Assembly (NCBI GenBank): GCA_004123355.1
Contig: SCHM01000001.1
Location: 5,448,001-5,512,000 of the forward strand
DNA length: 64,000 bases
Reading direction: 5' to 3'
DNA from: Amphirosellinia nigrospora
Taxonomy: Eukaryota > Ascomycota > Sordariomycetes > Xylariales > Xylariaceae
Part shown: one piece after another, positions 1 through 64,000 of the stretch
Position numbering within the stretch: the first letter of the stretch is position 1
Layout of the letters: every line of letters begins with the position of its first letter
Position numbers and translations under genes: made by a program
The notes under the pieces: model-generated
The model's database searches: none
What the model saw: only the letters and a program-made list of their open reading frames with translations
What the model was told of the DNA's origin: nothing

Positions 1-691
1 CTCGAAATAGATATGTTGGCTCCTTTTCGTCATGCTTGTTGCCGGCAGCTCTTGGCCCACACAGCGCTTTCCACGCGATCCGACTTCGCGGATATTCCAA
101 GCACAATGGAAGCTGATGGCCGGGAATAAATCATAGAGCCTATGGGAACGCTGCATTCAGATCATCGGCCCAGCTGCGTAAGTACTTGTCGGCCTATTTC
201 GACAATATGGGTTTAACAATAGACTGATTGAAATTACCGCTATTTAAACCGTCGCGGGCCGTTGATTGGGTTGAAGCGACTCGACGCATGCGCTGCACCG
301 GTCCGCGCGCATCAAGGTAGCATTGCTAGGCGTCAAGGCAATTCTCCGCAGCTAAATGAGTGAGCCTCCATATTTCCCCTTTATTGTAGCTACCTACGAT
401 GTACACACTGACGCATCAGGATAAAACAGCGATGCCTTCTTTCCAGCGCAAGAGTCATACAAGGGAGCTAAAGGATTTCACCGATTTTAATGGGAAATGT
501 ATACAAACTACTAACCGCATTTAGAATCCTGGTTATTTCTATAAATATATACCCCTCAAGTTTTGATTCAGAGGATAGTCAGGTCAGCTGATCATTTCGA
601 CAACCGAAAACACCACTGGCTTTTTACTTTGAATAGCAAGAGCCGCAACCTTTTATCGTATCTTCGGTTTGTCCAACCTCAATAGTACGCA
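1..691. other. Intergenic, 5' flank of the hydrolase gene
   Basis: I see no gene here. A TATA-like run lies at about 539-553, roughly 140 bases before the start codon at 692, and may belong to the promoter of the hydrolase gene. The rest is ordinary mixed-composition sequence without clear repeats. Confidence 0.5.
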
Positions 692-1650
692 ATGGCGCAG
701 TACGGCTTGTTTCAGTACCTGTACCTCAAAGTGAAGGCAATTTCACTACGCCTTATCGTTGCAGTAACTAGCGCCGCCGCATTACGTCGAGACAAAGCGT
801 TGGTCTCGCCTGCGGTGCGACAACAAAAACATGTCAAGATCCCATCACGCGAAAAGGGACGGTACATCCTAGTGGATATCTACTATCCGCCTACGACAGG
901 TACAACTTTACCGGCGCCCCACCCGTCCTGTTAAATTGGCATGGGAGCGGCTTTGTGTTCCCATTTTTTGGCTCAGATATGTTATTCTGCTCTAGAATAG
1001 CGGAGAATGCCGGAGTTGTTGTGATAGATGTTGATTACCGCAAGGGGCCGGAGACCCCGTTTCCGGGTGCGATCAATGACGCCGAGGATACCCTTGGTTG
1101 GGTTACCTCTCAGGCACAGTTCGACTCGAATCGGGTCGCTGTTTCTGGCTTTAGCTCGGGTGGAAATATTGCCCTTGTCGCGGCCACGACACTGCGGAAA
1201 AGGCTTGCGGGGCTTCTTGACATATCTGCTGTCTTTGCCATGTATCCGCTTCTTAACCTGGCTATTCCCGCCGAAGATAAGAAAGTGCCCAAACCAATCA
1301 ATACCTTCCCACCATGGGTTTTGAGAGTATTCAACGACTGCTATGTGTTCAATCCAGACGCGAGGACCGATCCAATGGTATCCCCCGCCTTTGCTAACCC
1401 ATCCGATTTCCCTCCAACCGTAGCTCTCATTACGTGCGAAGGAGATGCCTTGCGGCCAGAGGCACAGGAACTAGCAGAGAAGCTCATCCAAAACAACGAA
1501 GACGAGAAGACAATAATCAATCACGTCCTCAAGGGTGTCCCTCATGGATTCGACAAGGGTGCCGTGGACGGAAGTATTGAGCAGATCCGACGCGAAGAAG
1601 CTTATAGCTTAATTGTGGATGCTCTGAAGGACACATTTCATATCGCCTAG
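692..1650 (+). CDS. Alpha/beta-hydrolase fold-3 esterase/lipase (one frame break)
   Basis: This is a serine hydrolase of the alpha/beta-hydrolase fold-3 (hormone-sensitive-lipase-like) type, expected to cleave carboxylic esters; the substrate is unknown. The oxyanion-hole motif reads HGSGF near 940-955. The nucleophile elbow is GFSSG with Ser at 1153-1155, the acid is the Asp of CEGDALRPEA at 1444-1446, and the His of VPHGF is at 1543-1545, so the triad is complete. The length of about 318 residues is normal. The N-terminus has a hydrophobic stretch that could be a membrane anchor or signal. The first 80 residues and the rest lie in different frames. The switch is at about 890-900, just before YNFTGAPP, and looks like a one-base indel. 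No intron is needed. The start at 692 is the first ATG and gives the usual N-terminal length. The family call is firm; the substrate is not. Confidence 0.88.
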
Positions 1651-2974
1651 ATGAGTTGAGAAGCCATGTTATCTACGTAATTAGATTGCTGAATCAGTTC
1701 CGTTAATGACTGCTTTATCAGCTGCGCTGGCTCCATGTTAAGCTTGTTCCTAGCACCATGGGTGGAATGGGTACTCCAAGTAGCAGGAGTAAGGCAGCCT
1801 GTAGCGATTGTTTAGTTTTATTGTAATTTCTTGAGTGTTTTCTTATTTTTACACCAGCTTGGGTGTGTTGGCGGTTGTGCGGACGGTTGTGCGGACGGGT
1901 AACGGGGTAGGATCGAGTCCTATTAGCGGTAGCATTTTTACTTGCTTTATCTATCTCCGCGGAGTTCATTCAAACTATTTTGGAAGTAAGTTATGTTTCC
2001 TAGGAGATAATAGAACTTGAAGACAAGCTGTCAGTTATGCTTACCTACCTTAGTTTGCCTTGTCTTTTTCTTGGGCCCAACCAACGGCATGTACCGCCTG
2101 CGGGCCCCTCCCGCATGTGCACTATCTAGATGATCGACTATCTAAGTTTCAGCACCCCACCTGTCAGGGTTCTTAATAAGCCCACGAGTGTTTTACGTAA
2201 GGAACAGAACAATATGCTGTACTGGTTCATGCGTTTTAACGTACATTTTACTAGATACCTACATAGCAATTGTTCCATCTGTTAGTCAATTTTTGGGAGT
2301 CCTTTGGTTCAAGCTTTGGTTCAAAGGCCGATGCGGTCTTCTCCGCACGCCTGATGGCTCGTTCGGTCCTTAGCGCTTAGGTACCCGATCGATTGCTAAA
2401 GGCAACGATTTAATTGGGTGAAACTCACTTGGTACTACCCTTTTAGTATGTAGTTCTTGCCTTGTGGGACGGGAGCTATTAGAGCTAACGCCTTAGCGGA
2501 CAGAAGTCTCCGGCAATTGCATCAGTATTTGGTCATCAACATCGACAAGAAGCAAAGCCATCAGGCCTTTGCCCAATATTTTTGTGGAAGGGACTGTATG
2601 GCAATTGAGTTTGAGCGTGCCGAAATGCCGCATGTTTCCGCAACTTCACCACAATGTGATCTACTGAAACAGGCACAAGGCAAGATGGGTTATGGCGGCG
2701 AGGTCCCGCAGCTTTAGTGACGTCAAGATATAAAACATGTAAACCACGAAACGCATTGTAGCCAGACAGGAAGGATGTCACTAGGTACCTATATATAATG
2801 ACCTGCTGCTGCTTTTTTCGGTAATACTTTTTTAGAATATAAAACCTGGTCTTCCGTTTCCGCATCACTTTCCAACATTGCACCTCACTGATTTGTTCGG
2901 CTCATCTGAACAATTTTTGTAACCACCATCACCATCACCGTCACTACCACCACCACCACCGCCACACATCCCCT
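1651..2974. other. Intergenic, mostly empty
   Basis: I recognise no gene. Two small tandem duplications are visible: a 12-base unit (gttgtgcggacg) twice at about 1874-1898, and another 12-base unit (ctttggttcaag/a) twice at about 2301-2325. A short open frame at 2457-2717 resembles nothing I know. A CAC/CAT-rich low-complexity tract (about 2922-2965) sits just before the catalase start and probably lies in its 5' leader. Confidence 0.45.
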
Positions 2975-5654
2975 ATGTCTCAGCTGCCAATGTCGGCAGT
3001 AGATAAAGTCAAAAACATGGTTTCCGGCGAGAAGGGCAAAAGATTGCCCAGCTGGACTCTGTCAGCCAGACCATTTCCAAAGAAGATCGCATCACTACAG
3101 ACTTTGGAGTCAAACAATCGACCGCGGATGAGTGGCTTAGGGTGACCCGGGATGACCAAATCGGCCCTGCGCTGTTGGAGGATAGTTATGCCCGAGAAAG
3201 AGTAATTGCTGTCCCTGCCCTGTTCGTTCAGACCTGAACTAACTGAATCAGATTCACAGATTTGATCACGAGAGAATCCCCGAGAGAGTCGTCCACGCAC
3301 GAGGTGCTGGCGCCTTCGGCAACTTCAGATTGTTCGAGAGCGCAGAAGACGTGACATTCGCCCCAGTGTTAACAGACACGTCGAGAGAGACACCCGTTTT
3401 CGTCCGGTTCTCCACGGTACAGGGATCGAGAGGCAGTGCCGACACTGTTCGTGATGTCAGAGGCTTCGCAGTCAAATTCTACACACAGGTTAGTCAATGT
3501 AGCTTTAACCCATCTTGCGTTACGGACACGGGATGCCATAGCGCACACGTTTACCCTTATTACTCCTTTAAGCCCCCGAAGCCCGGGTATTCCTTATCAT
3601 AAGCGGGAGTTACTGACTTGTTCTGTTAGGAAGGAAACTGGGACATTGTTGGAAACAACATTCCTGTATTCTGTAAGTATTATATAGTTCAATACATCGG
3701 TTCTTCTCCTAGCTTGTTATTCTTTCACCATGTCCTGGTATCGTCTCAGGCCCTAGCCATGACAACGTGTCAACCATGACTGACAAGCAAAATATAGTTA
3801 TCCAAGATTCTATCAAATTCCCGGACGTTATACATGCTGTAAAACCAGAGCCGCATAATGAAGTTCCTCAGGGTCAGACAGCACACAACAACTTTTGGGA
3901 TTTCGTGTATCTGCATGAAGAAGCCACACATATGTACATGTGGGCAATGTCCGACCGAGCAATACCCCGTTCGTACCGCATGATGCAGGGATTTGGTGTC
4001 AATACATTCACACTCATTAATAAGAATGGTGAACGCCATTTCGTTAAATTCCACTTCACCCCGAGCTTGGTGTCCACTCACTCGTGTGGGATGAAGCATT
4101 GAAGCTGGCTGGCCAGGGTAAGCAATTCTCGGAACCATTTCCTACTTGTTTTGGCAGCTTTCGGAGCATGAGGTTTCCTCTTTTGGGACAAGAAAGTTCC
4201 TGGAAGCTCCCAAAACCCTCGTAAATCAACTTCAAATGGCGATAACTGACTCCGAGTATTGTAGACCCGGACTTCCACAGGAAGGATTTGGCTGAAGCCA
4301 TTGAGAATGCGCATATCCGAAGTGGAAATTCGGCATTCAAACTATTCCAGAATCCAAGGAGCATGATTTCGATTTCGACGTCTTGGATGCTACCAAGGTA
4401 TGGCCTGAAGACCTCATTCCTGTTCGTTATATCGGTGAGCTGGAGCTAATCGCAAATGTTGATGAATACTTCCCACAAACTGAGCAAGTTGCGTTCTGTA
4501 CTGCCCATATGGTGCCAGGCATTGCTCACTCGAACGACCCACTACTTCAGGGTCGTAGCTTCAGCTACTTTGATACCCAATTATCGCGTCTGGGCGTGAA
4601 CTGGCAAGAACTGCCAATCAATAGGCCAGTCTGCCCAGTCATGAATTTTAACCGTGATGGCCAAGGACGTCACACTATCACAAAGGGAACAGTCAACTAC
4701 TGGCCCAACCGGTTTGATGTTCGCCCTCCCGCGACTGCCCAAGAAGGGGCATACTATGACCCTCCTCAAAGTGTCGAAGGCATCAAGGCTCGAACTAAGA
4801 GCGCGAAATTCAGGGAGCACTATAACCAAGCACAGTTGTTTTATAACAGTCTGAGCCCCCCGGAGAAAAGTCATGTCGCGGCGGCCTTGCCTTCGAACTG
4901 GACCACTGCGACGATCCTATTGTATATGAACGCATGTCTCAACGATTGGCAGATATCGATCTGGAACTTGCGCAAACAGTGGCAGAATTGGTTGGCGGTA
5001 CCAAGCCAACAAAGGCAACGAGAATTAACCATGGAAAGAAAGCCAAGAACCTTAGCCAAACTGAAATTCAGCCCGGCAAGCCTACGATAGCTAGCCGTCG
5101 AATTGCCATCATCATTGCTGATGGCTTTGACAAGACCGCCTACGACGCTATCACAAACTACGCTTAAGGCATCGAGCGCATTAGGATTTACCATAGGCCC
5201 CCGACGATCAGAGATCTTTCCCGCCGGTGTAGACAAGAAGGCTGGTAATGGTGTCAAACCCGATCATCATCTCGAGGTATGCGTTCTACTATGTTTGATG
5301 CAATTTTTGTACCGGGCGGCGCAGACTCTATCAAGACACTTCAGAAGAGTGGCCGAACTATACACTGGCTCCGCGAAGCGTTTGGCCATCTGAAGGCTAT
5401 TGGCGCGACTGGAGAAGCTGTTCAATTGCTCGAACAGGCATTGAGCCTGCCAGAAGTCAAGATGTCCAGCGACGATAAATAGTCGAATCATACGGTGTGG
5501 TGACAATTGGCAACGTGTCGCCCGACAGCTTGAAAGGTTTGTGACGGCCGCCAAGGAGGGCACCGATTTCTTGCAGCAATTCTGGTATCAGATTGCGCAA
5601 CATAGAAACTTCGCTAGGGAATTGGATGGGTTGGACTCGCAGGTGGCATATTAA
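2975..5654 (+). CDS. Large-subunit catalase with C-terminal DJ-1/GATase-like domain (several frame breaks)
   Basis: This haem catalase breaks down hydrogen peroxide. It is the long type, with a C-terminal class-I glutamine-amidotransferase-like (DJ-1/PfpI) domain, like Neurospora CAT-1/CAT-3 and Aspergillus CatA. The start at 2975 leads into [11 protein letters not shown]. The distal His lies in [12 protein letters not shown] (about 3286), the distal Asn in GNNIPVF, and the proximal haem Tyr in SFSYFDTQ (about 4560). The C-terminal domain begins near [11 protein letters not shown] (5099) and contains IFVPGGADS. There is no signal peptide, which favours an intracellular enzyme. Introns that restore phase are 3202-3251, 3489-3629, 3673-3797 and 4118-4264. 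About seven single-base indels interrupt the frame (near 3040, 4060, 4318, 4895, 5155, 5277 and 5480), most in short homopolymers, while every key residue survives. I take these as sequence errors, though a decaying gene is not excluded. Confidence 0.93.
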
Positions 5655-6176
5655 TGGCACATGATTATGCGTAATCCATCAAAAAGCAGCAGTGTGTACG
5701 AAATTTCATTAACTTGACGAGGAGGTTTGTTCCCGATTTCTAAAGCTTATCTCTGTTGTGGACTAAGGTCGTATTATGCTTCGGCAGATCATTCGACGGG
5801 ATGAACCGTAAAAGGAAATATCTCAACTCAGTTCTCCGCATCTTCCCCTCATATGAAAGTGATCAAATTGAAAGTAGCCTATAGCATCCGTTGCCTAGAG
5901 TATTTCAAATTTCGTAGACGAGATGCGCATCGATCGGGTGGGATTGCTAAGCTCGTTGTATTCCTGTGCCTGTGTCATGCATTAGTAGTGCGGACGGTCC
6001 CTCCTCATTTGCTTTACTGTGTATACTTGACTCATTGTGTATGTCTCATCGAGAGAGATGATATATCTTCTTTGCTGCTCTACATCTTAAGTTTTCATTG
6101 TTATCAGTCTACTAGGTAATTTACCACAATCACGAAGTCGGCCATACTAGAAGATATTTTGTGTATTACTGACGTT
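5655..6176. other. Intergenic between catalase and alcohol dehydrogenase
   Basis: No gene is seen. This span should hold the catalase 3' end and the promoter of the downstream alcohol dehydrogenase, both on the plus strand. Confidence 0.5.
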
Positions 6177-7393
6177 ATGAAGGCGGGACAGTGGGACCCC
6201 GTAAGTCTAGCAGCCCATCGAAATCGCCTGATATAATCAGGATGAAGAAAGAATAAAAACATGACTAATCCTTCTGCTAAAAGCAAAACAAAAAAGTGGT
6301 CATCAAGGATGTACCGATCCCCGAGGTGTCGAAGGACCAGTTCCTAGTGAAGATCAAGTCGGCCTCACTATGCCACTCGACCTGATGGGGCTGGCGCGAG
6401 ACCACGGGGCGACGGTGACGATGGGCCATGAGGGTGCGGGTGTCATCGATAAGATCCATCCGTCGGCCGAGGGAAAAGGCTTCAAAGTCGGCGACGCTAT
6501 CGGGTTTAATTACTTCATCAATGTCTGCTACGATTGTGACGGCTGCCAGATCCACAACCAGTGGTGCGAGAACACAGAATTGCCCACGTGCCAGGGTTCC
6601 ATACCGATGGTTTCTTCCAGGAATACGTCCTCGTAGACTACCATACCGCCGTCGTCCTGCCACCGGAAATCGACGTCAGGCGTGCTTCGCCGTTGTTTTG
6701 CGCTGGAATTACGGGTAGGCTGCCAGAGTTTTACTTGGTTGCTCTTATGTGGCTTCCCACTCAACCTGAGAGAACTATTGTTGCCCTATAATCAGGATGG
6801 GGTGGAAGATGGCTAACTCTCCATATAGCTTTTAATGCTATCGATAGCTGCGAGCTGCAGCCGGGTCAATGGATAGCCATCGTAGGCTGCGGCGGACTGG
6901 GCCAATACGCAGTGCAATATGCGAAGGCGATGGGATACAATGTCATCGGCGTAGACATCAGTGACGACTCGCTGAAGTCGGCAACGGAATACGGCGCAGA
7001 CGCCGTCTTTAACTCGCGAACGCAAGCGGACACATACACGGACGAGATCAGGAAGCTGAGCACCAAGGGCGTGCACGCGGCGGCCGTGTTCTCTGGCGCC
7101 AACGCGGCGTTCGAGGGGCCATCCCTCTGCTGCGCACGAACGGCTTGCTCATGGTCGTCGGCATCGCTCCGCAGCCCCTGCAGGTCAGCGCCCTGGATCT
7201 GATCACTGGGAGATACCGCATCAAGGCCGATAGCACCGGCGTCCCGCAGCGCATGCCCAAGGCCGTTGCGTTCACGGCGAAGCATAATATTCAGCCTAAT
7301 GTCGATTTCAGAAAGATCGAGGACTTGCCTGCCATGGTGGATGATATGAAGAATGGGATAGCGAGACGTCGACAGGTTGTCACATTTGATTAG
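6177..7393 (+). CDS. Zinc-dependent alcohol dehydrogenase, MDR superfamily (about three frame breaks)
   Basis: This is a medium-chain NAD(P)-dependent alcohol dehydrogenase resembling yeast-type ADH. Exon 1 encodes MKAGQWDP (6177-6200). Intron 6201-6283 follows, then a second intron 6715-6828 in phase 1. Visible features in order: catalytic-zinc region LCHSDLM (about 6370); GHEGAG with the zinc-site His-Glu (about 6424); structural-zinc cysteines CYDCDGC followed by a fourth Cys (6528-6570); Rossmann dinucleotide motif VGCGGLGQ (about 6882-6905); NADH-site acidic residue after VIGVDIS. The C-terminus is RRQVVTFD. Three single-base breaks lie near 6380, 6595 and 7118; protein similarity continues through each. 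The length of about 340 residues is normal. The substrate (ethanol or another primary alcohol) cannot be decided from sequence. Confidence 0.88.
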
Positions 7394-7611
7394 GGAGATG
7401 ATGCTCGCATCAACTCGGGACAGAGTCGGATGTCTAATTAATATGATCCCGTTGCCGCAGAATGATTTCATGTATACACGCTAGCGAGCAAATTATGTCG
7501 TTGTTCCAGTGGCACATAAATGACATCTCGTAGATAGGGGATAGTCTATTCCATGTGTTATACATGCCGGCCTGACTATCAGTGAAGCGAATCCGGGGAT
7601 CATTCGATGAA

Positions 7612-7992
7612 TCAGTTGCCAGCCGTCAACCCCCAGAACCCACAAGCCGACAGAAAGCCGGAGCTCACGAGTCGGAAAAACTGACTGCCGCGGGTTTCCC
7701 TCCTTCCACACGACGTAGCTGTCCACCAATCCGCAGTACGCGCCCGTAACTGCCATGATGTATCGACGACTTCCAGCTGATTCCGGACGTAGAAGAAGCA
7801 GGTCAGCAGACCGATCACGGTAGTCCGTGCATTTCCCGTTTTAAATACAGGTGCTGCCGCTGGTGCATTTGCGATGCGGGGTGGGAAGCCGAAATCGAGC
7901 ATGGAGCTGCGAGGGTTGAGCAGTGGCCACATACCGCCAAACGTCATCGTCAAGGCAACAATGAGCGCCGGAATGTGTTGGGGTTTGGGCAT
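7612..7992 (-). CDS. Small multi-pass membrane protein, DUF4267-like
   Basis: The start codon is at 7992 on the minus strand, giving MPKPQHIPALIVALT. The protein is about 126 residues, with three to four hydrophobic segments (HIPALIVALTMTFGGMW; ARTTVIGLLTCFFY; MAVTGAYCGLVDSYVVW; FLSACGFWGL). It keeps the pattern of DUF4267 fungal membrane proteins: GFP near residue 33, a G/R-rich turn, then a helix ending in D-x-YVVW. The function of that family is unknown. The segment with YVVW lies in another frame, so a pair of offsetting indels near 7760 and 7690 is likely. If only the first is real, the end would be at 7493. It is transcribed divergently from the Aurora kinase gene. Family placement is from memory and moderate. 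Confidence 0.52.
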   Translation of the reverse strand: MPKPQHIPALIVALTMTFGGMWPLLNPRSSMLDFGFPPRIANAPAAAPVFKTGNARTTVIGLLTCFFYVRNQLEVVDTSWQLRARTADWWTATSCGRRETRGSQFFRLVSSGFLSACGFWGLTAGN

Positions 7993-8449
7993 GGTTAAGA
8001 TGGCTGTGGTTTATTTAAAATCAGTGGGTGACGGATTGAGATTAATCGAAAGCCGGACAAAATTGCTGGAACTTCATCATCTGCGCTTTCAACCTTCATA
8101 TTGAAAAAGGTATGAGTTGTTAGCTGCATTACCTACGTGTACAGCACAGTTGCTCGGCGTTCTGATTGAAGCAGCTGAATGATTAGCGGGCAGGGGACGG
8201 GGCTAAGTGGGGGGGCCAGCTGTCCAATCGGTGCCATAGCGCTAGTGGTGCCACGACGACCTGAGTGCTAGGAAAACAACACAGCCTACCTCCAATAGGG
8301 TAATGCACCTGAAACCCAAGTTTTAGTCCCCTATAACTCTTGCCCAACCCACGCATTGAAGTAAGTCGATTAACTTGACCGGGCTGTTAAACTTAATATC
8401 TTGCATCCTCCATACCAATTACCAATTACACGGTCGGGCGAGAGCAATA
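7993..8449. other. Divergent intergenic region
   Basis: No gene is seen. The span separates the minus-strand membrane protein from the plus-strand Aurora kinase and should contain both promoters. Confidence 0.5.
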
Positions 8450-9726
8450 ATGGCGGCACGCACGCTCGAATCCCGCTTCGAGCGGATGTCGGTGAACGAT
8501 GAGAACGAGTATCAGAAAACCAAGGTCAGTAAAGGAGCTATTCATCCGCCATCCTTTGCTATCTAGCTGGACTGACGATCGAGTAACAGGTTGTTGCAAC
8601 GACCACACAAGTAGCAGCACACAGTTCAAGGGGCCCAAACCTCTACAAAGTCGCCTTGCAAACCCAGAGCGCTAACGCCGTCTCTGCCGCCGTCACCCTT
8701 CCCTCACAAGCCGTCCAAAGGAAACCCGCACAACCCCCTCTCCCGTTAGGAAAGCCCTCCCGAGCGCCGTCGCACGCATCTCAGCAGAGGAGACCACGCT
8801 GGTGGTGCGGAAATCCGCCACGTTAATAGAGCAGCCGTCCATCAAACAATTCCACCTGGGCATGTTCGAGATCGGCCGGCCGCTCGGCAAGGGCAAGTTC
8901 GGGCGCGTGTACCTGGCGCGGGAGCGGACGACGGGTTCATCTGCGCGCTCAAGGTGCTGCACAAGAGCGAGCTGTCGCAGGGGCGGGTGGAGAAGCAGGT
9001 GCGGCGGGAGATCGAGATCCAGAGCAACCTGCGGCACCCAACATCCTGCAGCTGTTCGGCACTTCCACGACAGCAAGCGCGTCTTCCTGATCCTCGAGTT
9101 CGCAGCCAAGGGCGAGCTGTACAAGCACCTGCGCCGCGAGAGCCGCTTCCCCGAGTGGAAGGCCTCGCAGTACATCGCCCAGATGGCCAGCGCCCTGCGC
9201 TACCTGCACCGCAAGCACGTCATCCACCGCGACATCAAGCCCGAGAACATCCTCGTCGGCATCCACGGCGAGATCAAGATCTCCGACTTCGGCTGGAGCG
9301 TCCACGCCCCCAACAGCCGCCGCGAGACCATGTGCGGCACCCGACTACCTGCCCCCGGAGATGATCAAGCCTGGTAGCTCGGATAACTCCTATAACGAGA
9401 AGGTCGACTTGTGGAGTCTGGGCGTTTTGACCTACGAGTTCCTGGTTGGCGAGGCTCCGTTCGAGGACACACCAGTTATGACACAGAGGAGGATAGCGAG
9501 GGCTGATATGACGATCCCGTCGTTCGTAAGCCCAGAGGCGCGAGATCTCATTAAAAGGGTAAGTCTCGTGATGTTTCCAAAGTCATTTTCAGGAGAGCCT
9601 CTTATGCTAACATTCCAATAGCTTCTTGTCCTCGACCCCGAGAAGCGGATACCGCTAGAGCAGGTGCAAACACACCCCTGGATCGTCAAGCACTGCGCAA
9701 AGGGTTCAGCTCGCGACAAGTCGTGA
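8450..9726 (+). CDS. ark1: Aurora kinase (Ipl1/Ark1), chromosomal passenger complex
   Basis: This Ser/Thr kinase corrects kinetochore-microtubule attachment and works with INCENP and survivin partners. The N-terminal extension is about 110 residues, with [14 protein letters not shown] before the kinase domain. Kinase features in order: glycine loop [13 protein letters not shown] (about 8886); catalytic loop HRDIKPEN (about 9226-9249); [19 protein letters not shown], the Aurora-specific activation loop with the T-loop Thr; LPPEM; and a C-lobe ending [11 protein letters not shown]. Introns are 8525-8589 and 9559-9621, both phase-consistent. At least five single-base breaks (N-terminal extension, then near 8937, 9040, 9060 and 9342) split the frame although all catalytic motifs remain. 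Because Aurora is essential in fungi, this gene is the best evidence that the breaks are sequence errors. The identification is firm. Confidence 0.95.
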
Positions 9727-10028
9727 TAATGAGACGTATGAGATCATGAGCGTGAATTGATTTATACCATCAACGGCGTAGGCGTCTAAGGTCTGGGCAT
9801 GGTGGATAAGGGAGTTGGGTTTTCCTCTTATTGGTCGTATGGTCGTGTTTTCATCATCCATGGTAGTTAAACGTACAAATTGCATACATGTGTAATCAAT
9901 CAAAGGCTTGCTCGTGTCGCTTGTGGCTTCGTATAGAGACCAAATGCCGTCCCCGTTCATGTGATCGTTGTTGGTACAAGCTAAATCCGCAATGCTCCCG
10001 GCATAGGTACTTTCTAAAACCCCCGCAA
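9727..10028. other. Convergent intergenic region
   Basis: This is the 3' region between Aurora kinase (+) and ATP23 (-). No gene or clear signal was seen. Confidence 0.5.
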
Positions 10029-10926
10029 TCACCTATAGACCTCGTCAAAAGGCCGGGTATCTGAAAAACATGAATCCCACACCTGGTTTACTACCTTGAC
10101 AGCCTGGACATCATCTTTGCAGCGCGGTCGAGATAGCAAGGATTGTACGGCTCGTTTCCGTACGCAATCCTGGAATTGTTGTGTCAGGGTCCAGTTTCGT
10201 CTCGTAAACGCCTCTTTCGTCCATCTGCATTCGCCGCTCAACATCGAAGCCCTAATCTGTGTAGAAGTATTAGCTTACCTCTTTTCCATATTGATTAAAA
10301 GGACGAGCGCGTTTAGTATTGAGAAGATAGATAGCGGGCGAAGTAATGAGTAGGTGGCATACCTCTGTACATGCGGCATGCTTCAGATCCTTGTCCCCGT
10401 CCAATCCATCTTCCACCTGAGGTGATCCCAGGCATGCACCATCTCGTGGGCGAGGTATCCTCACATGCGATTGACTTGACACTGCATTCGCGCAATGAGA
10501 ATTCCCTGGCGGGTCGAAGCCGCCGCTCTGGCCATGGACCTGGCCGTCCTCGGTCAGACGCGCGGGACACCGCGCGCAGACGACGTTGGAGGCGTCGATC
10601 TTCCCGTTCAGCCCTCGATCTTCTGCCGCAGAAAGACCACCGTCGGCGAGTGCTGCAGCGCAAAGTCCCGCCACTTCTCGCAGTTCTTGCAGTCCCGCCC
10701 TCGTTCGCTCGATACCGTGACTCGCGGTAGTGGAAGACTCCTCGGGCGTTACGGATCCCGTGAGGATCTTGAAGTAGTTTATCCACCAGTTGTCTCGGGT
10801 CGAATCCGGTGCGCTTCGGGTCGTTGCGGACGATTTTGGGAAGTCGGGCGCATCCGCGCCGGATGCTGAAGGTGGTAGTTGTGAGGAGGATGACGATGAT
10901 CCTGATTGTGTGGCTGTCGACGACAT
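10029..10926 (-). CDS. atp23: Mitochondrial inner-membrane metalloprotease Atp23
   Basis: Atp23 is an intermembrane-space zinc metalloprotease and chaperone that processes and helps assemble subunit 6 of the F1Fo ATP synthase. The minus-strand start is at 10926 (MSSTATQSG, Ser-rich). Conserved blocks in order: [24 protein letters not shown]; the zinc site HEMVH followed by AWDHLRW (about 10418-10450); [23 protein letters not shown]; and the cysteine-rich tail RPRCKDDVQ to [14 protein letters not shown]. One phase-consistent intron spans 10257-10362. The length of about 260 residues is typical. Roughly four single-base breaks lie between 10420 and 10740, so the HEMVH stretch is in a different frame from its flanks. 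It is divergent from glutamate 5-kinase. Confidence 0.93.
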
Positions 10927-11261
10927 GGCTAATCGTTATCTTCACCGCTCAATTAATTAGATATTTTCGGAGCAAGATAGCACGGCATAGAGTTGTGTGA
11001 CCAAGTTACCTGTATTATTCCAACAAGCAGTTTCAGGAAGGTATAGTATCTAAGTAGCTATTCGGAAGGTTATAGATGAAAAGGGTAGGCGGTAAGGAAA
11101 GTTACCATAAATTTGTACCTAAACCGAGCCTTTTCTGCCGTGCGACTCAAGCTCCGACCCCGGCTCAGGGCCCTTGGACACCAGCTAACTCTCATCCACG
11201 TCTGCAGGTCCACTCGACTGTGGACTAACCAGCCAAGTATACGGTCCTAGAGCAAGACGAT
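10927..11261. other. Divergent promoter region ATP23 / glutamate 5-kinase
   Basis: No gene is seen. It contains the promoters of two oppositely transcribed genes. The first exon of the kinase gene may begin at 11262 or lie only at 11439. Confidence 0.45.
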
Positions 11262-13043
11262 GTGAGCCTGACAATGACAGAAATTGGGACTTCTACGCCC
11301 TGTATGTGTATTTTAATACATGATTTGCATTGTGTGTTGTGCGTTATCTTTGATTTTGCGAGTCACTTCAAATTATTTAATATTCAGTTGATATACACCC
11401 TCGAATCTACTAATATTTGCCTTTGCTTCTTTCTAGTCATGAAGGCTCGAAGCAACTTACTGTGGTCATAAAACTTGGTATGTCGTGCGACAACTCACCT
11501 ACCTACGTTGTTTGACAGCTCGACCTATCGTGAGATACAGGATTGTGTGATATATGGCTTACACGACTCAGGAACCAGCTCTATCGTAGACGAGAAGACA
11601 CATGAACCGCTACTCTCAATCTTGAGTCTTATCGTCGAAACTGCGGTGAAGCTACGCAAGATGGCCATAAGGTCGTCATTGGTCATCTGGTGCTATCGGT
11701 GTCGGCTTAAGACGGATGGATGTCGATAGACGACCTAAACATCTATCCAAACTCCAAGCCCTGGCGGCTATCGGACAATGTCGCCTCATCAGTCTTTGGA
11801 TAGCCTGTTCGCCCATCTACAGCAACCCATTTCTCAGATTCTACTCACTCGCAATGATATAGCGGACGTAAGCTTGGTTTTTATCCATAACTCTGCTTGA
11901 TTTCATAAACGCGGTATGTCTGACACAAATACACAGCGCTCAAGGTATCTCAATGCCCAAAATTGCATGGCTGAGCTTTTAGACATGGGCGTCATTCCCA
12001 TCGTCAACGAGAACGACACGTTAGCTGTGGCCGAGATTAAGTTTGGTGACAACGATACCTTGTCCGCTATAACAGCTGCCATGGTGCACGCCGACTTTCT
12101 TTTTCTGATGACAGATGTGGACTGTCTGTATGACAAAAACCCGCGGACTCACCCAGATGCGAAGCCTATAGAGGAAGTCGAGGATATAGGAGCTATACAA
12201 GCTGATGGTAAACGAAGCTTATCATCCCTTTTTATCAGTCTATATCTCTAACCAAGAACCACAGTCTCATCCGCAGGCTCCTCACTAGGCACAGGAGGTA
12301 TGGGACCAAGATCGTTGCAGCGCGGCTCGCGACATCAGCCGGCGTAACCACAATCATCACACGGTTTCTTCCGGGGAAATTGCCAAGATCGTGCGGTATC
12401 TGCAACAAGATTAAAACCAGTGCTTCACAGGCTCATTATCACAATTAAATCATAGGTCAGAGGAAATGCCACACCGACAGAAACACCGTCTCACCCGCCG
12501 CATATCCAGCTCTCGAGCGTTAACGTGAAGAACCAAACACCCGCTCTCAACTCCAGTCCGCGACCGCTACTTCTGGCTCCTATACGGCCTCGCACCTCAC
12601 GGGACGCTATACACTCGACGCCGGCGCGCATGCCGCGTTGGCGGCAAGGCGGGCTACTGCCTGTGGTGCTAGACGTAGAAGGGAACTTTGCACAGCAAGA
12701 GGCGGCGTCTCGTCGTGGTAGATCGTCGAGCAGCGCCGGTGGCGGACACGATCCCTCGTCCACCTCATCTGCTGTCACACCCCCAGGTCCCTACCCCTGT
12801 CCCGTGTCAGCCAAGTGGAGGCTTGTAAAGGTCGCCGCGCCAAACGCGGCCCGAGATCGCCCGCATTAAGGGTCGCCGCAGCGCTAAGATTGGTGAGCTG
12901 TTGGGATATGCGGACAGCGAATACGTGGCGCACCGGGAGAATATCAGCCTTTTAGGAGAGAGAGCCGACCCGTCTCGCCTGCGCTGGATATCGCTGCTAA
13001 TACCGCGGTGTCGCGGGGAGGCAGGGAGTTTAGTGTAGACTAG
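11262..13043 (+). CDS. pro1: Glutamate 5-kinase (proline biosynthesis, step 1)
   Basis: This enzyme phosphorylates L-glutamate to gamma-glutamyl phosphate, the first step of proline synthesis. Features in order: [12 protein letters not shown] (ATP-site start, about 11454-11580); HKVVI then [41 protein letters not shown] (about 11990) with the conserved Asn-Asp; [20 protein letters not shown]-like stretch; GTGGMGTKI; then a C-terminal PUA-like domain ([18 protein letters not shown], about 12886). The last frame gives [18 protein letters not shown] and stops at 13041-13043. Introns are 11478-11571, 11868-11936 and 12208-12264, all phase-consistent. An earlier intron probably spans from about 11304 to 11436, making 11262 the start; otherwise the start is 11439. 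About five or more single-base breaks occur, chiefly in the 3' half. Confidence 0.92.
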
Positions 13044-13362
13044 AAATATTAAATGGGTACGTGCAATATGAAAGAGTTAGTAATGGGAATTAGCGATGTG
13101 TTTAACACGAAGGTACAGCTGGTTATACGTCTCATTACACTAAGACAGGATGATAGTCGAGCTAAAACTGACGGATAGATACACAGAGCTCTCAGGGGCC
13201 ATGAATTTATCATATCATGGATCAGAGCGCCGGGGACGAAGGGTGCAAAATAATTAGACGGGAATTGAATTTGGTATCCCAAAACGCCTTATATGCATTT
13301 TTATAACCCGGGAAATTAATAAACTCCATACTCCAGCCAGGGCTTTTCGAGCCGACACCTCG
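13044..13362. other. Convergent intergenic region
   Basis: This is the 3' region between glutamate 5-kinase (+) and NIP7 (-). No gene is seen. Confidence 0.5.
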
Positions 13363-14566
13363 TTAGCCTGCAAACAGAGTATCTTCGTCGCGTAGGTATT
13401 CTCCGCAGTCAGCTTGCCTAAAAACAACGATTCCAGTTGGGTCTAGTCTGCGTGCTCTATAGGTGATCTGAGTTAGTAGATAGCTCTATGAAATAAACCA
13501 CCCCGTCATAAAATTGAGGTTAGTAAATACAAAGAAAAACTTACTCAGCAGTACTCCTGGCAGATACACCAACTAAAATGCCATGTCAGTATCACTCAGT
13601 CAGGCGGTTAAATAGTGTGAAGTGAGAAAACTCACAGCCTAGCGCGCTATCCGTCATGTCATAAACCTAGCCAATCGGTTAGTAATAGTTCGAGCATTGT
13701 ATTGTCCGTGTATCACCCACTATTACTCCCACGTTGGAAGGGCAGTCCTCAGTCCAGCGGCCTACGTGGGCCTTGGATATATGACTGCCATATAGGAAAG
13801 GCATGACACCATTGGCTGTAGTAGAAGCTTAGCGGTTGTCTCGAGAGAATTAATGGGTGGTTCGGGCATACGTTTAATCCAGATCTTGTATCTTGCGTGG
13901 CTACGGTCGCATGTAAGTGAAGGTTCTTAGTGAGAAGGGGGGATATGGCGCTTACGCAGCTAGAATTGGCAGAGCCGTGATGTGCAGTCTAAACTTCAGC
14001 GTCTGCGCCTCAGTGTTAGCTTCCCTTTCGCATTGTCCGGCAGAGCTCTTATGTCAATTAAGGCCGCACCTTTGTGAATTTGCCTGTTCAGTCCAGCGTC
14101 CGTTAGTCGAGTAACTACCAATACTCGGCTTGTGAAGAGAGTATCCTACCCAAACAAATGCCCACCGAAGCCAGATTATCCCGAGCAATCGAAGTGGCAA
14201 CTGTAAATGCGCGTGTCAGATATCGATCATCCGAGATAGCAGGCTATCGATAAAGAGGCAATTCGAGGGCAGTAGTACGGTTCGCTATTGAGAGAAGAAC
14301 ATAATAGACCTGGAGCGACTGAGGTCAGCGAGAGTATTTGCGTAGGGTTCGTGAGAAGGAAATCGTACGCGATCCTTGATCAATCGAAATACGTAACGGT
14401 CGGCGTCGGGCGCATCGCTGAGAGGGGCGATCAAAGGTTTCAGGTCCGTCGTGTAGTTCGCGAGCTTTTCGAAGAGGATTTCTGAGGAAAGAAATGTTAG
14501 TTCTAGACGTCGATTCAAACCAACATTCTGGGCACAAACCGTCTCTTCTTCTGTTAACGGCCTCAT
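13363..14566 (-). CDS. nip7: 60S ribosome biogenesis factor Nip7, at least 11 exons including a 14-nt microexon
   Basis: Nip7 is a PUA-domain protein that binds pre-60S particles and is needed for 27S pre-rRNA processing. Reading down the minus strand: exon 1 14540-14566 (MRPLTEEET); exon 2 14369-14481 (LFEKLANY to RLIKDR); an unresolved short exon around 14250-14284 (YYCPRIAS); 14150-14200 (LATSIARDNLASVGICL); 14070-14083, only 14 nt (GKFTK); 13956-14002 (LKFRLHITALPILAA); 13872-13900 (HARYKIWIK); 13721-13815 (NGVMPFLYG to DCPSNVGVI); 13636-13666 (VYDMTDSALG); 13545-13572 (FGVSARSTA); 13363-13456 (RRLDPTGIVVFRQ to DTLFAG). From 14200 down, every exon length and phase adds up without correction and every intron is GT-AG. 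The exon 1-2 junction needs one extra A. The product of about 180 residues matches the family. Confidence 0.95.
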
Positions 14567-14936
14567 TTTGGCTAGAGGTAGTTGATGCGACGAGTTGAAT
14601 GGTGTTGGAGCTATGAAGTATGTATAAGGTAGATAATGGCTGCGAGCTATGGTCGCAATATCAGTGGTGGGGTGCGAGATGCTTCGTTCTGCTCTGCAAC
14701 TTTCTTTGGAAATTTTGGCCCAGGATAGCAGGAATCAAGCCGATTGGTCGACTACAGCTGATCGTCTCTTTATCGCTCGAAATGTGGGGCTTATCGGTCC
14801 CTGACAGGGATTGCTCACTGTAGTTATTTGGGAAAACTTTATGGAGCTCTCATCTGCCCGTGCCCACCTGGTACTAATCACCGCTCAACCATTAACAAAT
14901 TGAACCACATACATATCCCACTATATATCCTCAGAA
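14567..14936. promoter_or_regulatory. Shared divergent promoter of NIP7 and NOC3
   Basis: These 370 bases separate the start codons of two oppositely transcribed 60S-biogenesis genes. An inverted CCAAT box (gattgg) lies at about 14742. AT-rich TATA-like stretches lie near 14617-14627 and 14920-14927. Co-regulation is an inference from gene order and function. Confidence 0.55.
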
Positions 14937-17136
14937 ATGTCTTCAAGGCCGAGTAAAAGAGGAAACTGACACCTCCACAGTCAGAGGATGAGGGGGACTC
15001 ACGGTCAGGCGCTAGGATTCAAAGGTCCTTTTTCCAGAATGCCGCGAAATGGGACCTTATTGAAGATCAATATAAAGCACGAAAGGGTAAGAAAAGAGAG
15101 AAAGAGAGCACCAGGCTACCAGTGAAGCGAGATGGGCGTGTCCAAGCTGTGGTTACGCCCCTCGAGGATCTCAAGGAAAGCGATGATGACTGGCTGGAAG
15201 ACGAGGGAGACCGATCTGGAGATGACGAGGAAGAGGAGCAGAAACCGCCGGAAGAGCCTGCGATACCTGTGAAACAACAAATCCGCAACGCCAAAGAGGA
15301 ATTGGCGAAATTAGCCACAGTGCTCAACGAGGAACCCTACGAGAATACGGGAGCTTTCAAGGTCTTGACCAAAATTGGCCAATCTAAAATTCCAGCTATC
15401 GTAACACTCTCGCTAGTCACACGACTGGCGATATATAAAGATCTTATCCCGGGATACCGGATTCGGCCCATCTCAGAAGACGGAGCAGGGGGGGAGAAGC
15501 TCAGCAAGGAAGTCAGAACAATACGGGCTTTCGAGCAAGCCTTAGTTTTTGGCTACCAAGCTTATGTGAAAGAGCTCGCTCGGTATGCAAAGGCCCGAAA
15601 AAGTGACGCCGGCGGAGCTGGTATCGCGACCGTCGCAATAACGTGTGCGTCCTCGCTATTGACTACTCATCCTTACTTCAATTTCCGGTCCGATCTTATC
15701 AATATTTTGGTCTGGAAACTGAGCTCGCGCCGCCCGGACAAGGATTTCGAACACGCTCTTTCAGCGCTCACCACCCTGTTCAACGAGGATGACGAGGGTC
15801 GTCCCTCATTTGAAGTTGTCTCAACTCTCTGTAGGATGATGAAGTCCAAAGATTATCTCGTTCACGAAAGCGTCGTCAGCCTCTTTCTTCATCTCCGATT
15901 ACTATCAGAATTCTCTGGCAAAGGATCAAACGATTCGGTCGATTTGCCAATGGAAAGTCGGAAAAAACAGAAGAAGGCATTTCGTACAAAGCGGGAACGG
16001 AAACAGTAAGAGATTCATTCACATTGACCCCTCTGTTCCTCATCATATGCAACTAGCATGGGTGTTGTTTCTCTTCGAATCGTTTTCATACCCCCTTGAA
16101 TCCCACCATGGACTACGGTTGCTAACCATGTCAGACTTAAGGAAGAAAGGGCGCTACAAAAAGACATGGACCAAGCAGACGCAAATGTTCTCCACGAAGA
16201 GCGAGACAAGATGCAGGCTGAGTGTCTGAAGGCTGTCTTCGCCACATATTTTAGAATTTTGAAATTAAGAACGCCTCATCTCATGGGTGCAGTACTAGAG
16301 TAATAAATCATGCATTTACAAGATAGCAGACAGGACTAATAAAACTAGGGCCTCGCAAATTTAGTCATCTTATCAACCAACAGTTCTTCGGCGATTTACT
16401 CGAGGCTCTAAAGGACCTAATCCGGCATAGCGACGCAGACGAGAACGGCAGCGACGATCCCGAGGCCCCAGCAGAAGCAGAGGAAGATAAGGACGAGCCA
16501 ATCCGTAACACAACGCGTGAGTCTCTCCTCTGCACCGACAGCGTTCGCCCTGCTCGCCGGCCAGGACGCGCACAACGCTAAAGCAGACCTACATCTCGAC
16601 CTCTCCTTCTTCACTACTCACCTCTGGCGAACCCTCCTGCCCATTTCCCAAAACGCCGACCTTGAACTCGGCGCGCGGTCACTCCACCTGCCCGACCCCG
16701 ACGCACCGGGGTCAGCAGGTAAGCTGCGCGCAGACACGCGCGGAACAAGGTCAATCTGCAAACCACGACCGTCCTCTTGATCCGATGCCTCACCGCGGTT
16801 CTCCTCCCTCCGTGGAACATCCGCTCCACGCCACCCTCAGACTCGCCGCCTTCTCCAAGCAGCTCATGACGACCTCGCTCCACGTTCCAGAGAAGAGCGC
16901 GCAGGCTCTCCTCGCGCTACTAGCCGATGTGGGCAACACGCACGGGCGCAAAATTGCCTCTCTGGAACAGAGGAGCGCAAGGGCGACGGGTCTTCAACGC
17001 GATTTCCCCAAGTGAGGAGGGAAGCAATCCTCTAGCAACGACAGTTTGGGAGGGCGAGATTCTCAGGAGGCACTACTGCCCCAAAGTTCGAGACGCTGTA
17101 AAGATTATGGAAAAGAGTATTATGAGTGACAAGTAA
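14937..17136 (+). CDS. noc3: Nucleolar complex protein 3 (Noc3), pre-60S assembly and replication licensing
   Basis: Noc3 works with Noc2 in intranuclear 60S-subunit maturation and also helps load the MCM helicase in yeast. From the start at 14937 (MSSRPSKRG) comes an acidic, charged N-terminus (SQSEDEGD, then DDDWLEDEGDRSGDDEEEE), the long helical middle (AFEQALVFGYQAYVKEL, PYFNFRSDLINILVWKL) and a C-terminal half with ECLKAVFATYFRILK and INQQFFGDLLEALKDLI. The last frame ends SNPLATTVWEGEILRRHYCP to IMEKSIMSDK at 17136. Two introns follow GT-AG rules: one from about 16006 to 16136, one from about 16299 to 16354. Around six single-base breaks scatter the 3' half over three frames. The total of about 660 residues fits Noc3. 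It shares a promoter with NIP7. Confidence 0.9.
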
Positions 17137-18263
17137 TTTAACATCGTTATCACGGGCTGGGCAAACATACCGAGGAACATAGAAGAAGAGTAATTTGCAT
17201 ACCATGTCGTGAGTGTACATAGTCTAGAGGAGCGTCGAGCTCGTTGACTTGGTTCACATAGTATATTCCCAGAATTGTCACGATTAGCCATTATTTGAAT
17301 CAGTGCAGTGCAATAGGATTGTCTAGCCGCCTCTACCACATGGTTTTCGTACGCCAACTCGATGATACATCAACCACACTCCTCGAAGTGAAGATCGGCT
17401 GCCCTGAAGTGTGTCTGCACGAGAGTCTACACTCCTTATTTACAGATCACGCCTCTCTCTCACTTAGCCTACGCACTTTTTTTCGGTAACACTGTCCCTG
17501 TACTGTTGGCATGAACATATGCAACACATGCAGTGCTTTGGCGCTGTATAGCCAGGTCAGTTTTGCCTAGCCAATAACTCGAAAAGCTTGGATTATATGC
17601 AACTTACTTACTAATCACGTTTTTCATAACTCAAAAAAAGAAACTAGAAAAGATCGGAGTGGGCAATCTGAGACAATCGACTGACCATAAAGTAGCATGA
17701 CTACAACACGGAAAGAAATGTGCCGAACGTCGGCTTCGTGTAGTCTTCCCGGAGTTGAGATGGGATTGTATGACTACACCCAGTGTCATGTCATCCCCCA
17801 ATCCGCCTAATAAGACGGCGAGACATCATCGTGACTTATTTTCTTTCTTTCTTACGCCCCTAGCCTAGCAACACAAAGAGAAACTAGTGGGGGACAACAA
17901 AAGGAATTTCAGCAGAACTTAGCACCATTATCTATTCGCATCCAACGAAGAACAGATGCCAAACTTCCCGGCGTGAAATCATGGCCAATTTTCCTGGTCA
18001 AGGCAAACCCAACGAGTTTGATAGCGATCTTTCAAGTCTCATCTTCAGGCTTATTCCGTAGTTGAAACAGCACTTTGGGCTGTAGCCTAGGGTTCTTGGC
18101 ACTAGCGAGAAGCCTTGAGACCGGGCCCTTTCGTAAGTCCACTGGTAACTATCTCGGCCTTCTTGTTCGATGAAACCGTCCTTGGGCGAGGCTGAAGTGA
18201 TGCCTAAGAATATTAGTTAGCCTCGAAATCAGTGCTGTCCATGCTAGGACTACTACATCGGGT
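17137..18263. other. Intergenic, 1.1 kb
   Basis: No gene recognised. It is a convergent 3' region between NOC3 (+) and the minus-strand gene that follows. A small TTTC-type tract lies near 17840-17853. Nothing else stands out. Confidence 0.5.
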
Positions 18264-19180
18264 TTATACCTGGCTACTGTCCCTGGAGTCGGCCTTCGCA
18301 TTCTCGTTTGCGGGGTTCCACATTGAACTAGAAAGTCCCTTTAATGCATTGGCACTTGTAGGCTTCGGCGGCGGAGCTGCCGAATAGTCGGCTTCACCCA
18401 TCTCGATGTCTCCTGCTTTCAGTTTGTTGAGTATGAAGAGGCTCTCCACGTCGCAAAGTGACAGCAGGGGCTAATGAAGTTGTCTCAATAGGTAGATTAG
18501 GCAACGCCTGGTTGGTCACCTGATATAGCGGCATCCCAAAGCTTCCTGCACTATTGTTATTACGTGGGTTCGAGAAGTAAGACATATTATTGAGCGTTGA
18601 CTGTTGGGAATCTTGCTGCTGGGCATTTGAAGCCGAGCGAGTTGAAGCTTGAGAAACGGCTGGTGGCAACGACGATGGAAGCGGACGATGGTGACCGTGG
18701 AAAACATAGCCGCTTCTTGTGTCTGTAAGCTGACTCTGCTATTGCCTAGGTACACTTGAATAAGGGTTTGGTGATAAATGTACCTGGGTAGGTAATGTGT
18801 AGGGGGCTCACTAAGACGTGTTAGTAGGCAATACAATGTTGTAATTACCCCGATAGAATGCGCCTAGAATGGCTACGTACCCTGGAGAATCACTCGTCAC
18901 TAGCTTCCCTTCCCAAGGAGGGCGAGGGTAATTCGCGGGGACGATGTCTCCCTTCGTCCTCGATTCGAACCTCTACCCCGGCCGGAGGTAGTCTGCTCAA
19001 CATGGTCCCTAAATTGAGATGGCCGTGGTGGCTGGTGTTGGCGTTTCGGTGGTGCTTGGGAATTGCCATAGTCAACTTCCGCACTACGGCGACCCTTTCG
19101 TTTAGTTTGTTTAGGTGGCTTCGCTCGTCCGAACTCGGCTTGAAGCTGCCTAGCTAATCTAGATCACCTTGGTCATCCAT
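18264..19180 (-). CDS. Unrecognised Pro/Gln/Ser-rich fungal protein
   Basis: I do not recognise this gene. On the minus strand it begins MDDQGDLDLARQLQAEFGRA at 19180. A basic stretch follows (KPPKQTKRKGRR), then a Gln/Pro/Gly/Arg-rich region (PPKRQHQPPRPSQF, SGRGRG) and NYPRPPWEGK. One intron with good signals spans 18723-18880. The second exon is Ser/Gln/Asn-rich (STRSASNAQQQDSQQ, NPRNNNSAG), then ILNKLKAGDIEMGEADY and a tail SSSMWNPANEN to DSRDSSQV. Most of it looks disordered, with no catalytic motif. The Arg/Gly/Gln-rich part would suit nucleic-acid binding, but this is only a guess. At least three single-base breaks occur. Splicing and composition support a real gene; the exact ends are less certain. 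Confidence 0.5.
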
Positions 19181-20185
19181 GTTGAGAGTCGTTGATGACT
19201 GTTCCTGGGGATCTCAACAACGATACTGCTCTATGGTATCGAGACGGGTGACTACAAGCAGATTAGGAAGCTTAGCGAATGGCTATCAACAATCACACAT
19301 AAGTGATTTAAACAGAGACATGCCGCTTAAACAATTCGGGAACTTGGAAACTGCTTTGATGTTTGCGAGGTATTAAAATAGCCACAACGACAAATATATA
19401 AAACAAACGAGGACGGGAGCCTGACTGTTATGCTCGACATGAAGACCATACTGAAGGCGATGGCTGGATGAAAATATAGGAAGACTTCAAGAAAATATCG
19501 AATTTCCTTACCTGAGGGGAGGTGCCTAATAGGTACCGAGTAAAACGACGGGAAGAGAGACTGTGGAGGTGGCAGAGAGAGGAAAGGGCTGCAAAAAGAG
19601 ATGCTGCTGTTGGATGGAAGGGTGGCAAACTATAATCCTAGGTCTCCCGTTTCTTGCCTTTTGATAATTAGGCGAGGAGGCGAGGAGGTAATAAAAGTGG
19701 AAGGAAACAAATGGCAAGCACGACCTACCTATGTAACACCGGGCAACTAGAACTACAACCGCAACCGCGACAACAAAATCATTGGCTTAGCGCCTGGGTA
19801 CGGGTCGTAGGTAGGATGTCCATAATATGGATTTAGCATTTGATAAGAATAAAGTTTAAGAGAGATGGGTCGACTTCGGTTATGATATTACCCTGTGCGA
19901 TATAAACCAAATCATCTCGGAATGCCTCTACGTTTAACCTACTACCATAAAATAAGAACCAAAAGGAGAAGACAATACCTACAAGATTGAAATATCAAAA
20001 ACTATCCCATTAAGCAGGTTAAGCATTTCATCGGCAGACAGATTTGACATGCTATTCATACTATTGCGTCTATCTACTTCCCATGATCGAGTATTCCCAT
20101 GAGGATGACACAATAAACTTTTGATAATAATAATAATAATATAATACCATTGTACCAAGGTTGATAGCAGCTCCTCGAGTATGCT
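19181..20185. other. Intergenic, 1.0 kb, with AAT microsatellite
   Basis: No gene recognised. A short (AAT)n microsatellite lies at about 20126-20144. Short minus-strand frames near 19428-19717 are unlike any known protein and probably lie in untranslated or intergenic DNA. Confidence 0.5.
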
Positions 20186-21085
20186 TCATTTTGTAATCTT
20201 TTCTTTCGTCTTCTTCTTGACGCCCATGGCAGTCTCGATGGTTGTTATTTTTGTGCCCCGATATTCAGCACAAGTAGCCTCCTGTAGCCATGGTATTTTG
20301 AGGACAGGGACATGCTCTCGTACAAAATCAACCAAAGCAGTTGAGTTTGGGGTATCAACGCAAATTCCTATGCACGAAACTCGGGGAATGCCTAGAGACT
20401 CATACAACCGCCCTTCGCATGACCGAGGAAGCTCAACTAACCGGGTAGATGGTTGCAATGGATGGGATTTACAGGCTACCGCTACCATCTGAGGAAGATG
20501 ACTGCTTAAGGCATTCGGTTGGCCTGATCTCGCAACAAAGATAGCAGAGTAGAAACGGCTTGCTGGCCGATCCTGTGCGCCCTGACTATCTCGTGAATAG
20601 TTGGCTTCTACGCCCTCCGATGCCGTCTTCTGAAGAGTATTTGTCACACAGGACAAGCCAACGTCGACATAAATTTGAGCTCAGGGCAGGAGGAACTGGC
20701 AATGACGTATCCTTATCAGATAACTCCTTGCGTTTCCTTTTCCTGGCGCGATTGCCTTTGGATGTGTGAATGTGCTGTGATCGATAGTGACCTAGGGGAA
20801 AGAGCAAACTGAAGGAGGTTCGTTAGCTTTAATATGGACATGAGCCTCACGCTGAACCTTGAAAACGAGGAGCCCTAAGCGGTGAATTGGGCGAGGAGAT
20901 TGGAGCTTACTTGCATAGCAGTTCTAGGATTGTATCCTGGTCCTGTGGTAGTATCTGAGGCCTAACAAATGCGAGTAAGTGAACCGGCTGAATGCTAAGT
21001 AGCAAACGAAGAGAAAAAGCTGCTTACCAAGATAACCCGAATATGGCGTGTCAAGTTGGGAACACTAATTTCTTCTTTTTGCCAT
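20186..21085 (-). CDS. pop3: RNase P/MRP subunit Pop3
   Basis: Pop3 is a protein subunit of the RNase P and RNase MRP ribonucleoproteins, which process pre-tRNA and pre-rRNA. The likely minus-strand start is 21085 (MAK then a Lys-rich stretch and FP..LDTPYSGYL). Following blocks: PQILPQDQDTILELLC; LGHYRSQHI then a basic run KGNRARKRKRK; IYVDVGLSCVTNTLQ; FYSAIFVARSGQPNALSSHL; STRLVELPRSCEGRLYESLG; IPRVSCIGI; LVDFVREHVPVLKIPWLQ; KITTIETAMGVKKK. Two introns are likely, one about 20945-21030 and one about 20870-20905. The order and spacing match fungal Pop3 of about 200-230 residues. Two or three single-base breaks lie in the N-terminal half; the C-terminal 150 residues are uninterrupted. The call rests on my memory of the family and is good but not certain. 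Confidence 0.8.
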
Positions 21086-23252
21086 AACTGAGCATGTGAT
21101 ACAATCTAACTAAATGAACCCTAGTAAAAGATAAACGAAGGTTTCGTAATGTGCTATAGACCAGAGAGACTCAGAACAGCGGATGAACTGAACGTTGTAT
21201 GTTGCTACAAACTGCTGCTAGCACAACGCAACGCCTAGCTAAATTATTTCGCCAATCGGAATTAGCTTGTGGGTATGTAATGTGGGGCTGACCCAATGCC
21301 AGACAAGCTCCCATTTCAGTTAGCGCCGCCAACTTGACTAATACCTACAGCAGGTACCTCTTATTGTGTCTAGTGAGCATGACGACATTCGAATGAAAAA
21401 ATTGGTTATGCTATTGGATTTTTCGCCTACTGTACATTGGGACGAAATCAAGGTACCTAGGAATATACATTCTCAACAGGCCGGTGAAGATAATCAAAAT
21501 AAAATAAATGTAAGACACAGACTACACACACATGAGCAAGTGAAAAAAAAAAAGGGTTGGCTTTTTCGTCCAACTGACTTTATCTCATCATTCTTCACAA
21601 TTTCTGAATACATGGTGATTGCCTTTTAGATAAATACCTAGGTAGGTATCTAAATTTGATGAACTCATAAAGCTCTCTCCCTTTCCCCGTCCCGGCTCTC
21701 TTGTATTATTCCCGTGCGTGTCATTTAATCATACGAGAGGCACAAGCCTTTGGGTTACAGCGTTACTAATGATCTAGTGATTTTATCTATCATTGATTGA
21801 AAGGGGATATCCAATGTAGGCAGCTAATAAAAGCATCACACATGTTAGCTGCAGGTGTGAGATATATGTCTTCTCATGTAGGTACACATTATTTTGGTGA
21901 AAAAGGATATCATTGTCATCCTTGTGAATAAAGGAATCTATCTTTAATACATGTGCATCAGAATTCGCTTTTGAGAGATTGACAGCGATATGTATACTAG
22001 GTACTTAATTCTACCCTGTTCCTCCTGGTGCACATAATTGGTATTTCAAGCTGGATGCTTCTCTCAGGTAGGTAGGCAGCTAACCCAAGGTACCCACAGA
22101 ACTTAGCTGACGCAGACAATTTGACGCGGTCTCCCCTGTTACCTATAATTTGCCGCGCCCCTCCCCCACCATTAGCTCACCGTCAATCAATAGCTCAGGT
22201 TCAGACATTCCATTCATACATACTCACACTCCCAATATAATCTTCACACTTACTACCTACCTAGGTAAACTTACGACATCTTGCAAGCCCCCACGGAACC
22301 AGGAAACTCCTACATACTACCTACCGGACCAACCTACCTCTCTTCGACTTGTCTCCGCTGCCAAGTTGCCTTCCGCAAGGCTCCACCCATCTCTGCCCAC
22401 ATGTGCGCCTTTCCTACCTAGGTAGCACGGGTAGATTTCCTAGGCGTGCAGTGTAGGTAAGCAGGAGTTCTAGAATCCGGGATCTTTATCTTTACCTACC
22501 TGGTACTAACTGGAAAGGTGGTACCTCACACGGGAAGAGTTTCCCGGACTACCTACATGACCTTACTGTCGGGATCACGAGTACTACCAGTCCTATTCTA
22601 AACCAACCTACCTAGGAGGTACGTAGGTAAGACTCGGACATAGAAGGCTACCTAGCCCTACTTTAGGCACCCAGTACCTAGTCTGCCTGGAGCGCGCAAA
22701 GGTATGTATGTGTGTTCAATGTTCCTCACACATGCAGCACCTCCATAGCTCTATACCTACAAAGGTAACAAGCTCTCTACTAAATGACAGGTACCTACCA
22801 GATCCCAGACCCAAGTTCTACCTGTTACATGACCACATACATACTCTACATGTGCATACCCTACCTTCAGCTACCTAAGGTACCTTTTGGAGGTATCTCG
22901 CTACGGCGTTTTTGGAGCTTTCTCCAACCCGCCTGTCGTCACACTTCTTTCTACACCTAGCATCATAGCTCCCCGGCTTCCCGATACTTCCCACCTCTTT
23001 CGACGCGAAGCAATGTCTGCAACATGACAACTCCGTATCCTTCTCCTCTAGTGACCGCCACCCTTTACATCTTTCTTTGACTACTTTGGCTCACTCCATC
23101 TTCCCAGGCACCAGAATTTACCCCGCATATTTCAATCCACATGCTGACCCTGCCGTCTCCCAGCCGCAGAGCCTCGTCGAGACGGCGCTGCTGCACGCTT
23201 TGTTGTCCAGAGCTCCACGACTCTCCCCCAAACATCAGTTTGCACCAGCCAG
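21086..23252. promoter_or_regulatory. Long intergenic region rich in TACCTAGGTA palindromes, upstream of the USP gene
   Basis: This 2.2-kb divergent intergenic span holds no gene I can see. From about 21450 to 22880 it repeats variants of a palindromic core TACCTAGGTA and half-sites CTACCT/AGGTAG, for example 21634-21649, 22254-22269, 22413-22424, 22604-22632, 22788-22798 and 22870-22882. The last 400 bases before the start at 23253 are C/T-rich, as expected of a fungal core promoter and leader. Confidence 0.6.
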
Positions 23253-26200
23253 ATGGACCAGGATTCCAGGACCGACGAGTCGCGAGAACGTGCCCTCTCC
23301 TCCGAGCCTAGCTCAACTCGCCCCAACCCTTTTGACGACGACGACAGTAATCTGTCGGCTCGCAAACGCAGGAGGACTTCTCTCTCCGGTTCCCCAGTGC
23401 CTCTGTTCGGACCGCCATCTCTCATGATAGCACCATAGCTCCTTTGGATACTTGCAATATGAAGATTGACACCCCGGAGCCCGCCCTTCCCAGCACCCCC
23501 GACCGCCCCGACCGCCGCCCCGAGCCTGTGTCTAGCCGCGTAACGATTAACCTACGTAACGTAGATAGCGTGGAGGCCACACCTATCTCTCCCGCATCTC
23601 CCACGCCTTCAGGTCAACAGCCAAGTCATGTCCGGGATACTGTAGAAATACCTGAAGTTGATATGGCCTCAACACAGCTTGTGGATGATGCTTCGTCTTC
23701 GTCCTCTACGTTTGGTAGCCCTGAGCCAATTGGCATCAATGCCGAGGACTTGGAGGATGACATCCAGTTCGCGGCTCGTGAGCCTGAAGGCCTCTTCCGA
23801 ACGGCCGACCTCGGCTCCATCGTGTCTGATTTCCCTATCGTTGTGAGGGTGAGCTACCCAAGATACTGTTGCTCGTCTCTCGAATTACTTTAGACAGCGT
23901 AAGTCACACGGACCGCCGCATTATAGAAGCTTGTCAATTGATTCTCGAACCCCAGAGCCTGGCAATGTGGATGAGGGTTTACTTGCTATTCATAACTGGC
24001 TGAATCGATGCTTATCAAGCGCTCGGCTTGAGCTCCGAAACACGATTCTTGAGGTATATAGAGAGAATCGAATGTTTTGGGTTTTCCTTCCTGATTTGTT
24101 TTACCAATTTGGTCAGAGGTAAGCGATATTAACAGCCTGATTTCTATAACCCTTGATTCTTAGCTGATATTTATGCTAGGCTGAGCCATACGAAAGCTAA
24201 AGAGATACGGGATCTCATCGCCCAGTTGCTCGCCCAATTTGCGAAATTGACTGCTTTCCTCCTCACATTAGACATTCGTAACCTACCCCAGGGGACAATA
24301 ACCGAGGAAAGCTTAGCTGGGCTGATGAGTCCCCACTACCTCCGAACATTGTCCACATTGCCACACCCGGAACATCCATATTTCGTGAACAGCGAACGTA
24401 ATCCAAACCTACTGGATCCCCTTGATGTGTTTCAGTCCAGCCATGGCGCTTCTATGGCTGTGGTCGCTTCTTTCATCGAGCGCCATACGGCTGTCCTACC
24501 CAAATTTCCGCGAATCATCCTGGAAAATCTTGCTTCCTGTTGCTTCATTGTACAGTCTTTGGCGAGAGAAAGTCACCATAAGCAAGTCTATTCAGCGGGC
24601 CTTCCTCAAAGCATACTAGAGCGTTCGCGGAAAAACCTGGCCTTAGCTTACCAGTCCTTCACATTGATATCATGTGCTATTGAAACGGTAATGGAAAAGT
24701 CGATCAACAATTTGTCGCAAGACAATGCAACAAATATAATCATTTCCTTATCTGAGATCCTAAGACAGAGTCTTCCAAGCGACCACCCGAAGCAGTGCAG
24801 CGCGTCCAGCAATACAGCCAAGAACATCCCCATCTGATACCGTATGTATACGAAGCAATAGCACTCGAATGGCGCTTCGAAGTATACTGCAAACTGATAA
24901 GATCGCGTCAGATGCAGCTCAGAGTCTCCGCTACGACATCCATGTCTGATGATCTAGTTGCGCAATGGAAGAGGTATCAGGACCGCCAACAAGAACCCCA
25001 CGATACTACTCGCCAGTATCTGGACTATCTACGGCACTTATCGGAATATGTCATGAGTACAGGCATAGTGGACTATATACTCGGTCCGACTTGCCATCCT
25101 GAAATTACGGGCATAAGTAGCAACATCATCGGATTCCTTGGTGTTACTAAGACTTATACCGATGCGCACACCGATCTCCTATGGCAAACATTAACTTCAA
25201 CGCAAGATCCTCGCATCGCAGAGGCTCTAGCTAAGATGATGCTCAAGGTCACAGCACTACTGCAGCCAACAGATTTGGCTTTTCTTCTGAACAAGTTTCA
25301 GCATGTTCCAGTAGATTCGTTCACGCCCATTATGCGGGATCTTTTTGATAACATCACTGAGCATTTGATTAAGCCTATGATGCCGCAACTGGAAGCCACC
25401 GCTTCATTTGATGTGTGCGTTCGATTACTTCGCGAGTCGTCTGTCTTTACAGCACAAGGCTCTATAGCCTACCCTGACATTTATCAATTTGCACAATCGA
25501 AATTGAAGAGACTCTTGACAGCAGGGTCTAGCGATGCAGGGCGGCGCAATAGTACTGAGCTGTTTGCAGGATGTAGCCTCTGGGTCTCAAACGTCTTCCG
25601 GAAGTCTGCAAGTACTAACCATATTGGCCGGAAACCAAACCGCGCTCCAGGAACTGATTGAAGAGCACAATTTCATCCAGCTTCTCGTGGATGATCTTGC
25701 GGCCACAGTCACGTCTGCGAAATCTATGGGTGTTTCCAGGGTCTATGCAAATCCGTTTTGCCACGCACGCCGAAAATTCATTTCAGCCATCATGATGCAA
25801 TTTGGGTCAGCCATCGATGCGTCCCTGGGCCAGCGGCTTTGGGACTACCTAGTCGGTGATAAAGCAACCAGTCAAGACGACCGAAAACTCGCCTGGGAAG
25901 ATTTGTACACCGCGCTGAAGCGAAACCAGAACAACAATCAATTTCTCCTCGATTGTGAGCGGCTATTTCTACCAAACCTCCCACCTTCGTTTTACTGTTA
26001 TGGATCGTTCGTTTTTGTCAGGGAGGTAGTTGTTCTAGTCGCTAATGACATTAATGGAATCATTCTTGATGACGATGAAAGCCTCAAGTCGTCTGGCCTG
26101 GAGCTACTCTGGCAGATAATCCTGGCAGCGCCTGACCGAACAATTGCAGATGGGGCGATTTCAACACTTGTTAATGAGATTTATGTCAACAGCCCAGTTA

Positions 26201-29200
26201 TTCTATCATATCCTCTTCAGCGCGCCAGGAAAGTTCATTTTTCCCTAGTTCATAGATGTCTTTTACAGCTAAAGATTGCTTCTCAGAAACTGAGGGTCTT
26301 TAACGAGCGCGCTACAAGGAACAATGAGGAACTAATGGTGATTGGTGCTGTGGATGATCAGCGCCTTGAACAAGAACTACGATTCGCGCGGACCCTCCAA
26401 GTTCTCACTACCTTAACGAGTACATTGCGAACGAAGTCGATTTTTGCCGCCCCTGATCTACGTTCTCTCATGCTGGTCTCGCCAACGCTGTCAATGGTGA
26501 CATAGCGGAGTTAAAGTATCAATCGTTCGACGGCGACGAACAGACAGAAATGAAGCCCTTGAGGATCGGCCTGAAGAATAGTGGCTGCCTCATTATTAGC
26601 TAGTCTACGGGAAGCTACTGGGTTCGAGAACTACCGGCTATACTATCGTGGAACTACACTCGCTCCCTCAGATGTTGATATTTGCAAGTCCTTGGAAGAG
26701 CTTAACATCAAAAGCGGGTTAATTCTTGTGAAAAGAGAGCTTGAGCTAGCATCTTCCCCTATACGCATCAAGCCTGGCGCGTCGCCGTTGGAAATAGAGA
26801 TACTTAGTCACTTTAATGATCTATGGGAATATCTGAGCATGGAAGAAAGTCTAGCTCGAGAGGTAACGTCCAGACTACTAACCACAACCTAGTTCTTGAC
26901 TGACGGAGATTTAGATATACAAATTTCTTATATCCTTGCCAGCAGACGATTCGATCTTGGCCGCATTTGAGAGCTCTAACGCTTCTCCTCGAGACGTCTT
27001 CCCTCTTGGCCAACCATTCAAGTCTCTTTACGCAATACACGCGCTTCGAGAGTACTTGAATACCCGGAGACTGAAAAACACCATGCACGCCTCTTCCCAT
27101 GAAGCGACAACAGAGCAGCAACTCAAAGACGACCAGCAAGATGCAGTAGCAAAAGCAATATCGTTAATTATTGCCGCAATATGCGATCCAGATGTCATCG
27201 ACCAATGCTTTAACCAGGATATGAGGCTACAGCTTAGTCTTGAATTGGTAGACACCTTTGTCCAGCTACTGAAAGGTCTGTCGTATTCCACATAATATGA
27301 TCCTTCATTTTCCATTGCTTCCGTGCTGACGTAGTACGCAGAGTCAATTGAGCCCAATCTACTTGGCCAACTACTTACGTCAAGACTTCATGAGCGGCTG
27401 ATGGCTATTCTGATGAGTGGCGCTAATGCTAATGGTAGTAAGACCAGCGTCGATCTTGTGCACAGATGCTTCGACGCGTTACTGGAATGCTGTGCCAAAA
27501 GCGATAAGTTCTGGACAATATTTCGAGGTCAAGCAGTGGTCAGGGAAGTGATCCAAACACTCTTGCTTTCCGACGAACGCCCATTCGTAAGAAAGAGTAT
27601 TGCGAAACTTATTACTACCAGAAGTTTATACGACAGTGGTCAATCGAGCGTCCTTGCAATCGATTTTGCGGAAGCCTTTTGGCCTATGATTCTACAATTA
27701 CTGCCCCAGGCCTCGTTGAAACCTCAGACATGCGAAGAATTATTCAATCTCGCCTCACAGTTAATAAAGAAGCTCATTGAGAATGGTTCGAGTGCCCTGG
27801 ACTTGCCATCTTGCGTTAAAAGATGTGGAGATCTCTTGCTATCGCACACGAGCACTGAAGACATCGCGCACCCAGAGACGTTCGATAAAGTAGCCTATGG
27901 GCTCATCTCTCTCTTACGTCAAGGTATTGAGCAAATGTCGATTGCTATGGAGAGCAGCGAACTTCCATCTATGCTTCCAAAGAGGCTGTTCTTGAAACAT
28001 TTGTTTCCCCCTGAGGACGAGGCAGGGCCGTTAGTACCGCACGCCATTCTTCACTCAACCTCGCGGCACATACTCTACGACATCATCTACACGCTGGCCA
28101 AAGACAGCCAGCCCCAGATGACGACAGTCTTGCAAAACCTAAATCACCTAATAGCGTACCAAGTAGAAGAAGGTGGCATCGTGTCCTACAAGTATGAACT
28201 TCCTCAGGCATTTGAGAGGACGAGCGCCATAAGATCCGTGTGTGGGTATCCAGGCTTGAGAAATTTGTCTAATACCTGCTACCTAAACTCGCTTTTCACG
28301 CAACTGTTCATGAACATTGGGTTCCGTCAGTTCATACTCCATGCTAGGATTGACCGACCCCGCTCTCAACAGCTCCTTAGTGAAACACAAATACTATTTG
28401 CAAACCTTCAAGATAGCAGGCGTCGTTTCATCGACCCACAAGCTTGCGTAGAGCAGATCACCACCTACGATGAGCTTCCTATCGATATTCACAATCAAAT
28501 GGACGTTGACGAATTTTTCAATCTCCTCTTTGATCGCTGGGAAGCGCAGTTCACTCTTAACTCTGACAAGAAGACTCTGAGGTCTATCTATGGAGGCCAA
28601 CTAGTTCAGCAGGTGAAATCGAAGGAGTGCGAACACATTTCTGAACGTATTGAACCGTTTTCCGCTATACAATGCGATATCAAGGGCAAATCGAGTCTTG
28701 AAGAAAGTCTTCAAGCGTATGTTGATGGGGAGATAATGGAAGGAGATAATAAATACAAGTGCTCGACGTGTGATCGACATGTTGATGCGGTCAAAAGGGC
28801 ATGTCTGAAAGACCTTCCGGACAATCTTATCTTTCACTTGAAACGATTTGACTTCAACCTACGCTTGCTACAACGTAGCAAGATCAACGACTACTTCCCC
28901 TTCCCAGACAAGATTGATATGCAACCATACACAGTCAAACATCTGAGTAATCCTTCTCGCAACGGGGAATCGGATATGTTTGAGTTGGTGGGTGTACTTG
29001 TACACTCCGGAACAGCAGAGACCGGCCACTACTATTCATTCATTCGTCAGCGGCCGACTAAATCTGGCGCCCCTGGGTCGAGTTTAATGACGACATAGTT
29101 ACATCTTGGGACCCTTCGCAGATGGAGAATGCGTGCTTTGGCGGACCAGATCATCGTCAATTTGATAATGGAAATATCTATGAGAAGGTGTATAGCGCCT

Positions 29201-31071
29201 ATATGCTATTCTACCAGCGATCTTCTTCCCTACACCAAGAGCAAGAGATACTGGAAGCATGTGGAAACCCAACACAACTCCGAATTAACGTTTCCCCAGA
29301 ATTGGAACTCCAAGTCAAGCTAGATAACTGGGCGATAATTCAGCGCCACAATCTTTACGATTCATCTCATATCGCGTTTATCCTCAAAATCCTCGAGTTT
29401 TCTTGGCTAGCAAATGCTCCAAGGAACACAAAAGAGAGAATCTTGCTATGAATGTCGCTCTAGGGCATTTAGACCAAGTTGCATCGCGAACTAAAGACCT
29501 CCCGGATTTCGACGCTCTTAACAGCCTAATTATCACTGCATGCCAACGATGCCCTCTCTGTTGCTTTGCTTTCTTCCAGTACTTCCAGTTACACAAAGAA
29601 GCTCTTCGGATGCTATTGTTCAAGAACTCTGATCCGTCCGTACGCCACGATTTGGGCCAGACCTTGCTCTACGTTCTAAGGAAAATCAAGAGCCATTATC
29701 CAGACGAATACGGCTGTGTAAGCTTTGACGGCGACGAGGCCACCACGTCGACCACTTCCAGGTCCACAATCTTAGAAGCAACTGCCGACCTCTTCGTCTA
29801 CATTTGGGAGTCGTTCCACACACGCCCTGTAGCCTGGCCCGAATATTTTGGTACCATGGTAGACTTTGCCAAACTTGGGAGGCTCGAATCCTGTGTGTTG
29901 CTCGATAGGGATTTCCTAGCCAGGCTCCTAATGGCTATCGCAGCAGACCAGACCTTCGATCTTCCCCTCAATACAGCAGGCTCCTCGCAGTTGTCTCGAG
30001 AAGGATGGCAACGCGGCCTCCAAATTATGAGGGTATAATTGCTCTAACCGATATTCTTATGGATTGCATGGATCATGAAATGAGCAACTCTGTGGAGGAC
30101 CCTGCCGGGCGCCTTTTAATGGCTCAGCACGACGACTTAATCCCGTTCACTTCACAGGAAGTCAACATCCTCCATAAGACATGGGGAGGAGTGATGCAGG
30201 TGTCTACATAGATAAACTAATCCAAATCAACCAGAACCCTGTCGCAACTGACAGTATAATCAGCAGACTTGCTACATCCAATACCCAAATGGACAACATT
30301 GTCATCGGATCCTTGTTATCTGGTATTACTGGCCAAATCACAGCCCAACCAGTGACCCCATACTTACATGCAGGTTATAACTATTGTACAACCAGTCAGA
30401 ACATAGAGGGCGTACATCGAGTCATCCGGCACGTTAGTGATCAATGCATGGCTGTTCAAAACTCCGAAGCGCGATCGTTCTTTGAGTTTCAGAGAAACCT
30501 ATTTGATGGAGTACGTAGTACTGGCGAAAGCAGCGAGGATATTCGACTACATAGTTTACGGAACCTACCCCTTTGGATACCAGGACTATTAGGATACCTC
30601 GACCGCACTCTGAGTGGCTTAGTAGAGGTCTTTCTACATGACAAGCTGTTTAAATACGGCCCAAATCCGGGGTTCGAACCGGCTAGTGGTGGGTCTAGCA
30701 GGTCGCAAGCGATGATCACTGCAGCCAAAGAGCTTGCTGTCAACATTCTTTATTACCTACGTGATACATACGTGGCGCGCATGGCACAGGTTTCCAAGGA
30801 TACAATGCAGCCCTTCCATCGGACCTTGCAGAAATGCGACCTCTACTTTCAAGAACATGAGGATCAAGACGACAATATGGGTTTAAAGTTCAAAGAACTC
30901 TGTTCTTGTATGATAACCCCTCAGCCGTCTCGTCAAACTGTCAGCAATTCTTTACTGACTTAAGACATAGCTATACTCGAAACTATGCATAGTTTGACGG
31001 TTGACGAAATTGAAGACGACGGTTCTGGTATGTCAATCGACTCTGTTAGCAGCGGCGTGGGATATGACTGA
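23253..31071 (+). CDS. Giant ubiquitin-specific protease (USP9X/USP34-like deubiquitinase)
   Basis: This cysteine protease removes ubiquitin from substrates. About 2,500 residues: a disordered N-terminus (MDQDSRTDESRERALS, then DDDDS and KRRRTS); a long helical-repeat region; a ubiquitin-like segment near 26540-26760 (SLREATGFENYRLYYRG to IKSGLILVKRE); the catalytic domain at about 28240-29220; and a helical C-terminus. The Cys box is GLRNLSNTCYLNSL with Cys at 28277-28279. A CxxC zinc-finger motif (YKCSTC) lies near 28757-28771. The His box is TGHYYSFIRQ with His at 29027-29029, and the third residue is in EFNDD (about 29080). Introns fitting phase or signals: 23849-23926, 24119-24179, 26863-26914, 27276-27341. 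Around ten single-base breaks split it over all frames. A stop at 30961-30963 is followed in frame by 35 coding-like acidic codons ending at 31071. Confidence 0.93.
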
Positions 31072-34055
31072 CGGTGCTAAGATTGGGAACAATCCGTCGG
31101 ATCTTCTGACAGCCTCGCGGATCTTAGTAATATGCAAGTTGACCAAGACCTCATTGATAGTAGCACATAAGGATTCGGTATTGTCGGCCCGATGCAGAAA
31201 TAGGTTGAGGGCAAGCCAGCGTTCGGTTTCTTGCACGATGCCACAGGCGAAGGCGTGTATCAGGTTCAGAGAGGAATGAACATGACAGCACTGGCGCCCG
31301 GCGTTCCCCCATACACTTGCTCTTTTGCTTTATGTTTAGATGGCCTGCGCATGGCAGACATTTTTTACGACCTATGTAAAAACTTTTTTGTTGTATTCAC
31401 CAGTGACAACTCTCTAGGCTGCGAAGCTGGCAGCGAAATTCATAATAGGTTCACTATGCATATGATAGACAAATATCCGTAGTAGATGGAGTATTAGGTA
31501 ATTGCCGTCACAAGTTCGACATATTGGCATATGCAGATTATCCCCCTAGCTATGATATCTACGGTGTGACTGCTTTCATATCTCATGACAAGTTCTTAAA
31601 CTTAAGAAGTGGTGTTAATCTGGATGAAATCGTGAAGTGAGAAAGCGTGTGGAGAGATTCGCGACATGAAAGAGCCGCTTGTACGTCCATGTGAAAGATA
31701 ACTACAATAAAAAGATGCTTGAGAAAATCCCAACCCGAGGAGGGAGATAATATAGGCCCATCATTGTAGGAGAAGTCGAAAGCGCGCATTGCTCAGCATT
31801 TGCTGGCGCGCTATTCCTGTATGATTGCAGCCCCAACCAACATGGTGATTGTCCTCGGAGGCTTGACATATATCACTCTACTTCATTCTGGAAATCCGGG
31901 CTGGACTACTTGTGATAGAAAGGTACGGTTATGAGACGGATATGACGTTGTAATTGGGAGGCTGTGATTGGATGTTGTTGCGACGGCCTATGCAAGTGTT
32001 TCTCCGTCACACCTTACATGCAAGCACTAATCATGGTTCTATTCTCACTCACAGCGCTTATGTAATTCTCCATATAGTATCTAGTAAGAAGCTCAATCTT
32101 CTCAAGCTCAAATGTCAGGGTTGTAGTATTAGTACGTAGATTAAAGACATAATTCCAGGTACCATACATATAGACCTAGATATTTGTAATACGGGTTATT
32201 TCTTAAAGTTACAAAATTTATAACACTGGTGTGTTCCGGGACGCTTTGCTTCGTTGCTAGAATATTGAGAATCACTTAAATCTTTGTTAAACGTTGAAGC
32301 TGTGATGCATTCGTTGATCAGGATCTATTTTTATCTGCATAGCTGGCCCGCCTCATCTACAGATTGCGCACTAACTAACCTAGCTCACTGATCTGATTGC
32401 CGATCTGTCGTCGTGGTAGCACTTATGAAGCCCGAGATCTGATTGGGCACCCTTCACGGTTGATGCTATATTTGGCGTTTTTTGACATCTACGGCCTTAC
32501 CTATCTAGGTTAGAGGCACCCCACTGTGATTAGATAGCCGCTGAGATTCTTCAACTTGTTGGTTCTTCATGCGGGGGAGAATAAAAACGCCCATGCCCCA
32601 AGAGTCCGGCGGCTACCAGAGCTCGGACACCTCTCCCATTGGCGGTGTGAGATGGAAGCAAACGAGATTCGGGCATGCAATTATTATAATTGAATTGGTT
32701 TGCGATGAGAGGATTTAGAAAGAAATAAAACAATTATTTTGTAGATTCATAGTCGAGTGTTGACATTGGGCTATAATACTATAATAAATACTGTTAGCGG
32801 TCGGCGGCCAAAATCGCTTTCACTGCTGTTGTAGTGCACCTAAACAAGGCAGAGAGGGCCAAAAGAAGGTTTAATTGAGGGTACCCATGTCTGGAGGTGG
32901 GTAAATCTGCAATGCGGCCTGCAATGCGCGGGCGGCTTTCCAAGTCACATCACAAGCCTGAGGTATCTATCCAATCCGAACCGGCATCTTCGTGCTAACT
33001 AAGCCCAGATATCTCGACGAGTGGTGGCTCTAGATTAGCTAAGTGATTCTACCAAGCTACAAGTAGAAACAATGATTGATAAAAGTAGAGAGCTAAATAT
33101 AGAAATAGCCACAACGTCATGATTATCGCTAAATCAATCCATCCATCCTAGGGCGAGCAATGAGTAGGTGATGACATTACTGTTAGCATTGAATGGATGA
33201 AACCAGAAGACGACTAAGCTGTTGGTGCATTGAAATTAGGCCTAAAATGTGCTATATGATTATTGTACTTACGGGATGCCTTCCTTTTCCAGGTTATTAG
33301 CTTAGTCCCATGGACAGGCGGAACAATCCCAAGTTCGGTAGCTGGGCTGGAGCTGGGGGACAAGGGGGGTGGTGGTGGGTTGGTGTGAACAAACCCCCAT
33401 GGCAACGGTACTCACAACAAGCCTATAGCATCATGACCTATGTGTAGTGTACGAAATCCCGTGCCTCGTTTCATGTTTCCATGTTTCATGTTTCTAAGCC
33501 TGCCATGTGGTTTTCTGCTCAGGCATTACACCTATCCTATCTTCCCTTTTCCATCTGTTTTAGCCGCCCTACTATATTTGGCCCCGTCCCCATACCACCC
33601 ATGCCCTCGTCACCTTTGCAACCACTGACAGGTACATGCATTGTTATCACAATATACTACGTCTAGTGTACACACAACTCATTTAAACTGATAGAAGCCA
33701 TTGTATACATCCTCTCTCGGCTTCAGGGGTTCGCATGTTTACCTCTACCGTTTTTGGAAAAGACGTTTGTTTCAAGATCTCATCTCGAAGATCACCTACT
33801 GGGGCCATTCATATCCCCTTGCAGGTATAGATGGACGGATAGATATAGATATATCTACCCACATAGCCTTCTATCTACAGCCCACATCATTGACCTACTT
33901 CTCCATGTGTTCGTGTACCAGTGGTGGCGCTGCATGAATCAACAGCACATCGAGGCTTGACTTTGCATACACTGCCTCACTCCTCTCTTCCCACCGTTCT
34001 CTTCTCGTCGTCCGATATACCTTTCCGTCCAAGGTCTTGTCCGTTTCGAGGCATA
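31072..34055. other. Intergenic, 3.0 kb
   Basis: No gene recognised. Composition becomes AT-richer from about 31500 to 33300, with many short stops in all frames. A short GAT/ATAGAT-type low-complexity patch lies at about 33836-33865, and a pyrimidine-rich stretch near 33960-34040 probably belongs to the promoter and leader of the gene starting at 34056. Confidence 0.5.
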
Positions 34056-35746
34056 ATGTCGCTCTCGAAACAGCGCATCTCAACGCCTCTCGAGGCCGGG
34101 CGGTCGATTCTCGACACACATAACCTGCCCACACAGATCACGGGCGCCCTCGAATACACATCAAAGCGACTGGCACGCAAAAGCCTGCATATCACCCTTA
34201 TCGTGGTGAAGAACGAATACCAATTACCGAGTGTACAATCTTGTCCCACTCCGATTTCACCCCCACAAACACCCGAATCCTTAGCCTCGAGCTTCGCCTC
34301 GCCATCACGTTTCACATCCCCAGTAATCGGGTTACGACAGTTGTGCGGAGGGGAACAAACGGCTCTCTTGCTTCCACTAGCTCAGCTTCGTCCTCGGGTT
34401 CAGAGACACCATCGAGTAGATTAATGTCTCCCACGTTCCCAACGGAACCCATCGCCAGCCCACGACGCTGGATTCTTCCACTCACACCAGCGAGCCCGCT
34501 TCCTTCCACACCCATGACTCCCCACACCCATCAAGCTTTGCCACAATAACAACGGCTGCTTCCTCATGCGCCACTTCCCACCCGTTTCAGAGCCCAGAAC
34601 CGTTTGGGATTCGGCTGATCCATACGTCATCAATCTCGCCAAAGGATGAGAAGACAATATGTTCGACGATTACTAAGCAGAACGTAAGTTTCACATAGGG
34701 GCGGGCGGACTACCGGCGGTCATGACCGCCTCGTCATGTGGACTGAGCCCCGAACTCGTGCGGCGGAGTATCCAGCAAAATGAGGTCCTGTTCTCATCAG
34801 AAGGATTAACCCTCTTAGGGTTGGACAGACTATATAGCTTCAAGGCTGCGCTGTCGGCATATGCAAAGTCGATCATCACGCAAAACTCACGGATACAAAC
34901 ACCAGCACGCTCACCAGGGCTATCAAATCACCCATCAACACAATGCCATCAACACCCACATCCACAGCATCAGACAGCTCGCGTTTGGAAGACGCAGTCG
35001 ACTGTTTACGCCGATTGGTGCTATCCAACGGTGGGCGGTCCGTGCCGAAGGCGGACCTTTACCGTAGCTTCGATTGGATGGGTGTAAATCCAACCGCACT
35101 ATCAGATGTCGAGCGTATGTACAAGCGTGCGTACGGTGGCCTAGAGCGACGGGGGCCTTTCGAGGTACCTCCTATACTTAGAGACAAGGAGCGCGAACAA
35201 GACGGTGAAGCTGACGCAAAACGCATGGGCTTCGTCAAAATCGGCACGCCACCTCTACCCAAGACTCAAATAACGCCAGTCTTAAAGCTGAATACCAACA
35301 TCACCACAACACCACGCCTTATCAAGCCAAAGCCGAAAGTTATACCGCAGGCTCCAGCTCCGAACGCCAAAATAAATTCGGGTCGGAAGCCAAGTGGAAC
35401 ACAAGGAAACGGCACTGTCGAAGAGGTGGAGATTAGAATTGATAGTATGGAAATCGCAGCAAAGGCGAGTAATAATTGCGATAGCGAGGATGGTGACCGC
35501 ACACCACACCCACTTCGCGATGGACCTGTGCGGCCGTCGATGCTCTGGCCTATTGGTAGTGCGCTGGGCGGATCAATCGACGAGCTGCTGTCACCCTGCG
35601 ACACTAGGCAGTCACAGCAGCTAGGTCCGATGACGCCGAACGGGTACGATGATATTTCCCCGATAACGAGGGGCGAATGGGGTTTCTTGTTCAAAGGCGA
35701 TACGTGGACGCAAGGGACTCGAGCCGCTGTAGCTTTTGTGCAATAA
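34056..35746 (+). CDS. Unrecognised fungal-specific protein, long disordered tail
   Basis: I cannot assign a function. It starts MSLSKQRISTPLEAGRSIL (34056), then TQITGALEYTSKRLARKSLH and ITLIVVKNEYQLP, a compact alpha/beta-looking segment. A Pro/Ser/Thr-rich stretch follows (TPISPPQTPES; PTEPIASPRRW). An intron may begin at 34684 (gtaagt). A second folded block reads CGLSPELVRRSIQQNEVLFS and LTLLGLDRLYSFKAAL. The third block is RLEDAVDCLRRLVLSNGGR to DVERMYKRAYGGLERRGPFE. The long tail is Pro/Lys-rich and ends SPITRGEWGFLFKGDTWTQG to AVAFVQ at 35746. Two to four single-base breaks shift the frame near 34350, 34550-34700 and 34870-34960; the last 267 residues are uninterrupted. It looks like a conserved fungal gene of unknown function. 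Confidence 0.55.
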
Positions 35747-35908
35747 CTATGTATGATATATGAAGTCAACGGTATTGACAAAAGCCGAATAGATTTTTAA
35801 GACCCTGAGAAGTACCTTGAGAGTAATCTTAAACGATGCCCTAGTAGAACCTTTTTCTGATATTGTTTGTTGATACTAATTAAAGGCGCTGGGTAATATC
35901 TCCGATCA

Positions 35909-37140
35909 TCAACGCCAACCATAACGCGCCCCAGCGTCGTTCTGCTTGGCCCTCCCCTTCGCGAAGCTCTCCTCGAGCGCCTCGCGCTGGTTCTGAACCT
36001 GACTGACGAGCTGGCGCAGATTGTGCTTGCCTGGGGCAATCCCGCGTAGCGGGTTGTGGATCTGCTGCTCCCCGCTCGCCCGCAATTCCTCGTTATGTGC
36101 GTACTCTCTCTCGGTGTCGAAGTTAATTACCTTGGTCGTGGCCACATCGGCGCTTGGGGCGCCCCGCCTTCCGAAAAGCTCGCGCCGCGCACTTGCGGAA
36201 AGGTTCATGTCGCTAGCTATGCTGTCTAATGAGCTGGACGTTGCCACGATTGTACTAGGCGCGGCCGCCGCTTGCGACGGTGCCGCGTAGGAGCCGTACT
36301 GGGCGTCGTAGGCTGCGAAGGCGTCTGCTGTAGACATTCCGAATGAATTGTCGGTGTCCATCAGGGGTTCGTACTCGCTATTACTCTCGATTTTGGGTTC
36401 GGGCACTTCTGGTGTTTCGTCGGATATGGAGAACAGTGATATCTTCTTCTTTGGCGGTGGTTCAGCTTTTGCCACCCCTGCGTCGGTGGACGCCGGTGTT
36501 GAGGCAGGCGCCGAAGCAGCCGTGGCGGTAGCGGCGGGCTTCGTAGCGACCTTCTTGGTCGGTTTTTTCCTCGATACAGACAGCGGCTTGAACATTAGAG
36601 GTTTCCCCACTAACTCAACTTCGTCCGCCGGCTTCTGACCCGCCGGTATCGTCGGATGCTGAGATCTGGGTTCCGGTAACTTCATTCCACCATTCGAAGC
36701 TGGCCTTTCGTCTCCGCCAACACCGTCGCCCATATCTCCATCCACCTCTCTGCTAAAGCCAGGCGCGGCTCCCGTTTTCAGGTGGACGCCCGGACGTGGC
36801 GCATTTGTTCGCTTGTCATCACTGGTGCTGGCTGCCGAGCTTGCTGGCTTCTTGCCGACATTCTTGGGTGGCGGGAGGAATGAGTTGAAGCCACTGAATG
36901 CACCGCCCTTGGAGATTCGTGCGCGTTTCGCAGGAGGCTCGTCTCCGTTTGTTGCATCGTTACTGTCTGTCGTAACGAGCTCCCCGGCAGGTTGACTCGG
37001 ATCTTGCCTGGCTTGGTGCGGTCGACGACTTTCTGGAAAGGCTTCTTGCTTCCGCCTGTTGTCGGTTGCTGTGCTGGTGGCGTGGGTTTCGCGACGGCCT
37101 CCGTCTCGGACTCTGAATCAGAATAATCGACGAGCCCCAT
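35909..37140 (-). CDS. PRCC-family protein (MAD2B-interaction/splicing-associated)
   Basis: This is the fungal relative of human PRCC, a nuclear proline-rich protein reported to bind MAD2B and to associate with splicing factors. The minus-strand start at 37140 gives MGLVDYSDSESETE, the typical acidic opening. Then come VVDRTKPGKIRVNLPG, PPAKRARISKG, GAFSGFNSFLPPPK (about 36880-36905), VGKPLMFKPLSV, acidic and alanine-rich linkers, and the conserved C-terminal PRCC block: KVINFDTEREYAHNEELRAS, then RGIAPGKHNLRQLVSQVQNQ, EALEESFAKGRAKQ and GARYGWR at 35909. About 400 residues. Two breaks, near 37000 and 36770, move the frame; the 278-residue C-terminal part is uninterrupted. Human PRCC is known from renal tumour gene fusions, but the role in fungi is not settled. 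Confidence 0.85.
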
Positions 37141-38391
37141 GTTTGGTAGTTGATAGGGATTGTAACGAGAGCACTTCTTTCGTGTAGATTGGGAACTTTG
37201 TCAATAGCAACGCGACTAAATGGTGATGCAGAAATGTGGGTTGGGTAGCTCAAGTGGAGTGGTCGATTTTTTGTGGCTTGAGCGGGCCTACCCGAGTTCC
37301 CTGCCCATCAACCAAGTACCATCTCATTCTGCCCCTTAAGGTTTCAACATAGTAGTCGTGTATAAATCAAGACAAGTCAAAAAATCAATATTGACGAGTT
37401 CATCTACCACCTCAATTGAGATGTAAGTGACAGCTATTATTATCGCACAAAAGACCAGGAAGCAATACACATCAGAGGATTACCTACTTCTATGATATAC
37501 ACATTATTTCCTCCATTTATATGTTGCCAATCATCTTGAACTTCTCATATCCCGAATTCTACAATCTCCGCTACGACTTGTTAATTATTTACGGGGGTTG
37601 CGTTCGCTTATTTCTTTATCATGCCGAGGTATATGATGACTCCAAACCTCCTAATCGGCAAGGCGAGGGCATGGAAAGGACTGTATCTAGGTATTTATTA
37701 TATCTGGCTATCCTAGCGTATTGTGACAGTTTAGGAATAACTACGACACACCTCATCAAAACCTTCTACCTAAAGTCTATGAACATGCATCAAGACTTCA
37801 GAGAAATAAGTACCTGGGTAGGGTTATATATGGAACAATCACTAACATCACGCCAGATACGTAGTACTAGACACCGACAATAATGAACATCTAATTACTC
37901 AGTATTATATGTAGGCAAGTGCTCAAAGTAACTTAAGAGCATGCTAGACTGCAAGTTAACAGTATTTTCAGCCGGAGTAGCTAGCCCAGCTGCTGGTATG
38001 GCTTCCCCACAGCGCCCCAACGCGACCCCGCAGATCGGCCACACCACGCCAACCTAAAAGAAGAATAGTGGGAGCTGGCGGGACATCACGTCTGAAAGCC
38101 TTGGTTCAACGATCTTGTCTCATCTATCATCAAGAACACCAACACGCAGAAACTACCTGCCATTAATCCTGTTGGCCATTAACACTACAACATAGCCTCA
38201 AACTCCCTTCTACCTCAACTTGGAGTGTTATCATGGGCATGACCAGGGATACTCGTTGATCGCATGTTTCGCTCACTCTTTTGGAGTATATCCGCGTTGG
38301 CAATGTCGTTAATCCAGGTGGAAGAGTAGGTAGCTTGCTTACCCAGACTGCTCTTAATTATACAATTACATGTTCCCGATAGCGTATCTGT
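37141..38391. other. Intergenic, 1.25 kb, divergent
   Basis: No gene is supported. A 120-codon open frame at 37521-37883 has no recognisable motif. The span should hold the promoters of the PRCC-like gene (-) and SIN1 (+), and possibly a first exon of SIN1. Confidence 0.45.
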
Positions 38392-40883
38392 ATGCTAATT
38401 CGGATCCTCTGTAGCTTGGTTTCATACCAATTGCGAACCAGTTACCTTACCGAGGTCGCCGACGGCGTTGGCGAGCGACTTATCACCATAAATGACAGTT
38501 TTCTCAACACTGCCCCTTCAAAGCCGCCGGCTGGCGCTTCAACCCCGCTCACATTAAACGAACCCATTCTCCTCCAATACCCACCGCTATTGCGTCCGAA
38601 TACTTCCAGGCTGCCCCGAGATCGGTTGGGCTGACTCTTGAAGATGAAGCTGATGAGGGGGGCATGTTGACCGGCGGGGGCGGGGATACCTTGGGTCCTG
38701 GTAGCGCCATTAAGCGGCGTAGGGAACGACGGCGGGAACAGATGGAAGAAGATGATAGCAGCGACCTCAGTGACGAGAGCGATGACGAGTCCGACCAGAG
38801 AGCTGCCCAGCAGATAAGATTTGCCAAAATGCCCGTTCGTAGTCGCGCTGGCTCATCCCCATCCAATCCTCCAATCTGCGTCAGATGACAACCGTATCTT
38901 CGCCACGCCAGGCTCCTGGAGCAAGGCGTGGCTCACAATCTGCCCTGGAAATCGTCAAAGAACGCGCACGCCGAGATACTGTCACTAGTAGTGAATTCTC
39001 ATCCGAGAACGAGTTTGACGCATCTGGCTACCATAGGCGGAAAGAAGCGCTCAAGTCGGCGACTCGAACAACAAGATCACACACCCAGTCCAGTGACGAG
39101 CCAAGCCAAGGCATTGGACGAAAGGACAGTGAACCATTAGTGGAGGAAGACTCTGATATTTCGGATACGTCTTCTGCCTTTGTCGGAAGTGCTGATTCCA
39201 CTTCTATCCTTGACACCGTTGAGGCGCCTGTTGTCGGTGCCTCCCCTGGCCAGCAAGTCGTTGGTACTGTGCCGAAACAATTGCTTAGACAATCGACTAT
39301 CAGAAGAGTCCAAGTCCCACGAGAGCCGCAACTACTACATGCTTTGCCACCGCCTCGACCAATGAGTACCATCAGGCCTCTGAGTGTTGCTCAGCCACGA
39401 AGTTTGCTTTCAGACGCATTCAAAGTGAAGGAAACTAAAAGAAGTGCGCCATTCGACCAGTTTGCCTCTCTGTCTGGTCAGGGCGACCCTGATCCCATAC
39501 GATTACGGATTTATGCACCATTTTCTGAAGATGCAGATGAACCGTTCGAGGTATTGATTAGACGAAACCTCCAGGATGCAGACGGGTCCTTTAGGCCGGT
39601 GACGGTGTCTGAGTTGATCGGACTAAGTTTGTGGAGATACCATTCAGAGAAGCGTGAACCTACCATTGCGACAGATAAGTTAAACGTGAATTGGTGGACA
39701 TTGAGGATGGTTGAAGACGGCGAGGTTGATGATGATTTCGAGCCCCTAGATCGAAAGAGACCTCTCAGCTCGTTCACGACAGCCAACAATCGAGCAGCTA
39801 GATCACGATCAGCATCAAAGACATACGACGATTTCGCGTTGGTGCAAGCCTCTGAAGATGGCTTTGCTGACAATCGACTCCAAACACCGCAGTTTGAACA
39901 GCAGGAGGTGACCATTGAAGAACATGAAGACGAGGTCACCCCGAAGAACACACCTCAACCACCACCTACACTGCCTGTTGAAGCGCAACCTCGTCCAAAT
40001 CCGATCATCACGCGACTTACCGGGTAGACACGATCTTCGCCGATAAACCCGCCGCGCCAGCAAGCACTCCCACAGCCACTAGAGGGCAGAAAAAGCTTTT
40101 GAGAATTCATATACTTTCTTCAGACGTCCCCCTGGACAAATGATCACAGTGGACGTAACAACTGACATGTACTTCGCCGAAGTTCTTGATCTTGTCTGCC
40201 GCAAGAGGCAACTGGATAAGAATACTCATGTCCTGAAGCTCCCTGGCTCTGGCGCGGTAGCTTACGTTGACCGGTTGTGTCTTCTATAGGGAATGCCACG
40301 GATCTCGAACTCCACCGTCGTCGATTTGCGACGGACGGTCGCTCATCCCGGGTTCCCCTGGAAGTTCCTCCCCAAATCGCACGTGTGGGACAGTCAGATA
40401 CCTCAGAAAGGGAAGAAGAAGGTGATGACGGCGCATCCTCTCGCTCAACAAGCTATGATGGCGGACGAGGCTGGCAGTGGTAATAATGCGACCTACAAGA
40501 AATACGTCGTGTGGCGGAAACAACCCATGCGATTTGTTGGCTTGAACGAACGGATAATTGCCATTGATGGCGAGTATGTTTACATCATGCCTTCTTCCGG
40601 GGTAAAGTAACTCGCGAAGGTGGCAAGAGAACGACTGTCCATTTTAGCAATGTTATTGGCTGCAATATGTCCCGTCGGCATCCGAGCAACTTCAAGGTAT
40701 GAATTGCTTTTGCCATCTTCCCTCATTTTGATTGCTCTTTTAATAACATTGAGAATCTAGCTACTGGTTTTCCGAGATTCCGAAACTAAGCGATACGATT
40801 TCGAGGCAAAAAATAGCCAGGAGGCAGCAGAGATTGTCCGTGAGATGAAGAAAGGCATCGCGCCTTATAACAAAGACGTTTGA
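38392..40883 (+). CDS. sin1: TORC2 subunit Sin1 (Avo1)
   Basis: Sin1 is the TORC2 subunit that recruits AGC-kinase substrates such as Ypk1/Gad8. The N-terminus reads VSYQLRTSYLTEVADGVGER then LITIN (38425-38500), the Sin1 opening. A first short exon may lie upstream, so the start is approximate. Next: SEYFQAAPRSVGLTLEDEAD, an acidic DDSSDLSDESDDESDQ, then FAKMPVRSRAGSSP. The CRIM domain is at about 39480-39720 (DPDPIRLRIYAPFSED, EPFEVLIRR, VSELIGLSLWRYHSE, LNVNWWTLRMVEDGEVDDDF). A Ras-binding-like segment follows (GQMITVDVTTDMYFAEVLDL), then a C-terminal PH domain (YKKYVVWRKQPMRFVGLNER, IDGEYVYIMPS, LVFRDSETKRYDFEAKN) ending APYNKDV. One intron spans 40697-40760. About five single-base breaks are present. 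Roughly 800 residues, normal for Sin1. Confidence 0.88.
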
Positions 40884-43800
40884 AGTGAGAATACCGATAC
40901 AACTTGTCAGACAACTCCGTCGCAGAAGTCGGCTGAGTTGAGAGTACAGTGACGATACTTCTCCCCTGACCACTAAACTGCGCTAGATCTAGTTCTGGGT
41001 TAGGAACGGCTCTTGGAACTGTGCGTCCTTTGATCCATTACTTACTAGATGAGTGTGTGCTACACATTTGATCCAGCGATCTCGGGAGAGACTTATGGTC
41101 GAACGACACACCACACCTCACCGCTCTCGCTCTTAGCTTTCCATTCTCGGCACGTGTCAAAGCATCATCCTATGTAGCAAAGGAGGCTCTGAGCTATAGA
41201 ACAGGACATGTGGGTGAAATGCGAGCCACGAATGACGGCTCTCCATATGGCTACCTGGAACAGCGCAATCACACAAATATGGGTGATAACAATAGCTGCT
41301 GAAGTTGAGATCTCGTGACTCAGTTCTTAGAACTGATAGTGTACATGGGGAAAGTATCACTTCAGTGGAGATCATAGTTCTCCCTCACGGAACTGGCAAA
41401 TGATTCAATCCCAAGGCAATTCGTAAGTATGTGGGATTGGGCGCCTTAGTTTCTTAGCCTCGATATCTTTGCTTTATCTCACAATGGGTCTTCAGGGTTG
41501 GGGTTAAGTAATCACTTAGGTAAGTTGCTCGATATTAGGAAATTGTCAGAGCCGAATGGAGAATGGTGTTGCCCGCAGAAGCTTATCACAACAATTGGAA
41601 GCTACCTGTGAGATCCTGTCGAAATGGTAACGCCATAACCCATAACTGAAACTGCAGCGAACCCGTAGCACAGTTATCGCGTTATCGCGATCTTGAGAAG
41701 AAGTTGTAGGTAGTCTATGTAACTCGGAATTCATAGCTAAATCACAAACACTAGATGCTCTTCAATACAGAAAGATTTTGTCCGCGATGCACAGTAGTAA
41801 TATACGTACCCGAGTTAGTGCGTGCTAAGTTTAAGTTACAGGTTAAATGTCGCATCAGATATCAGAGTACCACGAAATGCTTGGCAGATTACTCGTTCTA
41901 TAACATAACATCTACCCCATGTCCGCCTCTTAAGTATTTATTACAGTTGTACGATCAACTAATTCCGGATGATTTGTCATTAACCTCTACTTTCTTATGA
42001 AATTTAAGTAGTATTTCAAGTTAACTCAAGCATTAGCTAATCCGGGCCTAGGGCTCTGATTGAGGGCTTGGAATGGGTTTCAGATTGAGTAATAAGCTAC
42101 TATGGTGCCAAAGGGCCATATAGATCTAAGTTCCCTTTCCCTTTGAGGGAGGATTCGAGCCCTTTTATGCTCCGAATTCCTTTCCTTTCCTACAGCTTCG
42201 TCAACTTCCACGGGACCGAAAAGAGAGACCTGTGTAGCCGTGAGACGAGTGTCTCGGTGTTCGAGTTTAGCTTCGGTATCTGCTTGAGACTCACGATAAC
42301 CTCGTATGACTGCCTCAGCCTCGTAGGGTAGTATTTCGCGAACTCCGTGTGGGCCCTGTGTGGCACTGTATTGCGCACTCGCCAGGATCCGTGTGACACA
42401 ACCTAAAGGTATATAATACAAGTCACATGTCACCTGGAGCATCATCTATTTATTTATATAGCTCGAGGCTCGAGATCTAACTCCTCTTACGGTAAAACTC
42501 CGAACAGGGCCCTTTAGGAGACGCTTAAGTCCTAGTATCCTCGCCAATCGACAGTCTCCCTAATTTCCAGCTGTATGTTTCGCTCTACAGCGAGACCGCC
42601 TCTGGCGACATAACAAGAGGAATAGCGATCCCCAGAAACGGCCATAATAAGGCTCGCATCATAAAGACGTTGACTAATGGGATAGCGAATTCTTCAGCGT
42701 CACAAGGAACTGTCAGACTTAAGAGTAGACTCTCGAGCTTAGATAGCAAGATGTTCGATTTATCAACAGACGCCATACATATTCTGAAATAAAATAAGAT
42801 GTTATGTGACACATAAAGTAGACAGACAATGACTACTCCTCGTGTATCATCAGATGGCGTCCACAAAGGGAAATTCAGGGGCCTTTGTATAAGAACAAGT
42901 GTCTTTAGCATAGGGGCAACAAGTCCTCAAAATGAGGTAACTTTTCCCGGTAGCTACCTAAATTCGCAGTAACCTGTCACTGCTAGAATAGGTAGTGTTC
43001 TACATGGTCCGTTAGGAGAAATGTAAGCGTTTGAGTTCAAACGTGGACGGAAGCGTAGTCTCGTGACTATTCATATGGGTTTTATGAAGTCCATGATCGC
43101 GTCGTAGCGAGTCAAGACTCTAGGTACCTAGGTACTTGGCTGAGGACCTCTCAGGTATGTTACACAGGCTCCCGTAGCTGCCAACACCTAACCCCCAACG
43201 CTCTTGCTTTTTTCATCTCATGTAATCCCCCGTTCCCGTCAGAGAGGTAGCACAGTTGCTATTCGAGTAGCGTTGCACGTCGGTTAATCCCGGAATGGTA
43301 CGCTTTTCAAAAGTCGAAAACTACTGTGTATTAACCACGCAAGAGGAGACGGCGCCTGCCAGGGCCTCTCTAATAAAAGACTCTTTAATGAGCAAAGGAT
43401 TAGCATTAAACCATTGATTACTTGCCTATGATCTTGATCAGTCATCACCTGAGCATTATTTATGTATTAAACTTGGTTGATTTTTAATACAACTATATAT
43501 CACGGGCTAAGCGTGGAGGGCGGACGTTGCACCCGGGCAAGAACCACCGTGTGTTGTGTTACTGCCAAATATGTACACGATGTACATGCCTACTAAATAA
43601 CGCCCGGCCAGTACATGGCAAACAAGGTGATTAAGATAGAGTGTGTATGTGTTCCCGGGGCCGGCTGATTGCAGTAGCGTATATACAAATAATTAGAGGG
43701 GAGCCTCAAAATGAATGCCTATTCTGTATTTTATTATAGTAGGTATCTTTCCACTTTGCACTTATACCTACCTCACTGATTCAGCTACCCAATACCTACC

Positions 43801-44208
43801 TTAGGTAGGTAGGTAATACTTAATCAAGAGGTACGTACCTATTCCGGATAATCAAAGCTATTCGGTCTACATAAGTATAGGTAGACAGCGTGGAAGAGTC
43901 AACTCACGGATGCCAGGTCACTGCCCTGCCATACACGCGTCTGCACAATCAGTAATACGTTGACCGGCAACCGAAGTCGACTGAGGGACGCCCACAAATA
44001 CAGCTCACTGATTTAGCAAACACCTCCATCTCCTTCTTCTTTTCCTACCGCTTTCTACATCCGCCACTCTCTCCATCTTTCGTACCAACACACCGTCAAC
44101 CAGACTCTCACTACTATCAAGCTTCCTTGTATCCCAAACACACAAATCTAATCATACAAACACTCGTATCTAACATCAACCCAAGTTCTACCATTGACCG
44201 TCGTCAAG
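40884..44208. other. Intergenic, 3.3 kb, with palindromic TACCTAGGTA sites
   Basis: No gene recognised. An open minus-strand frame at 42080-42445 (ending in IWPFGTIVAYYSI) has a biased, plausible composition but resembles nothing I know and may be a repeat remnant. The palindrome seen upstream of the USP gene recurs at 43122-43136 and in tandem AGGTAGGT form at about 43791-43815. The last 200 bases before 44209 are C/T-rich, fitting a promoter. Confidence 0.45.
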
Positions 44209-45012
44209 ATGCAGTTCTTCAGCGTCGTCGCCGTCTTGGTCTTCGCCAGCTTCGGCATGGTAGGTTTCAGTCCCCCCATTCGGCTTTGCCAAAACCGTGC
44301 TTTCTTTCAACACTCCCTCTGCACTTCTCCGCCCTAGCTCTAACTCATCTGGCTTGTCAACACTAACCTTGGTATCTTCCAGGCCTCTATCGTCGATGTA
44401 GTCAAGGATCGTGAGGATGACTGCAGCTGCAGCTCAACTGTCACCGTGACTGCTTCTGAGTCCGTCCCCATGCCATACGTTTCCGGCACAGTCACCGTGA
44501 CAGTCACCATCGCTACTGCTTCTGGCGGCGGCAACGGCGAGACTCCCACTGGCTACGGTGGTGGCAACGGCGGCGACTCGTCCACTCCTGTCATTGTCCC
44601 TTCTGAGTCTGAGTCTGTCACTGTCACTCTTCTCACCGAGACTTCGGCGACTCCCACTCCCCCGGCTGGCGGTGCCGAGACCACTACTGTCACGATTCCC
44701 ACCCCGTCTGCTGGTGGTGAGGCTACCACGCCTACCCCATACAGTGTCTCCGAGTCTATTACTAGTTACCCAACTGGTACTGATACTGGTACTGGTACTA
44801 GTACTGGCACTGACACCAGCACTACTCATACCGAGTCGAGCACCGTGACCGACACTGCTTCCACTCACTCTCACACCAGCACGGGTACTAATACGGTACC
44901 TGGAGAGTCCACTACCAGTCACTCGCCCAATGCTGCTGCAGCAACTGGAGCCATAGGCATGGGAGCGCTGTTTGGCGGTGCTGCCGTCATGGCCGTGGTT
45001 CAACATATCTAA
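44209..45012 (+). CDS. GPI-anchored Ser/Thr-rich cell-wall protein
   Basis: Exon 1 (44209-44259) encodes a hydrophobic signal peptide, MQFFSVVAVLVFASFGM. The intron is 44260-44382, and exon 2 runs to 45012. The mature protein starts ASIVDVVKDREDDCSCSS and is then dominated by Thr, Ser, Gly and Val with repeated TVTVT strings, a Gly/Asn patch (GGGNGETPTGYGGGNGG), and a TGTDT-like tandem repeat (about 44770-44820). The C-terminus has a small-residue GPI-attachment region after SPNAAA and a hydrophobic tail (IGMGALFGGAAVMAVV). This is the layout of a heavily O-glycosylated wall protein or adhesin-like protein; no enzymatic domain is visible. About 227 residues. It is one of the few genes in the window read without any frame break. 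Confidence 0.8.
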
Positions 45013-46278
45013 GCTTGTCTCGCCCGAGAGGGAAATTTACACAAGTCATACTTCTTTGGGGTTTCACGGTTTCGGGTTTGTGGGCACTACTTGGAAGTAC
45101 TTGATGGATCGAGCTATGACGACGTAAATTTTACATGCGGCGGAAGGAACCTATTACCCTGTCTGAAGGAACGGGTGTCATTTCCACTGGAGACTGCGAC
45201 CTGATCACGCGCGGCCGCTTTGCCTTTTCTACATCAAATTGGCGACATCCATCGACAATTCTTCTTCGGCCTTCTCAACTGGTCCTCTCGCGTGCCCTGT
45301 CGTCTCTTAGTTATCAGTCTTTCCCAAGTCCAACACCCTTGCCCTGTTTCACCGGTACTTGTGTTCCATTCCGCACTCTCTCGACGAATAATCTTTGATA
45401 CCAACAACCTTACACACCAACTCATGGATAGATGAAGAATCGCGAAGGAATTAATACGGATTTGTGTTTTTCTTTCCCATACACGGTTGGCAAAACACTT
45501 TGCATTTACATTTTGCTCAGGAAAAAAATCGGAGGCGGAACGCATGGATGGATGAATGAATCAATGAACAGACTATTACGACGTAGTAGTAATAATTCGA
45601 CCGAAAACGTCAAGTACCGGACCGACTCTCTGGTTGGTCTAGACTTGCGTTTTGCGGTGTTTGTGTACCTACCTACCTCGTATAGTCACGGTTGAATGGA
45701 TCCCAGGGTTACATAACTACAGTGAGCACGAATGAATGCTACCAATGGCTTTGCCGAGTGAACTGAAGTTGTAGTACCGCAATGGACATCCTACCCCGTT
45801 GTTATCATCTTGGGGCTTGTAGATTCTTGCGTAAGTCCATACGTAGCTGCCTCTATATTAGTAGGAAATACGCGTGCGACGTCGAGACGATGTACATGTT
45901 CGACGTCGTCATATCATACGACGCTGTTGTCGTTGTAGACCCGAGTCCTTCGCTGCACAAGCTACTCCCGTATTAAGTGAATATCTGATGGGAAGACTGC
46001 TGGCTGGAAAACGACTCCGTTTGTCTGGATATATTCGGCACTTTGGGTATCTATGCCCCCATCAATTGATATCTACGAGTTCGTCACCTTCCCATTGATC
46101 AACAGTACACACAGGATCAGGATCATCTCGCCTCATGCCAACGCCGCCGAGATTGTTGTTGTACAAGTAATTACAATTAAGGGTATGACTATACAATGAG
46201 GCAAGTAAGTAGCGCCGTCCACCCATCCATCTAAAACCGTATTCTAGACATGTATACATTGCCAGTGGTATCACAATC
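45013..46278. other. Intergenic, 1.3 kb
   Basis: No gene recognised between the GPI protein (+) and the LMBR1-like gene (-), a convergent arrangement. A GGATGGATGAATGAAT-type low-complexity patch lies at about 45544-45568. Confidence 0.5.
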
Positions 46279-48444
46279 TTATCCGACCGTCGCCGCCGAA
46301 CCATCTCCGTATATCGGAGTCCCCGCAGCGCCGGCGTTGCCGCTCCCGCTCCCGCTCCCGCTTGCCTCAGTATCGTCGCCGCCCATCCATTTCGGCTTCT
46401 TGAAGCCGTCGCCGATTTCTTGGATCCACTTGGGCGTATCCATCGTATCTATCGTGTTTTTGAACGCGATGGCCCAAGTTACCGAAGAAGCTATCGTCTT
46501 CCGGCTCTGGGAGCGTAGCTGCCGACGGCCGCCCTCGAGCCGCTGTGCTGCGCGTGGGAAGGTCGCGCTGAGATGGTGAAGTGGCAAATGGTGTCCTGGT
46601 CCCTTCTGCCCTAGATGACGGTACTGTTAAAACAGGTTGTGTACGGCCCGAAGCGCCACGAGATGCAGCCTCTTCTAACCGCCGGGAGATTGATGTCCCG
46701 TTTAGCTCACGCTCGATTAGTACCCGACCTTCACGCCAGGAACCTGTCCCGTACCCTGCCGAACTCTCGTCCTCTTCATCATCGACGATATCCACGCCGA
46801 ATCCAAAGAGCCTCTTTACCCTACCATACAACCCGAACAATGTCGCGAGGACGGGTAGCAAGATAAGTATGGGGAACAACTTGCTGAACCAGTCTCCAAG
46901 GGGTGTTAGGTCAATATATTGACCTAGCAGTTTATAGAAGACGGTTTTCGTATATATTTTAGGAGACAGTAAAGTGATAAAGTTGTAAGATAGTGGCACA
47001 CTGAGTCTCGCGACCTGGCCCGCGTACCAGAATGCGGACTCGTGTGCAGTGTTGCGCCTGACCAAGGCCCGGCCACGCCAGACTTTCACTTCGGTCACCG
47101 TGTGTAACGCCGCTGCGCACATGTATAATATCCAGAATGCCGCACTCAGTTGCCCGGCAAACCCAACCCGGCCACTATCTCCAGTCCAGTGGTGAACCAC
47201 TGTAAATCGTATCACAGACAAGGATGGAAAAGCTCCTTTCACGAGCTCCGACCAAGTGATGCATATCGAAGCTAGTGCAAGGAGGCCTCCAAAGAAGATA
47301 CGAAGATATGGAATGATTTGACGATATAACAGGTATCGGGTGTACGGTGTGAGGATGGTTAGCCTTTCCAGCATGGAAGAGGATGGTGAGGCTCCACCAA
47401 ACTCAAGTTTCTTGGATCCAGAGGAGTCTAGAATTGCCTGTGTCCGTGATGCATCGTGGAGCAGTCGATCCCACTCGTCAATATATCGAGATTTCGTATG
47501 CTTTGCACGGACGAGTTGACGGGTCAGGTCTGCCAAATACTTCTCCGTGATAACTGTGGGAACGATACGGCCGTCATTTTCGCGAGGAATTGCGCTCCGC
47601 GGCCGCGTCTCGGGAATACTGCACACATCGGAAAGCTCCTCGATCCAATCCTGGTGGTCTCTAGCACTGCCAGTCTTGCGCTTACTGAGCTCGGACACCT
47701 GAAACTCCAGATCCTCTATGTTGAGAATAGCATCTTCCATATTTTCAAATAACTTGGGTGCTCTTGATTGCAGTCGTCTAAGCCGCCAGCTTGCGCTCGC
47801 ATTTCTGATCAAGTTTCGTGGAATCGCGACCAAGCCATGTCCCATTAGATAGATGGCAAGGATCAAGCCCCAACAGTAGGCAAATGCCATGATCAAACCC
47901 TTTATCGACGTAAAAGACGGGCCGTAGGAAATAAAGAAGTATACGAGCCCGAGAACACCTGATCCCAGGACGATGGCGTAGTACTGGGCGTTTTGGTGTA
48001 GCGAATAGATTAATCGGTCCTTCGGTTCTCGGTAGCCAGCATCGGAATATTCGGCGAAGATGGGAAATATGAACCTAAGAAGATATCTTGTCAGGATGTG
48101 CTAGAAGAGACCGCAAGACCTCCAACGCACCATGTGAGGGTAAATGTAAGCCAGTAAGATATCCTCCATGCGACCAACAGGGCGCGGTCGGGGAGCCATA
48201 TGCCCCTGATGGTCTCATCGTCAGGGCTTGCATTGGAGGCAAGGTCGATGGGGACTAGCAAGACAATGCTAGCAGGAAGCCATAGTCCGAAGAATACTGG
48301 AAGGATTAGGTAGGCGGGCGTTGTGCGCAGGGTCAGATATCGTCTGAGGATGAGGAGAACAACGACAGACAAGACCGCAAGGGCGATACCTGCGAAAATG
48401 ATGGAGCCGATAGGCGACTGGCTACTAACTACGTGCAGCAGCAT
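46279..48444 (-). CDS. LMBR1-domain multi-pass membrane protein (LMBD2-like)
   Basis: The minus-strand start at 48444 gives MLLHVVSSQSPIGSIIFAGI, then hydrophobic helices (LAVLSVVVLLIL; LILPVFFGLWLPASIVLLVP), IDLAS, and RGIWLPDRALLVAWRISYWL, a hallmark of fungal LMBR1-family proteins. Intron 48075-48130 is GT-AG and phase 2 (..LTW|FIFPIFAEY). More helices follow (GLIMAFAYCWGLILAIYLM), a long cytosolic coiled region with LRRLQSRAPKLFENMEDAIL, and a second membrane half (RYLLYRQIIPYLRIFFGGLL; LSYNFITLLSP; LFPILILLPVLATLFGLYG). The Ser/Arg-rich tail has TIDTMDTPKWIQEIGDGFKK then PKWMGG and a Gly/Ser run. A single-base break near 46450 moves the tail to another frame ending at 46279. About 720 residues. 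The molecular function of fungal LMBD2 proteins is not settled. Confidence 0.87.
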
Positions 48445-48696
48445 GATGGTTGCGAATAATCACTCCATGTGGCACTATGAGAAAAGGCCAAGTTTGCGAA
48501 GAGAAAAAGGGGAGTGGTGCCGCGATAGCTGGACCCTTGAATCCTGCGTTGTGATGCGATGCGAAGCGAAGGAGGGATGCGATGCAATCTCGACGTTGTA
48601 AATGATTACCTCGTTGGGTCAAGGGCTGCTTAAACGGAGCCCGTCTTGGCTTGAACTGGCTGTTGGGGGCACTATTGATGTAACACACTAAACCCT
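48445..48696. other. 5' flank of the LMBR1-like gene
   Basis: No gene is seen. This is the promoter and leader region of the minus-strand membrane-protein gene, ending at the target duplication of the element at 48706. Confidence 0.45.
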
Positions 48697-48705
48697 TGCT
48701 TGTAC

Positions 48706-49216
48706 CAGGTCAGTTATTCGCACATCAACTTTCAGTAATCGAACATCAAACTAGCCATTTCTAGTCAAAAGGCTCGCCATACACTCCACCGCCCCATTTC
48801 TAACCCAATTTGTATAAGCGCTTCGGCATAACCCAGTAGAATCTACCTCTTCAAAAGAAAAACACTTAAAAATACAGTTGACGCGTTAGATCCTTTGCTA
48901 CCTGCCTACCTACCAAAGTACGTATCGAAATATAGCATTTGCAGTGCTTTAGCTACTACCGCTAGCCCAAATTGACAGTTCTTAACCCAGACGCTTTTGT
49001 AAGTAAATTTAGTTGTAATACGTCGTTTAAGAGACCTAATATATAAGCACTTTAGTAACTGCTTAAAATATAATTAACTGTTTTTTCAATTCCTGCTTCC
49101 TCGCTGCTAAGGCTTCTATATAAATTAGGTAAGAAGCGGAGCATTTCAGAGGTTTGGCTAGAAGCGGCTAGTTTGATGTTCGATTACTGAAAGTTGATGT
49201 GCGAATAACTGACCTA
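48706..49216. mobile_element. Non-autonomous DNA transposon (MULE-like MITE), 511 bp
   Basis: The ends are 59-bp terminal inverted repeats, 48706-48764 and 49158-49216, which I count as differing at about three positions. They open with (C/T)AGGTCAGTTATTCGCACA. The flanks carry a perfect 9-bp direct repeat, tgcttgtac, at 48697-48705 and 49217-49225. Long inverted repeats and a 9-bp duplication are typical of Mutator-like elements; hAT elements would give 8 bp. The interior is non-coding and moderately AT-rich with no transposase, so the element depended on an enzyme supplied elsewhere. The well-matched ends imply a fairly recent insertion. Confidence 0.85.
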
Positions 49217-49242
49217 TGCTTGTACTGGTGGCACTGTATTAA

Positions 49243-49453
49243 TGTGCGTGCTTGTCAACCTATATTGAGTAACCTACGGGGCCTTCACTATTGCGGTTTG
49301 GGCTGTGTAGATCAAGTCTCAATATACTAGGTTGGTTGATTAAGTAAAGGGCTAAGTCTAGGTTTCTGTGGTGGGCTAAATACTTATAGCTGTGGGGTGG
49401 GGCTGGCTTGCAGTGCCCGCCAGGGCTCTGCCAGTCGCCACCCTGGAGCCACA
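49243..49453 (-). repeat. 3' LTR of the Gypsy element
   Basis: A 211-bp LTR that matches the one at 54813-55023 base for base in my comparison. In element orientation it opens TGTGGCTCCAGGG and ends GCACGCACA. Confidence 0.95.
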
Positions 49454-49532
49454 ACCACTCCCTTCCTCAGATAACTGCCCTCAGTTATCTATCTCAACCA
49501 GTATCTCTGTAATGAAACTATTTACAATCTAG

Positions 49533-50786
49533 CTACTCTATCATTGCCCTCAGGCGCCTCCGATCGTTCTCCAGCATCGTCTGGCTAGCGTACCATAAGC
49601 TCCGTACAGGGTGGCCATCATCGCTATACGCGGGAAACAGGTTAGTTCCGTTGTATTTGCTTGGCAGTTGAATTCCGCCAGGGCTCCGTAACCTGTAAGT
49701 ATTGCCGTGATGGCAACTCGCTATAGCCCATGGTCCGTCATAGAAGGGTTCCGTTTTATTGCTACGCTGGCGTACTCGCAGTACCCAGTCTCCGGGTGCG
49801 TAGGTTCGGATCAATCCCTTTTTCTCCTGTAGGTAAGCTCTGATCTGGTCTCTAGAAGCCTTCAAACTGTTGAAGTAGTTCCTTGCCATAGGTGCTTCGT
49901 GGTTCTTTACTAGGCTCTGCTGGAATTCGACCTCTTCCCCCTCGGTTGGGTCCCTTACGTATTCAGAGACTTCAACAGGTGACTGCTGTTGAGGAGGTTG
50001 GGTGCCAAATAAAAGGAAATAGCTGCTGTAGCCACTTGGCTTCGGTGTCCGATTGTGAATGTTTACAGCTGCCTGCAACAGAGTAGCTGCGTCAGGGTAT
50101 CTGTGTGCCAGACCTTCTCGTAGCATAATCCGCTTGAGGTCTCCGTTTGCCTTTTCCACTTTGCCGTTGCCTCTGGGTCTCCCAGGTGTAATAGGCTTAA
50201 CCACAGATCCCTTGCTTTGGTGCCACTGAGTTGCTTCGTCACCTACGAACGCGCCTCCGTTATCGCTAATCCATTCCCTTGGGTACCCGAAAGTCTCCCC
50301 GATCTTGGTGATCAGCGGTATCGTGCTCAGAAATGACACATCGGGTACTATAGCTGCCTCCACCCATGCTGTAGCGTATTCTACGCATACCAGTATCTTC
50401 AGTTGTGCCATAGATGTGTGGTCTATTGCCCAACGTGTCAGCGGTGGTGGTGGTACTATGGGTCGTAGGTCTGGCAGCATCGTCAGTGGTGGCTTCATCA
50501 ACTGACACTGCCTGCATTCTGCCACAGCCTGCTGTGCCATCAGCGTGATCTCCGGGTGCCAATACTGCTTATTGATTTCGCGTGTTAGGGTGCCAACTGT
50601 GGCGTGCCCTAGGTCAACGTGTGTATTCTTGACCTTCTGCAGTAATTCTGGTATTTCGGGGATCTTCAGGAGCGCTACCGCTTGATGTGCCGTTCCTGCA
50701 GGGTGTGGGGGTCTCCGGGGGTCCGTTGGTACTGGGCTATTTTGTATAGTTCTCCTTCGTGTGTGATAAAGTGCCTGGTTACCCAC
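49533..50786 (-). CDS. Gypsy integrase portion
   Basis: This is part of the young Gypsy fossil. Visible are an N-terminal HHCC zinc-binding region (HVDLGHATVGTLTRE to ECRQCQ), the integrase core with RWAIDHTS, ISDNGGAF and NGKVEKANGDLKR, and a C-terminal GPY/F-like stretch (FYDGPWAIAS). Confidence 0.93.
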   Translation of the reverse strand: MGNQALYHTRRRTIQNSPVPTDPRRPPHPAGTAHQAVALLKIPEIPELLQKVKNTHVDLGHATVGTLTREINKQYWHPEITLMAQQAVAECRQCQLMKPPLTMLPDLRPIVPPPPLTRWAIDHTSMAQLKILVCVEYATAWVEAAIVPDVSFLSTIPLITKIGETFGYPREWISDNGGAFVGDEATQWHQSKGSVVKPITPGRPRGNGKVEKANGDLKRIMLREGLAHRYPDAATLLQAAVNIHNRTPKPSGYSSYFLLFGTQPPQQQSPVEVSEYVRDPTEGEEVEFQQSLVKNHEAPMARNYFNSLKASRDQIRAYLQEKKGLIRTYAPGDWVLRVRQRSNKTEPFYDGPWAIASCHHGNTYRLRSPGGIQLPSKYNGTNLFPAYSDDGHPVRSLWYASQTMLENDRRRLRAMIE

Positions 50787-52933
50787 TGGGCCTCCAGATT
50801 CAGTGGCAACTCGCCATCGAACTTCAAGAACTCAAATATAGCTTGCAGGTCTATACGGTTTAGCTGTTGCGGCAGTTTAACTAACTGCCTTTCCATGTTC
50901 GGTAGTATCTGCGTTTCGGGGTCGCGTTCCGCTGTTGGGAAAGTCGTTTCGGGAGGTCTCGATAGCCAATCAGCTAGCACGTTTGACTTGCCTGTACGAT
51001 ATACAATTCGTACACTATAGTGCTCGATAGCATCCAAGAATCGAACTATTCGTGCTGGTTGTTCTGATTTGCTCTTTATCGTAAGTAATGACTCATGGTC
51101 GGTACGTACAGTTACTTCTCCTCCTTCTACCCAGTGCTTCCAGTGCTGTAATGCCAACATGATAGCTAGAAGCTCTCGTTCCTGTGCCGAGTAACGCGTT
51201 TGGTGGTCACCTAGCTTCTTGGAAAAATATGCTACTGGATAGAGTGCTGTTTTCTCTCCGTGGAGATGTGGCTGCATTAAACATGCCCCGACGTGCAGTT
51301 GGCTGGAATCCGTATCCATTACGGAGGGCAACCTCCAGTCGAATGCTCTAATCACTGGCATTGTAGTCATCGCATCTTTAATCGTTTGCCAGGCTTTCTG
51401 GGCTTCTGCGTTTAGTACGACTGGTTGGTTTTTCGGTCCTCCTGTCAGTGCCGTAAGTGGTGCCGCGATCAGCGAATACTTGTCAATCAGGTGCCTGAAA
51501 TAGCCTGCTGCATTCGCGAATCCGCGTACTTCGGTAGTTGTTCTCGGCATCGGTCTGTCCCTCACTGCGGCTACCTTCGCTGGGTCTGCTTTGATTCCTT
51601 CCTGGGATATGTGGAATCCTAGGAATATGCCTTGGTTGACGAACATTAGGGTCTTCGCGGGGTTGATCATCATGCCGTACTGCGCTAGTCGTTCGAATAG
51701 CATACAGCACCGTTGATATAGTTCTTCCCTCGTCTCTCCCCAAATACAGATATCGTCGAGTAGGCCTGCCAGCCATTCCCTGAAGGGCTCCACGATCTCC
51801 TCTATCAGGGCCTGAAAAGTGGCTGGTGCGTTGCAGAGTCCGAAAGGCATAACTAGCCATTCGTATATGCCGAAAGGTGTTACGAATGCTGTTTTCTCGC
51901 GGTGGGGGCCATATACTCCTATATGCCAATATCCATCTTTGAGATCCACGAAAATATACCACCTGTGACCTGCGGCCCTCTGTATTTGGTCCGCGGCGTT
52001 CGGTAACGGGTGGGCTCGCTTTTTCGTGACCTTATTCAATTCCCTGTAATCGCAGCAGAATCGCCATATGACATTTTCTTGGTCACTAAGGTCAGGCTTG
52101 GTGGTTTCGCCAGGTCGCTTCTTCGGGGTCAACAGTGCCGGCGCGCCCCATGGTCCCATACCCTTTCTGATATGAATACCTAAGTGTGCCTTGACGAATT
52201 CCCTCATAGCTCTCTCTTGTGCAGGGCTATACCTACGGGGTGGTAGCTTTATTGGTGGGCTATCCCTAGTATCGATGTAGTGCTTTGTGCGTGCTATGAC
52301 ATCGGTACGTCGTTTAGCTAGATTGAATAGGCCGGGGAATCGTTTCACCAGTTCTGCCTGTTTGTCTGCTATCCAGGGGTCCTTTGGCGTATCCTTGTGC
52401 CAGGTTACCTTTGTTTCTTCTGTCTCTTTCGCGTTATAGGTCATCTCCGTAGCTGTACTAGCCAATGACCGTTTCAGGGGTTCGAGTAGGGGTGCTCCGT
52501 TGAATTTCGTCAGCTTAATTGTTTCGGTATCCTTCACATAGCCGAAAACGCTGCCCCATTCATGGAAAATACGCTTCCCTAAGGTTACGTCACCAGGGAA
52601 CGTACGGTCTGGCACAACGCCTCCAATCACGGTCCAGGGTTCTGTAGTGCCTTCTGTCGTCACAAATTGTGCCGTAATTTCGCAGTCTTCTGTAACCATT
52701 GGTCCAACTCCTCCGATGCCATGCATAGTGCCTTGTCTCTGTGATTTGTAGGGCTGGAGCTTTGAAGCCAATGATTGCGAGATATAGCAGCTTGTGCAAC
52801 CGTAGTCCCAGAACACTGTAAATGTGTTGCCGTTGTTCAGTCGGGCCTGGAACAGGTTATGGCGGTCGTTGTAACCATGCCTCAACTTATCTCTTTCTGG
52901 GGTCATTTTACTGCCCTCGTCCAATCTGACCAC
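50675..52933 (-). CDS. Gypsy protease-like, reverse transcriptase and RNase H portion
   Basis: This is part of the young Gypsy fossil. An aspartic-protease-like segment (VFWDYGCTSCYIS) precedes reverse transcriptase with VDLKDGYWHI, MPFGLCNAPATFQ and LLDDICIWG. The RNase H region has MDTDSSQLHVGACLMQ and TDHESL. Confidence 0.95.
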   Translation of the reverse strand: MVRLDEGSKMTPERDKLRHGYNDRHNLFQARLNNGNTFTVFWDYGCTSCYISQSLASKLQPYKSQRQGTMHGIGGVGPMVTEDCEITAQFVTTEGTTEPWTVIGGVVPDRTFPGDVTLGKRIFHEWGSVFGYVKDTETIKLTKFNGAPLLEPLKRSLASTATEMTYNAKETEETKVTWHKDTPKDPWIADKQAELVKRFPGLFNLAKRRTDVIARTKHYIDTRDSPPIKLPPRRYSPAQERAMREFVKAHLGIHIRKGMGPWGAPALLTPKKRPGETTKPDLSDQENVIWRFCCDYRELNKVTKKRAHPLPNAADQIQRAAGHRWYIFVDLKDGYWHIGVYGPHREKTAFVTPFGIYEWLVMPFGLCNAPATFQALIEEIVEPFREWLAGLLDDICIWGETREELYQRCCMLFERLAQYGMMINPAKTLMFVNQGIFLGFHISQEGIKADPAKVAAVRDRPMPRTTTEVRGFANAAGYFRHLIDKYSLIAAPLTALTGGPKNQPVVLNAEAQKAWQTIKDAMTTMPVIRAFDWRLPSVMDTDSSQLHVGACLMQPHLHGEKTALYPVAYFSKKLGDHQTRYSAQERELLAIMLALQHWKHWVEGGEVTVRTDHESLLTIKSKSEQPARIVRFLDAIEHYSVRIVYRTGKSNVLADWLSRPPETTFPTAERDPETQILPNMERQLVKLPQQLNRIDLQAIFEFLKFDGELPLNLEAQWVTRHFITHEGELYKIAQYQRTPGDPHTLQERHIKR

Positions 52934-52948
52934 GTGGACGGGGCTGTC

Positions 52949-54643
52949 CTAGGCCTCACTGAACAGATCTTCCAGTTCCTGGTCGATCCGGTCGTCTTCC
53001 AGGCGCTCCGCAGCACTTCGTTCGAGTTCCTCGGGGTCTTCGTCGTTATCCTCCGTAAAGTGTACTCGCTTCTGCGGCTTGCCTCTGAAAGACTTGTATT
53101 TAGTTCTGAATTTCTCGAACTTATTGGCTAGGTCGTTGCGGTATAGCGTGCCTTTGATCGTAACGGATTGGCCGGACTGGCCTTGTGGTTTCGTTGTCTT
53201 AGGCCATTGCACTTTCTCGCGGCAGTCCTTGGCCCAGTGGCCAGGCTTGCCACAGTTGAAACACACGTTATCCGCTACTTTCGCTGCGTACCCGTCGTCG
53301 CGGGTTTGCTGTTCCGCATCGTCACCGTTAACTTCGGTGACACGGCTAACCTCCCGGCTGTCGGTACGGGGGTCTGAAATGGTAGGCATTAGTGCCTTCG
53401 GGGTCATTTCCGTATTGTCGACTGGCTGGATCTGGCCTACGGCAGGTTTGCCTGCCGTACCTCCGGTAATGTTGTAATTGTAGTAGGGTGCTGTTGTACC
53501 TTGGAGTTGTACGGTGATCTCGGGGGTACTGTAGATTTTCGGTTCCACGGAGGTCATAGTGATCATTCCCGATACTCGTACTGCCTCCTCCATGATTTGG
53601 CCTGTGTTCCATTCTCTGCTGAAACGCTCTATATTGAGCCAAATGCTTGGGGCATACGTAGTAAGCTTATCAACTATTACGTCACGTGTTTGCTGGGTGT
53701 TTCGAGTACCTCCCGGCAGTCGATAGAAAGCCTCCCGTAGTCTCCAAAGATAGCTCATATATGCTTCGTTTTGGGCTGGCAACAGTCCTACAAATACCGT
53801 TAAGGGGCTGTGCAGTGCGTTGTAGGTACCTAGTACTTGGATCACTGCTTCCAGAAAGTCGATCCAGGTGGCCGCTGTATTGCTGTTTCTGATGAATAGC
53901 GCCACTTGCTGGAAATCACCCGCTAATTCGAGCATGACTCTCTTGGTCCATAATTCGTAGGGCACCAGGGCCTGTGCTAGTCGTACCTGGATTTGGCGTA
54001 CCTTATCCAGTGTGGTATGATCGGCTCGAATTAGACGTAGATTAGGTGGTATGATTACCTTATTCTTGTCCTCGCACTTGCCTAGCTCAATAGCGTCGCT
54101 CGCCAAGAATGCGTCAGGAAAAATGGCCTGAACTCGCTGTTCTTGTCGGGTCTGGGTAAAATTTGGGCCTCTATATTTCTGTAGGTTCAACGAAAGGTCC
54201 TCCAATCGTTTCTGATTAGTTACGCCAGTTGGTTGTCGCATGTATGCCTCATCCGTTCCTTCAGCACCTGCGAGTGCGTGTAAGGGGTCTGCTGTTATAC
54301 CTGCTGGTGTACCCGCTGGAGCTGGTGGCGCTGGGGTTGTTGCTGGTCTTGTTGTTGCACCTGTTGGTGTAGTTGTAGTGCCGCCACCTTGGTTTTGTAG
54401 ACCTAGTTCTCGGAAACCTTTTCTCATTTCCGTCAGCATAGCTTCGAATCGTAGGTCTATTTTCGTCTCCAGTTGGTCGATTCGCTTGGCTACGTTAGTT
54501 GCTAACGCGTTAATACGGGTATTACAGCTTGCTATATTCGTAGCTGGTGGGACGCCTATCAGGTCATCTGACGCTGGGCTGCCTGTATCCGTTGTAGAGC
54601 CGCCACTTTCTGCCTCGAAATGGGCTCCCGTGAAGTCCGCCAT
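52949..54643 (-). CDS. Gypsy gag portion with CCHC zinc knuckle
   Basis: This is part of the young Gypsy fossil. A 564-residue capsid/nucleocapsid-type protein: an N-terminal coiled stretch, a Pro/Thr-rich linker, a helical capsid-like middle and the zinc knuckle CFNCGKPGHWAKDC near the C-terminus, followed by a charged tail. Confidence 0.93.
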   Translation of the reverse strand: MADFTGAHFEAESGGSTTDTGSPASDDLIGVPPATNIASCNTRINALATNVAKRIDQLETKIDLRFEAMLTEMRKGFRELGLQNQGGGTTTTPTGATTRPATTPAPPAPAGTPAGITADPLHALAGAEGTDEAYMRQPTGVTNQKRLEDLSLNLQKYRGPNFTQTRQEQRVQAIFPDAFLASDAIELGKCEDKNKVIIPPNLRLIRADHTTLDKVRQIQVRLAQALVPYELWTKRVMLELAGDFQQVALFIRNSNTAATWIDFLEAVIQVLGTYNALHSPLTVFVGLLPAQNEAYMSYLWRLREAFYRLPGGTRNTQQTRDVIVDKLTTYAPSIWLNIERFSREWNTGQIMEEAVRVSGMITMTSVEPKIYSTPEITVQLQGTTAPYYNYNITGGTAGKPAVGQIQPVDNTEMTPKALMPTISDPRTDSREVSRVTEVNGDDAEQQTRDDGYAAKVADNVCFNCGKPGHWAKDCREKVQWPKTTKPQGQSGQSVTIKGTLYRNDLANKFEKFRTKYKSFRGKPQKRVHFTEDNDEDPEELERSAAERLEDDRIDQELEDLFSEA

Positions 54644-54812
54644 TGCGTACAGGATAGATATTGCAGGGTATACTTCTCAGGATGGGTCTCGACAAGGTGT
54701 CTGATTGGCGTAATCGCAGGGTTAGATCTCTGCAGGTTGGTCGGCTGCAGGGTTGTCTATGATCGCGCAACTAGTCTTAAATGAAAGCTGTGAAGCTGCG
54801 CAAATAGCTATT

Positions 54813-55023
54813 TGTGCGTGCTTGTCAACCTATATTGAGTAACCTACGGGGCCTTCACTATTGCGGTTTGGGCTGTGTAGATCAAGTCTCAATATACTAG
54901 GTTGGTTGATTAAGTAAAGGGCTAAGTCTAGGTTTCTGTGGTGGGCTAAATACTTATAGCTGTGGGGTGGGGCTGGCTTGCAGTGCCCGCCAGGGCTCTG
55001 CCAGTCGCCACCCTGGAGCCACA
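54813..55023 (-). repeat. 5' LTR of the Gypsy element
   Basis: Matches the LTR at 49243-49453. Just inside it (54801-54813) is a short palindrome, aaatagctattt. I do not see a TGG-type tRNA primer-binding site there. Confidence 0.95.
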
Positions 55024-55051
55024 TTAATGCTATACTGTACTTATCTATTCG

Positions 55052-55261
55052 TGTGCATGCTTGTCAACCTATATTGAGTAACCTACGGGGCCTTCACTAT
55101 TACGGTTTGGGCTATATAGATTAGGTCTTAATATACTAGGTTGGTTGATTAAATAAAAGGCTAAGTCTAGTTTTTGTAGTGGGCTAAATACTTATAGCTA
55201 TAGGGTAGGGCTAGCTTATAATGCTTGCTAAAGCTTTATTAGTTATTATTTTAAAACTATA
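55052..55261 (-). repeat. RIP-degraded Gypsy LTR
   Basis: A 210-bp relative of the young element's LTR. Its outer 130 bases stay close to the intact sequence, and RIP-type change grows steadily toward the interior. Confidence 0.92.
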
Positions 55262-55750
55262 ATTTTTTTTTTTTAAATAATTATTTTTAGTTATTTATTT
55301 TAATTAGTATTTTTATAATAAAACTATTTATAATTTAGCTATTTTATTATTATTTTTAAGCGTTTTAATTATTTTTTAGTATTATTTAACTAATATATTA
55401 TAAGCTTTATATAAAGTAGTTATTATTATTATATATAAAAATAAATTAATTTTATTATATTTATTTAATAATTAAATTTTACTAAAGTTTTATAGCTTAT
55501 ATATATTATTATAATAATAATTATTATAGTTTATAGTTTATTATAAAAAAGTTTTATTTTATTATTATATTAATATATTTATAATATTTAATTTTTAAAT
55601 ATATAAATTTAGATTAATTTTTTTTTTTTTTAAATAAGCTTTAATTTAGTTTTTAAAAACTTTTAAACTATTAAAATAGTTTTTTGCTATAAGTGCTTTA
55701 TAGTTTTTTATTAAGTTTTACTAAAATTCGACTTTTTTTTTTTAGTTAAG

Positions 55751-55954
55751 TTTTAATAGAGCCTTTAAGGGGTCTGTGTTGCCAGTGGCTTCCTTGCGCG
55801 GAGCGTAAAGGGAAGCTACCTAGCAACACCTATATCTAAATAAACAGCTAGCATACTGCTAGTTAAAGAATTTATTATTAGATTTATTACGTAGATTTAA
55901 TAATAGATTTTTTTTTTTAATTAAGCTTTACTTTATAACTTATAATATTTTTCT
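55751..55954. repeat. Left direct repeat (probable LTR) of the nested element
   Basis: Pairs with 63550-63752. It keeps a GC-richer core (ggcttccttgcgcggagcg) that stands out from the AT-rich surroundings. Confidence 0.87.
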
Positions 55955-58900
55955 TAAAATAGTGCTTTATTACGTAGTTTTATTATAAATATTAAACTAT
56001 ACTAAAAACTATTTATTTTTAAGTTTTTTAAAATTAAAAAATATAAATTTTCCCGGCGATAATTAGCGCGTAATTTATACGTATCTATTAATTAAAGCAA
56101 ATATTATGCCCTAGCGTTAATCTATTTTATATTTTTATTTTTATACTTTTTGCGAAGCTTTTAAATAAACTAATTATTTAGCTTTAAAAAAAGCTTAATA
56201 AAGTATTTTTATATCCTAAATATATTAGTTTTTATAATATAACTAAAGTTATTATAAAGTTATAAACGTTATAAATTTTTATTAATTAATCGTTTTAAAT
56301 ATTCTAGTTTTATTATAAAATTTTTAAACGTTTTAGTTTGCTATTAAAGTTTATAAATATATTAGTTTTACTATTAAAATATAGTTATAAATTATATATA
56401 TTTTATTTTATTTTTATTTACGTATAGTTTATTTTATTTTAAGTTATTATTTATAACGTTATATAAAAATACAAATTATAAAACTAGCATAATAACAGTT
56501 TTTTTATATACTTAATTATTTATTAAATTAAACGTTAAATTTATTATTAAAGAATTTTTATTTAAAGTTTTTTTTTTTTAATTTTTAGCGTAATAACTAT
56601 TAAAACAAATATTATTATTATTAATATAAATTTTATTAAAAACGTTTATAAATCGTCCGATAATATAATTTAAAAAGTCAAAACAAAACAAAAAAATAAA
56701 ATTAACGTAAAAATAACCGAATTTAAAACTAATATTAATAAAGCTTAATTAGCGATAATAAATTAAAAACTTATAAAGTTTTTGTTTAAAAAATTAAACT
56801 AATATTTAAAATTTAACGTAAAAATTATAAATATATTTTTAAAATAATAATAAATAATACTTTAAGCAAAATTAAATTAAATTAAATATAAAAAAACTAT
56901 AAAAAATATTAAATAAATTAATAATAAACTCAACTTAATTATATAAATAAATTAAAATTTTAGCGCTTTTATAAAGTTTTAAAAAAATCGATATTATATT
57001 CTTATTAATATTTTATTTTTAACCGTATTAAACTAGTAAGCTTTTTACGGCATAATAATTAACTTTAATAATATAGCTATAAGCAAAAAAAAATAACTAT
57101 AATACCTTTACCTTTACTTTTAAGTATATAAGCGCAACAATAATATTTTGCCTTTATTTCCTCCTTGTTGCCTCTAAAAACAATATAAAGAATATTAGAA
57201 TATATTTTTTAATTAAAATAAACAATAATAATAATAATAAAAATAATAATATAAAGCAGGCAACCCGATAATAATTTAGATTTATTAAATAGTAATACTA
57301 GCTATAGCTATAGCTATAATAAAACGTTATTATTATAAAACCCTGTTTTTAATTATATTTATAATAAAAAATATTTATAAAATTAAACGTAAAAATATTA
57401 AAGTTTTAAACTTTAATTAAAATAACTTAAAAAATAAAAAATTATTACAATAAAAAAAACATTATTTATATAAATACGTATATATTTTCTTAACGTATTT
57501 AAGCTATATATAAGCTCGATAATATAAAATTATTAAATAATAGCTAAATTTTAAAGCTATTTAACTATTTTTTCGCAAGTTTTACTTTTTTATAATAAAA
57601 CAATAAAATTAAGCTTATTAATCGTTATATTTAGCAAAAAATAAGCTTAAATTTAATATTTAAAAAGTTAAAAAAACGGTTTAAAATACGCTTTAAATAC
57701 GTTATAAAAAAGTTTTTCGAAAACAACTTTTTTTTATTTAATATAACGTAAAACAAAATATATTTATTTAATTTATTTAATATAAGCTATAATATGCCCG
57801 CAAAAATAAAATTTTAGCCCGAAATAATTCTAATTAATAAAATATTATAGAAAATTTTATAACTAATAAGCTAAAATAATCGTTAATTATATTTATTTAC
57901 TAAAAAAAAAAATATATTAAATAAATATATAAAAAAATCGATAAAACGTACTATAAATTAAAATAAAAATAAAGCATAAATTTTTAAACGTTAAACTTTT
58001 TTATAACTACTTAAAAAAGTAATAAAACCTTTAAAATTTACGTCCTAAATATAATAACTATAAATATTTTAATTATTATTAATTAAAAAATAAATATTAA
58101 TTTTATTATAAATATTTTTTATTTTAATAATAAACGTAATAAATAACGTAATAATAATCGCGATAAAAATTATAACTATTATAAAAAAAGCAATAAAAAA
58201 ATGCTTATAAAAAAAAAAACGTAATAATAAAAATAAAAAACGTAATAATAATTATAATAATAGTTAAAACTATAATTATAATTATAACTATAGCTATAAC
58301 TATAGCTATAAACTATATAATAGCGATTATAAGCGTTATTATAATAAAAAACGCAATAGCTATTATAGTATATATTAAGCTAATAACGCGCGTTTAAATA
58401 AAAAAAATCTAAATATAAATATTAATAGAAAATATTATAGCGGCAGTATTTTTTATTATATATTTAGTTTAGCTTTTATTTATTATAAATATTATAAAAA
58501 ATATAAATATTTAATACTTTTGTTTTATATATACAGAAATATAAGCTATATATTCTATTAAAACATATAGCATATATTAATATTTTTTTATTTATTATTT
58601 TAAACAATATATATATAAATATTATATTTAAATATTATTTTTACAAAATAAACTTTTTTAATATTTAAGCTAATATAAATTAGCTAAAAAAAGTACGGTT
58701 AAAAAACAAAATATTTTTAATAATAATTTATTATTATATAAAATAAATTAAATAAAATTTTTAAATTAAAAATACTTATATTTAAAGCGCTAAATATAAA
58801 CATATATAATAAAGCTTACGCTTAAGCTATATATATTTTTGCTTTCGTATATATATTTTACTAACTAATTAAAATATAAAAATATATACCAATTTAAATA

Positions 58901-61900
58901 TAAATAAAATTATAATCGGTAACAAATATTTTAATATATTAAAATATATAGTAAAAAAACATAAAAACTAAATAATTATTATTAAAAATAAACGCGTAAA
59001 AATAACGTATTAAGCTAAATTTAAATTTTTTATTCGAAAAATTAATAATAATAAATAGCTTAAAATTATAAAGTATAAAAAAAAAATTAAATTATAAATA
59101 AAAACTATAACTAAATATATTAATTAGTAATAATTTTTTTATTTTTATAAAACTATTATTAATTATTTTAAAAATATTATTATTTTTTATAACTTTAATA
59201 ATTTTACTATTAATTTTAAGGTTTAGTCCGTAATTATAAATATATATAAAAGTTATTAATATATATTATAATTATATAGCTAACAAAAACGTATATTTAT
59301 AAGTTAAATATAAGCTATTATTTATTAACTATAATTTTATTTTATAATAATATATAAAAATACGATAAATATTATAATAAACGCGAAAACTTTTAAAATT
59401 ATCTTAGTTATTAATATTACGAATATTTTAATTAAAATAAACAAAATATTAAACTAAAATAAATCTATAAAAATTATAATAATATATATATTAGCTTATA
59501 AAAATTAACTATAAAGATTTTAGCTATTATAGCGGTTATTTTAATAATATTATTAGCTAAAATAGTTAGTTTAGGATTTTTAGCTATTTTAAATTATTTG
59601 TTGCTATAAATACTAAGTTTAATATAACGTTAATTATTATAGCTATTATAATTAATATAATATTAATAAAACTAATATTTATAAATAAATTAACGAATTT
59701 TATAGTTATTTTTATAGTAACGTTTAATAAAACTAATAATTATACTACTAGTTTTACGTAAAAAATAATATTTTTGTTTTTAATTATTATATTTTTAATA
59801 TTTAGTTTTCGAATATTTTTTTTATTAACGTAGTAATAATTTTATTATAAACATTAAAACTACGTTACTACTAAAAGAACTATATATACTAGTATTAAAA
59901 AAGCTTTTTAAGTTTAAGCTTTTAAAAAATATTTTTATTTTAAATATTAAAAAGTTTATAAATTTTTTTAAAAATATAATTAATAATAATATTTATATTT
60001 ATATTAAAAAAGCTTTTAAAATAGTTAAGTTTGCCGAAATTATTAAAGCTTATAATATTTAAATAAATAAAAACAAAGTCGATATTTTTAAAATAAAATA
60101 GTTTAAGATTTTTTTTATCGATAATTAATAAAAAATAAAACTAAATATAAAAGCTTATTTTTTTAGTCGAAAAAATATAAAAGTTTTTAATAAAACTTAT
60201 AATAAATTTTATAAAATAAATTATATAATTTAAATAAATAAAGCTATATTTTTCGTATATTTTATATTTTTATTTAAAAAAAGTTTACGGCGTAAATAAA
60301 GCCGAATAGTTATTAATTTATAATAGTTTAATAAGGTCGCTATTTCTAATAGCTATTTTTTTTTTTATAAAATAAAATAATCGGAAGCTTTTATAAAAAA
60401 GCTTATATTATTACGTTAATATAACCGGTTTTTTTTATTAATTTTAGTTTATTTAACTATAAAAATAAGTTTATTATTATTAGTTTTTATAGTATAAAAT
60501 AATTTAATATTATATTAATAAAATATAAATTCTTTAGTTATATTTAAAATATATAAAAATAAATTTTTTCGTTTTTATATTTTTATTATTATTTATCGAT
60601 AATATTATTTTTTTCTAATACGTTCGAAAATAATATAATATTAATATAATATTTTTTAGTTTGTTTTAATTAAAAAATATATTATATTATCGAAAAAGTT
60701 TTTTATTAGTTATTTTTTTATTAAACTTTTCGGATTTTATATTAATATTTTAAAAATATTTATTATTATTAAACGCGTATAAACGTTTAAATAGCTTATA
60801 TTTTTTAAAAACTTTTAAGCTTTTAAATAGTACTTATATAAATAGATTTTCTATAATTTATTTTTTTTTTATTACGTATAATTAGCCGAGCTATTTAATA
60901 AAACGTAAAATATAAACTATATTAACTAGCTAAAAATTATTAAAAAAAAAATAATAAATAATAACCTAGGTTATTATAAGTATTATATATAAACTATATA
61001 TTATAACTTTATATTAGCTAAAATAGCTTTTTTTAACGCTATTTAAAACGTTATTTGTTTTAAAACTATACTTTATTATTATAACCTAGATTATATTTTA
61101 TATTTATAAATTAATAAATATTTCGAACGAAGTTTCGGCGTTATAGTTTTTTATATTAAACTAAGTTTTAAATAAAAACTAAACGAACTTATATTTTTTA
61201 TATAAATATAGCTAGTTATATATTTAAATCGATATTTATTATAGGCCGAAATTAAATATAACTTTTTTAAATAAAAAATAGCGTATTTATATAAACTATA
61301 AAAAAATTTCGTATAATAATTTATTTAAATAAATATTATATAATAGTTTTAACGGATTATTTAGCTATAAAAAATATTATTAATTAGATTTTATTAAATA
61401 TTTTTATTACTAATAAAATAAATAATCGATTTATTAATTTATTTATTTATTTATTATAGTATATTTTAAGTTTTTTATTTATTAAACGTTTTAATTATAT
61501 TCTAAATATATTAAATTAATTTACTATAGTATAAAATACTATTAACCTAAAAAATAAATTAAAACGATTATAAAAACTTATAGTACTAAACTTTATATAA
61601 AATATAGTAAAATATACCGTAGAAATAATAAAAATAACGCGTTTAAACATAATTTCGAGCTAAAATATAAAACAAACCTTTACTATAAAAAATCTTAAAC
61701 AAACTTTGCTAAAATTAATTTTATAAACTATATAATAATAAAAACGCTATTATTTTTTTTAAAGCTAAATATTTATTTTTTATTATAAACGGTTTAATTT
61801 ATAATAAGCATAAAAAAGTTAAATAATTTTACGTTCCGTATATAATATACGAACAAATACTATATATTATATACAATAAAAATATTATTTTAAATTTAAC

Positions 61901-63549
61901 CGGATAATAAAAGCCTTAAAACTATATTCGATTTATAAAAAGTTATAATATATTAAAAATATTATAAATATTATTTAAAATTAATATTAATCGTAATAAT
62001 AAATAAAAACTAATAAATAGTTTACGTTTAATTAAACTTAAAAATATATTATTAATATAAATAATTATAATTAATTTATTTTATTATTATTTTTAATTAA
62101 ATTATAAAATATTTTATAGCAGCTAAAAGCTTTAATAATATATTATTAATATAGTTTTTTATTATACGTTTAAACAAACGTTTATAATTTCTAGTAATAT
62201 AAATATACCGCTAAAAATTAAACAATAGTTTTAATTAAATAACTATTTTTAAATAATTAAAATATTTTTAAAAAAATTATTTTTAATTGCGATCGTAAGT
62301 TTATTTCTAATTTTTAAAAAAATATATAAAAGTATTAAATATTAAATTATTAATTATTACGTATTATTTATAAAAAAATAGTTTATCCGAAAAAAAAACT
62401 AAACGATTAAAATTATAATATGCTTTTATAATTATCGTATTTTAAATCGAACTAGCTCGATATAATTTTTATTTTATAATAAAACTTTAATTTTACGTTT
62501 TTATAAGCTATATAATTTATTCCGTACGAATAATTATTTAAGTTTAAGTTTTTTAGCTTTTTTAATATATTTATAGGCTAAATAAATATACGTAATTTTA
62601 AAAATATAAAGTTTTTATATAATTATTTATAATAAAATATTAAATTAGCTATAGATTTTATTACTATTATAGCAAAAAATACTTTAATAATAAATACTAA
62701 ATATTAAAATTTAAATTAAATAATAAAGTTTTTTTTTATTTATATAATAGTTATTATTTATTTAGCGAGCTTTCTAGAAAATATTCGTAGCAATATACTA
62801 AACTTTAAGTTATTAAACGTAAAGTTAATAATTTAGCTTACGAACTAAATTTCTTTAAATATTATTATATATATTTTATTATTTTTATTACGTAATTATA
62901 ACTATATAAAAATAACGAAAACTTTTTTAAGCGAACTATATTACTATTAAAGCTTATTAAAACCGATTAATATTTTAACAATAATAATAAAAATAATATC
63001 TATAAAATAAAAGTTATATTTAAATACTATTTTAACTAAAAAAAAAATAATTTCGATTATTTAATTAAATAAAAAGGATAAAAATATAAATATAACCGTT
63101 AGTATTTAATATACTATTTTTAATATTTATAAGAATTTATCGATAAATATTAGTTTAAATATAGCTTTTGTTTTATATTGCTAAAAAAAAAAAAAAAGCA
63201 ATTTTCCGCAAAGCTGCTATTTATATTTAAACTTAGCAAATGCTTTTATAAAAAGCTACGTAAAATAACTAAAGCTTTTATTTTAGTACTAACTTCCGCT
63301 GATTTTTGTTATAATTATTCTAATATTTTTATTAATATCCTTATTATTAATACGCCCGCAAGTAAACTTACTACTAAACCTTTTTTTTAACGAAGTTTTA
63401 AGTTATAATTGCCCGTAAATAAAATAGTAAAAAAAATAAAATAAACAATAGTATTACTTAGTATTATATAAACAGATTTATAATATAGCTTAGATTAAAT
63501 TAAATAAATTAGTTTGCTAAAGTTAGTAAATATTTTTTTATGCCTGGTA

Positions 63550-63752
63550 TTTTAATAGAGCCCCTAAAGGGTTTATGTTACTAGTGGCTTTTTTGCGCGG
63601 AGCGTAAGAGAAACCACCTAACAACACTTATATCTAAATAAACAGCTGGCATACTACTAGTCAGAAAATCTATTATTAGATCTACTACGTGGATTTAATA
63701 ATAAATTCTCTTTCTTTAATTAAGCTTTACTTTATAACTTATAATATTCTTT
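63550..63752. repeat. Right direct repeat (probable LTR) of the nested element
   Basis: Pairs with 55751-55954, sharing the gcgcggagcg core and the segment atatctaaataaacagct. The differences between the two are nearly all RIP-type transitions. Confidence 0.87.
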
Positions 63753-64000
63753 TTAAGTTTTTTATATATTTAAAATTTTAATAAATAATTATTATTAAAA
63801 AAATTAAATACTAAATAAAAAAAATAATTATTATAGTTATTTAGCTTTAATATCCGATTATAAATATTTATAGTTATTTATATAAAATAGCTATATTAAA
63901 GTATTTATATATTAAATTTTTTTATAATATAATTTGCTTAAAGTTTTTGTTTATTTTTTTATTTTATTATTATTTTAAGTTTTTTAAATATAATAAGCTT

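Follow-up and report, generated by a model that had tools for sequence, protein, structure and literature searches.

A NIP7 gene in 11 exons, one of them 14 nt long, as an extreme case of ordinary gene splitting in Amphirosellinia nigrospora

In Amphirosellinia nigrospora, the gene for the 60S ribosome-biogenesis factor NIP7 is split into 11 exons by 10 introns, and one of its internal exons measures 14 nt. The gene runs on the minus strand from 14566 to 13363 of the window, by which we mean the whole 64-kb stretch analyzed (C1:5448001-5512000, in a searched genome of 48.1 Mb in 11 contigs). It is an extreme case of ordinary gene splitting, real and striking in form and ordinary in kind. It is the sole copy detected and, very probably, a working NIP7 gene that belongs to an intron-dense tail of small conserved genes and is spliced by intron definition; that its introns are removed, that this happens in the intron-definition mode, and that protein is made are predictions from the sequence.

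The model was obtained with a purpose-written spliced aligner, which favors good donors and imposes GT-AG except for the rare GC form, and was identical with yeast and human Nip7. The alignment with yeast Nip7 scored 537; the best of 20 mononucleotide shuffles reached 64, and the opposite strand 59. Varying the intron cost between -6 and -15 left the 11 exons unchanged; with a cost of -20 or -25, exon 1 was lost and the model began in what is otherwise the 3' end of intron 1. All 10 introns are GT-AG, with phases 0, 1, and 2 represented by four, four, and two introns, respectively (intron 1 as aligned), and exons 2 to 11 form a single open frame up to the stop codon, to which the last exon was extended. 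The parts of the gene, all placed by spliced alignment, are as follows.

14540..14566, minus strand: exon 1, 27 nt, with the start codon (MRPLTEEET), aligned with both yeast and human Nip7
14482..14539, minus strand: intron 1, GTTTGT...CTAAC...CAG, 58 nt, followed by a frame mismatch of one base, a probable assembly error
14369..14481, minus strand: exon 2, 113 nt as sequenced
14310..14368, minus strand: intron 2, 59 nt, phase 0
14279..14309, minus strand: exon 3, 31 nt
14201..14278, minus strand: intron 3, 78 nt, phase 1, the weakest donor of NIP7
14150..14200, minus strand: exon 4, 51 nt
14084..14149, minus strand: intron 4, 66 nt, phase 1
14070..14083, minus strand: exon 5, the 14-nt microexon, which finishes the G of CLG and then encodes KFTK
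14003..14069, minus strand: intron 5, 67 nt, phase 0
13956..14002, minus strand: exon 6, 47 nt
13901..13955, minus strand: intron 6, 55 nt, phase 2
13872..13900, minus strand: exon 7, 29 nt
13816..13871, minus strand: intron 7, 56 nt, phase 1
13721..13815, minus strand: exon 8, 95 nt, where the Pfam profile PF03657 matches
13667..13720, minus strand: intron 8, 54 nt, phase 0
13636..13666, minus strand: exon 9, 31 nt
13573..13635, minus strand: intron 9, 63 nt, phase 1
13545..13572, minus strand: exon 10, 28 nt
13457..13544, minus strand: intron 10, 88 nt, phase 2, with two TACTAAC motifs
13363..13456, minus strand: exon 11, 94 nt with the stop codon counted

The first-pass annotation of this DNA had proposed at least 11 exons, and the yeast and human alignments agree on exactly that number; both also contain the internal 14-nt exon that it had placed at 14070-14083. 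The lengths it gave (14, 47, 29, 95, 31, 28, and 94 nt) and the ends of the gene at 13363 and 14566 proved exact. Its count of four more exons below 50 nt was too low, the actual number being six, and the exons for which it gave no length measure 27, 113, 31, and 51 nt. It had also described GT-AG introns with exact phase arithmetic: the splice-site dinucleotides hold for all 10, and the phase is exact at nine of the 10 junctions, intron 1 being one base off. A microexon is usually taken as an exon of at most 36 nt, as stated in PMC11121469, and by length the internal exons of 31, 14, 29, 31, and 28 nt are microexons.

The predicted protein is homologous to NIP7 along its whole length, the alignment spanning residues 1 to 180 of yeast Nip7, and among the positions compared, 132 of 174 (75.9%) are identical in Chaetomium Nip7, 119 of 180 (66.1%) in the yeast protein, and 102 of 179 (57.0%) in the human protein. 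A PDB search with an incomplete draft of 154 aa, made from hand-joined exon translations, matched the NIP7 proteins of Chaetomium (E value, 7.7e-63), yeast, fission yeast, and human; of the few species that the PDB covers, Chaetomium gives the best match for NIP7 and also for NOC3. Compared with the Chaetomium chain 8i9r_CG and the NIP7/UPF0113 family (PF03657), the conserved start and end are alike and no notable difference in the protein was seen. The first-pass annotation had named a second, intron-poor nip7 as a finding that would count against its reading. None was detected in the 48.1-Mb genome at the sensitivity of our searches: the PF03657 profile gave a single match above cutoff, in exon 8, and the two matches of yeast Nip7 at E values up to 10 are both exons of the gene at 13363-14566.

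We compared the intron density of NIP7 with that of 37 loci of the same genome, aligned with the same aligner. We chose these comparators with 31 typed proteins, taking the best or second match to each, and six of them are second copies (cyclophilin, beta-tubulin, Arf1, 14-3-3, eIF1, and RPS15A); they were taken by match and not as established orthologues, and further listed matches were left out of the alignment. Long introns were penalized, since without this penalty (17 loci) spurious introns appeared at gene ends (Ubc9 and eIF5A). Some tiny or terminal exons are doubtful, namely, the 5-nt exon of RPS15A, the last introns of eIF5A, the last exon of RPB10, and the first two introns of RPS14. 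The 37 loci contain 120 introns, with medians of 3 introns per gene, 5.6 introns per kb, and 68 nt per intron, and density declines with coding length (Spearman -0.36, p = 0.03, 38 loci). With 10 introns and 18.1 introns per kb of aligned coding sequence, NIP7 ranks first in count and second in density against these loci.

The denser gene is RPL23 (C4:3554200-3555900, L080), with nine introns, 21.8 per kb, one frame break, and exons of 14, 48, 19, 87, 28, 51, 60, 57, 21, and 27 nt, seven of which are at most 51 nt. RPS14 (C1:3834900-3836700, L076), with eight introns and 17.9 per kb, about equals NIP7, its exons measuring 30, 21, 13 (internal), 42, 67, 61, 60, 90, and 63 nt. The two genes resemble NIP7 in their many introns (of 47 to 143 nt), in their density, and in having very short internal exons, of 19 nt in RPL23 and 13 nt in RPS14. 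Further dense genes are RPB10 (15.6 per kb, from only 3 introns in 192 nt), DIB1 (11.7), and calmodulin (11.3), and other internal exons of at most 20 nt occur in DIB1 (17 nt), calmodulin (16 nt), and, doubtfully, RPS15A (5 nt). The first 26 comparators (median, 5.45; maximum, 11.7 per kb) had suggested that NIP7 is exceptional within its genome, an idea that we rejected with RPS14 equal to it and RPL23 denser. RPS14 and SmD2 had been overlooked by the chimeric six-frame search that located most comparators, and each was then searched singly. That search finds genes with long exons more readily, and even the median of the 37 loci may therefore be too low; because the search misses genes with only tiny exons, the unusualness of NIP7 is, if anything, overstated.

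Against published figures, the density of NIP7 stands far above the averages for filamentous ascomycetes. PMC8476143 gives an average of 0.47 introns per kb for 122 Pezizomycotina and describes densities as much alike in nearly all members, with every species biased toward loss, and PMC2246297 gives 0.81 to 1.16 introns per kb for conserved regions of euascomycetes, versus 6.7 for human. Expressed per gene, the reported numbers are 3 to 4 introns in Pezizomycotina (PMC8469720) and 2.53 in Fusarium core genes (PMC5677156). Our comparators were picked for being conserved and small, and their densities should not be set against these genome means. The remark in the first-pass annotation that so many introns are unusual for a filamentous ascomycete is therefore borne out by the published averages and loses its force within this genome, where RPL23 and RPS14 match NIP7. 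Our literature search, at the level of titles and abstract openings, found no paper on NIP7 introns in fungi, the matches concerning aquaporins and boric acid channels, and it found none on microexons in intron-rich Pezizomycotina. Pattern scans for intron-bearing NIP7 relatives returned seven stretches in viral contigs and 145 in genome contigs, none of which was confirmed.

One reading of these densities, which we consider doubtful, is that the small ribosome and translation genes of this lineage (NIP7, RPL23, and RPS14) were flooded with introns, to about 18 to 22 per kb of coding sequence, against the 7.6 per kb estimated for the fungal ancestor (PMC8476143). Were it true, intron gain would be targeted to genes, and these three would reveal when and how it occurred. 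If relatives turn out to be without these introns, the genes would be well suited for studying how introns are gained in filamentous ascomycetes, a group in which intron loss is described as prevailing. The genes are also a severe test for gene finders, combining exons of 13 to 31 nt in conserved genes with single-base frame breaks in the assembly, and NIP7, RPL23, and RPS14 are likely to be annotated with broken models or missed altogether.

With an intron 1 of 58 nt, exon 2 begins one base out of frame. Use of another donor, 19 nt farther downstream, would keep the frame, leaving an intron of 39 nt and adding six residues that are absent from yeast and human Nip7 and fall inside the conserved start of the protein; we regard this alternative as less likely. 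The mismatch is most likely an assembly error, because apparent frame breaks occur about once per 0.8 kb in conserved genes of this assembly (25 in 20,215 nt over the 37 comparator loci, some of which may be alignment artifacts in variable stretches). One-base exonic breaks were found in actin (3), the beta-tubulins (3 and 2), Ran (2), and Cdc42, Skp1, and Ubc9 (1 each), with none in calmodulin and Ubc4, and about half of the breaks in these genes fall, by eye, in short single-base runs. As actin, both beta-tubulins, and others carry them too, the breaks reflect the assembly and not decay. The frame break at intron 1 is the one feature that would fit NIP7 being a pseudogene or an assembly artifact, a reading to which we attach almost no probability: NIP7 is essential in yeast, the gene is the sole copy detected, and its exons 2 to 11 share one frame.

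The introns of NIP7 are of the U2 type and of ordinary size. All are GT-AG, their lengths (54 to 88 nt) agree with the comparator median, and a CTRAY branch motif lies 8 to 45 nt from the 3' end in eight of them, versus 72 of 83 comparator introns. It is very improbable that they were recently gained from a multiplying intron family, such as introner-like elements or the sister stwintrons of Hypoxylaceae, a family in which the spread of stwintrons and introns is described (PMC8469720 and PMC9024468). NIP7 shares with those stwintrons short U2 introns and a fungal order that is probably related, the ITS region of this genome looking like that of Xylariales. It differs from them in that its introns have no detected copies and fold in no unusual way, and nine of the 10, at 78 nt or less, we judged too short to contain two nested introns of normal size. 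As a DNA query, the whole gene matched itself alone in the genome, a search that short or diverged copies could escape; comparison of the introns with one another and with 83 other introns gave shared matches of just 9 to 13 nt (E values of at least 0.067), and the folding z-scores are ordinary (-1.03 to 1.64). No stwintron anatomy was seen in the NIP7 introns, intron 10 (88 nt) being judged by eye. We thus found neither many similar copies nor a nested second intron, and the copy, similarity, and folding tests speak against a young family of similar introns.

What stands out in the introns of NIP7 is the weakness of their donors. Nine of 10 lie below the median of 103 introns from other loci, RPL23 and RPS14 excluded (Mann-Whitney p = 0.005, uncorrected and one of several looks); against an earlier set of 83 introns, all 10 did (p = 0.0016). 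Within that earlier set, the intronic part of the donor alone, its exonic part alone, and the acceptors showed no difference at p < 0.05. By gene mean, SBDS and eIF5A have weaker donors than NIP7. The weakness is not common to the other dense genes, with five of nine RPL23 donors and three of eight RPS14 donors below the median, i.e., of normal strength. Donors this weak could point to splicing that is inefficient or regulated, or to a lower expression of NIP7 than of the comparators, and lower expression would account for them as well as regulation.

These donors, together with the many introns, are what might make NIP7 splicing a control point, at which introns could be left in, nearly all such products would be destroyed by nonsense-mediated decay (NMD), and the supply of NIP7 would be tuned to growth. 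Mis-splicing would almost always harm the transcript. Retention of seven of the 10 introns brings a stop and that of the other three shifts the frame, while skipping shifts the frame for eight of the nine internal exons as sequenced (exon 2 would be in frame if the missing base lies there). Such damage is mostly expected by chance and is no evidence of control; furthermore, weak donors may merely mirror the level of expression, and RPL23 and RPS14 are about as dense, yet have normal donors. We consider a control point improbable.

In the explanation that we favor, the 10 introns of NIP7 are short, of the U2 type, and ordinary; their splice sites would be paired across the intron (intron definition), and they would be taken out one at a time. 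The spliceosome could pair the sites in this way because each intron has its own donor and acceptor and eight of the 10 a consensus branch motif, and short introns between tiny exons suit such pairing. The 14-nt exon would then need no recognition of its own. In fungi, splice variation is reported to consist mostly of retained introns and not of skipped exons, which has been linked to intron definition (PMC2397502); from this dominance of retention, we infer that the length of the 14-nt exon need not limit splicing. The suggestion in the first-pass annotation that 14 nt approaches the lower limit for exon definition is, in the light of that report, not apt. With RPL23, RPS14, RPB10, DIB1, and calmodulin, NIP7 makes up a tail of small and conserved genes of high intron density in this genome, most of them related to translation; all except RPB10 have internal exons below 20 nt. 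A very short exon in a filamentous ascomycete has a precedent in the functional microexon of Xlr2 in Trichoderma virens, whose inclusion is reported (PMC11121469) to vary with glucose and to switch the product. Unlike in Xlr2, we saw no sign of regulation at the NIP7 microexon, and skipping its 14 nt would shift the frame.

NIP7 lies head to head with NOC3 (plus strand, ATG at 14937), both genes coding for 60S-biogenesis factors, with about 370 bp between them.

14567..14936, no strand: intergenic stretch between NIP7 and NOC3, with CTCATC at 14849 and AAATTTT at 14710, from sequence and motif search

These two motifs resemble the PAC and RRPE motifs found at ribosome-biogenesis genes in yeast. 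Near the NOC3 start (14937-14990), the ATG frame ends after ten codons and the frame that matches Chaetomium starts at 14957, a change that resembles the other frame breaks of the assembly. An ORF of 587 codons at 27335-29095 (plus strand) has the ubiquitin hydrolase (deubiquitinase) USP34 as its best match, and long ORFs flanking it (24157-30960) may be parts, with it, of a single very large gene. An intron-dense neighborhood was rejected in view of this ORF and of a 350-codon open stretch in NOC3.

At the far end of the window, positions 56001-64000 have 11 to 15% G+C and adjoin sequence of about 50%; we take this AT-rich stretch to resemble the RIP-mutated repeats of Pezizomycotina. Next to it on the minus strand (50678-54676) lie retrotransposon-like ORFs, both open over long distances, one (50678-52948) with reverse transcriptase and RNase H, the other (52952-54676) with a zinc knuckle. 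Elsewhere in the genome, the first 60 kb of contig C10 hold at least three equal-scoring copies of 5.8S rRNA (L005, L006, and L007), 39 of 1190 candidates having been scored.
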